From NCBI GenBank assembly GCA_009746045.1, contig RPFO01000644.1, positions 1,031,680 through 1,095,679 on the forward strand: 64,000 nucleotides of DNA, given 5' to 3'. Source of the stretch: Mesostigma viride (Eukaryota; Streptophyta; Mesostigmatophyceae; Mesostigmatales; Mesostigmataceae). Position 1 is the first letter of the stretch. Each line of letters begins with the position of its first letter. The position numbers were made by a program, and so were the translations under genes. The notes beneath the pieces are model-generated. The model searched no databases, was not told the origin of the DNA, and saw only the letters and a list, made by a program, of their open reading frames with translations. Positions 1-64,000 of the stretch are shown here, one piece after another.

Positions 1-324
1 GGACTCTCACGTAGCGTGTAGTCTCTTCGAGTCTCTCGTTAGTGGCCTTCGTGTTTCTCCCTTTCCTTGGGAGCAAGGCCGGTAGCATGTCATGGAGCGC
101 TGCCTAACTGCGGGCTCGTGAGCATGGAGTGCATCGATATTGAGACTATCAACGTGTTGTAATTGTATTAACTTTCTCAATAAATTCCGCATGTGCGGCT
201 TCATCATCAGACTGTGCAAAGTGTGTGTTGTGAAAGCATTATTCTATAGCAGGGGAGGCAATAAGGTGGTCATCAGGCACGAGGGACAGTTCCTTGTCCT
301 CGGCTGAGAGCCCTCCTTTCGTTA
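1..324 (+). mobile_element. gypsy-1 5' LTR, 3' portion only
   Basis: The window opens inside this LTR. It matches 11,208-11,531 (constant offset 11,207) with one mismatch that I noticed, at 268 (a versus t). An AATAAA signal lies at 179-184. The two copies diverge right after 324, so this is taken as the LTR end. Near-identity of the LTRs means the element inserted recently, in contrast to its broken reading frames. Confidence 0.85.
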
Positions 325-619
325 CTCGAAGAGACTACCCGGTAGTCTGCTTCCTTCTGTTCGAAGCCAAGACGTTGGCTTTAGTGTTTATCAACCATCA
401 GCAGTACAGGGAACGGCCTGGCTGACAGTTTGTAAAGGAAGTGTCTTGAGACAGATTTTAAGAAAATAGAACTAGCCAGAATTTGCTGGCTCTTGTCTTT
501 TTCTGGCAGGCTAGTCGAGTCGTTATCCTTGACGCCTGTTATAAAGCCTTTGGTTGTTGCTTCTTCTCAGCGAAACCTAGGCTTGTTGGTTCTTGTTTTG
601 CCCATCGGTCAGCTGGTGC
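325..619 (+). other. gypsy-1 untranslated leader
   Basis: About 300 bases lie between the LTR end and the first plausible Gag start. I see no gene and could not identify a convincing primer-binding site; the sequence after the LTR does not start with TGG. Confidence 0.5.
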
Positions 620-2291
620 ATGCCACTGACGCGAGCGCAGACTCGAGCCATGGCGGATGCAAATAGAGCAGATGCCGACACGTCCGCTCCGGGGTCGAAT
701 GGCGGGATTCCTCCCGCCGTACCCGCAGTGGGTGAGAGTCGCGACCAAGAAGCGCCGCTGAGTATGGTGGCGCTGTTCGCGCAGATGCAAGCGCAGATGC
801 AGCAACAGTCGCAACAGTTGCAGCAGCAACTGGCGCTGCAGATGCGGGAAGTGACCGACAGATTGGTGGCCGTAGAGGGTCGTCATCTGCAGTCCACACC
901 ATGGGACGGGCAGGCATCGATGCCGGGCCCAATGGTGTTGCCGCGGAGCCGAGGGAGCGGGACCAGCCGCCAACCTCAGGTAATGCGGCGGGAAGGGCTC
1001 CGATGGAACCGGGGGTTTTGGCTGGGTCGCTAACCCAACACGACTTGCTTGGTGAGGCGGATGGTCAGCCACGGGGCGAGTATACGCTGGCGCCCAGGCG
1101 CCTGCCTTTCGATCAAGCGCGAGACGGATTGCACGAGGAGAACGGGGCAGGGCTGGCGCGCGCGATGGACCCACGCAGGGGTGCACCAGGACGCATGCTG
1201 CCAGGCGGGGTCTCAATTCCGTTTGGGCGAGGCGGTGGGGCGCTGACCGGCGGGTCGACTGCACGGTGGTCAAGTGTGCCAATCGGGCGCATTCCGCCCA
1301 TGGAGGACATAACCACGCCGCTGGCTTTCCGAGTACGGGAGGCAGCACGCCCAAGCACGCTGGCGCAGGGACGCGCAGCTCAGCGACCGCCGGAGGATGC
1401 CGATGGGGTGCAGTACCCGCAAAGGGTGCGCCTCATACCTGAAGGCGCGAAGATGCCCACCCTACCACGGGTGGACATGCGCGAGAAGTTCTCCACAACC
1501 GGCAATCTGGCCACGCTGGCGCAGGCCTACAACGCGTACAAGTCATGGATTGATCTGCAATACATGACTACGCAAGGCGCTGTAATGCATGAGTTTGTGA
1601 TGAACAACATGCATTTCTTCTTTCACGGCCTTACGCTGAGGCGAGTGGCTAGGCTGGTGGAGCAGTGGAGAGAGGTCTCGCTGTACACGCGTCACACGGA
1701 CGTGTGGTTCGGCTTCGACGGGCGTGGCCAGCCCGACTATGACAACATCATGTATGGTGTCGACCCTGCCGAGGAACTGTGGGGCCTCCTTCGCCAGGAA
1801 TACCCGGTGGAGACCATCAAGGCAGAGCGTGAGTGGCGCAGTTTCAAGATAGCCGAGGGTGAAACCCCGGAGCAATCTTACGAGCGCCTCATGGAGTTCG
1901 CCGGCGAAGTGGAGGACTGGTCCGAAAAGCTGGCGTGTCAGAAATGGCTGCAAGCGCTAGGCTCCAAGGAGATGGAGCTGCCCACGCCGCCCAACGGCCA
2001 GCCGTGGCGATTGCGGTCACTGTGCATTGAGGTCAGGGCCATGATGCGACGACACGCGCAAGGCCGGATCTCGGTAAGCACGGTGGTGGCCGAGCTGCAG
2101 GCCAAGGTCGACGCGCTGACCAAGGCCAAGTCGGGTGAGTCGTCTGCCACAAGACAAGCGCGCCCGCAAGGCGGCCACGGTGCTAGCAGGAACCAAGGGG
2201 GGTCTCGCAACGCCTCATCGCATGATGCAACCCAGGGTAACGCCGCTGGCGGCAACAAGGACGCTGCCGCTCCGCCGACGCGAGCTGGGGG
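620..2291 (+). CDS. gag: gypsy-1 Gag (frameshifted)
   Basis: Structural capsid polyprotein of a Ty3/gypsy element. The N-terminus is in frame 2, with ATG at 620 or a better-context ATG at 650 (GCCATGG). It carries a Gln-rich run around 784-845 that looks like a coiled coil. Reading moves to frame 1 between about 900 and 1,020 and stays open to the G7 run at 2,287-2,293. The segment at about 1,480-2,080 has the Trp-rich helical look of retrotransposon capsid (for example VEQWREVSLY and EWRSFKIAEGETPEQSYERL). A basic, Gly/Ala-rich tail follows. The zinc knuckle continues in frame 3 downstream. The frame changes could be decay, sequencing deletions, or, at the G7 run, programmed -1 frameshifting. 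Confidence 0.75.
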
Positions 2292-3851
2292 GGCACGTCC
2301 TCACAGACGGGTAGGACGGATGCGCGCAAATCGGGCTGCTTCCTGTGCGGTCAGGATGGGCACATCAAACGTGATTGTCCCAAGGCGTGTAAGAAGTCAC
2401 ACCCGGCAACGGTCCGCACCCATCTGGCGGGGCAGTGCCCAGCGCCGGGGGTGCACTTTGCGGACGTGGAGGACAAGAAGGTGGACGCGGGGGTGGTCAT
2501 CATTCAGCCGACGGGCGAGGCGGGGGGACGTGAAAGGGAGGATGGGGGATCGCAGGTTCAATACAGGGACGAGGACTTCTGGCGGCCAGCCGACGTGATG
2601 GCGTTGGACATCCACGCAGTTGGCGCGCGAGGGAAGCAAGCACGTGCACCGCCGTCGTTTCAGGTGGGGCAGCCAAGTGAGACTGTGGGGCAGCTGCCTC
2701 AGTCCTTTCGCATGGCTCCCGCTCGGACCGGCTCCACCCTGGAACACGACAATCCTGCTGGGGCAGAGCAGCGGCGCAGGTTGTTGCCATTATACCCTAT
2801 GCCGTCGGTCGTGGACACGCCTGCATACACTCCCCGGCAAGTGGTCGAGTGGTTCGGTCAGCGGGCCGTGGAGGTGCTCGGGTCGCATGCGTCAGAGGTA
2901 CAGCGGTACGCTGACACAATGGACGCCCGTAGGTTGCACAACGCTGAGACAGCCACATTTGTCGGGCATCGCCCTGCATCGGCTTCGGTAATCGTGGGTC
3001 ATGTCGCTCATGGTGTCTTGGACAACGCGCAGCGGGCGTGCGTAGTGCCTAGGGCACCCACTGTCACCTCATATCCGGATGGCGAGCCAGCAATGGCGTT
3101 TCAGGCGCAGGGGCACGGGGAGCCCCTGAGCAACGTGGTCTACAGTACTGACCATGAATTGGTCGTGAAACTGGACAGCGGGGCCCAGCCACTCGTTATC
3201 AGTGCTCGGCTGGCCCAGTTGCTCAACCTAACCAGGGAGAATGGCGGGCTGCGGGACAGTCATGTGTCCGTGGCGGGCTGGCAGGGCCCTGCCGCTAAAC
3301 CCTTTGCCATGACTGCGGTCCAGGTAATGGTCATCCTCAACCCGCTCAGGCCATCCGACATGGCCTGCATCCCTGTGAATGCCCTTGTGACCGAGCAGTC
3401 ATCGTATGACGTGCTGGTCGGCATGGAGGTCATGTTTCCCATGCGGCTCGAGGTACGCATGTGGGAAGGCCGCGCGGTGTACATCGTTGACAGAGACGGT
3501 GACGCCATGCGCCAAGCAAGCATCCCGGTGAGCTGCTACAGCTCGGACACTGGGGCAGTGCGTGTCTCGACGGTCAACCGGGTCGAGGCTGGCTCGCACG
3601 ACGCGGTGGTGGAGGTACGGATGGGGGAGGTCACGGCAGCTGGGGGGGCTGTGCGTGATAAGCATCGGCCGTGCATCCCAACAGCGCTGGTGGGACGGGC
3701 CTCATTGCAGAGCACGTGGGCGGCGCGACAGCAGCCGCAAGCGCGGCAGGCCCTTTTGCGTCAGCACGTCACCAACGCGGTGCGGCAGCAACAACTCTCT
3801 CATCTCCCGCGGCAATCGCAGTCCAAGTGGCTGTCGCGACAACGAAGGTAA
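2292..3851 (+). CDS. gypsy-1 zinc knuckle and aspartic protease
   Basis: This frame 3 segment is open from the G7 run. It begins with a CX2CX4HX4C knuckle at 2,337-2,378 (CFLCGQDGHIKRDC), the nucleic-acid-binding end of Gag. A retropepsin follows: the catalytic triplet is DSG at 3,174-3,182 (VKLDSGAQPLVIS), with the late-domain signature DVLVGMEVM near 3,409-3,435. Retropepsins work as homodimers and cut the Gag-Pol polyprotein. The Ser in place of the commoner Thr (DSG versus DTG) is tolerated in the family. The frame closes with TAA at 3,849-3,851. From about 3,662 frame 2 also looks protein-like, so the shift toward the methyltransferase frame may occur before the stop. Confidence 0.8.
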   Translation, partial: GTSSQTGRTDARKSGCFLCGQDGHIKRDCPKACKKSHPATVRTHLAGQCPAPGVHFADVEDKKVDAGVVIIQPTGEAGGREREDGGSQVQYRDEDFWRPADVMALDIHAVGARGKQARAPPSFQVGQPSETVGQLPQSFRMAPARTGSTLEHDNPAGAEQRRRLLPLYPMPSVVDTPAYTPRQVVEWFGQRAVEVLGSHASEVQRYADTMDARRLHNAETATFVGHRPASASVIVGHVAHGVLDNAQRACVVPRAPTVTSYPDGEPAMAFQAQGHGEPLSNVVYSTDHELVVKLDSGAQPLVISARLAQLLNLTRENGGLRDSHVSVAGWQGPAAKPFAMTAVQVMVILNPLRPSDMACIPVNALVTEQSSYDVLVGMEVMFPMRLEVRMWEGRAVYIVDRDGDAMRQASIPVSCYSSDTGAVRVSTVNRVEAGSHDAVVEVRMGEVTAAGGAVRDKHRPCIPTALVGRASLQSTWAARQQPQARQALLRQHVTNAVRQQQLSHLPRQSQSKWLSRQRR

Positions 3852-3861
3852 CTTCTGTGCC

Positions 3862-5307
3862 GATGTTGTGGCAGAGTCGCGGGTCTTGTCCGAAGGGGTT
3901 GTATTGCTAGAATTGTTTGCTGGGATGGGAGGGGGGCTGGCTGGCTTTCTCGCTGCAGGCGGTACGTGCCACACGTTGATCGCCGTAGAGCCGTCTCCTA
4001 CCGCTCGGGCAGTGTATAGGCATCACTGTGCCCAGCTGTCTGCCCTGTATCCATCTCAGTTCCCTCCGTCTGCGTGGACAGATCCGTTTGGGGAGTGCCC
4101 TCAGGATATCCGTGCTATTGGGGAGGTTCATGTGCGAGGCCTTTTGAGGCGGCACAAGAGGATAGACCTCGTCCTCGCGGGCTGGGAATGTCAAGGGTTG
4201 AGTCAGGCCGGCGTAGGACGCGGGCTTGCGGATCCTAGGAGCGGGTTGTTTTGGGATCTGCTTCGAGTCGTTGGACTCTTGCAGCAGCTGCAGGACCAGC
4301 CACTAGCGTATCTTTTTGAGAACGTGGTGGCCGACGACAGCCCTCACGAGGTAGTGAGGAAGGACTGGGCCCAGATCGTGGACATCTTAGGGGCACCAGT
4401 CACGTGCGACAATGCAGGATTGGGCGGGCTCACCCACAGGTACCGCGCATTCTGGACCAACCTTGCACTCACCACCACCATCCAGGCAGTGGTAGATGCG
4501 ATCACACGACAGCACGACGGCATGCCCGCGGAGGTGGCGCTGCCACCACATTTGGTCACGCAGCGGGTAGACGTCGCCGATCGGCACCCTTACGCGCCCG
4601 TCAATCACGTAGGTAAGCCTATGTGCGCTCTTCCCACCTTGGTTAGTTACCAGGGGTCATCGGCCTACAGGGACCGGGGCAAGGGTTTGGTATGGGACAC
4701 CGGTACGGGTTTGTTGGTGCAGCCGCCCGCTGAGTTTCGGGAGGTGAGCATGGGGTTCCATGTGGGGGCGTCCGCCGCTGAGGGGGTTTTAGAGGCCACT
4801 AGGTGGTCTCTCGTTGGGCAAGCCATGTCAGCCTTCCAGGTTGGGTATGTTCTGCGGGCCGCAATGCAAGTGCGCCAGGGTGGGGGAGATATCCCCACAC
4901 CGCCACCGCCTGTCAGTGCCCACGCGGCTGGTGTCCGGCCAACAGCGTCCGGCGGCACTGGGTCGCCATGGAGATCGCGGCTGCTTCAACTATGGAGCGT
5001 TATCCTCATGACGTCCTTGTTGTCCAGCACGGTGTTCGCTGGAGCGCCCACCCTGCAGCAATCGGTCGGTCGCGCAGTCCGTGCCATTCAGCAGGTGAGC
5101 GTCACACCCGGTGTAGCCGCATTTTCCCTTTTCCACGATGCCGCTGTCCGGGGGCCTTGTGTCGACAGTAGGAGTGCCGCAGTCGCAGATCCTGCTGCCT
5201 CTCACATATGGGCCATAGGTGAGCACCTCACCGCCACGCAACGCAAGGCTATGGAGCACTGGTTGCATTCTGCACGCTCAGTTTCGCTTTCAGCAGTGAA
5301 GAACTAG
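3862..5307 (+). CDS. Cytosine-5 DNA methyltransferase domain inside gypsy-1 pol
   Basis: A C5-DNMT catalytic domain lies in frame 1, between protease and RT. Motifs appear in canonical order: I, LELFAGMGGGLAGF from 3,904 (SAM binding); II, IAVEPSPTARAVY; IV, GWECQGLSQAG with the catalytic Cys codon at 4,189-4,191; VI, LFENV at 4,312-4,326; VIII, HRYRAFW from about 4,435; a short target-recognition region at about 4,450-4,720; IX-like EFREVSMGF; X, VGQAMSAFQVGYVL at about 4,810-4,855. Motif IV has Glu-Cys where Pro-Cys is usual. The domain has no internal stop or frameshift, although gag and RT around it do. Known family role: SAM-dependent methyl transfer to cytosine C5. Inferred role: methylation of element or host DNA. 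No ATG start is evident, so it is probably released from the polyprotein. The tail from about 4,870 to 5,270 is an unrecognised linker. Confidence 0.93.
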   Translation, partial: DVVAESRVLSEGVVLLELFAGMGGGLAGFLAAGGTCHTLIAVEPSPTARAVYRHHCAQLSALYPSQFPPSAWTDPFGECPQDIRAIGEVHVRGLLRRHKRIDLVLAGWECQGLSQAGVGRGLADPRSGLFWDLLRVVGLLQQLQDQPLAYLFENVVADDSPHEVVRKDWAQIVDILGAPVTCDNAGLGGLTHRYRAFWTNLALTTTIQAVVDAITRQHDGMPAEVALPPHLVTQRVDVADRHPYAPVNHVGKPMCALPTLVSYQGSSAYRDRGKGLVWDTGTGLLVQPPAEFREVSMGFHVGASAAEGVLEATRWSLVGQAMSAFQVGYVLRAAMQVRQGGGDIPTPPPPVSAHAAGVRPTASGGTGSPWRSRLLQLWSVILMTSLLSSTVFAGAPTLQQSVGRAVRAIQQVSVTPGVAAFSLFHDAAVRGPCVDSRSAAVADPAASHIWAIGEHLTATQRKAMEHWLHSARSVSLSAVKN

Positions 5308-6702
5308 GGTGCTACAACGGGGGCTGCATGGGGGTCCCACTAGATACGGATCAGCCCTTATTCAGGCGGCAGCATAGGCTGAGCTTGGCTGAGCTGGAAT
5401 TCGTAGATGCTAACTGTCGAGAGCTAGAGGCAGCTGGGATCATCCGCGCTTCATCCTCCAGTTATGCAGCTGCCACGGTGGTTGCACCCAAGAAGGATAC
5501 CATCACAGGCGAGTGGACAGGTATGCGCATGGCCACTGACCTGCGTCAGCTGAACGCGCACACTCCTGTTGATATAGGTACCCCATGCCTCGGGTCGATG
5601 ATGTTTTGGATAAAATATCTCCCCAGGTCAAGTATGTGTCGTCGCTAGATTTGCGTAGCGGCTTCCATCAGATCAAGGTCGTAGAGGCAGATCAGCGCAT
5701 GCTGGCCTTTTGGGGTGGGACCCGTCTGTACGAGTGGGTTCGCATGCCATTCGGACATCGCAACGCTAGTGCGGTGTTCCAACGTGCCATGGACCAGGTG
5801 CTGGCAGGTTTGCCATTTGCAGCCTGCTACATAGACGATGTCATTGTCTTTAGCGAGACATTTGACCAGCACTTAGCTCACCTCGATCAGGTTCGGATCG
5901 CCCTAGATAAGGCCAACCTGCGGCTGCACCCTGAAAAGTGCAAGTTCGCCCAACAGACCATAGGGTTTCTTGGTCATCAGATTGTACCAGGTGGCCGGAC
6001 CCCTGAGGCAGCCAAAGTGGAAGCCATCAGCAACGCCGCAGTGCCCATCGACATCTCGGGGGTGCGCGCATATCTCGGGCTAGCTGGCTATTATCGAGGA
6101 TATATTCAGAATTTCAGCACCAAAGTCAAACCCCTGACTGAGTTGTTGAAGAAGGGCAATGTCTGGGCGTGGGGTCCGGCTCAGCAGCGAGCCATCGATA
6201 CCATCAAACAGGAACTGACTGCCGCTCCTATCCTCCGCGCCCCCGACTATGCTCTGCCCTTCATTCTTTACACCGATTGGTCCAAGGTAGGCCTAGGGGC
6301 TGTGCTAGCACAAAAGGACGATGCGGGGCGCGAGCATGTTATCGCGTACGCTAGTTGGAGTAACAACTCTGCCGAGAGTCGGTACTCTTCCTACGAGGGG
6401 GAAGCGTTAGCCGTTGTGTGGGCCATCAAGCACTTCAGACCATATCTCTTTGGGCGGGTGTTCACACTTGTCACTGATCACCAGCCCTTATTGTGGTTGA
6501 TGACCAGCGACAAACTCACGGGTAAGCTGGCCCGGTGGGCAATGATCATTCAGGAGTACCACCTGACAATCGTCCATCGGCCAGGTGTGGATCACTCCAA
6601 CGCGGACGTCCTGTCCAGGTATGCTCTACCAACCACTGTTGACAACACTGGTGCGCGGGCCCTAGGGGCCGAGAGCTCGCCTGGGTCTGTGGTTTTTGTT
6701 AA
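5280..6702 (+). CDS. gypsy-1 reverse transcriptase and RNase H
   Basis: Ty3/gypsy RT starts in frame 3 (EELGCYNGG... TDQPLFRRQHRLS) and continues in frame 2 from about 5,580, where PMPRVDDVLDKI corresponds to the family's YPLPRIDD block; this is a -1 change beside an ACCCC run. The catalytic box YIDD is at 5,828-5,839, followed by FLGHQI and the thumb motif YLGLAGYYRGYI. RNase H follows with YTDWSKVGLGAVL, the EGEALAVVWAIKHF helix and TDHQPL, ending at the tether HRPGVDHSNADVLSR. It copies element RNA into cDNA and degrades the template. The frame is cut at 6,699-6,702 by the TTAA of an inserted DNA element and resumes at 8,422. Confidence 0.93.
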
Positions 6703-8419
6703 CACGTCCCCTGTAGAAACTCAGTCCTAAAAATAGGACTGAGTATACCATCTTTGAGATCATGTGGCGGTAAGGGTAGGGGGTACCCCATATATTTGAT
6801 ATGCATCATAGCACTCAATATCATGCTAATGCTTGGGCATGTGCTTAAAAAATCATATGTTGACCAAATCATGTAAAATTATACGTGACTCTCAACCCTT
6901 ACTCGCGATTTTGGAATTTTCTGTGGAAGCACGAGTGTGTAAAATCCAATAAAATCCATATTCACTATTAAAAATCATAGGCGTGTAGATATTAGAGTTC
7001 TTGAACTGTGGAAAAAAACTGGACTCAATTCGGCCACTGGCACTGCCTGAAACATGCAAAACACTGCCAGTCCTATAAATAGGACTGGGCCTTGGTAACA
7101 AAATGCTAGCATGGGAGTGCGGTCGTACTACACACCACCGTGGCCACCAACCATGCCAATCAACTCATTTCCCTTCCAGCATAATAGGACAACATGCTTG
7201 CATCATCATATTGCAGTTATATTATACCTTATAATGTGTGAGAGCCTATGCAAGCACGTAGGGAATGGGTTTGGATACCTACCCACGAAAGGTTTTTTTT
7301 TGTGTGTTAACCACCAATGTATTGGGCAGGTTAAGCATATTTCAAGTGTCTCTAACAAGAATGGACATGGATGAAACTGTTTTGCCTTGCCATGGCATGG
7401 CCAACATACTTGCTGGCACATGATGACAGTGGTTTACCACCAAGATCTTTCACTCACCCATATAAGCTTGAAAGCACCCTTGACGAGGCCCATGGCCACA
7501 CAATTATGCAGTATGAACGTAGCAAAAGAACAACTAACATCTATGAAGGTGTTTAAACCCATAAAGCGCCTAAAAACCTGCACAACTACACCAGGGCAAG
7601 GCAAATGCCTGGCAACATCATCTAAAAAGGGGGTTTTGGAGAGGGGCAGGCAACGGTCAAGAAAGAGCATCAAGACTCGAAACTGGCAACACCTCGCAAG
7701 CTTAAACTCATGTAAGAACATCAAGAAATGATGAGACAACGATATTCCGGCTTTACCTTGCATGGCTGGCGTTACCTTGGCCCAGGCGGTGCCCGCAAAA
7801 GTGGAACTTTGAGGCACACACACCATGAAGTGACAGAGTGGTCGAAATCATCAAATCTATACTGCCACTAGGTCAATTCTATGACCATGCATGATAACAA
7901 GTAGAAAGAAGCCTATAAACCCTTTGACTTGCGCCGGAAAGCAGTTGTAGTAATCAATTCCGTCGGCCTGCCTGATCGCAGCTTTTTCCAGCAAGAACGG
8001 TGCCGACACCTAGTAAATCGCATTTCCGCGAGCTGAAAATTGACTTGTATCATCTCTATGATATATAAAAACTATTTCCTGAGTTTGGCCAGCTATATCG
8101 TCGGAAAACGTAAACTGCATGCATGGGCGCAAGCCGCCATGGCTAGGTCGTGCATTTCCGGAACACACGTTTCACGTGGAAAAGTACCCTTACCACCTGT
8201 TCTTTGACCGTACATTTAGCCGCTCATACCAAATCCAAAAAAATCGCAAAAATATGTCCAAGAAAGATCTTTTCACGTAGTATTTGAATAAATTTTGAGG
8301 GAATTTTTTGACAAACCTTCCGATCGGGGCAAATTTTCTACGAAACCCCAAATCTCAGTCCTAAATTTAGGACTGAGTTGAACTCAGTCCTAAAAATAGG
8401 TGTGGCTACAGACGACGTG
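6703..8419. mobile_element. TTAA-flanked DNA transposon, copy 1 (piggyBac- or Kolobok-like)
   Basis: A 1,717-bp AT-rich insertion flanked by TTAA at 6,699-6,702 and 8,420-8,423. The ends are short inverted repeats (CACGTC ... GACGTG). Removing it with one TTAA restores the gypsy-1 reading frame (GTT AAT GCT). Just inside each end are palindromes of the form ACTCAGTCCTA-N-TAGGACTGAGT (6,718-6,743; two near 8,353-8,400), with a related one at 7,069-7,090. TTAA duplication is typical of piggyBac and Kolobok. No transposase is recognised, so it is probably non-autonomous. A copy in the opposite orientation is at 51,409-53,128, and a third partial copy near 63,353. Confidence 0.85.
7434..7826 (-). 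CDS. Conserved ORF of unknown function in TTAA element copy 1
   Basis: A 130-codon open frame whose translation aligns along about 120 residues with the ORF at 51,975-52,391 in copy 2, ending at nearly the same position. Shared blocks include FAGTAWAK, MFLHEF, LDRCLPLSK and GLNTFID. No motif or family is recognised. It is Cys/Phe-rich, with no obvious signal peptide or DDE motif. Many amino acids differ between copies, yet both stay open. It could be an exon of a lost transposase, captured sequence, or chance survival of an open frame. Confidence 0.3.
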   Translation of the reverse strand: MVCVPQSSTFAGTAWAKVTPAMQGKAGISLSHHFLMFLHEFKLARCCQFRVLMLFLDRCLPLSKTPFLDDVARHLPCPGVVVQVFRRFMGLNTFIDVSCSFATFILHNCVAMGLVKGAFKLIWVSERSWW

Positions 8420-8421
8420 TT

Positions 8422-8750
8422 AATGCTGCAGGCTTCGCTGACGCCGACGCCGAGGCAGACTGGCGCGCAGTCGAGTATACAGTCGCAGACTTTGCAGCAA
8501 GCTGCAATGCAGTTCACCCTTCTCCCTTCACCCCTGCCGCTGGCCTCCTCGCGTTGGAGGAAGGTAATTCTCCGTCCTTTGACATTGACAATACCTTGGC
8601 ACGATACCTAGCACTCCAGGTGGTGTTGGTTGGCCATCTCACAGTGGAATGCAACATGGGTGATGTGTGGCTCGATGGGCGTGTGTTGGAGCAGGTCCAA
8701 GGGATAGCTCTCACCCCACCCCGGTTGATTGGTCCTCAGCCCAGCGTGAC
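8422..8750 (+). CDS. gypsy-1 pol linker between RNase H and integrase
   Basis: Continuation of the RNase H-side frame after the TTAA insertion, in frame 1. It is acidic and Ala-rich (AGFADADAEADWRAVEYTV) with no recognised domain. A -1 change within the C-rich stretch around 8,714-8,722 leads into the integrase frame 3, whose upstream text (TPVDWSSAQRDAELNRV) looks like the normal continuation. The segment marks the pre-integrase spacer of gypsy pol. Confidence 0.65.
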
Positions 8751-10196
8751 GCTGAGTTGAATAGGGTGCAACATAGGGCGGTCACATACTCGTGGGATGC
8801 CGGGGTCCTCCACAAAATGATCGGCAAGCGCAAAGTGGTGGTGCCGCCGCCTCACAAGCGGGTCGCCATCGTCCAGCAAGCCCATGAGCGGTATGGCCAC
8901 CTGGGTGGTAACCGCACTTTGGCGCTAGTGCGCGCCTCTTATTGGTGGAACGGCATGCGTGCCACAGTCGCGCAGGTCGTCGCTCGCTGCACGCAGTGTG
9001 CCCGGGTGAAGGCCCGGTTCAATGTGGACCACGATGCGAAAGAATTGATGAGCCTACCCATCAGAGGGCTCTTCTACCGCTGGCACGTAGACCTGTGTGG
9101 GCCCTTTGATGAAAGTGCAGATGGCCACAAGTATGTCATGGTGTGTGTCGAAAGTTTTAGCAAGTGGGTCGAGCTCATCCCCATTGCTGACAAGCAGGCC
9201 GCCACCACCGCCAAGCACTTCGCCGACATCATCGCCAGGTTTGGCGCCCCCGCGGAGGTGGTCACCGACCAGGGCGGGGAGTTTCGTGGGGAATTTCAGG
9301 AATTGTTGGATGCATGTCTCATTGATCACCGTCGCACTTCTCGCAAGCATCCTCAGGCCAATGGTTTGGCTGAGAGATTGGTGCAGACTGTCAAGCAGGC
9401 TTTGCGCAAGTGGAGCCTGCAGTCAGCATCATTCACTATGTGGGATCGTGAACTGGCGTGGATAGCCATGGGTTACCGAATGTCACCCCAGGAGTCGCTC
9501 GCCTGTTTCTCCCCGTATTTCCTGTTGTTTGGGCGCGCACCCTTGCTCCCCACGGAGGCGCAGAGTGCACACCCCACCCCTATGGCGTTTGACAACGCCA
9601 GTCAGTTTCTGGCTGAGGTGACCGCACGGGCGGCTACTTTCCGCAAGGTTATGCCCATTGCCATGAACAACTTGTTCATCGCCCAGCACCGAGATACCCT
9701 GCGCTACGCTCAGCGCCGGGGGGGCGCTTACATGGCCCGTCAGCTGCATTTTCGTCCGGGGCAGTTCGTATTTCTCCGCACGCAGCTGACCGACACTCTT
9801 GACGTGACTGCGGGGCCGACCATCTTGCGGATCGTCGCCATCAAGCCATCTGGGGTCGCCATTTTGGAGGGCGTCGACGGCAGTCGCACCACCGATAACG
9901 TAAGCAACCTCAGTCCGTGTTCGTTGCCCAACTTATTGCCTGACCTCGCCCCGCACACGGCCAGGCGGGTCAAGGACGCACAGTGTCAGGTTTGCCATCG
10001 CGTAGACCAGGGGGATACCATGTTGCTGTGTGATCACTGTAATTGTGGGTGGCACATGCACTGCTTGCAGCCAGCGCTCACCACCGTGCCAGCGGGCCAG
10101 TGGTTTTGCCCAGTTTGTGTCGCTGCCCGTTTCGCAACCAGTAGCGTCACCATTTCCTTAGCTGCTGTGGTGTTGGCACGGTCGCTGGCCATGTGA
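8718..10196 (+). CDS. gypsy-1 integrase with C-terminal PHD finger
   Basis: The integrase has the HHCC zinc-binding region (HERYGHLGGNRT ... CTQC, about 8,883-9,000), then the DDE core: Asp at 9,090 (WHVDLCGPF), Asp at 9,267 (VTDQGGEF) and Glu at 9,372 (NGLAERLVQ). The last two are 35 codons apart, as expected for D,D(35)E. A C-terminal strand region with FRPGQFVFL follows. At about 9,987-10,122 is a C4HC3 PHD finger (CQVC ... CDHC ... GWHMHC ... FCPVC). PHD fingers typically read histone H3 tails, so this tail could target integration to chromatin, in the way chromodomains do in chromoviruses (inference). The protein ends in a short hydrophobic tail before TGA at 10,194-10,196. Confidence 0.95.
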   Translation, partial: TPVDWSSAQRDAELNRVQHRAVTYSWDAGVLHKMIGKRKVVVPPPHKRVAIVQQAHERYGHLGGNRTLALVRASYWWNGMRATVAQVVARCTQCARVKARFNVDHDAKELMSLPIRGLFYRWHVDLCGPFDESADGHKYVMVCVESFSKWVELIPIADKQAATTAKHFADIIARFGAPAEVVTDQGGEFRGEFQELLDACLIDHRRTSRKHPQANGLAERLVQTVKQALRKWSLQSASFTMWDRELAWIAMGYRMSPQESLACFSPYFLLFGRAPLLPTEAQSAHPTPMAFDNASQFLAEVTARAATFRKVMPIAMNNLFIAQHRDTLRYAQRRGGAYMARQLHFRPGQFVFLRTQLTDTLDVTAGPTILRIVAIKPSGVAILEGVDGSRTTDNVSNLSPCSLPNLLPDLAPHTARRVKDAQCQVCHRVDQGDTMLLCDHCNCGWHMHCLQPALTTVPAGQWFCPVCVAARFATSSVTISLAAVVLARSLAM

Positions 10197-10222
10197 GGAG
10201 CCATGAGAGCCAGCGAGGGGGG

Positions 10223-10363
10223 AATCATGGGACAGGTCCTCGCCCACCCCACCGGGCATGCAGTTAAGGCAGGCACGTCAGCTCAGCTCATTTGGGTTTT
10301 ACCAAAGCTGAGCATGGCCAACCGCCATGGTGGCGCCGGAGATTGTGGTACGCAGACGCGACA
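10223..10363 (+). repeat. 141-bp direct repeat, left copy
   Basis: It matches 11,531-11,671 (offset 1,308) with no difference that I noticed. It lies between the integrase stop and the 3' LTR. The two copies bracket that LTR and are far too long to be a target-site duplication. Confidence 0.85.
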
Positions 10364-10468
10364 GCTGTCACGGACGCGAGCTGTGTCATCCGGGCGCCCA
10401 CTATGCACAAGACCGGTGACGTGCGCAAGGAATTTGTTTTCTGCGCATTTTCGACAAAGGCTAGTGAC

Positions 10469-10478
10469 CGGGGGGGGA
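10469..10478 (+). promoter_or_regulatory. gypsy-1 polypurine tract
   Basis: An uninterrupted G8A run follows CTAGTGACC, directly upstream of the inferred 3' LTR start. Such tracts prime plus-strand cDNA synthesis. Confidence 0.6.
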
Positions 10479-11531
10479 CACTAGCATTTACAGCATAAGA
10501 GCGGACGAAAGTGCACGTGCGCGCGCGCCGGGCCATGCAGGCACGGCTGGGCGCGCAGCACAGACGTACTTGAGCGGACGGCAGCACAAGTGCGCAGCGT
10601 CGAGAGGATCATACGCGAGTTAGTGGACAGCTGGAGCTGGAGCTGGAGCTGGAGCTGGAGCTGGACTGCTGGACTTCAACAGCGCCGAGGCTATTGACAG
10701 GCCAGGTGTCTTTGTGGTGTAGAATATAGCGGGTCAACGTTATGAGGACTGGACAGAAAATGGAAAAGGACAATTTGCGGTGCGGAGCCAGATCGCTGGA
10801 ATGAATGCGAAATCGCTGGCAGCCCTAAAAAGGGATTTCTTCTAGAAAGGAAAGATTAGAAGCAATGTTTGCTGGGCCACTCACACACAAGGTGTGAGCG
10901 TGCAGATTGTTTGAAGGATATTATGCTTCGACCTTGGTGGTCGTGTCTAAATGCCGGACATTCCCAGGGACAGAAATGCCGGAGCCTCTAGGAGATGAGA
11001 TCGGCAACAGGGTAGCAATTTAGATTTGTCGGGATGCCTTCCTGTTTTTGTTGGCATGTGTGGTAGTAAGCCAGGACGGCAACTGGAATGCGGTTTCTGT
11101 TTGCATGGTTCAGGCAGCAAGATAGTTTTGGCATTCCTGGCTGGACTGACAAGTGTGGCGTGTGTCATGCGTGTGGCATGACGAATGGTTTGGTTCATAG
11201 TCGAAGAGGACTCTCACGTAGCGTGTAGTCTCTTCGAGTCTCTCGTTAGTGGCCTTCGTGTTTCTCCCTTTCCTTGGGAGCAAGGCCGGTAGCATGTCAT
11301 GGAGCGCTGCCTAACTGCGGGCTCGTGAGCATGGAGTGCATCGATATTGAGACTATCAACGTGTTGTAATTGTATTAACTTTCTCAATAAATTCCGCATG
11401 TGCGGCTTCATCATCAGACTGTGCAAAGTGTGTGTTGTGAAAGCATTATTCTATAGCAGGGGAGGCATTAAGGTGGTCATCAGGCACGAGGGACAGTTCC
11501 TTGTCCTCGGCTGAGAGCCCTCCTTTCGTTA
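10479..11531 (+). mobile_element. gypsy-1 3' LTR
   Basis: About 1,053 bp. The last 324 bp equal the start of the window (11,208-11,531 versus 1-324). The left edge is placed just after the polypurine tract and cannot be checked, because the 5' LTR is cut by the window. AATAAA lies at 11,386-11,391. A (GGAGCT)n microsatellite sits inside. No clear TG...CA ends are seen. Confidence 0.75.
10630..10666 (+). repeat. (GGAGCT)n microsatellite
   Basis: About six tandem copies of a GGAGCT hexamer inside the gypsy-1 3' LTR. Confidence 0.9.
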
Positions 11532-11671
11532 ATCATGGGACAGGTCCTCGCCCACCCCACCGGGCATGCAGTTAAGGCAGGCACGTCAGCTCAGCTCATT
11601 TGGGTTTTACCAAAGCTGAGCATGGCCAACCGCCATGGTGGCGCCGGAGATTGTGGTACGCAGACGCGACA
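11531..11671 (+). repeat. 141-bp direct repeat, right copy
   Basis: A duplicate of 10,223-10,363, placed directly after the 3' LTR. It joins a copia RNase H fragment at 11,672 in the middle of that reading frame. Confidence 0.85.
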
Positions 11672-12402
11672 AGGGTGGTAAGGACTACCCACAGCAGATT
11701 GTAGATGCATTGCAGGAGCCCATCACGCAGGCTAGGTGTGCTACCATCAGGGGCATGCTGGCATGGCTTGCAAGTATATGTGCCCCTGACTTGCTGGTTT
11801 TGAGTCGACTTACTGATTCCCAGCTGGTTGAGGTGGGTGCTGAGAGTGTGGTGCAGGCTGTCATGATGTCTCCCCCTCTCATACTGGGTCCTGTGGATTT
11901 GTACAAGCCCCTTGACATGGTTCTCTATGTGGACAGTTCTATGGATAATAGGAAGGTCACAGAGGTCAGGGGTAGGGCAGCAGCATTAGTTACCCTGGAG
12001 CAAGATCACACCTCACTTGTTACCTGGTACAGTCGGTTGCAGAACAGGGTTACACCCAGCAGTGATATTGCTGAGTGCAGGGCAATCTGTGAAGGGCTAC
12101 ATTCTGCTCTTTACTTGAGGGAGCTCTTCTACCAGCTATGTCAAGTGGCTTCCTGTAGGTTGCAGCTGCACACACTGGTGAGGACTGATAGCATGGGCAT
12201 GGTGCAATTTGTGCACAGGCAGCTGGCCAGGAGCAGGGACCTTGACTACTTGTTGCTCAAGGAGATGTCCTACCTAGCTCACATTGAACATGTGCCTGGT
12301 GTGGACAACCCTGCAGATGCCCTCACCAAGCTGGAGGAGAAGGCGGAGAGGCAGTACCCCCTGCTCCGTGGGCTCATGGACCCCTTACACGGGCGGCCAT
12401 AG
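11672..12402 (+). pseudogene. copia-1 RT end and RNase H, 5'-truncated
   Basis: A Ty1/copia-type C-terminal pol fragment in one open frame. It begins at the RT-connection segment (DYPQQIVDALQEP ... IRGMLAWLASICAPDL). RNase H follows with VLYVDSSMDN (catalytic Asp), TWYSRLQNRV, IAECRAICEG (Glu), VRTDSMGMVQF (Asp) and the closing VDNPADALTK, which matches the copia signature NPADxLTK. It aligns with the ends of the two minus-strand copia elements at 24,682 and 61,638. The upstream part of pol is missing; the frame starts abruptly at the 141-bp repeat. Confidence 0.88.
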
Positions 12403-13417
12403 AGACCAGGCCTTGCTTCAGCTTGGGTGTCCCCAGTGGGCTGCTTGACCAAAGTACCAAGTGGTGACTGGTGCTTACTGGTTGACAGCCGGTCCTTCAG
12501 GGTTAGGTACACCCTCCTGGACAGGAGTTGGTGTGGAATGTCACTCCTACCAGCTGAGAATCATGCCTGGCCCTCCCCATGGGGTTCAGAAGAGTCGCCA
12601 GGACTTAAGTCGACGCCTTTGGCCTCAAACAGTTAGGCCATGCAAGGGCAACCCGAATGCTGGTTCTTACAGGTTGCTGTATATGTTTTCTAGTGCTTGT
12701 TTCCAACCTGTTGCTAATAAAGAACCTGGTTGTGTGACCATGTGGATCATGGTTGCCAGGGAGCCACATTCTGGGTTATATATATTGCTTGAATAAAACA
12801 TAATCATGTCATGTCATTCTCATGTTGTTCTCATGGTTGTAATGTTTCTCTTGTGTGAAGTTCCAGGTCATCTATAAACCTGGAGGTTGGGGTGGGGTTC
12901 AATTCCCCAGCAGAGCCACAGCCTGGCATGAGTGATTCCTGGGCTTAACACCCAGTGAAGACATGGGCTCCCCAATGAGGCAGTATTTGTATAGGTGCTA
13001 CCTGAGTCTCTTTGAGCATAAAAGGGAAAGGCTGGCCAAGGCGGGCGCCATAAGAACGGGCGCCTGTGATAACTGTGAAAGATCAGGAACTCACAATAAT
13101 ACGTTCTTGGCATCCTTTAATCCCAGCCATTGGACTAGGTAATGTGCCTTGACTTTAATCTGACACCAAGTTCCCAAGGAAAGGTTGGGAGCTGACCAAG
13201 GGGTCAGGGGATAACCTGGGGTGACCTCTGATTCACTGGCCAGTACACCTAGCCTGGTCCAAGGGCAGATAAGTTGTTACCCAAAGGAGGCAGGAACCTG
13301 GGCCCTCAAAGGTCTGATCAACCTCAAGGGATCGACCAAGCGGTCTGTGGCTGAGTGGGCACAAGCAAGGTTAGGCTGGTTTCAAGCTGGTCCAGCTCCA
13401 AAAGAAGAAAGGGTTGG
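12403..13417 (+). other. copia-1 3' flank, probable UTR/LTR
   Basis: About 1 kb with no supported gene. AATAAA-type signals occur near 12,716 and 12,792, as expected for a 3' UTR or LTR of the copia fragment. LTR edges could not be set because no second copy is in the window. Confidence 0.45.
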
Positions 13418-14062
13418 AGTTAGCATTTTGGGCAACCAATATGCTAAGTGGATGCAGTTTGGAAAGACCTTTCCAACGCCGTGCTGACCGCCTGAAACAG
13501 ACAAGGGACGAGAAAGATATCAAGTCCCGAAGTCCTAGCCGTCCGTGGCCGACTAGGGTGCAGTCCTCTGGTGTAGTGGACAGGACACGTGGCAGGCCGT
13601 GCCTGCACAGGCTTAGCCTATCTATCACGTGACTGTGGTCCACGTAGACCAGGAGGAGCAGCAGCCTGTGACTAGTAGGGTACTGGCACTGGCACAGGGC
13701 TGCAAGGATACTAGGCCTTGCAGGCTTGTGACAGGTCCTGTACTTCCTAGGTTGCAGAGTCTAGGCAAATCCAGTACGTCCTGGCTCTGCACTGATGCCA
13801 GTGGACGTTGTGGATTTGCCTGCACGCCTGCACGTGCCTCGTCATGCCGATGGGAACAAGGAACAACGCAAAGGATATAGCTTGGTCATGGGGGATGACC
13901 AGCTATCTCGGAAAGCACGAACCATGGGCGCCACCTTGGTCGTGGAAGTGCCCATTGTGGTCGTGGCCTGGTGAACAGATTTAAGGTTGCTGCCTTGCAA
14001 CATTGGCTAAGACGCGCTGTGAAAGACCAAGAGCTCACATACGTTGGGAGCTCTTTCTAACT
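13418..14062 (+). repeat. R1a LTR-like repeat (AGTT...AACT)
   Basis: A 645-bp segment whose sequence recurs, diverged, at 43,331-43,985. Shared blocks include CCTTTCCAACGCCGTG and GTGGACAGGACACGTGGCAG. It begins AGTTAGC and ends CTAACT, the same termini as repeats L, R2 and the TRIM LTR in this window. No flanking duplication was found and no gene is seen. Confidence 0.65.
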
Positions 14063-14119
14063 CCCACCGCCGCCATTTTTGCGGGCTTTGCGGCCCGCGC
14101 CCCGTTGCTGGCGGCCCGG

Positions 14120-15535
14120 CACCTGCCGGTCATGCCCCGCCGCCGCCCTGGCCCGCTCTACCGCGCTAGGACCCCAAGGTCTTGGCCGCCCGGCACCGCC
14201 TCAAGCGTAACCAGGACCCGCTGCAGAAACCGGTGCTCAAGGCCGCCCTTGTGGAGGCCTACGAGCACGCTCAAGACGCAGAGGCGGCCCAGCCGCATCG
14301 CAGATGCCAACTTAGGCCTAGCTGCAAAGCTCGCAACCAGGGCAAGGACATGTAGTACCACCTCGACCGGCTCGGCGGCCGGCGGCAGCGCACCCCGGTG
14401 GAGCACACGTCCGGGGGACGGCGCCGGTCTGACAGCCTTGACCGCTGGTTGGCCCACAATGTTTCCTTGACATGCAGGTGGGGCTCGCGCCCCCCCCGGC
14501 CCGCCGCTTCACCCCGAGACGGCCGCCCGTCTCGGTGTTGCAGGCCCCCCCCGCCGCCGGCGCCCCCCTCCTCGGCCGCGGACTACCAAGTCCCCGCCGG
14601 CTTGCAGGAGGGCTGCCTTGCCACTGACCAACGACGTCGTCCACCCCTTCACTTTGAAGGAATTGGACTGCGCCCTTGCTCGCCTGGAGGAGGTGCGTCG
14701 CCTTTGCCCTGATGGTCTGCCGCTGGTCTCCATTTTTGTCGACTATATCAAGAAGGCCTTTGACACGGTCCTCTGGGAGGCTCTTTGGGCCATCCTAGCT
14801 CTGGATCGGGTACCACCAGTGTTTATTGCATGCTGCCATTCGTCGACTGTATGAGGGCTCACAGGCAGTAGTGCGGACTGCGGAAGGCACCACCCGACCA
14901 TTCCCCCTTCACCACGGGGTGTGGCAAGGTTGTGTCCTGTCCCCATACCTGTTCATTATTGTCGTGGATCATGTCATGTGCCGGGCACGTGCGCGCTTTA
15001 CTGCCCGGCTGGGGTTCGAGCCCGGCTTGGACATCCTTAATGAGCGCGAGCACGGCGGGGTTGGCACTGGCTACCGCCTGGCCGACCTGATTTATGCGGA
15101 CGACACCACCCTCATTGCGCGCCCCGAGCACATTCCGACCTAGCTAGCTGGACTGCATGTCTGGGCTTGAAGCGGGCGAGGGCGGTGGGGTTGGAGATTA
15201 GTGTCAAAACTGAGGCGATGGTGATTGGGGCCTCCAGTCGCCCTCCGCTGCCGCGCCTGCTCGACGGGACGGAGGTCCCGCTCTGTTGTGACCGCTTCAA
15301 ACTGTTGGGGAGTATGCTCCCTGACACCGCCGACGATGTGGACATCCGCATCGGCCTGGCCTGGAACGTACAGGCTCCGTTCGCTCAACACCTACTGGCA
15401 CTCGAAGGGCCTGGGCGACAGGGCGAGCACCGCAAGCGCATGCTCTTCAAGGTCCTCGTCCTCACGGTGCTCACGTATGGCGCCGAGGCGTGGACACTCA
15501 CGGACACACTGGCAGCTACACACTGCGGGTGACCC
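14120..15535 (+). pseudogene. LINE reverse transcriptase remnant
   Basis: A non-LTR retrotransposon RT spread over at least three frames. Its blocks in order: a pre-RT basic helix region (VLAARHRLKRNQDPL, about 14,180-14,240); FTLKELDCALARLEEV (14,650 on); IFVDYIKKAFDTVLW (14,733 on), the catalytic Asp block; RRLYEGSQAVVRT; HGVWQGCVLSPYLF (14,918 on); the catalytic box YADDT near 15,097; and the thumb FKLLGSMLPDTADDVDIR and LTYGAEAWTL (15,298-15,500). The palm between CPDGLP and IFVDY is too short, implying an internal deletion. Stops near 15,141 and elsewhere make it non-functional. Part of it is duplicated at 17,655-17,825. Confidence 0.88.
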
Positions 15536-15540
15536 CTGAA

Positions 15541-16063
15541 AGCTAGACGGCACGGTTTACAGGATGCTCCGACAGGTCCTGAATGTAGGGTTTTCCAAGT
15601 GTAGGTCATTAGAGTGTTGCGGGCCCGGCCTTTAGAGCGGGCGCAACAATGAAATAAATTAGGGATTTTGGCTTGTTGTCATAGTCCGCCGGTAGGACTT
15701 TGGGACTCATTTCGGGACTTAATTTGGGAATTTTTCCTTGGTCAGGACTTTTGTATGGAATTATAACAGTTGTGTGACTCGGACTAGTTATTTTGGGCCT
15801 AGGTTGATGTATGAGATCTTCTAGGGGGCCGGTGCAGTCGCGCCGCGCGGGGTACTTTACAGCTGGTTGAGATATTGTACTCATGCGTGGATTCTGTAGC
15901 CTGGCGAGGGTCGATGTCGACCCGAGGATCCTGTGTGGACTGCATGTTTCGGAATTCTCTGGAAGGTCGGCGCCATGTCGGCGCCACTTGCCAGCTTGGT
16001 GGCAGACCTAGGTGAAATTGGTCCGAGGACGAGAGTCTCGTCCTCTTGGTTCGGAATAAAGTG
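15541..16063 (+). other. No gene recognised; LINE 3' flank
   Basis: About 520 bases of mixed sequence downstream of the LINE with no convincing reading frame. An AATAAA-type signal lies near 16,055. Confidence 0.4.
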
Positions 16064-16359
16064 TGTGTTATCACCTGTCTGAACCTGGGGCATAATTCCA
16101 ACTGCATTTGGTAAAAAAATTAAATTAAATTAAATTAAATTATAACATGCCTCCGTTGGGAGATCATGTAGCACATATTCCATGATGGATGGGGTGGAGG
16201 AAGCCGCGTAATCCAACTACCCTAACTCTAAGCTATCTAGTCTAGAAAATCCTAACTACACTACTCATCAAAACGCCGCCTCCGCTTGGGGGGAGAGGGC
16301 TTTATGATTTGTGTTATCACCTGTCTGAACCTGGGGCATAATTCTAACTGCATTTGGTA
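16064..16359 (+). repeat. 50-bp direct repeats flanking an inverted-repeat arm
   Basis: Positions 16,064-16,113 and 16,310-16,359 (TGTGTTATCACC... to ...CATTTGGTA) match with one difference (AATTCC versus AATTCT). They bracket 196 bp that begins with an (AAATT)n run and contains the left arm of the inverted repeat described at 16,114-18,240. Confidence 0.8.
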
Positions 16360-17238
16360 GCTCTATCCTAAATGTAGGTTGTGTAGATTAATGCAATATT
16401 AATCATCGTGAGCCGTAGCAGTGTAAATGCCGCAGCTGCTCCGTTAATCCCTCTACTAACTCTCCCTATACTCCCGGAGAGTGGTGAGCGGTTAACCCAG
16501 ATTTCCATATTAACTTACCCTAACATAGGATCTTTCGCACGACCCGGACGGGTTTGTTACACTGGTTATCGGAGGTTAGGTTAGGGGAGTTTAGAATGGC
16601 GGCCCGGAGCCGTGCGTAACCTAGGCAAGGCATCGAGCTGAGCGGGTTCAGCCAGCCCAGCAAAGGGTTGCTGACCGAGCCCGGGGTCGTCATAGCCGCC
16701 ACTGAGCGTCGCAGCCAGGGGCGCCATCCTAAACCGCCTAGCCCATCGTTGGGTGTTCAAGGACGCTAGACGTCCATGAACGAGGTAAGAAGTTAGAGAT
16801 TCTAGGATTTCCTTCTTGCCCTTCCTCAGGTCTTACCCACGCGCGTAGAAACGGGGTTTCTGTTTTCTGTCGTGCTCTGTATATTCATGTTTGTGCTTGT
16901 TGGTGAATGGGTTGCCCCGGAGGCAGACCTTCGTGAGCTGTGTGGGCGCACCCCCGGAGGGCAACGCTGTTTACAGCTCGAGGGTAGTTACCGGCTGGCC
17001 GTTGCCTTATACTGTGTTGCCGGTAGCTGTACCTCAACGTTGTGTACTGTTTGTGAACGTCCTGTTTCTGCCTTGTGTTTCTCTCTCGCTGTGAGCACGT
17101 CACCTGCACGTAGAGGTATTATCCTGGGTGGGCTTTCCTCCCTTCTTTCCCCTCCCTGCATTTCATGCTTCAATACTTTGTGATATTGCGTTATACCTAA
17201 TCTGTAGTTCATGGGAACCTCCCGCAACAGACGTAATA

Positions 17239-17574
17239 ATGAAGGAGGATATAGACGTATTAATCATGGATGGGGGTAGATCCCAATACCTATACTATGC
17301 AGTAGCACACGACGGGGCCACAGGCCAACCAGGAATTTTCTATAGTTGGGCTGCGTGTAGTAATCATATTAAGGATAAAGTCTTACACCCAGCGTCATTA
17401 GTAGCTAGATGGCATGGATTAATTACTACATTAGCGGAGGCAGATCAGTTTACTAAGGATAATATGCCCCTCCCAGAAGGGCTGCACCAGCATAGGAGTG
17501 TCACCCAGATCCCAGCACAGGATGTGTTGCGTGCACTGGAGCAGCTTCACCTGGGCCCATCCTCTAGGGCATAA
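17239..17574 (+). CDS. Small protein with RNase H1 N-terminal (viroplasmin-like) fold, predicted
   Basis: A 111-aa ORF starting at ATG 17,239. Residues about 18-65 read LYYAVAHDGATGQPGIF, then YSWAACSNHIKD and further on LITTLAEADQF. This fits the RNase H1 N-terminal hybrid-binding domain shared with caulimovirus viroplasmin: a Y-AV-x-G-x-PGIY-x-SW-x-C core, then a basic strand and a threonine-plus-EA helix. That domain binds RNA/DNA hybrids. The C-terminal about 45 residues are unrecognised. No RNase H catalytic domain follows. The first half of the open frame (from 17,128) is upstream of the chosen Met. The domain call comes from motif reading only. Confidence 0.5.
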   Translation: MKEDIDVLIMDGGRSQYLYYAVAHDGATGQPGIFYSWAACSNHIKDKVLHPASLVARWHGLITTLAEADQFTKDNMPLPEGLHQHRSVTQIPAQDVLRALEQLHLGPSSRA

Positions 17575-17654
17575 GCACCACTACCACTACTAGATACCAG
17601 TATATATAGTGATACTGCCTACTAGCTCAGCTACAACAGTTAGCAGATAATATA

Positions 17655-17825
17655 CAACGGGGTGTGGCAAGGTTGTGTCCTGTCTCCATACCTGTTCATT
17701 ATTGTCGTGGACCACGTGACTCATGCGCCAGGCACGTGCGCGCTTTACTGCTCTGAAGGGGTTCGAGCCAGGCTTGGACATCCTTAACGAGAGTGGGCAC
17801 GGCGGGGTTAGCACGGGTTACGCAT
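17655..17825 (+). pseudogene. LINE RT fragment, duplicate of 14,918-15,080
   Basis: It repeats the GVWQGCVLSPYLF region through FEPGLDILNE with scattered differences. There is no flanking RT on either side. It sits within the inverted-repeat element. Confidence 0.85.
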
Positions 17826-17853
17826 CCCCTCTCTTTCCCTTCTCTGGACTGCC

Positions 17854-17961
17854 ATGCAGGACAAGAAGCGGTGGCAGAAGATTGTCAAGGCTCACACGCC
17901 AGCCCCTGTGGGCAAGCCGCCTCCCCCCAAGAGGAGGAGCCGTTTTGATGAGTTTTTCTAG
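17854..17961 (+). CDS. Possible terminal exon encoding basic C-terminus
   Basis: A 36-codon frame from ATG 17,854 to TAG 17,959-17,961. It is rich in Lys/Arg/Pro with PPPPKRRSRFDEFF at the end, which resembles a nuclear-localisation tail. The preceding pyrimidine-rich tract and CAG at about 17,857-17,859 could be a splice acceptor. The frame ends exactly at the start of the right inverted-repeat arm. No family is recognised. Confidence 0.3.
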   Translation: MQDKKRWQKIVKAHTPAPVGKPPPPKRRSRFDEFF

Positions 17962-18343
17962 ACTAGATATAGCTTAGAGTTAGGTTAGTTCGATTACGCG
18001 GCTTCCTCCACACCACCCATCCAACCTGGAATATGTGCTACATGATCTCCCAACGGAGACATGTTATAATTTAATTTTTTAATCCATTCCATTTTTGATG
18101 AGTAGTGTAGTTAGGATTTTCTAGATAGCTTAGAGTTAGGATAGTTCGATCACGCGGCTTCCTCCACCCCATCCATCATGGAATATGTGCTACATGATCT
18201 CCCCACGGAGGCATGTTATAATTTAATTTAATTACTATTAGAAGCATTAGTTGTGGCTTCCTAGCTCTTCTCTCTCTTGCTTGCCTGTGTTGGGGAGGTA
18301 CTGTGTGTAAGGTACTGGTGCTGGTACGGTACTAGGGCCCAAA

Positions 18344-20595
18344 ATGCCCCCTAAGAAGCGAGGTGGTGGTAATGCACAGCCCCCGAAGGGCCGTAGAGAG
18401 ACACAGTCCCCGGGGGACAATAGCAGGGATCGAAGAACAGGAAATAGCTAGCACGTCTCGTCGGAGTTTCAGTGGGTCCCGGAGATCCGAGGCAGCCGCC
18501 AGGCCGGCCAGGGTTACCGCACAACGGCAGACGACTCTTTCAAGAGTCGCAGCTGAGAACAAGCTGCCCTAGGGTTTGATCAGCAACAGCAGTCGCCGCA
18601 GCGACAGCATCAGCCTCAGCAGTCGCCGCAGATACAGCATCAGTCTCAGCAGTCGCCGCAGATACAGCATCAGTCGCAGCAGTCGCAGCAGCAGCATGCA
18701 GCAGCAGTCGCAGCAGCAGCGACAGCCACAGCAGCAATCGCGGCCGCGCCCGACCGAGCATCTGGGCGAATGGGACAGGGTACCTCCCACGCAGCGACCA
18801 CCATCCGTGGCAGTTGTGCCGGAGGAAGATGAAGATATAGAGGTCGCAGATAGCCCGGTAGCTAGCTCGCCGTTCGCTCCGCCGCCTGAGTTCGTGCAGC
18901 CCTCTCAATTGGGGGCATACGCGCGTGGCCGCGCCCGAGCCTGACTCACCCTTGGGCAGGGCGTGGCCGCGGCGGGCCGGGGCCGGGCCCTGGAAGGGAT
19001 CCCCGTCGGGTCTCCTTTGGAGCACACGAGAGCTGGTCCAGATCCCCACCGCAGACGTCAGGGTCGGCCCACGTGCAGTACGATCCCGAGGAGGAGGACT
19101 ATGCTCCCCCGGGCCCCTTCTCCATCCCAGCAAGGAGCGCGCCCACCATGCAACGCTAACTTCAGCCGGCTGCCGGCCCCCGAATGACCCCGGTTATGAG
19201 CATCCCACGTCCGTACGTTCGAGTTCGATCGGCCTGAGTCGGCCCCCTTTGCGGCGCAGCGGGTATCCGATGACTACGCGCTCCACCGAGAATCGGGCGA
19301 CTTCGATCCTGAGCGTGAGGAGGACACCTTCGTGTCCCAACGTGGGCATGACCAGCATGCAGGAAGGGGTTCGCACCAGGAGATGCGGGCGCGGCGTCAC
19401 CAGCCCCTCACCTTTTCCAGCCCCGCGTACTGCAGAAAGGGCGCCCCCCTGCGACCTGACCCTGTCAAGGCCCCGCCTATGCCAGATTTTAAGGCGGTGC
19501 CCAAGCTCCATGCGGGCATGACTCCCTGTGAGATCGACGAGTGGGCTCGTATATATGTGGCAACAGTTGTACACTGTATGGTGTGAACACCATGAGTGGC
19601 AGCTGGCCACCAAGGTTCTGATCCCCTACGTGGTGGTGAAGTGTATGGACCCATCAGTGGTCGGGATGCTTAACGTCGAGAGTGTGGCGTCTCAGTCATA
19701 CCCGCAGACGGTGGAGGAACTGCTGGCGCGCATCCGGCGCAAGCTCATCCCTCCCGGCTATCGACTGACCGAGCGGTTTGAGTTCGGACGCCTACGTCAG
19801 GGCAACACTGACTTGGCGGAGTTCCTCACCACCTTTGACTCCTTTGCGGCTCGGCTGACAGGGGACCTGACGTGGACCGAGTACAAGATTCGGTTTCTGG
19901 AGGCTATTCACCCTGACCTCCTGGACGAGGTTACGAAACACTACGCGGAGGTCCCTTGGGAACGCCTCGACATCCATGTCGTCCAGCAGTACCTCCTCCA
20001 GGTGGCCGATGTCATCAAGCGCCCGCGCTCAGCCAGCACGAGGCGGTTCGTACCGCCCCCGGCGCCACGCTGCGTCCACTTCACGGAGGTGGAACCCGTC
20101 CCTTCGGAAGGGGAGGAGTCTAATAACGACGAGCAGCCGGCCATCCAACTGCACGCCATCGACGAATCCAAGGCCCGCTGTTTCATGTGCCACGAGGTCG
20201 GACACCTCAAGAAGGACTGTCCGCGTCTCAAGGCGCGCACCAGCACGGCGACGGAGGCCACCAAGGAGGCCCCCAAGTTTTCTGGTCCCGCCTTTGAGAA
20301 GCGCCCAGCGCCTGCAGCGCGGGATGCCCACCCGCGCAACGCGTGCGCGCGGGCTGCCACGCTGCGCGACGCGCGCACGCAGCCCAACCAGTTCCAGACA
20401 CCCCGCCTCCCAGCGTCGTTCTCTCGGACGGTGCGCGAGCTCAATGAGATTCTGGCGCAGCATCAGGCATCCGAGGCTGAGGGTGACGAGTATGAGGCGC
20501 TCAACCACGGTGACGACGACGACTCGGATGAGGGGGAAGGGGGGACAGGGCGGTCGGACGAGGCGGCCTCCCGGCCCCGCGATCCTCGCGCATAG
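18344..20595 (+). pseudogene. gag: gypsy-2 Gag (several frame breaks)
   Basis: A Gag polyprotein starts near ATG 18,344 (MPPKKRGGGNAQPP) and breaks into several frames. A Gln-rich region at 18,587-18,720 is built from 30-bp tandem repeats. The longest intact part is frame 1, about 19,540-20,595, with the capsid segment (LTERFEFGRLRQGNTDLAEF; LTWTEYKIRFLEAIHPD) and a CX2CX4HX4C knuckle CFMCHEVGHLKKDC at about 20,179-20,220. It ends in an acidic tail. The frame 3 segment ending at 19,586 flows into the frame 1 segment by +1. It packages element RNA. Protease follows on the same strand. Confidence 0.85.
18587..18676 (+). repeat. 30-bp tandem repeat in gypsy-2 gag
   Basis: Three imperfect units starting CAGCAGTCGCCGCAG at 18,587, 18,617 and 18,647. 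They encode a Gln/Ser-rich stretch in one frame. Confidence 0.8.
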
Positions 20596-20888
20596 TGCCC
20601 CTTCCCACAGCCGGGTAGAAGTAGGAGTAGACTTAGTCAACCAGGTAGCACAGACGCCTGCACGGGATGTGGGCGCGGCCACCCCTGAGGCCGATGTAGC
20701 GTCAGTCAATAATGTAGATAGGATGGGCGGGCAGGCCCCAGAGGTCTCCCCGCCCTCTTCAGATGCAGGCGTGTCGGCGACCGAGGTCGACCCCACTTCA
20801 GCCAATCATGTCGATAGGTCGGGCGGACAGGCCCCGGAGGCCTCCCCGCCCTATGCCTCACCAAGCACCAGAACACTTCTAATCTTCA

Positions 20889-21257
20889 GTGGTGGACTGG
20901 CGCTCCCTACCATGCACCACACTTGACCCGTTTCTGAAGGAGAAGACGATCCTGGATGTTAAGTTTATGGTGGATACGGGGGCGACCACATCTTTTATCC
21001 ATGAGGCCCTGGTGCGACGCGCGGGCTACACGATTCGACCACACCCGACGCCCATCACCGTCCGGTATGCCGATGGTAACAAGCACCCGTCCCCTGGCCT
21101 CGTGGACCTCAAGGCGGTTGTCCAGGGCATCCCGGTGGAGGTAACAGCCACCGTGGCGCCGCTGAGCGCAGCCGACATCATCCTGGGCATGGATTGGCAG
21201 GACGCCCAGCTAGGACGTGACGATCAGTGTCAAGCGCCGGGTGGTTTGGTTCCCTGA
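20889..21257 (+). CDS. gypsy-2 aspartic protease
   Basis: A retropepsin in frame 3. The catalytic motif is FMVDTGATTSFIHEALV (about 20,965-21,012) and the late motif ADIILGMDWQ (about 21,172-21,200), spaced as in gypsy proteases. It matures Gag-Pol. The real sequence continues in frame 1 (DVTISVKRR) after a +1 change near 21,210, so the annotated tail of this frame is probably not translated. Confidence 0.88.
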   Translation: MVDWRSLPCTTLDPFLKEKTILDVKFMVDTGATTSFIHEALVRRAGYTIRPHPTPITVRYADGNKHPSPGLVDLKAVVQGIPVEVTATVAPLSAADIILGMDWQDAQLGRDDQCQAPGGLVP

Positions 21258-22478
21258 TGGCTCCTTTGGGTGCCCGCGACACGAATATTTGGTGCACGGC
21301 ACCGAGGTGCACAGTGTTCAGCACGACTCGGGGCCCGAGAAGCCACGACGTCATGCTTCTCAGATGCTGATGAGCAGCAAGACGCTCGCGCGCAACCTGC
21401 AGAAGGGCAAGGAGTACTACATGTACCGCCTTGACTCTGTGCCCCTGCTTCAGGAGCTGATGGAGATCGGCACGGACTTCACCGAGGACGAGGTCACGCG
21501 CTACAACGCGGTCCTAGCCAAACGAGAGAAGCTGTTTGACGAGACCACGCCGCAGTTCCCTCCGCCTCGCTCCGTGCTGCATCACATCGGCCTCAAGGAA
21601 GGCTACGGGCCCACCACGTCCCCGATGTATCGGATGGGTCCAGTCGAGCTGATGGAACTCAAGAAGATCCTGATGGCCCTCCTTGAGCGTGGTCTGATTG
21701 AGCCCAGTAACAGCCCCTTCTCAGCTGGGGTACACCTTGTGCCCAAGCCTGGGGGCAAGTGGCGGCTCGTCACCGACTACAGGAAGCTCAACGCGATCAC
21801 TGTCAAGTCCAAGTACCCGCTCCCGCGCATTGACGACATCTTCAATCGGGTGCAGGGCGCCACCTGCTTCACGGTGATTGACTGCGCAGATGGGTTTTGG
21901 CAGCTACGTATAGCTGAGGAGGACTGTCACAAGACGGCCTTCAATACACCATACGGGCACTACCAGTTCCGCGTGGCGGCGATGGGGCTCTGCAACTCAC
22001 CAGCCAGCTTCCAGATGCTCATGAACGACATCCTGCGGCCCGTCATGGGGACCGCACACCTGCCACAGGTGTCCAGTGACCTGCGCGACCCTCGCAAGGG
22101 GGACAAGCCGCCCCGGTCCTGGAAACGCACTTGCGCTCTGGCCTATCTGGATGACATCCTGGTGTACTCCAAGACCTTCGAGGAGCACCTGGAGGACGTC
22201 GATACGGTCCTGCGCATCATGGAAGAAGAGCATCTCTCGGCCCGCAGGGCTAAGGTCCGCGCGGGGCACAGCGTCCCGTTCTTAGGCCACACGCTTTCCG
22301 GCGCAGCAGGTGTGGCCACGGACCCCGAGAAGATCGCCTCTGTCCAACAGTGGCCAGCCCCGACCGACGTGAAGGGCGTGCGTAGCTTCCTGGGGATTGC
22401 GTCCTACTACCGACGCTTCATCCCCCGGTTTGCCACGGTCGCGTCGCCCATCAACGCTCTCCTCAAGAAGGGCGTGTC
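21217..22478 (+). CDS. gypsy-2 reverse transcriptase, cut off by repeat L
   Basis: Ty3/gypsy RT in frame 1. It contains FSAGVHLVPKPGGKWRLVTD, YPLPRIDDIFNRVQG, FTVIDCADGFWQL, FNTPYGHYQF, the catalytic YLDD box (ALAYLDDILVYSKTF, about 22,135-22,180) and the thumb FLGIASYYRRFIPRF. A 30-residue insert rich in Asp/Lys/Pro separates the QxLM helix from YLDD. The frame stops making sense at NALLKKGVS (about 22,453-22,478), where repeat L begins. The missing continuation (FVWSAQCQQAFEALK...) is on the minus strand at 31,424 and below, which is evidence of an inversion. Confidence 0.93.
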
Positions 22479-22827
22479 AGTTAATGCCACCGACCGGCTG
22501 AGCTATGGCGGTCGGTCACGTTGAGCTTGGGATAAGGTGAACACAGAGAACTGCTGTCGGAGCTGGCCAACCACTGGTTTATGTCCTAGCCAGCAAAGCC
22601 TATCCGGTTAGCCGTAACCGTGGGACAAGCTAGCTGTCCGTACCGACCCGGATAAGGCCCCGGACTGGGGCCTATAGGTGGCGCCGGCCCTAGGCGCCGC
22701 CCTTAGACCGGTCGACCGCATCGGACCGCCGGATTATAGCCGGCGGCTTAGCGGACGCTAGCGGAAGGCGTGCGGACGGACATGGGGAACTTAGAGCCAG
22801 ATCCTAGGGCTCTAGAGTTACTCAACT
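22479..22827 (+). repeat. Repeat L, copy a (349 bp, AGTT...AACT)
   Basis: It starts AGTTAATGCC and ends CTCAACT. The same sequence in reverse complement is split between 31,425-31,558 and 39,910-40,122. It is preceded by GTGTC (22,474-22,478), whose reverse complement GACAC precedes copy b at 31,420-31,424. This looks like the two halves of one 5-bp target duplication now separated. It could be a solo LTR or a TRIM-like unit; no coding content. Confidence 0.85.
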
Positions 22828-23089
22828 CCGACATACTCTTTTGTTCTTTGATTAATTATCAAAATAATTACATCAAATGCAGACCATACAAAACCCTCTA
22901 AGGTAGGGAACTCAAGGGGGCCTCAAGGCCGTCAAAATCACCACGGTATCGACCCGCGCCCTTGTGATCACACATGAATAGTGATCGAGAAGTATCACAT
23001 GAATAGTGATCGAGATAAGTATCGAGAAAAAAACCAACTATGCCACCAGACAAAAGGTGACCCATTTATTAGGACCAGTGACCCGCCGA
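22828..23089 (+). other. Intergenic with short tandem repeats
   Basis: No gene is recognised. At about 22,970-23,026 a 25-bp unit around CACATGAATAGTGATCGAGA is repeated about two and a half times. Confidence 0.6.
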
Positions 23090-24560
23090 CGGGCCCAAGG
23101 CCAGTGAACAGGCATACGCAATACGCAATCGTACGGGGCCCAAGGGTATTGGGTATAATACGCTCATACGGGGTATTATACGCAAATCGTACGGTGACTC
23201 TTGAAAATGCTGTTTTTTTAATGGTTCAGGGGGTTCCTCAACATTCTGACCAATCAGGCATGTTTTCTTTGTGTTCTTGCAATGCACCACATGCCTATAT
23301 GTGACACATCATCTCATGACATTGGCATTACCGTTGCTGCTTACAAGTACAAGCATTGTCCTGTTTAATTGTTAAGTCTGTTAAAAGCACACCATAACAA
23401 AGTTGTATGCACAATCAGTGCACACCTGAAAAGGATAATAACACAAGTAGATATGCATGCGCAATGACACTTGCAGAGGTATAGAGATTGCTGCCACCAT
23501 TACTGTAGGTTGAACTTAAAACCACGTCATCTCTGGCAGCATGGAATTGCTATATACTAAGACTGAAATACAGCACACGGTCAGTTGGCCAACTTGCCAA
23601 ACGTAATGAGACATTATGCCAGAAACGGACATCTTGCCTACTCGCGGTAGGCCACCATGCAATATTGATCTACATGAAGCAAGAATCCATGCGGGCTGCC
23701 AACAATGTGGCTAGCGTGCAGGCTACCATGCATCCCAGCAACCTGACCCAGCTTCCCTAAACCATTAACACATATGGTACGGTGGCTGGCTAGCAGCAGC
23801 CGGCATGGCTAAATAAGGCATTTATGTGCATCGCGAGTCACACCAAATACCCCGCAGCCTGCGACGCAATGCCTCCGGCGGCCTCTTGCACTCGCTCACT
23901 CTTGCCTCCTTCGCATACGTGGCGCCCATGATATGGCACCTTGCTCGGGTGGTAGAACCTGAGAATCTTGCATCGCAGAGTGTGCACGTCAGCTTGTAGT
24001 TACCTGTCGGCTGCCCTTTCTTGTTGAGAATCGGTTCTTTCACGATGTGTGTCCAGACAGTCTCGAATACGGCCTGCATCTCGTCGGCCCCATCATCATC
24101 GTGTTCCATTTGATCGCTGTCGCTATAGCCATGATGCCTGATTGTCACTTGTGCTACGATTAATTTTAGGTGCCAGATGCACGCCCTTGTTTGCAGACAA
24201 CAGAACTTCAACTTTGTCACCTAATTGCCTTTGTCACCTTAGTGCCCTTCCATTTGTCCCTCGTCTTGTTATGACACGCAGCAATGCACGCACAGTCGTA
24301 CACGGCCAGCCTGGCACCTGCATCTGCATGGCCGTTTTTAGTTGTCTCTAGGTAGTTCCGGCTCCAAAACGATGCCAGAAGCTACTTCGTACGCGGTTCA
24401 TACGCAAAAAATACGCAAAAAATACGCAATACGCAAAAAATACGCAGTGCGTATTTTTTTTCCCATTTTCATACGAAAATCTTGCGTATGGCGTATAATA
24501 CGCGCCATACGGCGTATTATACGCCGTATGGCTGTTCACTGCCCAAGGCACCGTCCAACG
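23090..24560. mobile_element. hAT-like DNA transposon remnant (tentative limits)
   Basis: Both edges are rich in TACGC/GCGTA motifs: 23,110-23,205, and 24,400-24,535, where ATACGCAAAAA is repeated and a GCGTATAATACGC-type palindrome occurs. The interior holds a BED zinc-finger ORF on the minus strand. Dense subterminal motif clusters plus a BED domain suggest hAT. Exact ends and an 8-bp duplication were not found, and no transposase core or dimerisation domain remains. Confidence 0.4.
23822..24220 (-). pseudogene. BED-type zinc finger fragment
   Basis: A 132-codon frame. After an acidic stretch it reads AVFETVWTHIVKEPIL, then YKLTCTLCDARFSGSTTRA, then RCHIMGATYAKEARVSEC. This is the BED pattern: aromatic Trp, CX2C, a Ser-Gly-Ser/Thr turn, then His and a final Cys. 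BED fingers bind DNA at the N-terminus of hAT transposases. The frame ends soon after the domain, so this is a broken element or a truncated first exon. Confidence 0.65.
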
Positions 24561-24681
24561 TGGCTAGGGTATGGTCAGGACAAGCAAAAAAAATATACCA
24601 CCAAGATACTCGTGAATGCTAGCAACACAGGGTGAGTTATGGCTGTATTCATAAAGCGCCCGAGCCGTAACCCTGTGTGGC

Positions 24682-26262
24682 TCACGGGTGTTGCATCGTC
24701 ATGCGCTTGCGCAACACTGCGTACTGCGGGGCAGCCTCCCGCGCCTCCTTGGTGAGTGCATCTGCGGGATTGAGTTCATCCGCGATGTGCTGGAGACGCG
24801 TGACGCAGGAGGCCGCCTCAGCGAGTACGAGGTAATCAACGTCCTGTGACCGCGCATAGGGATTGTCAAGGAAGGCCAAACAACTTTGTGAGTCAGTGTG
24901 CACCGTGCTAGTCCAGTGAAGAGTGAACCCACACGAGCCAAATACCCAACCCAGCAAGTACCGCAGCCACATGCCATGTGAGATAGCTGAAACAATGCCC
25001 CGGCATTCAGCCGTGTTGGGGCTAGTGGCAATGCGGCTGTGCAAGCGCGAGTACCAATCTAACAACATGCCAGGCTGGCCCTCATTGCTGATAAAGAACA
25101 GTGCCCCCATGCGGGCCCGCACTTGGCTGACTGTGCGCGTCTCTAGATTAGCATCCGTCACTATCTCGAGGTGCACCGGCTGTGAGCAATCGAGCCCACG
25201 AAGCACAATGCCGGGCGTCATGGCCAGCTGCCGCCGAACATGAATGGACCCTAGTCCTTCCAGCACATCATCGGGCAGGCGAGCGAGCACTGCCAAATCA
25301 GGTGCCACCGTGTCCGCCAACCACCCGAGCTTGCCCTTAACCGAGGGCCCATGGGTTGCCAACAGCGGGGACGGGAGGTCGGCCAGCAGGTCAACCACAT
25401 AGTTGCGGCTATCCTGCATGTGCATGACCCATTCGCCAGAACGCGAATCCCGCTGCAACGTAGACTGCACGCCGCAAAACACCACGGGTTTACCCTCCTC
25501 ATGATCCACCGCCCTGCCCAGGGGAAACTTAGCCGCCACTGCAGCAAGAAACTGGGTAGCAAATGTGCGAGGTGCCACCAGCTTGAAGTCATCGCCATGC
25601 CACACGAAGAGGGCTGGCTCGCCAGGGACGCCGGTGGGGACCACAAAGAAGTTAGGATCAGCGCGATGGTACGTGGCCCCTAAGCTCTGCAAGACCTCCT
25701 CCGCGGAAATGCGGAAGATGATGGGAGAGCTCTGCAGCCCCTCCACCCCTGTCAACAGCTCGATATACTCGCTGCCAATGGTGCCATCCTGCCAGACCAC
25801 CGGGACCTTCACCACGTAGCGGGTGCCTTGCCATGTTTGCTGCGCGACCCCAGCGTCGCTGTGGAGGAATGCCCGCTGAAAGTCACCGCACCACATCCCG
25901 TAGTCCTTGCCCGCGTTCCGCTTGCCCAAGTAGATGACCGTCAGTAGCCGATGCGAAACATGGTTGAGCCCAGGGGTATAAAGATCCTTGGCATCCAGCG
26001 GGGAGGACCCCTTCGTCTCCGTGACCACGGGCCTAACCCGGAACACCACCGAAGAGTTGGCCTCGTCCGGCTTGTAAGTGAGCACGAACTTCAACCGCAA
26101 CCGCGTGGCCCCGGCTGGCACACTCTCCAATCCTCGGTAGACCTCGCGCTCTCGCCACTGCTCCTTGGCTCGAATGAACGCGTCGCGCCACAAAGCAAAC
26201 TTGAGAGGATCTTGACAGTCCAGGACAAGTTGCTCCCACGTCACAGGGCTATCCGCCGCCAT
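24682..26262 (-). CDS. copia-2 reverse transcriptase and RNase H
   Basis: A continuous 526-aa copia pol segment. RT blocks: GATRLRLKFVLTYKPDE, ETKGSSPLDAKDLYTPGL, MWCGDFQRAFLHSD (first catalytic Asp), LTGVEGLQSSPIIFR and FVWHGDDFKLV (about 25,573-25,605), which stands where copia normally has YVDD. RNase H: EIVTDANLETRTVSQV, LDWYSRLHSRIATSP, TAECRGIVSAI, VHTDSQSCLAFLDNP, VDYLVLAEAAS and ELNPADALTKEARE, then stop. No internal stop over 1.58 kb suggests a fairly young copy. The protease-like frame overlaps its start by 14 bases. Confidence 0.92.
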   Translation of the reverse strand: MAADSPVTWEQLVLDCQDPLKFALWRDAFIRAKEQWREREVYRGLESVPAGATRLRLKFVLTYKPDEANSSVVFRVRPVVTETKGSSPLDAKDLYTPGLNHVSHRLLTVIYLGKRNAGKDYGMWCGDFQRAFLHSDAGVAQQTWQGTRYVVKVPVVWQDGTIGSEYIELLTGVEGLQSSPIIFRISAEEVLQSLGATYHRADPNFFVVPTGVPGEPALFVWHGDDFKLVAPRTFATQFLAAVAAKFPLGRAVDHEEGKPVVFCGVQSTLQRDSRSGEWVMHMQDSRNYVVDLLADLPSPLLATHGPSVKGKLGWLADTVAPDLAVLARLPDDVLEGLGSIHVRRQLAMTPGIVLRGLDCSQPVHLEIVTDANLETRTVSQVRARMGALFFISNEGQPGMLLDWYSRLHSRIATSPNTAECRGIVSAISHGMWLRYLLGWVFGSCGFTLHWTSTVHTDSQSCLAFLDNPYARSQDVDYLVLAEAASCVTRLQHIADELNPADALTKEAREAAPQYAVLRKRMTMQHP

Positions 26263-26821
26263 GCAGTGAGTGTGAGTGGAGGCCGAAGCTGCGCGGGTGC
26301 CAATCCTGAGGCTGAATGATGGACTGGACGAGCGGCGGTGTGGAAAACGCCGCCATCGGTAAGCGCCGCACGACGCCGGGCTGCCCTACCACCACCCCCA
26401 ATGGAGCGTGGTACTCGCGAAGCGGGATGCTGCCCACCCCCGCGACCGACAGCAAGTCAGTGGACACTGAGAACCCCGGGTATGATACGAAAGGTTCGCC
26501 CAGCAAGGCCACATCCTCGTAGCCATCCACGACGTGAAACGGCGTGTCAATGCCCAACACCGGCAGCACCACCATCCCGGTAACTTGATATGCCGAAGTG
26601 CCTGCAAAGTCGGTCACCGATTTGTACGGCGACTCTAGCACTGGATACAGGGTGGCCGCCCGACGAGATATAATAGACACGGATGCTTGCGTGTCCACAG
26701 CCACCAGCTGCCACGGTCTACACGTAGGAAACAAGGCTGACTTAACCGGCCTGACCCCCTGTGAGAGAGTTTTGACCTGAGCCACCCCCTGATGCAGCTT
26801 TCGCTTTAAGCGCCTGAGCAC
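26249..26821 (-). CDS. copia-2 retropepsin-like segment
   Basis: This frame, just upstream of RT, contains LVAVDTQASVSIISRRAA (an aspartic-protease active-site block with Gln where Gly is usual) and later GYEDVALLGEPFVSYPGF, which resembles the ILG-D late motif. If it is the element's protease, it lies between integrase and RT rather than between Gag and integrase as in ordinary copia. The DTQ change may abolish activity. Alternatively it is a protease-derived linker domain. It overlaps the RT frame by 14 bases in a different frame. Confidence 0.55.
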   Translation of the reverse strand: MLRRLKRKLHQGVAQVKTLSQGVRPVKSALFPTCRPWQLVAVDTQASVSIISRRAATLYPVLESPYKSVTDFAGTSAYQVTGMVVLPVLGIDTPFHVVDGYEDVALLGEPFVSYPGFSVSTDLLSVAGVGSIPLREYHAPLGVVVGQPGVVRRLPMAAFSTPPLVQSIIQPQDWHPRSFGLHSHSLHGGG

Positions 26822-28000
26822 GCCACAAGGCCGTGACCGTTGAAGCCAGGTCCCTAGTGTGGGCGAGGCGCATGGGCAGGACCCTGACCCTCCGGCGAGG
26901 CCACGCTAGGCGGGCCTCCCACATTATCCGTGGCTAGCACAGGAGGTGAGTCACTACGTGCACTAGGTCCCGTCAAACCCACCCCATCCTCATCCCACCC
27001 ATCCACGGGGTCATATTGGGGCCCAGGGGAGGGGGGGGTGTAGCTGTGTCTGCCCCTGGGAGCGACCCGTGGGGTACCACCTCAGATGCTACGACAGGCG
27101 CATTATCCTTCACTACCCACCCCAGTGCCCTGTTGGCTGCCAGCTCACTCTCCATGCCATCCCCTTGCTTATAGCCTGCCACCGATGCCCATGGTACCCT
27201 ATACACCCGATCATTCCACTCTATGCATGTCTATGACCCGCAGCGGCCAGTCTAACTTTGTGATGGCCCCAGGCCCCTGCATGGTGCCCCGTTTGCCGCT
27301 GGGCGAGCTCTCCTTGTGGAACATGACCAACTGCCCGACCTCAAAAGCGCTAGACAAATCAGGCAGCGTGGCATCCTTGAGCCGCAGCTTGGCGGCGGTA
27401 TCCTGTAGATGCTGTTGGTATGCCTCTACTACCTCGGGTGAGTAGGTGCCCGCTGACAGCCCCCGAGGCGTGACTAGCCCAAAGCCCTTGACATCGAGCA
27501 CGTGCCTATGGTTGCACACATGCATGAGCTCCTTGCACCACGCCGTCTTGACCGCGTAGGATTTGCCATGTGGCTACTACTGTCGCTTGGCTGCCACAGT
27601 CTTGACATAGCTTACAGTGCGATCTATCATGCCCATATTGCCGTGATCCTCACGCCCCAGGATGACCACGGCCTCCATCCCCGGCAAACCTTGCACACAG
27701 CGGAACTGCTGGTCTAGCATGAGCTCCACTACGGGATGAAAGAAAGCCAGGCTGATCTTGATAGCCCTGTGCAGGTCAGCCTCAAACATGTGAGGCAGCG
27801 GCTCAATGTAGGTGACCTTGCTGAACCTATCCTTGACTATGAAATAGGTGTCCCCCCCTTCCATGTGCATGACATCCCCCACAAGGTACCCTCGCTCCAA
27901 GGGTGGAGTCTTGGCATGACGCCTACGCGACTTCTTCCTGATCTTGATGCAGGCAGGACACTGAGCACGCACATTCTTCAGCTCGTTGTATAATGTTGGT
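26822..28000 (-). pseudogene. copia-2 integrase, degraded
   Basis: Reading leftwards from the insertion at 28,000: TLYNELKNVRAQCPACIKI supplies the CC half of the integrase zinc finger. Then comes GDVMHMEGGDTYFIVKD, which aligns with the copia core start, but the first catalytic Asp appears as Glu. Next is a segment around ELMLDQQFRCVQG, and after frame breaks the C-terminal region SAFEVGQLVMFHKES (about 27,280-27,345). The HH half of the zinc finger (HRAYGH ... GAHMLHRGTF) is on the far side of the 1.76-kb insertion. Several frame changes and the altered catalytic residue suggest inactivity. Confidence 0.7.
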
Positions 28001-29760
28001 TTTCCCAGAAAAAGTCCTAAATTTAGGACCACGTGGAATTAAAATATATACATGCAAACATTAAAATTTGACCCTGGCATTCGTGCCCATGACAGATAAC
28101 ACACTTTTTTAGTTTCTATCAAAAACCTGGGGTCAAATAATTACATTTAGTGCATGAATGGGCCCGGCCTGCCACCTGCCAGACCTCAAAGCGCGAATTT
28201 GGCCAAAATGTGGGTTTTAGGACCATTAGGACCAATTAGTGTCAACGCATTACCATGCTATCCACACGGTCCCTTGAGCATCTTACAAGCGCTAGGGGAC
28301 CCTACGAGGCCTTGGGATGGCGGGGCAGCGTATAACAAGGCCATATATACCCTGCTGTGGCTGCCTCTATATATACGCGTGCTTAACGGTGTCACAGATG
28401 GTGCAGGTAATGCAATATACGGTTGCATGGTTGCTGAGGTTGCCCGGCTTGAACATGGCCCACCCCTTGCGGTAAACTTTCTCTAAGCATATGCCAAACC
28501 TTCTTTGACATCACGGACATGCTGGCCACTACCCAGCGATGAAAAAACAATGCATTTGCATTGCAACTAACACATGAATGCAGCCAAATCAAGTTACAAA
28601 ACAACGTTGTGCTAACATGCAACGCTTTGTGAGCGAATTCAGGGTGCATGTAACACGTAAACCATACTGTATATACTGTCTGAGAACACCCTGAACGACT
28701 GCAGGCCATAGGACCATGGTTTATAACTAACACATGAGTAAAACTGCTCTTACGCATGTGTGTTTTAGCTGCAGCGGACGACGAAGATAGAGACGTAAAA
28801 AATTGTATGACGTAAACCAACTATGTGTGACAGTTATGTGCACAGAGAGCGTCCCCTCTTTTTAGGCATAGCTGGCTGACTCAAAACACCACGACAGCGT
28901 TGCCAGTTACACTCATGATCTAGGACACCCCGGCACGTACCTGCTACTTACGTCGCCTCATTCCAGATGGTTGCAAAAAAGTCGATGAAATCCGCAGCGA
29001 GGTCAGCTTTCCGATAGCTGAGCGCACCAAAGCTGGCCAACCGGTTCGAAAATGATATAAACCACGCTTGTGCTGCGTTCTAGGTCCAAGAAATACCGAA
29101 AGTGAAGACCTATAAGGTGCGCTCGCTGCCCGGCCTGAACGTCCCTAAAACATGGTCAACAATGGAAATCGGGCAAGAATATCACGGCCCAGGCGCTCCC
29201 ATGTCAAATACTCCGTTTCTAAACTCCAGACTATAATCAAAATCGTCCACAAAAATTTCCTGGCTTTATTCGCACCACCATTGCTAATACACTAACATGT
29301 TTGTGCCAAAATCGACCCTCCGCGAGCAGGCGATCTGCGACCCATTTGTGTTGTGCCGCTGTGCTACAGCGCTACACATAAAAACTTGCGCAGGAAATAT
29401 TCACAGCCTTTAAGCATAACTAACAACCTTTCGTTTTTGCTACTGGGCGCCCGAAATGATAAACGCACGTGAAAACGCCGGCCACGATTGTCAGGTCGCC
29501 ATATCCACCTCACTTCATTCCCGCACCCACTTTTTCGCTCCAAAATCGGTTATATTTTTGGTCGAGGTACCTACTTTCCTGCCATTATACCCGGTACCCG
29601 GGTACGGAATCCGGGTACCATGTGCCGGTACCACGGGTCGGGTACATCATGCCGGGTACGGTCCACATGGGGTACGGTCCATATAGTGAACCCCCCCCCC
29701 CGGTACCTCGGTTATAGTGACCACTAGGACGATTTAGGACAAAGTCCTAAATTTAGGACC
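28000..29760. mobile_element. 1.76-kb insertion with identical palindromic ends
   Basis: Both edges carry the same 20-bp palindromic sequence AAAGTCCTAAATTTAGGACC (28,011-28,030 and 29,741-29,760). It interrupts the copia-2 zinc finger: SAPT on the right side joins PTLYN on the left. Possible imperfect 5-bp duplicates are GTTGG (27,995-27,999) and GTGGG (29,761-29,765). The interior is AT-rich with no recognised gene, and near 29,577-29,706 there is a cluster of GGTACC/CGGGTAC motifs. The palindrome core recurs inside the TTAA elements, suggesting kinship or a shared target preference. Confidence 0.7.
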
Positions 29761-30845
29761 GTGGGAGCGCTAACAATAAAGGTGCCCCTATGTAACATGT
29801 GTGCCCCCTCTACCTCGGCTTGGGCCTCATGCCCGTATGCACGGTGCATCTGGTATGCTAACAGTTTCAGGGTGACAGCCTGAGGTGCAGTGGCATTGTC
29901 AGGATTCTCAACAGGTGGGGTGACTACTGGGGTAGTGACATTGGCTAACTGGGCAGCTTCAGAGGCTGCACGAAAGGCCGCCCGTGTGAGCACCTTGCCA
30001 ATGTGAAGATCCACACTAGGGTGGTGTGTACCGAGAACATCTGCCCGCCCAGCATTCTCTTGCACTGTCACAACATTCCTCATAGGCCCAACCGCCCCAG
30101 TATCTAGCTGGGGTGCTGCAGTAGTGCTTGGTCGCTCGGCGTTGTACACACCCGACCTAGAAGACACCACATTGCTTAGGTCACGCATTGTAGATCCGTG
30201 CTCAGTAAGCACGTGATCCTGGCACGACAGTGCCAGAGCAGCATCAACGGATTGTGTGAGCACATCACGGAATGAGACAGGGGATGCAGTCACGTTGCTT
30301 TTAGGAACGACGTCAGGCTCTACGACGGCCCGGTTCAGCGTGACGCATTGAGCAAAAGAAGGGGTATCGAGCGTGCTCTCACCTGACTTTCGTGCTGCCC
30401 GTCGCTCTGCCCACTCCTCGCGTGTGCCGTGGACGACGATGCGCTTGGCCTTGCACGCCTCCACGCTGTGACCACGCAGAACGTCGTGGCACTTGGGGCA
30501 AAGGTTGTCCTCGAGCTCCAGGTCCGGGCGAACTCGGCAGTCATCCCGGACATGGCGACGTCCGAAGCAGCGCTCACAGCGTTGCTTGCGGTCAGTAGAC
30601 GCCCCCTGCTGCCGCTTGGCCGGGGGATTATCACCCTGCTTGGCGTCGCCACCATGCCCGCGCTTGCGCCCTCGCTGGCCCCCGTTGTTGCCGTGGCCGG
30701 CGACCTTTTTCAGGATGGCCGTAAGCTCCGACCGCGTAATTGGAGCCTCTGCGCCTGAAGAAGAAGACGCGCCGGTATCCACCTTGCGCAGGGATGGCAG
30801 AGCGGCCGAGGCAGTCGGCTTGGACTGCGCACTCTTGAAGCGCGG
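29761..30845 (-). CDS. gag: copia-2 Gag C-terminal part with two zinc knuckles
   Basis: A basic linker (GGQRGRKRGHGGD) leads to two Cys/His knuckles, CERCFGRRHVRDDC and CPKCHDVLRGHSVEAC (about 30,485-30,575). A variable spacer follows, and then the first half of the integrase zinc finger (MHRAYGHEAQAEVEGAHML) up to the insertion at 29,760. The N-terminal capsid is missing. The frame runs on upstream to 30,953, but that portion is an out-of-frame reading of the gypsy-2 RNase H, so the element junction is near 30,845. Confidence 0.75.
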
Positions 30846-31424
30846 GGCGCTCGGCATGCACCTCCTCGCAGGTGGTATGGAGCACCCCCATATCCTCATA
30901 GAACCAGTAGTCAGCACGACGGGAGAGGGCGTCGGGCACAACATTGTCCGCACCCTTCACATACTGGATCTTAAAAGGGGCGAACTGGGAAAGGTACTCC
31001 ATCCATCTGGCCTGACGGGGCGTCAGATTTGGCTGCGTCAGGAGGTGAGTCAGGGGCCTATGGTCCGTGTGAATAATCAAACGGGCGGTGTCGAGGTCCC
31101 CTGTCTCGCTGACTGCAACATCAAACTGCGCGCCCAGCAGGTGATGTCGCCATGGCAGCAGTAGACCACAGCCAACAGCTCCTGCTGGTGGACCGGATAG
31201 TTCCGCTCGGCGGGGATCATTGTGCGGGAGATGTACTCAACCGGTTGCAAGCCCTTGCCTTGGTCTTGCAGGAGGACCCCGCCGATAGCCACCTTGCTCG
31301 CATCCGTAGCGACCACAAAAGGAAGGGACGGGTCTGCGGGGAGCACGAGCACGGGGGCTGCAGTCAAACTGGCCTTGAGGGCCTCAAAGGCCTGCTGGCA
31401 CTGTGCCGACCAGACGAAGGACAC
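30846..31424 (-). pseudogene. gypsy-2 RNase H half, inverted
   Basis: It begins SFVWSAQCQQAFEALK, the expected continuation of gypsy-2 RT that stops at 22,478. RNase H blocks are VVATDASKVAIGGVLLQD (Asp), VHQQELLAVVYC (Glu) and, after a frame change near 31,130, IIHTDHRPLTHLL (Asp), then MEYLSQFAPFKIQYV and NVVPDALSRR. The three acidic residues are kept. It is flanked on the right by GACAC and repeat L copy b. Confidence 0.9.
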
Positions 31425-31558
31425 AGTTGAGTAACTCTAGAGCCCTAGGATCTGGCTCTAAGTTCCCCATGTCCGTCCGCACGCCTTCCGCTAGCGTCCG
31501 CTAAGCCGCCGGCTATAATCCGGCGGTCCGATGCGGTCGACCGGTATAAGGGCGGCGC
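31425..31558 (-). repeat. Repeat L, copy b, first part
   Basis: Reverse complement of the end of copy a (starts AGTTGAGTAACTC). It is interrupted at 31,558 by the LARD-like element. The last five bases, GGCGC (31,554-31,558), are the element's target duplication. Confidence 0.88.
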
Positions 31559-32293
31559 TGTTGCATCCCAACGCAACAGTAGACTGTGTTACGCTCCCGC
31601 CGTAACTGCTTGGACGTAGAGTTTGTTACGTCCGTTCAATCGCCCCAGGTTCCGCTGAATTTGGACAAGTGTGCAGAAAGTTATACATGATACCGACTTG
31701 GTGCAGCCGGTTGTGCATGTACCCGGTCAGAACCAATGTGGTACCGTCCGGTAGCTTTAGGTATATGGTCAGCACCTGCGCTGCGTAGTACCTCCCGTGG
31801 CAACAACAGCCAGCATGCACCCTTAATTGTGCCGAATGCGTCCCTAATTGTGTGTACCATGTTTGCTAAGGGCCGGATGGCCCGGCGCCTTTTAGTAGGA
31901 CCAAAAGACAAGTGGGAATTGTGGACATAAATGTGTGAGCCACGTACTTAGTATTATTTGTGTGGTTGCGCCCGACGGCCCATGTCGGCCCACTGTTGAA
32001 GTGTGGTCAGGACAGAGCCGGTGGCAAGGAATATTAGCAAGGAAGGTGGCCCAACCTTCGGACGCGCTTGATACTCAGCTATGGAGTAGCGTCACTACCC
32101 TCCCCTTGGGGAGTGATTAGTTTTTCAACCTTGTCCCATTTAGGTAAAGCCGACCCTGGCATGATTGATAATTTGTATTAATGACGATATTGTAAATTGG
32201 CATTGCATCCCCTGTCCAGTAGGAAAAGATCTTTCGCATTTGAATTAGGTGCTACCTCGGCCCGAGGTTAGACGCCGGGGCTAGGATGTTACA
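31559..32293 (+). repeat. LARD-like 5' LTR
   Basis: 735 bp, TGTTGCATCC ... GATGTTACA. It is followed one base later by TGGACTCGGAGG, a candidate primer-binding site because it starts with TGG (complement of tRNA CCA). The primer tRNA is not identified. Confidence 0.92.
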
Positions 32294-35200
32294 ATGGACT
32301 CGGAGGAACACCTGCAGCGGACAGCCCATTGCTGCAGCGTTTAACTTTAAACATCGTCATGCATTTTATCACCTGCCATCACTTTGCTGCAATCGGGCAA
32401 GCGACATAAGGTACGTTTTTCCTGTTGAGCAAGATCCGTAGTGCTGCCTTAGATATAGGACACCGGATACTCAACGAAATAAACAGATAGAAGCCTGGCA
32501 ATCTTCTGTCTAGGTAGAGCCAAAACGTAGTGAATTTACCCTTGTTTTTGCAGCCCTGCCTGGGCAGCAACGTGTAATTTAGACCCCTTCTGCTGATCAC
32601 GCACCTCGACCCCGGTGCAGCCCTTGACAGCAAGCGTTAGTAGCTCGTCCTTTTAGTGACGATTCCCTTCTCGTATGCATTATAAAAACTATGATTTAGC
32701 TTTCACAGACCTGGCCGCCTGTCAAGTTGCTTTTGCCTGGCCGCCATAGCCCCTTTTCCTGATTATAAAGCGACCAGATTCGGGTCGCCCTGATAGCAGA
32801 GTAAACTGAAATCTTGTGCGTCACTTGCTGCACGAATCTGACCCTTTTTGACGATCCCGTTGCTGCGTAGAGTAACCTGTGGCATGGCTGGCGCAGATTA
32901 GCCCAAGTTGCCTGCGTTGGTTGCCCCTTTTTCTTTATAAACACGAGAGGACAATAGATCTGCCCGGACACCAAGCCCCCGGTCGCCGAGCCTTTGTTTT
33001 CTGCATGATATTCGTGGTTCTTTGGGAATTTACCCACTGGATTTTTCCCATTCAGTTATTTTGACTGCGAGCAACGACATCGTTAGCCTCTTGCTTGTTG
33101 TTTTGAACTTTCATGTCAGCCCCCTTTGCTGGTTCATTGTCTCATGAGTGGTAGCAAGAATGGTTTTTTTTTCTCTCCCATATCCTTCGTGGATTGCTAA
33201 TCCTTCTTGTTATCACGTCAACCTTTGGCATGTTCATACTTCGATTATGCTATTGTTGGCTTGTAATCCAATTTTCTGTGTGCAGCCCCATGTCACACAG
33301 TTCAATACGTCTCCCACCTGATTTCTGTTGTTTGGGCTTGAAACCTAAATTTCTGTGTGTAGCCCCACCAGGTCACACATTTTATGTCACGCTTCTGACC
33401 AAGAGGTTTGCACCAAACTAAAGTTTTATAGTTGGATAGCTGCAGATTACCTTTCCTACAGCTGGAATCCCTCGATCTGCAGCAGGTTGCAGCTCATCAC
33501 ATCATGCCCATGAATCTCTGCTTCCGCCCCATGTGGCTATGACAAACAGTTCAACCCTCTGCTGTCTGTCAGCTCTTGTCTCGTACCTCAAGTGCTTTTG
33601 GCTGTCCCATCCTACTGACGTGCCCTTGTACACTTTCCATAGTGAGAGCTGCGCGTTTACCTTGCTTTGCCAATAACCGCTACATTGCCCTGTGTTGTAG
33701 ATGTAGCATGCTATTTTACTCTCACGTTACCGTCTTCGGATCGCTCACCCTGTGGCATGTCCCCGTACAGCATCTGACCCAAGCACGTGCCATCAAGCAC
33801 GTGATGTAGCCCCAAGCACGTGCCATCCTCACGTGTTTCTGTTCCCGCCAGTGCTCAGATGACGCTCGTATCAGCCTTGGCATCATGAGCCTAATTCTTA
33901 TAGTATAAATCGTAACATCTTACCTTGGTATGTGTGTTGTACTGTATCCTCCTAGTGATACTATATGACTCCGTGCCTGGTTATTTATTTTATTTGTCCC
34001 GTGCCCCCATGGTTGCTAAGGAGTAGCATTGGCTGCTCTAGTTGCCATTCTACGTACGTCTTAAGTGTCTTCCTTGTTCACCCTTCCTACATTTTCTCCC
34101 TTGTATACGGTTCTCGTGGGACCCCACATACCGCAGGGTTCTCGCTATCTTCCTAGCTTTGTACCCTGCCCTGTTATGTGAGGGGGGGAGGGGTGCTACC
34201 GCAGTAAAGCTAGCATTGTTGCTTGACAGCCACCTATACCCAGCCAATCCTCGCTTCCTTGGCTAGTTTTTATTAGTTTTTGTAGGTGTATTTTCTGGCA
34301 CGATCATGCGCACATGCCCTTCCTATGTGTATTGTGCAGTGTTCCTTGTGCACCCCTATGGAGCTAGTGCTGTTTGCCTACTCTCGTGTGCTGGCTGTGC
34401 AGCCCTATAGGTGAAATATCCCCTTTTGCTAAGCTTTGCTTTCGTTCTACACCCTATAAATGATAGCAAGCGCTTGTCCTTGGTGCGCGTCCCAGCTACA
34501 CCGATAATCGAACATTACTGTATGGTGTTTTGAGGCGCACCATTGATGGTAACCCTGACGCTTCCCTGCCATGTACTCTTGATGTCCATATCCCATGTGG
34601 TGTGCCGATGCACTGCCACAAGTGTCATAAGGGACTCACCAGCCCCAAAGAGTCTTCTCTTCATTCCCTATCACAGTGTGTTCAATACACTCGAGGTGTT
34701 GTTATGATGCTATGTTGTACCCAGTTGACGGAGACAACTGTTGTTCAGAAAGTTCTCCCTGGGTTCTTGCCACTCTTGACTGGTCCTTGGCCCCGCCTGC
34801 GCAGATCTACACCGCCTGCAGCCCTTATGATAGTTTCCGCATAGAGCATGTTGTCACTTGCTCAATCATGATATCCTAGCTAAAGAATGTCTCTTTTGTT
34901 TAGCTCTGCCTGAGTGCATGAATCCTAGAGAAGTCTACTCCCTTATGATGATGAGGATTGCTTTGCTATGTTCCCATTATGCACAATGATTTCTTCCCAA
35001 CCCCTATTGGTGGAGATATTGAGTATTTGTGTTCAGTCATGTGGACACTTGTTTGGCATAATTAAACTGTGATGTGGTTTAAGAATCGCCTGACATGATC
35101 AGATGGCCCCGTGCTCGTTGAGTCCGTTTGGTGATTTTTCCATGCCTCCCAATTAATGGACGTGATTTTTCTGATGCTGCGGTAACTTAGGTCTAACTCA

Positions 35201-38200
35201 TCTTTAGTTGACATGAATTACATGTGCCCACGCAATTTCCTCCTACGTATATGTTGTGAGGCTCCAGGGCATGACAATGCAACTACTGGCGTACCCCTTA
35301 CTAATGCTGGCATGGTGGGCTTAATTTCGCTCGCTGTTGCACACAGATCCTATATATTATCTCCCACTAATTGCAACCATGCATGCCATGTGACTGCCGC
35401 ACTTACTAGGACAAGAACGGGCATACCACTGCCCCTCCTTCCTCATGGTAATAATACCGATATTGCCCTAATGTTTTAATTACTTGCCATGAACCATAAT
35501 GTGCCCTGCATGGTGTCTTGTGTGCCCCATGCATCTCTCGCCTCTTGTAGGGATTGAGATTGCTATGTCCCTCGGCTACTCCGTTCCTCTCATGGCAAAT
35601 GCTTTATGCAAAGTTCTTGGGATGTACCTTTATCAGTCTTTGACAATGATGGTTCTCACTATGAAGTTGCGCTCGTGATGTGCATTGAAGTTTCCCTCTC
35701 ATATTGGTTGAAAGTGATACCCTTGTTGTACGAACTTGGTGACTAAAACATTGGAATCATCATCACTTCCCTTATCCCATGAGGCTATTTCCCCCGCCAC
35801 ATTTAATTCTCATGTTGAGGTCGTGGCATAACTAACAACGCTATCCTGCATTCCATGGCCTAAACATGTGCCCTCGGACGATTCCGTGACTACTCTGTTT
35901 GCACATGGTGTGCTGGGTGGATTGTTCTTGCCATGATAATATGCATGGGGAAGCCAATTTTCGTCGAGGCATATATTGTACATAGGACCTGAGCTCATTT
36001 TGGCCCCCATTATGATAAAACAAGTCTTGGACACGTGAACGTGACCTGTGCAAGATGCTTAGCCTCGTGTTGGACTTGTATGGAATGAATGTTTCATGGA
36101 TGCTTAATAAATGTTTCGTTTTACATTCCTTCCTAAAGCCCGCCCTCGCTAGCAGTTTTGCTAGCATAATACCATATATACCGTGTTTGACACCTCTCCT
36201 GCTTGGACATGTACCCCAAGTCGGGCACAGAGACTCTTAATGTTGTTGACTGTTGACGTGGGTGGCACCATTCTTCCTTCTCATGATTGTCCGTTATGAG
36301 TGTGAGGATATGGTACATGAACCCCCGGATGCTTGTATTGTAACAGTGACCGGTCCTATAGCCCGGGCATGGCAGCCTACCAAACCAATGACCCTTGTAC
36401 TTGCAGTTTTCAGCTGCAACCTGTCACATCAATGACCCTTGTACCCTCAGTTTTCAAATGCCATCCGTCACATCCATGACTTGGATCTCTTTTGAAGCAT
36501 TACCCAACTAGGAATCTCGTTTTCCTCACCCCGCGATGCTAACTATGGCCAGCCTTGCTCGGGTCCGCTATCTATCCCTCCCATGGATTCATGCGCCTCC
36601 ACATCCTTCCCGGCCTAGCCAATACTCTTGGGACACCTTCGTGCATCCCATAGCGTGGGCGCTATGATCTGATAGGGGGGGAGGAGAGCTCTTGGAAAGA
36701 CGGTCTTAGTGCATTGGCAGATAGACTTAATACCTGGTTGTGCGCACTCTAATCGAGTTGAATAGGTTTAAATTTTGCTTGCACTAGTGACTTTTGGAAA
36801 TGCTTGTTCACAATCTTCGCTCTGGACTTAGGTACAGTGTGAACATCCATGTTGTCTCCTTGATACATCAATGTCACGTAAATGGTTAGTTTGCCTTACC
36901 TGCACGTGGAATCATTCGTGAACAGTGTGCATGTTTTGGATGGTTGCTAAAAACTCTCTGGAGGGAGTGATCTAGCCTCACATGCCATATGGATGGTAGA
37001 GGACTGTGTTATGGCTGCCAACGGACCCATGATAGTCGTGATCCTTGTGGGTGTTGTCTTTTGGGTTGGCCTATACGTCTTGAATGCACATGCCATCGAA
37101 GCGTTTCCTTACAGTACTTACCCTTGTGGAAAACAACCAACCAACAGACCAGAACGCAATTCCCCAGACCCAACTACACATCGAGCCACCTTGCAGATGT
37201 GGCGTCAATGACAGTCGGTACCTAAACGTCCGACATCAACCACGATGTTTCAGCTACCGAACGTGACTTCAGTTGGTTCAGGACTGGCGATTTTGCGGCT
37301 GCATTCGACATTTCTAACCCACGCAAGCTAATGGCCTGGCAGTCGACATGGAGAAGGTCCGGTGCCCAGCTGCCTACCGTATGGAACAGTGACCGCACAT
37401 CGCCTAACCCCTGTGGTAGAGCCGCAATGAATGGCTCATGGGCTGGAGCCCTGTTACCATCCATCGTGCACCCTAGCTGCGTCAGCCTCTGTCACTTGCC
37501 CCGTTTGGCATTGCCTCATTATTGGTGGAGTGTGCGACGGCAGACCGGTTTGGCCCATGTCGTTGGGATGCTCGCCCTCGTCGTGTGCGCCCACATCGCC
37601 TCGTGGACATTGTCAACAAGCATGGTGTGCGCGTGTCGCCGTGACGGCTGCTGGCAATGCCCGACCCACAAGACGGCAGCAGTGACCCCAGTGGCGCCTA
37701 GATGTGATCAGCTTCAATGGCTGCCCCGACGTCAGTGCCCCCGTCCAAACATGTTGTGGATGAAGTCGCCCCATGCGTTGAACTGAGTCTCGGGCGCGTC
37801 TGCGATGGGTGGTGGCGCATCCGCACCTCCCGCGGTATTACTCGCGTCGTTGTCATATGGCGCCCGCGACAGTCCAGAGAAGAGAAGTCAAGGCAGTCGC
37901 GCATTGCGACGGCCCCTGCTTGCAAGCTCACTGTCTCCGATGGATCAGCCCCCGTGCCGGCCGTGAACAGCTGACGCCTTGGTATCTTCACAGCGACCCG
38001 TGCACATCCGCCCGTCATAAGAGTCTCTGCTCGAGCGTCATGCTGATCCGCCTCGTGTTCGGCTCTCCATGCTTCTTCTGGGGCGACGACACCGGCCCTC
38101 GTTGGCGGCATTTCATGCTGCCGCGGTCCTCATGCCTCTCCGAATGCGAGTGCTGACTCTGGAGACATTGGTGGCACATCATGCTGTCCCAGCCCCTCGC

Positions 38201-39150
38201 CGCCTTTTCAATTGTTGGTGCGACATTGACCGGATTGCTTCAACCTGCGTTGCTACGACAATCTGCGTTTCATGGCTGTAGCCGCCCCTTCGCCTTGACA
38301 TTCGGTCACCGACTACTGTTGCGCCTCGTCGTGCATTGGCGCACTGAGGCGCCCATATGGTCATCACGCCGTTCAGGTATGAAGTGTCCGGCCGCCATGG
38401 CCCTTTCTCTTGGGCCCCTATGCCGAGAACGTTACCAAGGTGTGATCGAATCCTGATGTCTAGTATGGCGACACTTTTATGTCGGTTGCATGCGGCATAT
38501 CTTCGTGCGACCGTGGTCTTTCAACCACGTCTGCGTTGCGCCGCCCACGTGGTATCGATCGGCGTCGCCGGCGACTTTAAGCATGTCACGCCATGCTGCA
38601 CATGTCCCTGTTTATCGAGATAAGACCCAGTTGCTTCTCTGAGGTCGTGCTGTAAAGCATTCCTCATGTTGTTGAGCATATTTGTATCTCCCAGCTTCAA
38701 GTGGTGCCTCACTTGTTGAGTGCACGTTATTAGGCTACTCGAGTCGAGTGTGAGCTGCCACTTTCAGGACCCGGAGTAGGTAGCCGGCCTTACGCCAACC
38801 TGGACCCATTCTTTTTTTTTACTCGTGTAAGGGTCCCGGTAGATAGGACCCATGCAGGAGTGGGATGATAGAGGCCATGGGAATGACCTTGCAAAGGAGA
38901 AGCAGCCAGTCGGTAAGGTGGTGCGCCCACGCCTTGACCAATGGAGGCCTGATACCATCAGTATCAGGAGAGTCCCCGCCGTTTGAAACAGGTTCCAGTC
39001 AGGCAGGCCCCCGCCCTGGCGAACAAGTCACACGAACTGTTTATTCTGGCGACTGCTGATCCCTGTAAGGCCGTACTCGTGGTTGAAGTCTGAAAGCCCC
39101 TGCATGATATAGGGTTGTTGATGGTTCCTCCCTTCGGCTCCCACCTCATG
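32294..39150 (+). other. LARD-like internal region, no supported gene
   Basis: About 6.9 kb in which all open frames are short (150 codons or fewer) and none shows a retroelement or host motif on either strand. 32,900-36,500 is pyrimidine-rich; 37,300-38,600 is more GC-rich with overlapping open frames on both strands that look like composition effects. It may hold long non-coding sequence needed for packaging, or strongly decayed coding sequence. Confidence 0.6.
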
Positions 39151-39165
39151 GAGGAGGGGGAGGAG
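39151..39165 (+). promoter_or_regulatory. LARD-like polypurine tract
   Basis: GAGGAGGGGGAGGAG lies directly against the 3' LTR start and fixes the element's strand as plus. Confidence 0.85.
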
Positions 39166-39904
39166 TGTTGCATCCCAACGCAACAGTAGACTGTGTTACG
39201 CTCCCGCCGTAACTGCTTGGACGTAGAGTTTGTTACGTCCGTTCAATCGCCCCAGGTTCCGCTGAATTTGGACAAGTGTGCAGAAAGTTATACATGATAC
39301 CGACTTGGTGCAGCCGGTTGTGCATGTACCCGGTCAGAACCAATGTGGTACCGTCCGGTAGCTTTAGGTATATGGTCAGCACCTGCGCTGCGTAGTACCT
39401 CCCGTGGCAACAACAGCCAGCATGCACCCTTAATTGTGCCGAATGCGTCCCTAATTGTGTGTACCATGTTTGCTAAGGGCCGGATGGCCCGGCGCCTTTT
39501 AGTAGGACCAAAAGACAAGTGGGAATTGTGGACATAAATGTGTGAGCCACGTACTTAGTATTATTTGTGTGGTTAATTGCGCCCGACGGCCCATGTCGGC
39601 CCACTGTTGAAGTGTGGTCAGGACAGAGCCGGTGGCAAGGAATATTAGCAAGGAAGGTGGCCCAACCTTCGGACGCGCTTGATACTCAGCTATGGAGTAG
39701 CATCACTACCCTCCCCTTGGGGAGTGATTAGTTTTTCAACCTTGTCCCATTTAGGTAAAGCCGACCCTGGCATGATTGATAATTTGTATTAATGACGATA
39801 TTGTAAATTGGCATTGCATCCCCTGTCCAGTAGGAAAAGATCTTTCGCATTTGAATTAGGTGCTACCTCGGCCCGAGGTTAGACGCCGGGGCTAGGATGT
39901 TACA
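39166..39904 (+). repeat. LARD-like 3' LTR
   Basis: 739 bp, nearly identical to 31,559-32,293. It ends GATGTTACA before target duplication GGCGC at 39,905-39,909. Confidence 0.92.
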
Positions 39905-39909
39905 GGCGC

Positions 39910-40122
39910 CTAGGGCCGGCGCCACCTAGGCCCCAGTCCGGGGCCTTATCCGGGTCGGTACGGACAGCTAGCTTGTCCCACGGTTACGGCTAACCGGATA
40001 GGCTTTGCTGGCTAAGACATAAACCAGTGGTTGGCCAGCTCCGACAGCAGTTCTCTGTGTTCACCTTATCCCAAGCTCAACGTGACCGACCGCCATAGCT
40101 CAGCCGGTCGGTGGCATTAACT
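39910..40122 (-). repeat. Repeat L, copy b, second part
   Basis: Reverse complement of the first part of copy a, ending GGCATTAACT at 40,122. With 31,425-31,558 it makes about 347 bp, matching the 349-bp copy a. Confidence 0.88.
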
Positions 40123-40141
40123 TGTATTCATAAAAATCCCG

Positions 40142-41215
40142 ATGGCTTCCGGTACACGGAGCCGCACGGGCGAACACACAGATACGCCAAGTGGCGAGGC
40201 CGCAGGGTCCGTCCTGCCACGCTTTAGTGCGGACGAGGCCACGAGGTTGATGCAAACCCTCATGGCGCAACCTGAACTGGCCAAGCAGTTCAAGCATTTG
40301 ATGCTTGCTGCTGACGATGCACTGAATCGCGGCCCTCTGAAGCAAACGGAGGTGCCCGCTGATCTACCTGCCGACTATACGGCGGACGACGCAGCAGATT
40401 TTCTGGCTGCTCTCAAGCGTCTGCGCGATGGACGCGCGGACAAAGATTCGGAGCTGATTGGCAAGTTCCGTGCAGTATTCTGCAGTACAACCAAGCACCC
40501 AAACATTGCCAATCTAGTTCGCATTGCGGACGACAACAAACAAACCTGGGAAGTTTTTTACAACGGTCTAGACGCCCACTTGTCGCGGTCTAAGGAAGAG
40601 GCCGACGAGCAAGCCTTCAACGATTTCGAGGGCTATGCAGTTAATAAGGCAAATTTGCCCGGGGCTGCACGTGATTTCCAGGTCTTCGTGCACAAGCACA
40701 AGCTGCTAGATACTCTCAAGCGCATTTTCCTGTGCAATCGATTTCTCAAGAAATGCGACCTGTCGTCGGATGTGCATCTGACCATAGCGACGGAACTCAA
40801 AAAGAAGAGTGCCGTCAGTTTCGACGAGGGCATGCAGTATTTGATCTCATGGCCGCTCTATGATGACCCCCCACGGTCGCCGCGGGCGCGCTACCTGTTC
40901 CACATGAGTCATACCACCCCGGATGCCTTGTCGCCTCCAGACGGCGATGACGACCAGCGCGTGGACGCGCGGTCCCCCGGGAAAGGGGAGGGATCCCACA
41001 CGCGGGTTCCCCTTGGTGCGGTGGCTCAGGCCATTTTTCATCTGGAACCTCTTGGATCTCCGGTGGTCGTGTCTGAGTACCTACACTCGGCGCTGGACCA
41101 ACCGGAGGAGGAGGAGGAGACCGATGCGTACACGGTCACTTCCCCCCTGGAGACGCTGATCAGCCGCTTCACCGTGAACAACCGGCGGTTACTGAGCCGG
41201 CCGCCTTGGAGGTGA
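40142..41215 (+). CDS. Retrotransposon Gag-like protein fused to pre-integrase sequence
   Basis: A 357-aa frame from ATG 40,142. The first about 260 residues are helical and charged (FSADEATRLMQTLMAQPELAKQFKHL; DFLAALKRLRDGRADKDSELIGKF; FVHKHKLLDTLKRIFLCNRFLKKCDLSSDV), as in retroelement capsids, but no zinc knuckle follows. The C-terminal part (about 40,990-41,215) runs into the linker ahead of a gypsy integrase zinc finger in another frame. A deletion therefore seems to have removed protease, RT and RNase H. The exact family is not recognised. Confidence 0.5.
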   Translation: MASGTRSRTGEHTDTPSGEAAGSVLPRFSADEATRLMQTLMAQPELAKQFKHLMLAADDALNRGPLKQTEVPADLPADYTADDAADFLAALKRLRDGRADKDSELIGKFRAVFCSTTKHPNIANLVRIADDNKQTWEVFYNGLDAHLSRSKEEADEQAFNDFEGYAVNKANLPGAARDFQVFVHKHKLLDTLKRIFLCNRFLKKCDLSSDVHLTIATELKKKSAVSFDEGMQYLISWPLYDDPPRSPRARYLFHMSHTTPDALSPPDGDDDQRVDARSPGKGEGSHTRVPLGAVAQAIFHLEPLGSPVVVSEYLHSALDQPEEEEETDAYTVTSPLETLISRFTVNNRRLLSRPPWR

Positions 41216-41400
41216 TCAAGTCACACCCCAAGATGATGGGCAAGCTCCGGTGCAAGTTCCAAGAGGGACGCATGTACGTCATGGTGCGCCCGGACACGTG
41301 GCGCCTCTACATACCCGAGCTCTGTTGAGCAGCCTTGCTCCACGAGCTCCACGACTCTCTTGTCGGCGGTCACCAGGGCATTCATCGGCTGCTACCACGG
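41213..41400 (+). pseudogene. gypsy integrase N-terminal fragment
   Basis: Frame 2 reads MVRPDTWRLYIPE and then, after an in-frame TGA, ALLHELHDSLVGGHQGIHRLL. This is the H-H half of the gypsy integrase zinc finger. It is cut off by repeat R2a at 41,402, before the CC half. Confidence 0.75.
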
Positions 41401-41401
41401 G

Positions 41402-41873
41402 AGTTAGTCTCCATGCTTTGCTGCAGACTAAGTCTCAAAGGCATTGTGAATACAACGTATGAATAAGCCTTGTAAACCTACGTTGGTATGTGAATATAAA
41501 TACCACGTGGGCTATGCAGATAGGAATGCTAGTCGAGTCGCATACATTTCCCTAGATAGGTACTTTGGGTACTGGGGTACGTGACAGATGTCAGTACCCA
41601 GTATACGTAGTGTCCTGTCATTGGACGGTACTAGAGTATCCTAGATAGGGAACGTACTGCGGCGTGCATTGATCTGTGATCACACGATGCAGTGACTAGA
41701 CTGCGACCTGTCATCGTGCGGCCTCGGGCCAACGGTCTGCACCCAACGGTCACTGGCGGCGCGGCCAGTGAGAGCAACGTTGATAAAGGGTAAACCTATT
41801 TTCTAATGAACCAAGCAATTCATTGCTCACAAAGGCTTTCTGCATTCTCAAGCAATATACTCTACCGCTAACT
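41402..41873 (+). repeat. R2a LTR-like repeat (AGTT...AACT)
   Basis: It begins AGTTAGTCTCCATG and ends CGCTAACT. It is the inverted counterpart of 60,737-61,228, with shared blocks such as GTATGAATAAGCCTTGTAAA and ACCACGTGGGCTATGCAGAT. It looks like a solo LTR. No 5-bp duplication was found at its edges. Confidence 0.75.
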
Positions 41874-41891
41874 TGAATTTTACCAACGCTC

Positions 41892-42638
41892 ATGGCTTTC
41901 GACAAGAAGAACATCGCTAAGAAGTTGACCTATGATGACGAGGATGATGGGCAGGATAGGCGTCTGCCGAAAGATAACACCAAGAAGCAGGCTGGTGATG
42001 CGGCGATTTCCAAGAAAAAGAAAAAGAAAAAGAAAAAAAAGAATAACACCAATGCCAGCCAGGCGGAGGGGACGGCTGCCGCAAGGCAGTCCGACCTACC
42101 CCCCTCCCCTGAGAAGCCGGATCGAGGAAGAGACGGTTCCCCCCCGGGGAACCGACCAACCCTCTCCTCCGGCGGCTGCGACAGCTGCAACCACGGCTGC
42201 CGCGGCCATGGCTGTGGTCAGGCTGCTCATGTCCGCAATGAGGACCTTAACCTTGGCATGCCATATATCACCAGCACCATATTTAAGCAGGGGCGCCTGC
42301 AGCTCGTAGGGCAACTAGCTCGCACCAACCAGGTAGACACCTTACGTGGCCCCCCGGCAGGACTGCGACCAGCTCAGCCAGGCCGGCATCTCCTGACGTG
42401 GGCCGGGCCCCGTGATGCTAGACGCCGCAAGGCCCGCACCTTCAAAGAACAGCTAGTAGAGGACATGGGGGGCCTAGGCCTCTCCGTGATTTGGAAGAAG
42501 CTGATGGACAAGGCCAAGTGGGCCCAGGTCATAGAGGACACCGAGCCCCCACCGCGGGGAAGCGCCCGCGTGTGCAAACGCGCGGGAGGCACGCCAGACA
42601 GCTCCCCTAGGGCCGGTAGCGTGATGTTGTTTAGATAG
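41892..42638 (+). pseudogene. LINE C-terminal tail joined to Lys-rich ORF
   Basis: A 248-aa frame from ATG 41,892. The N-terminal about 50 residues are charged, with a run of ten Lys; a Gly/Cys/His-rich stretch follows (SGGCDSCNHGCRGHGCG). From about 42,290 the text RLQLVGQLARTNQVDTLRG, then [20 protein letters not shown], then [14 protein letters not shown] matches the end of many LINE proteins (R-x-L-GH-x-x-R ... R-x-W-x-x-x-x-x-D, then W-x-x-L-x-D-R-x-x-W). The frame ends about 50 bp before (CATC)n. Whether the two halves were once one protein is unclear. Confidence 0.65.
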
Positions 42639-42691
42639 ATGTTGTAGGTATAGCTGATGTAGATAGATTAGACCGGTAGGGCTGGTTGCAC

Positions 42692-43330
42692 CCATCCATC
42701 CATCCATCCATCCATCCATCCATCCATCCATCCATCCATCCATCCATCCATCCATCCATCCATCCATCCATCCATCCATCCATCCATCCATCCATCCATC
42801 CATCCATCCATCCATCCATCCATCCATCCATCCATCCATCCATCCATCCATCCATCCATCCATCCATCCATCCATCCATCCATCCATCCATCCATCCATC
42901 CATCCATCCATCCATCCATCCATCCATCCATCCATCCATCCATCCATCCATCCATCCATCCATCCATCCATCCATCCATCCATCCATCCATCCATCCATC
43001 CATCCATCCATCCATCCATCCATCCATCCATCCATCCATCCATCCATCCATCCATCCATCCATCCATCCATCCATCCATCCATCCATCCATCCATCCATC
43101 CATCCATCCATCCATCCATCCATATCCATCCATCCATCCATCCATCCATCCATCCATCCATCCATCCATCCATCCATCCATCCATCCATCCATCCATCCA
43201 TCCATCCATCCATCCATCCATCCATCCATCCATCCATCCATCCATCCATCCATCCATCCATCCATCCATCCATCCATCCATCCATCCATCCATCCATCCA
43301 TCCATCCATCCATCCATCCATCCATCCATC
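42692..43330 (+). repeat. (CATC)n array, about 160 units
   Basis: 639 bp of almost perfect tetranucleotide with a single interruption (CATAT) near 43,121-43,125. Long open frames on both strands in this block are repeat artefacts. It lies directly downstream of a LINE 3' end and stops at the AGTT start of R1b. Confidence 0.98.
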
Positions 43331-43985
43331 AGTTAGCGTATTGGGGCACCAATGTGCTACTAGATGGATGCAGGTTGAGGAGACCTTTCCAACGCCGTGT
43401 CAACCGCCTAGAACAGACAAGGGACTAGAAAGATATCAGGTCGATCCCGAAGTACTGCCGACCGGCGGGCAAGGGCGGTGCACTCTCAGGGCATAGTGGA
43501 CAGGACACGTGGCAGGCCGTGCCTGCACAGGCTTATTAGCCTGAGCTCTCACGTGACTGGGACACAGTGTACTGAGGGCTCAACGGTCCTGTGGCTAGTA
43601 GAAGCCAGTAGCCAGCCAGCAGGTCTGCAAGGATGTAAGTCCATGCAGGACTGTGGCAGGTCCTGTGCTGTCCTAGACACAGGATAGCCAGAGATTCCTG
43701 TATGCTGCCTGCAACGAGGATGCAGGGCCGCGATACGAGGCTCTGGCAATGTAGCGTTGCCCAGCGTTGCCCAGCGTTGCCATGACCGAGGAACAAGGAT
43801 GGAACGAGGTTGCATATAGCTCGAGGCTCAACGAGGCAACGAGCATCTTCGCACACGAACCTTGGTCGTCACGACGAGTGGCGAGCCTATCGAGGGTCGT
43901 AGGCCTGGTGTGAGGATAAAGGTTGCTAGCCAGCAGCCTAGGGTCATTCCAGCCGGCAAGGACCATGCAGGAGCTCACAAGCTCT
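43331..43985 (+). repeat. R1b LTR-like repeat
   Basis: A diverged second copy of R1a (13,418-14,062). It begins AGTTAGCGTATTGGGGCACC immediately after (CATC)n. Its right edge is uncertain; homology fades after GAGCTCACA at about 43,977-43,985. It may be the 5' LTR of the retroelement whose leader ORF starts at 44,033. Confidence 0.65.
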
Positions 43986-45004
43986 GCTGACGAGTTGCTG
44001 CGCAAATCGTACTATTGCTTCCAAGCGCTTTCATGTCTGGTTCATCGTCGAGCAGCCACGGTGCTGGTGAGGCGAACGAGCAGAGAGACGCGCAAGCATT
44101 TTTCCCCTACAGTACCGTAACCAAGCAAACGCTCCAACATTTGTGCAAGCGGCCTACGTAGCGATGGAGGCACTTGGCAGAAGAGGGGTGGGTGGCGGTG
44201 TGTGGGGGAGGCAACAGGCCAGCGGCGGCGGACCCGATTATACAGCGGGCTCGCGTCGTGATTCCTCCGGGTGAGACAGGGCGAGTGGCGGTGGAGGAGT
44301 TGGTGCGCATTCGTGACGCGCTAGCTGAAACTGCTAATCGTGTGGAGGTCGCCTACCAGGGCGCCCATATCACGCTAGCCGGTCTCGACCTATAGCCAGG
44401 GAGGCGCTTAGCCAGATCGTGGCGACAGCGCTCGGCAGCACCAGACTGTTCAACCACTGGGTGGTGACAGCAGTGCTAGGAGAGGGGGTACCAGACGCCG
44501 ACATAATCCGGAACGCCCGTGCTCGCGAGGTTGTGAATCCGTGGAGCACGGCGGAGGTATTTGCTCAGACCATTGAGAATCTTGTTTCCATCCTTTTGCA
44601 AGAGTCGAGAGGGTACGCGGACAGGTTCTTTATTACCACGCAGCCTTTTGGAGTGTACTCCAGGCTTGACACACCAAGGCCGGAAACCACCACTGCGTGG
44701 GGTCCGGAGGTGGAGATTGTCGCGGGTGTCGAGAAGACGCCTGAGGACGTCCATTTTGAGTGGACAGACAAGCCAGAGGGCTCCGTCAAGCGCTCGGCCC
44801 AGCAGATAAACAACTAGGGCGACGGCACTACAGAAACCTACGAGGAGAGGCAGAGGGCAGATCTGCACGTCCCTCGTGAGGTGACTCACGAGTACGATCG
44901 TTACGGCCGAGGCGAGCAAAACGAGCTTGTCGGAGGCGGTAAGCGGTGGGTACGCAATCTTGCTTGGCATCGCAACCCAGGTGAGGAACAACACCCAGTC
45001 GAAC

Positions 45005-45703
45005 TGTCAAGAAAATGGCCAAAAACTTCTCCTAGCTTGCACAATAAATGCTGGCTATCGGAGGAAAGTTCCGGTACTTGAAGACCTTTGACTTATGGAG
45101 AAAAATGAGGCGAATTCATTGGTAATATTCGTTTTATCATTCATCCAACATAGTCTAGGCTGCGGCCATGGGGCGGCCAGCTGCCATAGCTTGGCATGTC
45201 AAGGCTTACAGGACAAATTGCCAGAGCAACATTATGTGGAAAAGCACACCGTCCCTATAGCCGTCGATTTAGTAAAAATCTACGGCACAGTTAGGGTGCA
45301 GGCCAGCCGCCACACAAAACGTGGGTGGCTTGCATCAACACACATGATGCGTTGGGTCACTAGTATGCAAGTACAAGGACATTGCGCCTCCAGGGCAGCA
45401 CTAAGTGAGAAGAGGGGTCGGCGCGAAGCGCGGATCCAGGCAAATTTGTACGACGGCTACAGTACCGGCAGGACAGTGCTCGGTACGTTACGGATGACAG
45501 CAAACAGTGCTGGAAAATATATTGAGTGCCGATTTATACTACATCGGACTTTGACCAAGTGGACTGAAAATATAGGTACGTCTGAAAAAGATTCCGTCAC
45601 ACTAGTACAGATTCATTCACGCGTAAACGTCTCGGCCAGCTATTGTAAAGCGGCCGTAACTGGTCAGCGTAAGAAAGCCATCGGACAGAATATAATTCTA
45701 ACA
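45005..45703 (-). repeat. Gag-only element 1, 3' LTR
   Basis: 699 bp, TGTTAGAATT ... TTCTTGACA on the minus strand. A long open frame on the opposite strand within it is repeated in the other LTR and is considered incidental. Confidence 0.93.
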
Positions 45704-45886
45704 CACCCCCTTGGTCGATGGCTGAAGCTGACGGGCAAAAATAAAACAAACACACCCCCTTGCCCACAGAGAAGACACGGCCAGTCTATAACTAGGGGGT
45801 ACAGGACACCCCGGGGCCCATGAGACCATCACAGGTCAGACTTGCCAGATTAACTCAAGCAGGACAGAGGAGATATAGAAAAAACT

Positions 45887-46792
45887 TTACAGCTGGGTAG
45901 CTAAGTCATCAGTGACCGCGGCCATGGTGTTGAAACAGAAACCAGGTGGAACTTCTCCAGCCTCCTGAGTGAGGTGGGCCTTGTCCTGGTTGTCACGCGG
46001 CCGCATGTTCGGATACTTGCGGTAACAGGTCTCCTGGAGATGCCCAGGCCGACGGCAGAAGGTGCACCGCTTCTTACTACCCCCGGAGGAGGTGGAGTAC
46101 GCGGCGCCCTCGGTGTGGGTAGCAGGGTCCACGGGCTTGTTGGTAGGTTTGGCAGGATCCCGGGGCGCCAGCAGGTCGTCAATCTCAAATACTAGGTCAC
46201 GGATCTGTTGGAGGGACATGCCAGGTGTGCGGCGGGCAGCCATGGCCGCGCGGTGCGCGGTCGACAGCCCAGCCAGCAGGCAGTCCTTCCACTCGTCCCA
46301 GGTAACCATAACGCCTGCGTCCTCTAGGTCCTGTTTCATCATCATACCACGGGACCAGTACTTCGGCGCAGTCTCATTCTGCATGATGGCAATCCGGTAC
46401 AGTTGACGCTTCTTTTCCAGTTTATACGACTCGGTCAAATACGGCTGGCGAATGGTAGACTTTAGATGCTTATAGACGGCGCTTACAGTGGGGGGGTCAA
46501 CAGTGCGGGCCTCGCGGATGGCCTGTCCCTTAAGAATAGCCAGCAAGGTGGAACGCAGAAGCTTGTCAGCCGCCTTGACGTGCTCCAGGGACATATCAGC
46601 ACTACCATCTAACACCCCCAGCACCCCTTGGGCATCACAGGACGCCTCCAGTATTGCCTCAAGCTCGACCCAACCCGCGAAGTCGTTGCATGGATCAAAA
46701 CGTGTCACGTTCCGGAGTGATGGCTGTACGGCTCTGGCACCCACCACCATAGGATGCTCGCCAGGGTCGCGAGACGCAGCTGCCCGCGACAT
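45887..46792 (-). CDS. gag: Copia-type Gag (element 1)
   Basis: A 301-aa intact ORF from ATG at 46,792. It has the copia UBN2-type capsid pattern: FDPCNDFAGWVELEAILEA, then AADKLLRSTLLAILKGQAI, AVYKHLKSTIRQPYL, YKLEKKRQLYRIAIM, YWSRGMMMKQDLEDAG, DEWKDCLLAGLS and LQQIRDLVFEIDDLL. A CX2CX4HX4C knuckle CTFCRRPGHLQETC with a KYP tail follows, and a short C-terminus ends near PPGFCFNTM. It would assemble particles and bind element RNA. The closely similar ending PPGFVFHT in element 2 marks the two as relatives. Confidence 0.92.
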   Translation of the reverse strand: MSRAAASRDPGEHPMVVGARAVQPSLRNVTRFDPCNDFAGWVELEAILEASCDAQGVLGVLDGSADMSLEHVKAADKLLRSTLLAILKGQAIREARTVDPPTVSAVYKHLKSTIRQPYLTESYKLEKKRQLYRIAIMQNETAPKYWSRGMMMKQDLEDAGVMVTWDEWKDCLLAGLSTAHRAAMAARRTPGMSLQQIRDLVFEIDDLLAPRDPAKPTNKPVDPATHTEGAAYSTSSGGSKKRCTFCRRPGHLQETCYRKYPNMRPRDNQDKAHLTQEAGEVPPGFCFNTMAAVTDDLATQL

Positions 46793-47043
46793 GGTTCAGC
46801 TCTCCACAAAGTAGTCACCACACCAGTACAGTGTAATTGCAGCAGAAAGGATAGCTCCAGAAAAAAAAAAGAAGGTGGGACGCAGCAGACGCGTCTACAA
46901 CTCAAATTAAGGCCAGTGACAGGGCAGGCCAGGCACCAGGTCACACTGGGAATGGTAATAGTTGAGTGCCGCACAGTCGCAACGCGTCAAACAGGAGCGC
47001 TCAGTAGGGGTGCTCACAAGAAACCAACAAAAGGTCTCGTTGC

Positions 47044-47277
47044 TCAGTCGATATCTGCTCCCTCACTTTGGAGGTATTGGAGGTACGACCCAATCAGGGT
47101 ATTCAGGATCACAAAGTCCAAGGGACACTCCCCCTGTGGTGAATCGTATGTATCCCTAATAATCTCAATAACCCAGCGTCTTGCCTGTACCGGATTGATA
47201 GCCACAATGGCTCTCTTGCCTTGGAATTCAAAAGTTACTTGCACCAAGTCTATGCTGGGGTGATCAAGCCCAGACAT
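47044..47277 (-). CDS. Small leader ORF of gag-only element 1
   Basis: A 77-aa ORF from ATG at 47,277, between the primer-binding site (about 47,400) and Gag (46,792). It has a strand-helix look: SIDLVQVTFEFQGKRAIVAI, then NPVQARRWVIEIIRD. It aligns with the core of the leader ORF in element 2 (53,518): P-(N/S)-I-x-(F/L)-V-(E/Q)-V-x-(Y/F), followed by a P...RR...D segment. No known domain is recognised. It could be an N-terminal Gag-related factor, an RNA-binding accessory protein or a regulatory upstream ORF. Confidence 0.55.
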   Translation of the reverse strand: MSGLDHPSIDLVQVTFEFQGKRAIVAINPVQARRWVIEIIRDTYDSPQGECPLDFVILNTLIGSYLQYLQSEGADID

Positions 47278-47405
47278 GCCTAGTCATCCAAAATTCCAAA
47301 AGAAAGCTGCAGGAAGAGAAATATGGGCCAGCAAAATCCGCAGAAGGCCGGCTTACGATTTGTTGAGTGGTCAAAAGCGAATCGTAGCTTATGCAGCCGA
47401 TACCA

Positions 47406-48104
47406 TGTCAAGAAAATGGCCAAAAACTTCTCCTAGCTTGCACAATAAATGCTGGCTATCGGAGGAAAGTTCCGGTACTTGAAGACCTTTGACTTATGGA
47501 GAAAAATGAGGCGAATTCATTGGTAATATTCGTTTTATCATTCATCCAACATAGTCTAGGCTGCGGCCATGGGGCGGCCAGCTGCCATAGCTTGGCATGT
47601 CAAGGCTTACAGGACAAATTGCCAGAGCAACATTATGTGGAAAAGCACACCGTCCCTATAGCCGTCGATTTAGTAAAAATCTACGGCACAGTTAGGGTGC
47701 AGGCCAGCCGCCACACAAAACGTGGGTGGCTTGCATCAACACACATGATGCGTTGGGTCACTAGTATGCAAGTACAAGGACATTGCGCCTCCAGGGCAGC
47801 ACTAAGTGAGAAGAGGGGTCGGCGCGAAGCGCGGATCCAGGCAAATTTGTACGACGGCTACAGTACCGGCAGGACAGTGCTCGGTACGTTACGGATGACA
47901 GCAAACAGTGCTGGAAAATATATTGAGTGCCGATTTATACTACATCGGACTTTGACCAAGTGGACTGAAAATATAGGTACGTCTGAAAAAGATTCCGTCA
48001 CACTAGTACAGATTCATTCACGCGTAAACGTCTCGGCCAGCTATTGTAAAGCGGCCGTAACTGGTCAGCGTAAGAAAGCCATCGGACAGAATATAATTCT
48101 AACA
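47406..48104 (-). repeat. Gag-only element 1, 5' LTR
   Basis: 699 bp, identical by eye to 45,005-45,703. Adjacent to the TGGTATC primer site on its inner side. Confidence 0.93.
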
Positions 48105-48342
48105 CGAACGCAAGGAAGACGGGCGACCTGTGACCTGCGTGCTGGGAGAGTTTAACCCAGACCTCCAGATTGTCGCAGAGGCAGCAGCAGCCACATCGGT
48201 TGCTGAGGGTGTTGAGCAGCGTCCAGACCGTGAGGAGGGGCAGGCGAGTGCAAGCCAGGAGGCGGCCTCGTCTGGAGTAAGTGCGTAAGCCTGAGTAGGT
48301 TCCAGCAGCCATATCTGCGTGTGTTGTCTGTAGTATTTTATA

Positions 48343-49575
48343 ATGCTTCGTAACACGCGCGGGAACGGCAGCGGGAGCGGGGCGGGGGCGGGTGATGGCG
48401 GTGGTGAGGCAAGGGCGGATACGGGAGGCCCAGCCAGCGTCGTGCCATGCAGAGGGACAGGCAATCCCAACGGCAGAGGGCGCCAATGGCAGGAGGGCAT
48501 CCATCCGGATGAGGAAGGAGGTGGCACAAGGGGACGGGAGCGTGCGGGGTGGCCAACCGACGGCGTGGTGCTGACGGGGGAGGGCATGCAGGAGGATGCT
48601 GAACGTCAAGGCCCGGGTAAGAGACCACGTGTGCCTGATGCTGGTGTCACTCCACCTGCAGCTAGTGTTCCTGCGCCATTAGCACCGGTAGGAGCTGCTG
48701 TCATTGGCAGTGACCCTCGTGCTTTGCCTGGGACTAGACCTCACATGAGTGCTGTGGCTGTGATGAATGGCCAGAAGCCTCTCAAGCCTCCTGTGGGACA
48801 GGAAGAGCTAGACAAGTGGTTGGAGGATATGGAGCTAGTTTCTTGCTCTGTACATATAGATCCCACTGTCAACCTTGTGCAGGTATTCCACACATCCACG
48901 ACTAATAGGGATTCTAGTGAGCGTGTGAGGGACAAGGCTAGGCAAGCTGTCAAGGACAAGCTGACTTGGTCTCAGTTCCTAGAGGGCCTACGTCAGGAGT
49001 TCTCGGATAAGGTACTCAACCTCACTAATCACTATAAGCTCAGCTATGATACCTTTGAGATCAAGGGCACGGTAGCTGAGGAGCTGCAGCGGCTCACACG
49101 CATCAGGGAGAAGGGGGCCAAGCATGGCTTCAATCTGACTGACAGAGCATTGGCAGATTACTTCCTGGATCGCATGGGGCTGAGTGTGGATGGGAGAAAT
49201 GCAGCTAGGATGTTTGCTGATCAGACAGATGGGACGTGGACAGCCTTGCAAAGGGTTATTTTCAACATCCGTCCATCTGACAATGCTGCTTGCAAGGCAA
49301 TCCAGGTGACTGGTGCCTCTTCAGCCTCCGCTCATCAGGTCCATGGTGATGCCCCTGGGCAGGGTGCTCAGGCAGATCCCAGGCCTAGTAGGCGTCAGAG
49401 GGCTAACAGGCGCAGGCAGAATGGTAACCAGGGTGGCAAGGGCCAGCAGCAGGGATCCAAAGGCAAGGGTCAGCAGCAGGCTGGAGGTCACCAGGGTGGT
49501 CAGCAGAACAAGGGTGGCCAAGGGCAAGGCAAGAGCCAGGGCCAGGGCACCCAGGCCAGTCAGAGCAGCCAGAAC
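48343..49575 (+). CDS. gag: Host retroelement Gag, first part
   Basis: A frame from ATG 48,343: a Gly/Arg-rich N-terminus, a Pro/Ala-rich linker, and a capsid-like helical core (EELDKWLEDMELVSC; WSQFLEGLRQEFSDKVLN; AEELQRLTRIREKGAKHGF; RALADYFLDRMGLSVDGRN). A Gln/Gly/Lys-rich tail follows (RRQRANRRRQNGNQGGK and QQQ repeats). The frame is interrupted at SSQN by a 509-bp hairpin element with duplication AGAAC. Removing it continues in frame into QGGLKKAAAWKDDKCFGC. The knuckle there, CFGC...DC, has lost the His and has two extra residues. Copia or related Gag; the pol of this element is not seen. Confidence 0.75.
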
Positions 49576-50084
49576 AGTTGTACAAGCTAGTGCTTATACT
49601 TTTTATGCGCAAACCTTTTAGCCAAGGTTAACGCATATTCTTACATCCTGCGCAGGATGTAAGAATATGCGTTAACCTTGGCTAAAAGGTTTGCGCATAA
49701 AAAGTATAAGCACTAGCTTGTACAACTTAAAAACCTTTGCGCGTTGGGGCGGAATATTAAGCGGCTCCCTAACTAGGGTTTACTTCCGCATCGAATTACT
49801 AATTCGATATCGAATTACTGATTCGATATTAATCCCGGGAAGGTCCGATATCTACCTCGCTAGGCGATTAATTAGGTCCGACCGGTGCCCCGGCGGATCC
49901 TCCCAAATAATCCCTACTCGGCACTGTCCCCACGAGTTTTCGAACCCATGACTTCCGCGCCGCGCCGGTTCTAAGTTGTACAAGCTAGTGCTTATACTTT
50001 TTATGCGCAAACCTTTTAGCCAAGGTTAACGCATATTCTTACATCCTGCGCAGGATGTAAGAATATGCGTTAACCTTGGCTAGT
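49576..50084. mobile_element. Foldback/hairpin element with perfect 152-bp palindrome
   Basis: 509 bp, flanked by AGAAC at 49,571-49,575 and 50,085-50,089. The left end, 49,576-49,727, is a perfect palindrome with 76-bp arms (AGTTGTACAAGC ... GCTTGTACAACT), centred on CCTGC|GCAGG at 49,651/49,652. The right end repeats the full 76-bp left arm (49,974-50,049), but its return arm is cut to 33 bp (50,050-50,082). The 246-bp spacer contains CGAATTACTAATTCGATATCG and a TTCGAACCC motif like a tRNA B box. No ORF. Removal restores the Gag frame. Confidence 0.88.
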
Positions 50085-50482
50085 AGAACCAGGGTGGCCT
50101 GAAGAAGGCTGCTGCTTGGAAGGATGACAAATGCTTTGGATGCATGTGGCAGGACGGGTCATTAAGGCGACGTGACTGCCCAGACCAGGCCAAGTCTGCT
50201 GGAGCAGGCTCTGGCCATGCAGGTGGGTAAGCCATGACTTGATGTGTTGTCCCCTGTAAATAGTCAATCACCCCTAGTGGGACGAACAGTTGTACATAGT
50301 AATGGGGGTGTCCCTCTTGTGCAGCAGCAAGGGGTTGGGAATGATGAGGTGCTTCCACTCAATGATTGCAATAACGCTGCTGCAGCAGTGGAATTCCCTG
50401 TGCCTGTGGCAGGTGCAGGGTCTCCAGTTGTTGGGGTTGACTCTGGGAGTCAAGCCGCCAGACTGGAAGGACCTGCAGCTTC
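50085..50482 (+). CDS. Host retroelement Gag, second part
   Basis: It continues after the hairpin element with the degenerate zinc knuckle, then a stop near 50,230. A frame from about 50,244 (NSQSPLVGRTVVHSNGG ... PVAGAGSPVVGVDSGSQAA) ends at GPAAS, where the TRIM array begins. After the array, the GCTTC duplication restores GPAAS-VGTGAGSGSRA at 60,280. VGVDSGSQAA could be the DSG block of a protease, but the context is too short to be sure. Confidence 0.5.
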
Positions 50483-51408
50483 AGTTGTGAGAGAGTTGCC
50501 TTGAATTCCGCCATGGTTCTTGCAGGAAATGTTGCCTTTATTAAGAATAAGGAACACAGACGTAAGTCACGTCACTTCCAAGACTGCACGCAGCACAGGC
50601 GACAGGGTCGCAGTGCCAAGAGAACGTGCACGCAAGAACTAGCGTCCTAGAGCTACCAAGTCACACATATAGGTTGCTAGGGACGCGTCCAAGTATTCAG
50701 CTGCACTGTCACAGCTGAACTGTCTGTCAGAAGTATAGCAGGAAATCTGACGAGTACTTTTCTACTATGAAAATTATCCAGGCCTCGTGTCAATTTGTAT
50801 GATGACCGTTGGTGCTGTGCGACAGAAATATTTCATGTTTGACGAGATTTTTAATGTCCGAGATACTGTACGGATCATACTTTACGAGACCCGTTGTAAT
50901 TGTTTTCGGGTCCGGACTATATGTGGAGTGCTACAAAATATTGTACCGGTGCTGGTGTGGCACCGACGGTACATTTTGGATTGCTTATGCTGCCACCGTA
51001 CGTTATGTAGCAGGATCCGCGCTTCGCGCAGATCTTGAGGACGTTTGGTACTGTAGATTCTGGTTTCACCTATGCAAGTGACTTTTGTCTAAGTCCGAGC
51101 TTGTGGCGCATGTCTGAGAAAGAAATCATATGAATGGTAGAGTATCAGACGCGGCGCAACTTTTCAGTCCTTTGTGCATGTATGCATGCACATGTGTGCT
51201 TGAATGCATCCGACCACCTAGAACGCGCCGCCACGTATCGTACGGCTGTGATCTGTTTGTGTCGTGACCTGTCCTTTGGGCGGCGTAGCATTTAGCCTAG
51301 GCACTGCTCCTTGGCAACTCACGCTCATGCCTTATTTTCACACGTTTTTCACCATGAAGGACGTGAACAGTGGGCGTCGGCATTTGTGAATTAATGCTTG
51401 TCTTTTAA

Positions 51409-53128
51409 CACGTCGTTCGTCACTGCACCTATTCTTAGGACTGAGTTCAACTCAGTCCTATTCTTAGGACTGAGTTTTTGGGTTTCGTAGAAAATTCGCC
51501 CAAGTCGGAATGTTTGTCAAAAAAATTCCCTCAAAATTTATTCAAATACTACGTGAAATGACCTTTCTTAGACATATTTTTGCGATTTTTTTGGATTTTG
51601 TTTGGGCGGCTAAATGTACGGTCAAAGTACAGGGGGTAAGGGTACTTTTTCACGTGAAACGCGAGTTCCGGAAATGCACGACCTAGCCATGGCGGCTTGC
51701 GCCCATGCATGCAGTTTACGTTTGCGGACGATTTAGCTGATAAAACCCAGGAAATAGATTTTATATGTCCTAAAGATGACACAAACCAATTTTTAGCTCC
51801 CGGGGATGCGATTTACCAGGTGTCGGCACTGCTCTTGCTGGAAAAAACTGCGACCAGGCAGGTTGACGGAATTGATGACTAAATTTACTTTACGGTGCAG
51901 TTCGAAGGGTTTATATGCTTCTTTCTACTTATTATCATGCAATTGTGTAGAATTAAGTCAGTGGCAGTAAAGATTTGATTATTTCGACCACTCTGTCATG
52001 TCATGGTTTGTGTGCCGCAAGTGTCACTTTTGCGGGCACCGCCTGGGCCAAGATAACGCCATCCGTGCAAGGTAAAGCTGAAATATCGTCACCTCATCGT
52101 TTTGTTATGTTCTTACATGAGTTTGAGCTTGCAAGGCGCTGTCAGTTTCGAATCTTGATGCGCTTTCTTGACCGTTGCCTGCCCCTCTCTAAACCCCCCA
52201 TTTTTTATGATGTTACCATGCATTTGCCTTACCCTAGTGTACTTTTGCAGTTTTTTAGGCGCTGTATGGGTTTAAATACCTTCATAGATGTTAGTTATTC
52301 TTTTGCTACGTTCATACTGCGTGATTGTATGGCCATGGGCTGCATCCAGCGTGCTTTCAAGCTTATACGGGTGAGTGAAGAATCTTGGTGATAAACCACT
52401 GTCATCATGTGCCAGCAAGTATGTTGGCCATGCCATGGCAAGGCAAAACAGTGTTAGCCATCTCTATTCTTGTTAAAAACAATTGAAATATGCTTAACCT
52501 ACCCATTATATTGGTGGTTAAGGCTCATAATAAAACCCTTTGTAGGTAGGTATCAATGCCCATTCCCTACGTGCGTGCATAGGCTCTCACACATATACTA
52601 AGGTATAATATAACTGCAATATGATGATGCAAGTATGTTTTCCTGTTATGCTAGAAGGGAAATGAGTTGATTGGCATGGTTGGTTGCCACGGTGGTGTGT
52701 AGTATGACCGCACTTACATGCTTGCACATTGCTAGCAACCTCGAAACCCATTCTTAGGGCTGGTGGTTTTTGGTGAGTTTCAGGTAGAGGCTGTGGCCAA
52801 ATTGAGCCCAGTTTTTTGCCATGTTTCAAGAACTATATTGTTTACACGCCTATATTTTTTCAACATGCATATGGATTTTATTGAATTTTCCCAACTCGTC
52901 CTTCCACAGAAAATTGCCAAATCGCGAGCATGGGTTGACACCCTTGTAAAATTTTACATGATTTGGTCAACATATGATTTTTTAGGCATATGCCCAAGCA
53001 TTAGCATGATATTGAGTGCTCTGATGCATATCAAACATATGGGGTACCCCCCTACCCTTACCGCTACATGATCTCAAAGTTGGCATACTCAGTCCTATTT
53101 TTAGGACTGAGTTTTGACGTACGACGTG
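51409..53128. mobile_element. TTAA-flanked DNA transposon, copy 2
   Basis: 1,720 bp, flanked by TTAA at 51,405-51,408 and 53,129-53,132. The ends are CACGTCGT ... ACGACGTG. The empty site TTTTAAGCG is seen intact in the 3' LTR at about 56,094-56,102, which confirms both ends. Orientation is opposite to copy 1. Palindromes with TTAGGACTGAGT/ACTCAGTCCTA lie inside both ends. The interior is AT-rich. Confidence 0.9.
51975..52391 (+). CDS. Conserved ORF of unknown function in TTAA element copy 2
   Basis: A 138-codon frame, the counterpart of 7,434-7,826 (minus) in copy 1. They align from FAGTAWAK to VSEESW/VSERSW, at roughly 65-70 percent identity by eye. A shorter match is present at the window end (about 63,963-64,000). 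No domain is recognised. The true start is uncertain, because similarity begins after the first 16 codons. Confidence 0.3.
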   Translation: MIISTTLSCHGLCAASVTFAGTAWAKITPSVQGKAEISSPHRFVMFLHEFELARRCQFRILMRFLDRCLPLSKPPIFYDVTMHLPYPSVLLQFFRRCMGLNTFIDVSYSFATFILRDCMAMGCIQRAFKLIRVSEESW

Positions 53129-53517
53129 TTAAGCGTTATTTTAATAACCAAGATCAATTTCCTCCGATCACCTTGGTTCAGTGCAAATGCAACATGGTAT
53201 CGAGTTAATGGCTTACTTTTGAGTAAGAAATCTGGGTTTTTTCCTAGGTTCTTCACTCTTTGGTCAAGGAAGCTTGTGTGGGGACGCCCAAATATTTTTT
53301 ACAAGCTTGGACTGCGCCGTTTCTTCGCCTTTCTGAAGAGTGCCACTTTCTCTGGGAGAGTGGTGTGATTTCTGGTCTGAGAAGGACACCTCCCTTCTTG
53401 TTACTGTTTTATTGGAAGGAGTAAGACCTCAAGGCCAGAGGCATCCAAGGAGGTGTTCCCTGAGTTGGTTTCTAATTGAAACGTTTTTGATTTGCTTTAC
53501 TGGAAGCTTCTGGGTGC

Positions 53518-53811
53518 ATGGCTGGTGATTTGTCAAGGGCAATATATCTTCCAAGGGCTCCTGGTGACACCCTAGAGATTCCTGAGGCTGAATATAGCAC
53601 TGGCCACCAAGGGGTACCCCCTAATCCGAACATAGCATTTGTAGAAGTTGAGTACAGGGGGACCCGTTTCAATTGGGAAATTGTTTGTACCCCGAGGACG
53701 CTGCGCCGTCTGGCAGATTTCCTGGATCAGCTGTTACCAGAGCAGCCTACTGTTGTTGAGAATCCCACAATTCGTCCCGCTGGTGAGGAGTCACTACATT
53801 TCGCCGCCTAG
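53518..53811 (+). CDS. Small leader ORF of gag-only element 2
   Basis: A 97-aa ORF from ATG 53,518, between the primer site and Gag. The core NPNIAFVEVEYRGTRFNWEI is followed by VCTPRTLRRLADFLDQLLP. It aligns with the leader ORF of element 1 (HPSIDLVQVTFEFQGKRAIV, then NPVQARRWVIEIIRD) in the pattern of alternating hydrophobics, then Pro, a basic pair and a helix. No signal peptide and no known family. Position and similarity suggest a real, shared small protein. Confidence 0.6.
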   Translation: MAGDLSRAIYLPRAPGDTLEIPEAEYSTGHQGVPPNPNIAFVEVEYRGTRFNWEIVCTPRTLRRLADFLDQLLPEQPTVVENPTIRPAGEESLHFAA

Positions 53812-54409
53812 GACACCTTTTTTAGCGGGGAATGTGGTTCGGTCTAGTAGGGGAAAACGGTGGCAGGTCTCCGAGCGTCAGATACTAGGAAATTTCGTTA
53901 CGTTCGTATCGAGAGTAGATTTCTGACAATTTTCCTCGTTCGGACAGAGCCACAGTGATTTTCAGCATCCGTCCAGTACCAAAGCATGGACCTAGCAGGA
54001 ATTCCGTCAGACATCTCGGATGTAGCAATTTTTAGTATCGAGCGCACTTTCGCTAGTGTTCAGTACGAATTCGGCCTCCGTCAGGTCAGCAAGCGGCGTG
54101 GGAATATACTGAACCGAACAAAACGGTGGACTGTACTAAGAAATTCGTACTCAAATTTCGTCATCGGAATCGGAGGGAAATATTCGACCAAGGACTAGAG
54201 ATTTCATCGAATTTTCAGAACTGGCCAATTGATGCCAAATGGCGCGATTCTAGATAACAAGTGTTGCTTTACTGGTATCCGACGGTGCCGAACTTCGAAA
54301 TTGAATTTGTAACCCCCGCCGTATTGACGGAACCACATTCTCGCATAAATTGGGTTTCCGCGGTGGCGAAATGTAGTGGTGATAATCAGTTGGTACAACC
54401 ATTTTGAAC
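53812..54409 (+). other. Untranslated stretch between leader ORF and Gag of element 2
   Basis: About 600 bases with only short frames and no recognised motif. It contains several ATTTCGT/ACGAAAT-like words and may carry packaging or translation signals. Confidence 0.4.
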
Positions 54410-55309
54410 ATGGCGGCAAACGTTGCTACTGCCGCTGCTACCACTTTGGGCGCTTTTGTTAGTGCTGCTGATAAGTTGCCCAAGTTTGATGGGTCCGACC
54501 CTCGCAAGTGGGAAACGACCAATATCAGGGTAACACGACTGTTGAAAGCTTTTAAGCTCCTGGGGGTGATCACGGGGGAAGTGGTGGATGAGGACAAGGA
54601 TGCTGCAGTTCAGGCTGCATTTGGTATTTTTCTAGACGGCCTCGCTCTGATGCCATGGTTAAGAACGCCCCTACTGCCAAGGCGGCATGGGAAATTCTGA
54701 CCAAGCGTTACGGCCACTACCGCACCACGGATACCTATCAGGATGAGCTTCGTAGCTAGGAAGCTGTCCAGCAAGGAGCCTGCACCTGCAGGTAAACCTT
54801 TGTGTGAGTTCTTTGCAGCTCGCGACCTGGTGCGTGAGGAGTACCTGGAGCTGGGGGGGCGGTATGACGACCTAGACATGGTGTTGTCCACCCATGACCT
54901 CATGCCCTCTGAGATTCGTGTCATCATGGCTACACAGGACGTGCGGATCACTGCACTGTCGTGGGAGGAATACAAGACGCGTATTCTTCGCGTCGAGGAC
55001 AGCATTGACGCTCAGTTGGCCATCATGCGTTCTGTCAAGAAGGGACCGCAGGCAGACAACAAGGACCCCAGCAAGCTGACTGGTGTCTTTGCCACCCTGG
55101 CGGTCAATGACAGGAAGGGCTGTTTTCACTGTGGCAAGCCAGGCCACAAGGTGGCCAATTGTTTCAAGAAGCACCCCCACCTCCGCAAGGGTGGTAAGGA
55201 GGGTGACGACACGGCGCAGGCGAACTTGACTGCTACTCCTGATCCTATGGCAGAGGAACTGCCCCCTGGTTTCGTTTTCCATACGGGGGTGGAGGCCCCT
55301 GCTGACTAG
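54410..55309 (+). pseudogene. gag: Copia-type Gag (element 2), with paired frame changes
   Basis: ATG 54,410. UBN2-type capsid: LPKFDGSDPRKWETTNIRV, then LLKAFKLLGVITGEVVDED. Between about 54,640 and 54,750 the sense reading is in frame 1 (AMVKNAPTAKAAWEILTKRY, then GHYRTTDTYQDELRS) and then returns to frame 2 (KLSSKEPAPAGKPLCEFFAARD), that is, a -1 change then +1. Further blocks are MPSEIRVIMATQDVRITALS and WEEYKTRILRVEDSI. Knuckle CFHCGKPGHKVANC with KKHP, and the C-terminus ELPPGFVFHTG, parallel element 1. The two changes probably disable this copy. Confidence 0.85.
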
Positions 55310-55411
55310 CCGTACTGCATGTCCGTGTTTGGTGCGTTGCTCTCAGGGCTTCCTGAGCCACCACTCTTTTGTTTTTCAGGTGTCTGCTGTCATCTTTCCT
55401 GCTAAGGAGGG

Positions 55412-56161
55412 TGTCAGAAGTATAGCAGGAAATCTGACGAGTACTTTTCTACTATGAAAATTATCTGGACAGGCCTCGTGTCAATTTGTATGATGACCGT
55501 TGGTGCTGTGCGACAGAAATATTTCATGTTTGACGAGATTTTTAATGTCCGAGATACTGTACGGATCATACTTTACGAGACCCGTTGTAATTGTTTTCGG
55601 GTCCGGACTATATGTGGAGTGCTACAAAATATTGTACCGGTGCTGGTGTGGCACCGACGGTACATTTTGGATTGCTTATGCTGCCACCGTACGTTATGTA
55701 GCAGGATCCGCGCTTCGCGCAGATCTTGAGGACGTTTGGTACTGTAGATGCTGGTTTCACCTATGCAAGTGACTTTTGTCTAAGTCCGAGCTTGTGACGC
55801 ATGTCTGAGAAAGAAATCATATGAATGGTAGAGTATCAGACGCGGCGCAACTTTTCAGTCCTTTGTGCATGTATGCATGCACATGTGTGCTTGAATGCAT
55901 CCGACCACCTAGAACGCGCCGCCACGTATCGTACGGCTGTGATCTGTTTGTGTCGTGACCTGTCCTTTGGGCGGCGTAGCATTTAGCCTAGGCACTGCTC
56001 CTTGGCAACTCACGCTCATGCCTTATTTTCACACGTTTTTCACCATGAAGGACGTGAACAGTGGGCGTCGGCATTTGTGAATTAATGCTTGTCTTTTAAG
56101 CGTTATTTTAATAACCAAGATCAATTTCCTCCGATCACCTTGGTTCAGTGCAAATGCAACA
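55412..56161 (+). repeat. Gag-only element 2, 3' LTR (intact)
   Basis: 750 bp, TGTCAGAAG ... TGCAACA. It gives the uninterrupted reference for the split 5' LTR. Confidence 0.92.
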
Positions 56162-57169
56162 CTGTCAATCAATTGATTACACAGACTCTGGCACGCCTTT
56201 GGCGCGCAGATCTATCAATTGTCCATACGGCTAGTCCTGTGGGCCTATCCGTACACTGCTCAGCATCAATTGCCTCATAGGTCCTGGCGCGCTACAGCGC
56301 GCCTACCTATCAATTGACCATCAAGTCCTGTACAAGTCCTGTCAACGTCCTGCGGACTATCAAAGTGACACTTGTACATCCTGTGTCCGTACGCGCCCAC
56401 AGTGGCGCGCCGGGTACTGTCGGCACAACCTAGGAAACGTCATAACTTTTACGTTCCTTAGCCAAATGAGGCGTTCAAGGTGCCGTTGGAAAGAGCGTAA
56501 CAATCTCTATCCATCTAACGTAAATCCTTTACGTTAACTCAAAGACCTTCTTTTCTTTAGGGATCACATCCCCTGCCAGGGATCCTTGAAGTAGCTTGAA
56601 ATGTCCTTCACTCCAGCTTGAAGCTTGAACAGATGTCTTTAATGGCCATTGCCATTCCCCCAGCCTTTTCTTTTAAGGAACTGGAAAAGAAACAGATCTG
56701 CCACAGGGAAAACCATTCCATGAGAAATGGATAAAAACCTATGGAAGTGGCATTACAGAGTACCACCAGATATTAGAAACACACAAAATTAAATACATAC
56801 AGGTTAATTCTATGAGGTCTTCTCCAGGAATTAATCCCATCACCTCGGTAGAGCCTCCAGTACAATGACCTTCTGGCGGTGAGTTACATTAATCCCAGAT
56901 ACTAAGCCCATAAAACCCAGTACATATTCAATATAAGTACAATAAATCCATGACAATTAAAATACCACTTGACAAAGTAAGGCGTATTACAATAGTTTGC
57001 CTGTCTAGACTTCCCTAGTTCCCCAGGGCAGGATTTAATTGTTGCCTATGTGTTTCATTTTGTCATTTGTTTGCTGTGGCAGTTTACCATCTGGCAAGTA
57101 GTCGGGCGCCGTAAGACGGGCGCCAATAGACCCCTGTTGAGAGAATGACAGGCAAACTATTGTAATACG

Positions 57170-57784
57170 AGTTGTGAGAGAGTTGCCTTGAATTCCGCCA
57201 TGGTTCTTGCAGGAAATGGTGCCTTTATTAAGAATAAGGAACACAGACGTAAGTCACGTCACTTCCAAGACTGCACGCAGCACAGGCGACAGGGTCGCAG
57301 TGCCAAGAGAACATGCACGCAAGAACTAGCGTCCTAGAGCTACCAAGTCACACATATAGTTTGCTAGGGACGCGTCCAAGTATTCAGCTGCACTGTCACA
57401 GCTGAACTGTCAATCAATTGATTACACAGACTCTGGCACGCCTTTGGCGCGCAGATCTATCAATTGTCCATACGGCTAGTCCTGTGGGCCTATCCGTACA
57501 CTGCTCAGCATCAATTGTCTCATAGGTCCTGGCGCGCTACAGCGCGCCTACCTATCAATTGACCATCAAGTCCTGTACAAGTCCTGTCAACGTCCTGCGG
57601 ACTATCAAAGTGACACTTGTACATCCTGTGTCCGTACGCGCCCACAGTGGCGCGCCGGGTACTGTCGGCACAACCTAGGAAACGTCATAACTTTTACGTT
57701 CCTTAGCCAAATGAGGCGTTCAAGGTGCCGTTGGAAAGAGCGTAACAATCTCTATCCATCTAACGTAAATCCTTTACGTTAACT
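57170..57784 (+). repeat. TRIM LTR2
   Basis: 615 bp, AGTTGTGAG ... GTTAACT, uninterrupted. Recurs at 58,415 and 59,660 with only occasional differences. Confidence 0.9.
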
Positions 57785-58414
57785 CAAAGACCTTCTTTTC
57801 TTTAGGGATCACATCCCCTGCCAGGGATCCTTGAAGTAGCTTGAAATGTCCTTCACTCCAGCTTGAAGCTTGAACAGATGTCTTTAATGGCCATTGCCAT
57901 TCCCCCAGCCTTTTCTTTTAAGGAACTGGAAAAGAAACAGATCTGCCACAGGGAAAACCATTCCATGAGAAATGGATAAAAACCTATGGAAGTGGCATTA
58001 CAGAGTACCACCAGATATTAGAAACACACAAAATTAAATACATACAGGTTAATTCTATGAGGTCTTCTCCAGGAATTAATCCCATCACCTCGGTAGAGCC
58101 TCCAGTACAATGACCTTCTGGCGGTGAGTTACATTAATCCCAGATACTAAGCCCATAAAACCCAGTACATATTCAATATAAGTACAATAAATCCATGACA
58201 ATTAAAATACCACTTGACAAAGTAAGGCGTATTACAATAGTTTGCCTGTCTAGACTTCCCTAGTTCCCCAGGGCAGGATTTAATTGTTGCCTATGTGTTT
58301 CATTTTGTCATTTGTTTGCTGTGGCAGTTTACCATCTGGCAAGTAGTCGGGCGCCGTAAGACGGGCGCCAATAGACCCCTGTTGAGAGAATGACAGGCAA
58401 ACTATTGTAATACG

Positions 58415-59029
58415 AGTTGTGAGAGAGTTGCCTTGAATTCCGCCATGGTTCTTGCAGGAAATGGTGCCTTTATTAAGAATAAGGAACACAGACGTAAGTC
58501 ACGTCACTTCCAAGACTGCACGCAGCACAGGCGACAGGGTCGCAGTGCCAAGAGAACATGCACGCAAGAACTAGCGTCCTAGAGCTACCAAGTCACACAT
58601 ATAGTTTGCTAGGGACGCGTCCAAGTATTCAGCTGCACTGTCACAGCTGAACTGTCAATCAATTGATTACACAGACTCTGGCACGCCTTTGGCGCGCAGA
58701 TCTATCAATTGTCCATACGGCTAGTCCTGTGGGCCTATCCGTACACTGCTCAGCATCAATTGTCTCATAGGTCCTGGCGCGCTACAGCGCGCCTACCTAT
58801 CAATTGACCATCAAGTCCTGTACAAGTCCTGTCAACGTCCTGCGGACTATCAAAGTGACACTTGTACATCCTGTGTCCGTACGCGCCCACAGTGGCGCGC
58901 CGGGTACTGTCGGCACAACCTAGGAAACGTCATAACTTTTACGTTCCTTAGCCAAATGAGGCGTTCAAGGTGCCGTTGGAAAGAGCGTAACAATCTCTAT
59001 CCATCTAACGTAAATCCTTTACGTTAACT
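58415..59029 (+). repeat. TRIM LTR3
   Basis: Third copy, exactly 1,245 bp after LTR2. Confidence 0.9.
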
Positions 59030-59659
59030 CAAAGACCTTCTTTTCTTTAGGGATCACATCCCCTGCCAGGGATCCTTGAAGTAGCTTGAAATGTCCTTCA
59101 CTCCAGCTTGAAGCTTGAACAGATGTCTTTAATGGCCATTGCCATTCCCCCAGCCTTTTCTTTTAAGGAACTGGAAAAGAAACAGATCTGCCACAGGGAA
59201 AACCATTCCATGAGAAATGGATAAAAACCTATGGAAGTGGCATTACAGAGTACCACCAGATATTAGAAACACACAAAATTAAATACATACAGGTTAATTC
59301 TATGAGGTCTTCTCCAGGAATTAATCCCATCACCTCGGTAGAGCCTCCAGTACAATGACCTTCTGGCGGTGAGTTACATTAATCCCAGATACTAAGCCCA
59401 TAAAACCCAGTACATATTCAATATAAGTACAATAAATCCATGACAATTAAAATACCACTTGACAAAGTAAGGCGTATTACAATAGTTTGCCTGTCTAGAC
59501 TTCCCTAGTTCCCCAGGGCAGGATTTAATTGTTGCCTATGTGTTTCATTTTGTCATTTGTTTGCTGTGGCAGTTTACCATCTGGCAAGTAGTCGGGCGCC
59601 GTAAGACGGGCGCCAATAGACCCCTGTTGAGAGAATGACAGGCAAACTATTGTAATACG

Positions 59660-60274
59660 AGTTGTGAGAGAGTTGCCTTGAATTCCGCCATGGTTCTTGC
59701 AGGAAATGTTGCCTTTATTAAGAATAAGGAACACAGACGTAAGTCACGTCACTTCCAAGACTGCACGCAGCACAGGCGACAGGGTCGCAGTGCCAAGAGA
59801 ACATGCACGCAAGAACTAGCGTCCTAGAGCTACCAAGTCACACATATAGTTTGCTAGGGACGCGTCCAAGTATTCAGCTGCACTGTCACAGCTGAACTGT
59901 CAATCAATTGATTACACAGACTCTGGCACGCCTTTGGCGCGCAGATCTATCAATTGTCCATACGGCTAGTCCTGTGGGCCTATCCGTACACTGCTCAGCA
60001 TCAATTGTCTCATAGGTCCTGGCGCGCTACAGCGCGCCTACCTATCAATTGACCATCAAGTCCTGTACAAGTCCTGTCAACGTCCTGCGGACTATCAAAG
60101 TGACACTTGTACATCCTGTGTCCGTACGCGCCCACAGTGGCGCGCCGGGTACTGTCGGCACAACCTAGGAAACGTCATAACTTTTACGTTCCTTAGCCAA
60201 GTGAGGCGTTCAAGGTGCCGTTGGAAAGAGCGTAACAATCTCTATCCATCTAACGTAAATCCTTTACGTTAACT
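59660..60274 (+). repeat. TRIM LTR4
   Basis: Last copy, exactly 1,245 bp after LTR3. It ends at AACT and is followed by the GCTTC target duplication. Confidence 0.9.
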
Positions 60275-60683
60275 GCTTCTGTGGGAACCGGGGCTGGCTC
60301 TGGGAGCCGAGCTACCTTGGAGGAGGTCCCTGGAGCAAGAGAACAGCAGGTGGGTCGTGCTATCCCAAGCACACAGTCTTTGTCACGTTCCTCTCTGTGC
60401 AGCCAGGCTGACAGGGGGTTGAGCTATGCTCACGCTGGAAACACTCTACACCATATCTTTGGCCACTCTAAGCAGCTAGGCAGAGATGTTTGCTTGGAAG
60501 ATTGGCAAGGAGCCTTTGCTTGACGGGCCTGCAGTGCAGCTGCTCAGAATTGTGTCTGTCAGGAGAATGCTGTTCGCCTCCCACAGTCCCATGCCAGAGA
60601 ACCTGCTAGAGAGCGGGGGGGATATCCAGGTGGACATCCAACACATCAGGGGCATGTATCTGTTGCATGGTGGGGGTGGATAG
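60275..60683 (+). pseudogene. Host retroelement continuation after the TRIM array
   Basis: A frame in phase with GPAAS before the array: VGTGAGSGSRATLEEVPG ... DVCLEDWQGAFA, stop near 60,523. Another short frame (DGPAVQLLRIVSV) runs to 60,683. No recognisable pol motif. It shows that the array sits in what was one reading frame. Confidence 0.5.
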
Positions 60684-60736
60684 GTTTAGCAGATATAGGT
60701 TGCTGACCATTCTTCCTGGAATGCAGGAGCATCAGC

Positions 60737-61228
60737 AGTTAGGAAATGAGAAATGAACGACGTGGTATATTGCTTGAGAACACTGTGTGCTGAGAGCAAT
60801 GAATTGCTTGGTTCATTAGAAAATAGGTTTACCCTTTATCAACGTTCCTCTCACTGGCTGCGCCGCCAGTGACCGTTGGGTGCAGACCGTTGGCCCGAGG
60901 CCACACGATGACAGGTAGCAGTCTAGTCACTGCATCGTGCGATCACAGATCAATGCACGCTGCAGTACGGTCCCTATCTAGGATACTCTAGTACCGTCCA
61001 ATGACAGGACACTACGTATACTGGGTACTGACATCTGTCACGTACCTCAGTATGTATGTACCCAAAGTACCTATCTAGGGAAACGTATGCGACTCGACTA
61101 GCATTCCTATCTGCATAGCCCACGTGGTATTTATATTCACATACCAACGTAGGTTTACAAGGCTTATTCATACGTTGTATTCACAATGCCTTTGAGACTT
61201 AGTCTACAGCAAAGCATGGAGACTAACT
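60737..61228 (-). repeat. R2b LTR-like repeat
   Basis: 492-bp inverted counterpart of R2a (41,402-41,873). In plus coordinates it runs AGTTAGGAAATG ... GGAGACTAACT. Probably a solo LTR. Confidence 0.75.
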
Positions 61229-61637
61229 CCAGTATTGTTTTATTATTTATTTCTTAATGCAGGTCTGCACCCCCAACATTATTGTTATTGTTTTTAAGTT
61301 GATTAGGGGTACAAAAGAGACATGGCTGGTTGAGCCAGGTTGGTTACAGCTGGCTGTTCTGGCCAGGTGTTATATTGCACATTAAATAAGGTGTACACAG
61401 CTGGCTGGTTTGGCCAGTTACTGAAGCACACATTAAGTAAGTGGATACAAAGCTTGTGTCCTCAAGCTGCAAATGGATACAAATCTGACCTAGCCAGCAC
61501 TCACACCCCACAACGAATGTGTTGAATTTTATGGCGCCCAGCAGCTATCGCTGTGGTAGGGGGTGTGGTGGTTGTGTACTGAGCTATGGCCAGTCATTTA
61601 TTCAACACTGACACGGATACCATAGGGATTCATATTT
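61229..61637. other. No gene; TGGCTGG-rich stretch
   Basis: About 400 bases with repeated words such as GGCTGGTT and GGCCAG around 61,324-61,420. This is the 3' flank of the minus-strand copia-3, possibly its LTR, but no partner copy is in the window. Confidence 0.4.
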
Positions 61638-63345
61638 TCAAAAGTAGCTGGTATTGTGGCCAGCTGCATCCCTCAGCTTGGTTAAGGCATCTGCTGGGTT
61701 TCTCATCTTCCACATGATGCCAGCTGGAAAGTAGGTTGCCTCCTGTTTGAGGATCACCCAATCCAGGTCAGTGTGGACAGCAGCAGAGACAGATTTCTTG
61801 GTTAGAAAACTGATCACAGAGTAGCTGTCAGTATAGAGATGTGAGATGACATTGCATGTGCTGCCTGCCTGGGTTTGTAGCCAGGTGAGCATGTGCATGC
61901 AATGCAGCAGACACCACAGCACGACATTCAGCTGAGTTGCTGCTGCCAGGTTTTCTGCGGTGTAGCCTGCTGTACCAGGAAGTGAGGGACATGTAATCTG
62001 ACCTGTTGGTGAGAAAAAACAGCCCTGATTCCCGTGCCCCCATCTGATTGATTGTTCTGCTCTCCATGGAGCTGTCCATGACACTGTGTATGTGGATGTC
62101 TTCCATCAGATTCAGGCCATGGAGGATGAGGGGGGGACAGTCATTGACCAACTTCCTGATGTGACTGCATTTTATCTTGACTAGAACATCATGGGTGACC
62201 CTGCTGATGACAGCTAAGGGAGCCCCACAGATGGCTGACCGCCACCCCAGTTTGCCCTGAACAGTGGCACACATGTGTAAGGGGAGGTAGTTGTCCTGCA
62301 GCAGATCTAGACAATCTTGGATATATTCTGCAGGAGGGAGAGAGAGCAGACCCACTGATCTGGCTGCCTATGCAGCTGCAACATGATGCCACAGAACTGG
62401 ATGGGGGTTGTGCTCAATTCCACCTGTTTGCCAATCTCATATGATTCCTGGACCTGCTGAATAAAGGTTTCCACCTCAGCTCTAGGCCCACAAATGAGTT
62501 GGTCATCTCCATGCCACACAAAGAACAGCAGTCCAGAGGGGGTGGGTACAACAAAAAAGCATGGGTCCAGGTCATCATACGTGGCCTTGAGCTTTTTGAA
62601 TACTTCCTCTGCTGAGTCTCTGAAAATTTTTGGGGCACTGACAAGCCCTTCCACCCCAATGTTGATGATAAGGTGGGGCTCATCAATGTAAGGTTTCCAC
62701 ACAGCTGGGGTGTCTACCACGTACACCTTCCCTTTCCACACAGATTCAGCCTTTTCTGGGTCCCCCCTGAGGAAGGCCCTTTTAATATCAGTGGCTTTGC
62801 AGACATAGTCTTGGCCTGCATTGAGGTTGTGGAGGAATAGGGAGAGCATGATCCTGAGTGAGGTTTGTTGCAGCCCAGGTGTGTAGGTTTCCCCTTTTGG
62901 CAGTGTGGATGTCCCCTTTAATTCTGTGACACATGGTCTGGCATGGAAAATTGGGGAGCCCACTTTTTGTGGTTTTTGTTTGAGAACAAATTTTAATCTG
63001 AGCTTTTTGGCTCCCTCTGGCACATCCCATGAAGGGGTGACAGGCGGTTTGTATTGAGGGTTTTTGGGGTTGGGCAGGACCCATTCCTGCCTGGCTTGGT
63101 GGACAATGGCCATCAGCCACTTGGTAAACCCTTTTTGTGTTTTGCATTCTTGTATGACGTGGGAGATTTGGTGGGGTGAGTGCATGGCTATGTCCCACTT
63201 GCCCAGCCCAAAGGCTGAGGGATGGAGGAACTGGCTGTGCACTAACTTGTCCAGATCAGGGATCTCCCCTGGTGCATACTGAGTGTTCAGTTGACTGCCT
63301 TGATGACAGCATCCATACCAGGGACAATACTGGAGATCGAGAGGG
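61638..63345 (-). pseudogene. copia-3 reverse transcriptase and RNase H
   Basis: A copia pol fragment in three frame pieces (about 63,345-62,310, 62,355-61,830 and 62,084-61,638). RT: GAKKLRLKFVLKQKPQK, ELKGTSTLPKGETYTPGLQ, CKATDIKRAFLRGD (first Asp), NIGVEGLVSAPKIFRDSAE and LFFVWHGDDQLICG (about 62,495-62,530), with HGDD in the YVDD position as in copia-2. RNase H: VMDSSMESRTINQM, SWYSRLHRRKPGSSNSAECR, HLYTDSYSVISFL, LDWVILKQEATYF and RNPADALTKLRDAAGH. At least two frame changes make it inactive. The 5' end near 63,345 is cut, possibly by the adjacent TTAA element. Confidence 0.9.
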
Positions 63346-63352
63346 ATTTTAA

Positions 63353-64000
63353 CCCCTAAATGGTCTTGCTGCCGATTTTCCGCCAAAAAGTGACTTACAG
63401 CCGATTTGTCGGCACCTACTCGGGGGACCAGTTTGCGAGAATACTATTGGGAATTAGGAAACGTTTAGCTGAGAAGAATGAAAGTTTATAAGTTTCTCCA
63501 GAACATGATACTAGGGTTTGCTATATTTTGACCAAGTTTAACAGGTGTTCCAGACCGTCAAAGTACAAGGGGTCAGGGTACTTTTTCACGTACAACGTGC
63601 ATTCCGGAAAACGACGACCTGGCCATGGCGGCTTGCGCCCACTCATGGCATTTACGTTTGCGTTCGAATTTTCTGGCCAAACTTAGGGTATTGATTTTAT
63701 ACGTCCTAAAGATCATACAGGCCAATTTTTGGTTCGCGGGAATGCCATTTGATAGGTGTCGGCAGCGTTCTTGCTGGAAAAAACTGCGATCAGGCCGGAC
63801 GATAGAAACGTTGACAGCAATACCTTTCCGGCGTATTTTAAAGGATATATCGGTTTCTTTGTACTTTTTATGATACATATTAGTCGTAAACGTGCAAGGG
63901 TGGCCAGAAATCGCCGAATCCAGCGACCATGCTGCACAACTTTGGTGTGCCGAAATGCGCCATTTTGCGGCCACCGCCTGGGCCAAGGTAACGCCATCCA
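63353..64000. mobile_element. TTAA element family, copy 3 (partial, runs off the window)
   Basis: From about 63,555 to the window end the sequence parallels copy 2 (51,620-52,065) and, inverted, copy 1: blocks around CAAAGTAC, GGGTACTTTTTCACGT, TGGCCATGGCGGCTTGCGCC and ACCGCCTGGGCCAAGGTAACG. A candidate boundary is TTAA at 63,349-63,352 followed by CCCCTAAATGG, but this differs from the CACGTC ends of copies 1 and 2, so it may be a related subfamily. Confidence 0.6.

What the first reader, a model, noticed from the sequence alone, without database searches (positions are those of the whole stretch)
3862..5307. Gypsy retrotransposon that carries its own DNA cytosine methyltransferase
Seen: a full set of C5-DNMT motifs (I, II, IV, VI, VIII, IX-like, X) in one open frame between protease and RT of a gypsy element with near-identical LTRs. 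Known: de Mendoza and colleagues (2018, Nature Communications) reported DNMTs captured by retrotransposons in charophytes (gypsy type) and dinoflagellates (copia type), and showed that such enzymes can methylate CG de novo. Inferred: this copy belongs to, or parallels, the charophyte case; the element may methylate its own cDNA or the target locus. The DNMT is the least damaged part of the element, consistent with selection on it.
Basis: partly seen in the sequence, partly recalled or inferred. Interest (0 to 1): 0.93.

Follow-up and report, generated by a model that had tools for sequence, protein, structure and literature searches.

The report
Gypsy element carrying a DNA methyltransferase
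A jumping gene, probably from a green alga, carries its own enzyme for marking DNA with methyl groups; this partnership was already known from a related alga and from dinoflagellates, and the copy seen here has many relatives in other algae and environmental DNA, with an unusual active-site motif and a chromatin-reading finger.

Summary

New here, as far as my searches show: (1) a PHD finger on the integrase; (2) Glu in place of the motif IV proline, in the window and 103 of 132 relatives; (3) a perfect 15-nt self-primer/PBS complement, as in Tf1; (4) repeats that read A-coding-B-A-B, like a 2-LTR circle opened inside one LTR (left edge outside the window).

The copy is young (LTR parts 322/323 identical) but broken. 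Activity and function are inferred; dN/dS could not be run.

The parts
1..323 (+). 3' part of the 5' LTR (R-U5; the rest lies left of the window)
   Evidence: 322 of 323 bases equal to 11208-11530
18..32 (+). predicted self-primer (5' end of the element RNA)
   Evidence: perfect 15-nt complement of 324-338; the only complement of 11 nt or more between 1-323 and 324-900
324..338 (+). primer binding site, directly after the LTR
736..2598 (+). gag ORF (620 aa)
   Evidence: open frame; no Pfam match; 43.7% identical over 135 aa to Mesostigma P0004
2241..3851 (+). CCHC zinc knuckle (2337-2378) and aspartic protease (KLDSGA 3168-3185)
   Evidence: PF00098 1.3e-5; Asp_protease_2 6.6e-4, below its curated cut-off; 48.2% identical over 413 aa to P0004
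3532..5307 (+). DNMT ORF; catalytic domain about 3892-4866
5223..5648 (+). start of pol (N-terminal part of RT, other frame)
   Evidence: 44.9% identical over 98 aa to Closterium P0011
5573..6730 (+). RT and RNase H
   Evidence: PF00078 1.8e-26, PF17917 2.1e-38, PF17919 1.1e-34; Ty3 4.9e-56
6699..8423 (+). later transposon insertion in pol, TTAA at both ends, ends CACGTC/GACGTG
   Evidence: second copy at 51405-53132 on the other strand, 86.8% identical over the aligned 1715 columns
8664..10196 (+). integrase (H2C2, D-D-x34-E) with a C-terminal PHD finger (9984-10118)
   Evidence: PF17921 3.1e-17, PF00665 1.7e-12, PF00628 6.4e-9
10215..10222 (+). polypurine tract GAGGGGGG
   Evidence: read directly
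10223..11530 (+). 3' LTR, 1308 bp (= repeat B 10223-10363 + repeat A 10364-11530)
   Evidence: starts right after the PPT; ends at the base matching the LTR/PBS border
10360..10369 (.). palindrome GACAGCTGTC at the B/A border
   Evidence: one of 2 perfect 10-bp palindromes in the LTR
11531..11671 (+). second copy of repeat B joined to the LTR end (2-LTR-like junction); right end ...GCGACA
   Evidence: 141 of 141 bases equal to 10223-10363

Best explanation
This is one recent but broken copy of a Ty3/Gypsy LTR retrotransposon family of a streptophyte alga (most likely Mesostigma viride). A DNMT3-type cytosine methyltransferase is a stable domain of its polyprotein, between protease and RT; the integrase ends in a PHD finger. 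Shown: the domains, their order, their conservation in relatives, a self-primer complement, and the B-A-B repeats at the right end. Inferred: the polyprotein is cut in the particle; the RNA primes itself (Tf1 way) and is copied to cDNA; the DNMT travels in the same complex and methylates the new double-stranded cDNA and/or the insertion site, so the copy arrives already marked as self or silent; the PHD finger reads the histone H3 tail (probably with unmethylated K4) and steers insertion into quiet chromatin. In effect the element carries a writer and a reader, as animal DNMT3 enzymes do with their ADD domain. The confidence is for the whole statement; for the identity part alone I would say 0.95.
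For: DNMT: (profile best DNMT3A 4e-22, DRM2 6e-13, HhaI 6e-8). Element gene: P0002, P0004 and P0011 carry protease-DNMT; 88 of 133 relatives carry RT/RNase H before the DNMT (all 133 have the DNMT because the searches were made with it). Between window and P0004 the DNMT is the best kept of the three parts that could be compared: 70.7% against 48.2% (protease region) and 43.7% (gag). Catalytic Cys in 133 of 133 rows with letters, motif VI Glu in 133 of 134, second motif VIII Arg in 134 of 134. Self-primer: where 0 of 20000 shuffles of 1-323 held the 14-nt complement. PHD: best solved matches BAZ2B 1.1e-15, WSTF, CHD4, the fly KDM5 Lid. That such fingers bind H3 with unmethylated K4 is recalled, not from a call.
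Against: No activity data. Motif IV has Glu for Pro, so catalysis cannot be taken for granted. No CpG depletion in the element, so no mutational trace of lasting CG methylation. This copy cannot move: four changes of frame and an inserted transposon. None of the three Mesostigma gene models holds a whole DNMT (P0001 starts at motif IV, P0002 lacks the motif I stretch and the C-terminal part, P0004 ends before motif X). The host is inferred from relatives at 59-71% identity; the window's own genome could not be searched. In PMC5890265 the Klebsormidium enzyme showed no activity in yeast (inconclusive there, because human DNMT3B also failed).
Confidence: 0.5

Rival explanations
1. A host DNMT gene or retrocopy fell into this one Gypsy copy by chance and is not an element gene.
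For: Only one DNMT match in the window; the other Gypsy RT pieces (21214-22521, 30634-31436) have none.
Against: Protease-DNMT in P0002 and P0004, protease-DNMT-RT in P0011, and 88 of 133 relatives with RT/RNase H-DNMT. The frame 3532-5307 is open throughout.
Confidence: 0.02
2. The DNMT works in trans on the host: it methylates host genes, rival elements or host defence loci rather than its own cDNA.
For: The SymbioDIRS enzymes methylated CGs in yeast without preference beyond the CG, and PMC5890265 discusses effects on the host methylome.
Against: Fusion in the polyprotein with RT and integrase suggests action in the particle or at the insertion site; no data on the host methylome here.
Confidence: 0.17
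3. The enzyme is impaired (Glu instead of Pro in motif IV) and serves as a structural or DNA-binding part, a little like DNMT3L.
For: E in 104 of 133 rows with letters; no activity of the Klebsormidium Gypsy enzyme in yeast, held inconclusive (PMC5890265).
Against: The Cys, the motif VI Glu and the second motif VIII Arg are all but invariant, which is not expected if catalysis were lost. In M.HhaI the contact of this proline is through its backbone carbonyl (PMC4802922), which Glu keeps.
Confidence: 0.13
4. The DNMT is a brake: it silences new copies and so limits harm to the host and, indirectly, to the element.
For: In K. nitens, CHH and CHG methylation lies on silent elements, for instance on KnitGypsy-Dnmt3 copies, and the brake idea is raised in PMC5890265.
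Against: A brake should be easily lost within the family, yet the DNMT is the best kept of three parts between window and P0004.
Confidence: 0.15
5. On the repeats only: this is an ordinary LTR element (LTR = 10223-11530) and 11531-11671 is a scrap of a neighbouring LTR, not an A-coding-B-A-B end.
For: PPT directly before 10223 and PBS directly after 323 define an ordinary LTR; the left end lies outside the window.
Against: The extra piece starts exactly at the LTR's first base and ends at a palindrome (10360-10369; 78 perfect 10-bp palindromes in 63991 positions of the window). The ends would read TGTC...GACA. The Klebsormidium Gypsy-DNMT is said to have the repeat structure of a DIRS element, given as A-coding-B-A-B for SymbioDIRS.
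Confidence: 0.3

Closest known systems
KnitGypsy-Dnmt3 of Klebsormidium nitens (PMC5890265)
   Same: LTR Gypsy element with an unrearranged DNMT3-type domain in pol, in a streptophyte alga; repeats described as DIRS-like although the domains are Gypsy.
   Different: Different host lineage; the position of the DNMT in pol, a PHD finger, the motif IV letters and the priming are not given for K. nitens in the text I read (parts 1-4 of 7 and passages); no protein named K. nitens came up in my searches, so shared descent is untested.
SymbioDIRS-Dnmt3 of Symbiodinium (PMC5890265)
   Same: DNMT3-type domain in pol; A-coding-B-A-B repeats.
   Different: Tyrosine recombinase; here a DDE integrase (PF00665).
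SymbioLINE-Dnmt (PMC5890265)
   Same: Retrotransposon with a C5-methyltransferase.
   Different: LINE, DNMT in the upstream ORF, orphan DNMT group.
Tf1/sushi and Tcn1 self-primed Gypsy elements (PMC6317226, PMC4600332, passages)
   Same: Self-primer in the LTR complementary to a PBS just after the LTR.
   Different: Tcn1 and its kin are chromoviruses and, as I recall, carry no DNMT; here a PHD finger and a DNMT.
DNMT3A/3B catalytic domain
   Different: 22% identical over the aligned residues; Glu-Cys in place of Pro-Cys; Pfam finds no second domain in 3862-5304.

Membership tests
Ty3/Gypsy LTR retrotransposons | RT closest to Ty3 | tested here: met
   Ty3-G 4.9e-56, first of the 12 sequences at 1e-10 or better
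Ty3/Gypsy LTR retrotransposons | order protease-RT-RNase H-DDE integrase | tested here: met
Ty3/Gypsy LTR retrotransposons | two LTRs with PBS and PPT | tested here: met
   5' LTR cut by the window start
Ty3/Gypsy LTR retrotransposons | short target-site duplication | not testable with these tools
   left end outside the window; own genome not reached (19 unanswered genome-search runs)
DNMT-bearing Gypsy (KnitGypsy-Dnmt3 kind) | DNMT domain within pol, shared by several copies | tested here: met
DNMT-bearing Gypsy (KnitGypsy-Dnmt3 kind) | no introns in the DNMT | tested here: inconclusive
   open frame in the window; the relatives are predicted proteins whose introns are not visible
DNMT-bearing Gypsy (KnitGypsy-Dnmt3 kind) | A-coding-B-A-B repeats | tested here: inconclusive
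   B1=B2 and the A2-B2 junction seen; left edge not visible
DNMT-bearing Gypsy (KnitGypsy-Dnmt3 kind) | common descent with the K. nitens DNMTs | not tested
   no sequence named K. nitens was returned
DNMT-bearing Gypsy (KnitGypsy-Dnmt3 kind) | Ka/Ks well under 1 on the DNMT | not testable with these tools
   no second DNA copy reached; only protein identities
DNMT3 methyltransferases | closest to DNMT3 by profile and fold | tested here: met
DNMT3 methyltransferases | motif IV Pro-Cys | tested here: not met
   Glu-Cys at 4180-4203; the catalytic Cys itself is present
DNMT3 methyltransferases | branches inside the eukaryotic DNMT3 clade | tested here: inconclusive
   tree with only DNMT3A, one viral-contig and one bacterial enzyme as outgroup
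DRM (rearranged plant DNMT3) | rearranged motif order | tested here: not met
   motifs I to X in ordinary order; the model spans DNMT3B 566-847
DIRS/Ngaro | tyrosine recombinase | tested here: not met
   the integration enzyme found is rve/DDE
Tf1/sushi | self-primer complementary to PBS | tested here: met
Tf1/sushi | chromodomain integrase | tested here: not met
   Pfam finds a PHD finger and no chromodomain in 8664-10193 at E 0.01

The most novel reading that the evidence does not exclude
Across green algae there is one large lineage of Gypsy elements that are self-contained chromatin engineers: a PHD finger on the integrase reads the histone tail, a DNMT3 offshoot with a new Glu-Cys active-site loop writes methylation on the newborn copy, and integration uses a 2-LTR circle opened inside the LTR at a TGTC/GACA palindrome by a DDE integrase, which gives the A-coding-B-A-B ends. 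The DNMT has sat at two places in pol (protease/RT and RNase H/integrase).
Probability: 0.2. Interest if true: 0.82.

Novelty: new variant of a known kind. Interest (0 to 1): 0.6.

Why it matters
Elements that carry the very kind of enzyme used to silence them are a puzzle raised in 2018 for Klebsormidium and Symbiodinium. The relatives found here are named as Mesostigma, Closterium, Haematococcus lacustris, Chlamydomonas eustigma and Cymbomonas, besides many environmental sequences, which suggests that the trait is common and old in green algae (or spreads between them). It can then be tested by comparing DNMT-bearing and DNMT-free elements where methylation data exist (bisulfite data for Mesostigma: PMC6947507, passages). 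The Glu-Cys loop is a natural variant of what the papers read here give as the conserved PCQ/PCN triad. The PHD finger suggests a second chromatin-reading integrase besides the chromodomain type.

Tried and rejected

Literature: PMC5890265 read in parts 1-4 of 7 plus passages; passages only of PMC12344493, PMC6947507, PMC7027972, PMC6338049, PMC6317226, PMC4600332, PMC4802922, PMC6709928, PMC9998398, PMC9915684, PMC12730594. In the listings of searches and in these passages I saw no report of a DNMT-bearing Gypsy element in Mesostigma, Closterium or a named chlorophyte, nor of the PHD finger or the Glu-Cys motif (open-access library only; supplements, figures and Repbase not seen). Against novelty: PMC6338049 says in general terms that methylase-coding retrotransposons of the Ty3/Gypsy and DIRS clades occur in green algae and charophytes.

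Full report

The element. Upstream lie gag (736-2598) and a CCHC-protease ORF (2241-3851); downstream RT-RNase H (5223-6730) and integrase with a PHD finger (8664-10196). The RT is closest to Ty3 (4.9e-56). LTR pieces 1-323 and 11208-11530 differ at one base, so the insertion is young. The reading frame changes four times before the inserted transposon (gag to protease, protease to DNMT, DNMT to RT, and within RT), and a 1.7-kb transposon with TTAA at both ends (6699-8423; second copy at 51405-53132) splits RNase H from integrase. Whether some frame changes are programmed or are sequencing errors cannot be told; one predicted protein joins gag, protease, DNMT and the start of RT in Closterium (P0011), and one joins gag, protease and DNMT in Mesostigma (P0004).

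Priming and ends. Bases 324-338, directly after the LTR, are a perfect 15-nt complement of bases 18-32 inside the LTR, the only complement of 11 nt or more between 1-323 and the next 577 bases; 0 of 20000 shuffles of the LTR piece held the 14-nt version. This is the arrangement of self-primed elements such as Tf1 and Tj1 (PMC4600332, passages); among plant chromoviruses PMC6317226 reports it for the Tcn1 clade alone (passages). A polypurine tract GAGGGGGG (10215-10222) is followed by a 1308-bp LTR (10223-11530). A second G-rich tract inside the LTR (by eye near 10470) would allow a shorter LTR. Then, unexpectedly, the first 141 bases of the LTR come again (11531-11671, 141 of 141 identical), joined exactly at the LTR end, and the element stops at ...GCGACA inside what looks by eye like a copia-type ORF (Pfam gives only RVT_3 at 0.13). 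The stop falls in the palindrome GACAGCTGTC, one of two perfect 10-bp palindromes in the LTR. Read as a circle with two LTRs opened at that palindrome, the ends become TGTC...GACA and the order A-coding-B-A-B. PMC5890265 gives this order for its DNMT-bearing DIRS elements, and says in a legend that the Klebsormidium Gypsy elements have the repeat structure of DIRS. The left end lies outside the window, so this remains a reading, not a proof.

Relatives. Two searches with the window protein gave P0001, P0002 and P0004 from Mesostigma viride (59, 62 and 71% identical over the parts of the DNMT they hold; none holds all of it), P0011 from Closterium sp. NIES-54, P0012 from Haematococcus lacustris and a set of sequences without a named organism. 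A third search with an alignment gave 141 hits at 1e-5, 120 listed. Each of the three searches scored only about 8000 candidates. Of 133 relatives mapped, 71 read RT/RNase H-DNMT-integrase-PHD, and 88 have RT/RNase H before the DNMT; 4 have protease before the DNMT with no RT between (P0002, P0004, P0011, P0013), and 1 of these shows RT after it (P0011); all 133 have the DNMT because they were sought with it. Pfam adds P0012 as protease-DNMT, but its flank resembles the other kind, and its gene model may skip the RT. Named hosts of the RT-DNMT kind are H. lacustris (P0079, P0080) and Chlamydomonas eustigma (P0113, P0117, P0127); Cymbomonas (P0125) shows DNMT-integrase. So two positions in pol exist: protease/RT (window, Mesostigma, Closterium, P0013) and RNase H/integrase. 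In the DNMT tree (60 rows, a choice from the 133 plus window and 3 outgroup rows) the second kind forms a clade (94/93) that leaves out the window, Closterium and P0013-15; the window, P0004 and P0001 form one group (100/100); the retrotransposon DNMTs stand apart from DNMT3A, a viral-contig and a bacterial enzyme (99/96), but long branches meet there (P0016, both prokaryote-type rows) and such joins may be false. One clade for the first kind is not rejected (p-AU 0.434). Trees of RT and integrase were unresolved.

Selection. No second DNA copy was reached, so no dN/dS. Protein identities between window and P0004 are 70.7% for the DNMT, 48.2% for the protease region and 43.7% for gag; RT and integrase could not be compared with a Mesostigma protein. 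Against the wider set, median identity to the window is lower for the DNMT (36%, 132 proteins) than for RT (44%, 77) or integrase (46%, 92), so the DNMT is not the slowest domain over long times. Across 134 aligned DNMTs the catalytic Cys is present in 133 of 133 with letters, the motif VI Glu in 133 of 134 and the second motif VIII Arg in 134 of 134; the first motif VIII Arg in 130 and the motif VI Asn in 130 of 134. This fits long purifying selection for catalysis.

Glu-Cys. The motif IV proline, part of the PCQ/PCN signature (PMC4802922, PMC6709928, passages), is Glu in 104 of 133 rows with letters, Pro in 22, Ser in 6 and Cys in 1. On the tree the letter changes at least five times, with the outgroup set to Pro. 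In M.HhaI the proline's backbone carbonyl holds the motif VI Asn (PMC4802922), a contact that Glu can keep; what Glu adds is unknown.

PHD finger. Best solved matches are BAZ2B (1.1e-15), WSTF, CHD4, the demethylase Lid and BAZ2A; for P0006 Lid and KDM5A lead the PHD matches. Fingers of this sort are known to me as readers of H3 with unmethylated K4; that is recalled, and not all fingers in the list need share it. A chromatin-reading finger on the integrase parallels the chromodomain of chromoviruses.

Function. The likeliest course is self-primed reverse transcription in a particle that also holds the DNMT, methylation of the cDNA or of the insertion site, and PHD-guided insertion. None of this is shown. 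Against a lasting CG mark, the element's CpG ratio is 0.85 against 0.74 in the rest of the window; a young copy, another sequence context or a short-lived mark would also give this.

Verdict. A real member of a known and striking kind, with new variant features and, by these searches, a wider family than the text of the cited paper describes. Host: probably Mesostigma viride, by its relatives only.

Noticed in passing
6699-8423 and 51405-53132: Two copies of a 1.7-kb transposon with TTAA at both ends and short inverted ends CACGTC/GACGTG, piggyBac-like by its TTAA (recalled), 86.8% alike.
   Followed up: partly
19522-22521: A second Gypsy element on the + strand (gag-like 19522-20592 at 0.0056, below cut-off; RT 21214-22521, PF00078 1.5e-33) without DNMT match.
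   Followed up: partly
30634-31436 (-): Gypsy RT/RNase H remnants on the other strand.
   Followed up: no
62310-63443 (-): Copia-type RT remnant (RVT_2 1.2e-5, below cut-off).
   Followed up: no
56161-60274: About 3.3 head-to-tail copies of a 1245-bp unit, 99.5-99.9% identical.
   Followed up: no
42692-43330: Tetranucleotide array CCAT, 160 copies.
   Followed up: no
14700-15130 and 17654-17821: LINE-like RT remnants by eye; 14911-15074 and 17654-17821 are 87.5% alike.
   Followed up: no
P0041: A DNMT-PHD Gypsy polyprotein is filed under a bacterial MAG (Minisyncoccia), probably algal contamination.
   Followed up: no
P0016: A 647-aa protein on a 265-kb contig with a DNMT3-like domain after a stretch that looks DIRS-like by eye; may be a dinoflagellate element.
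   Followed up: no
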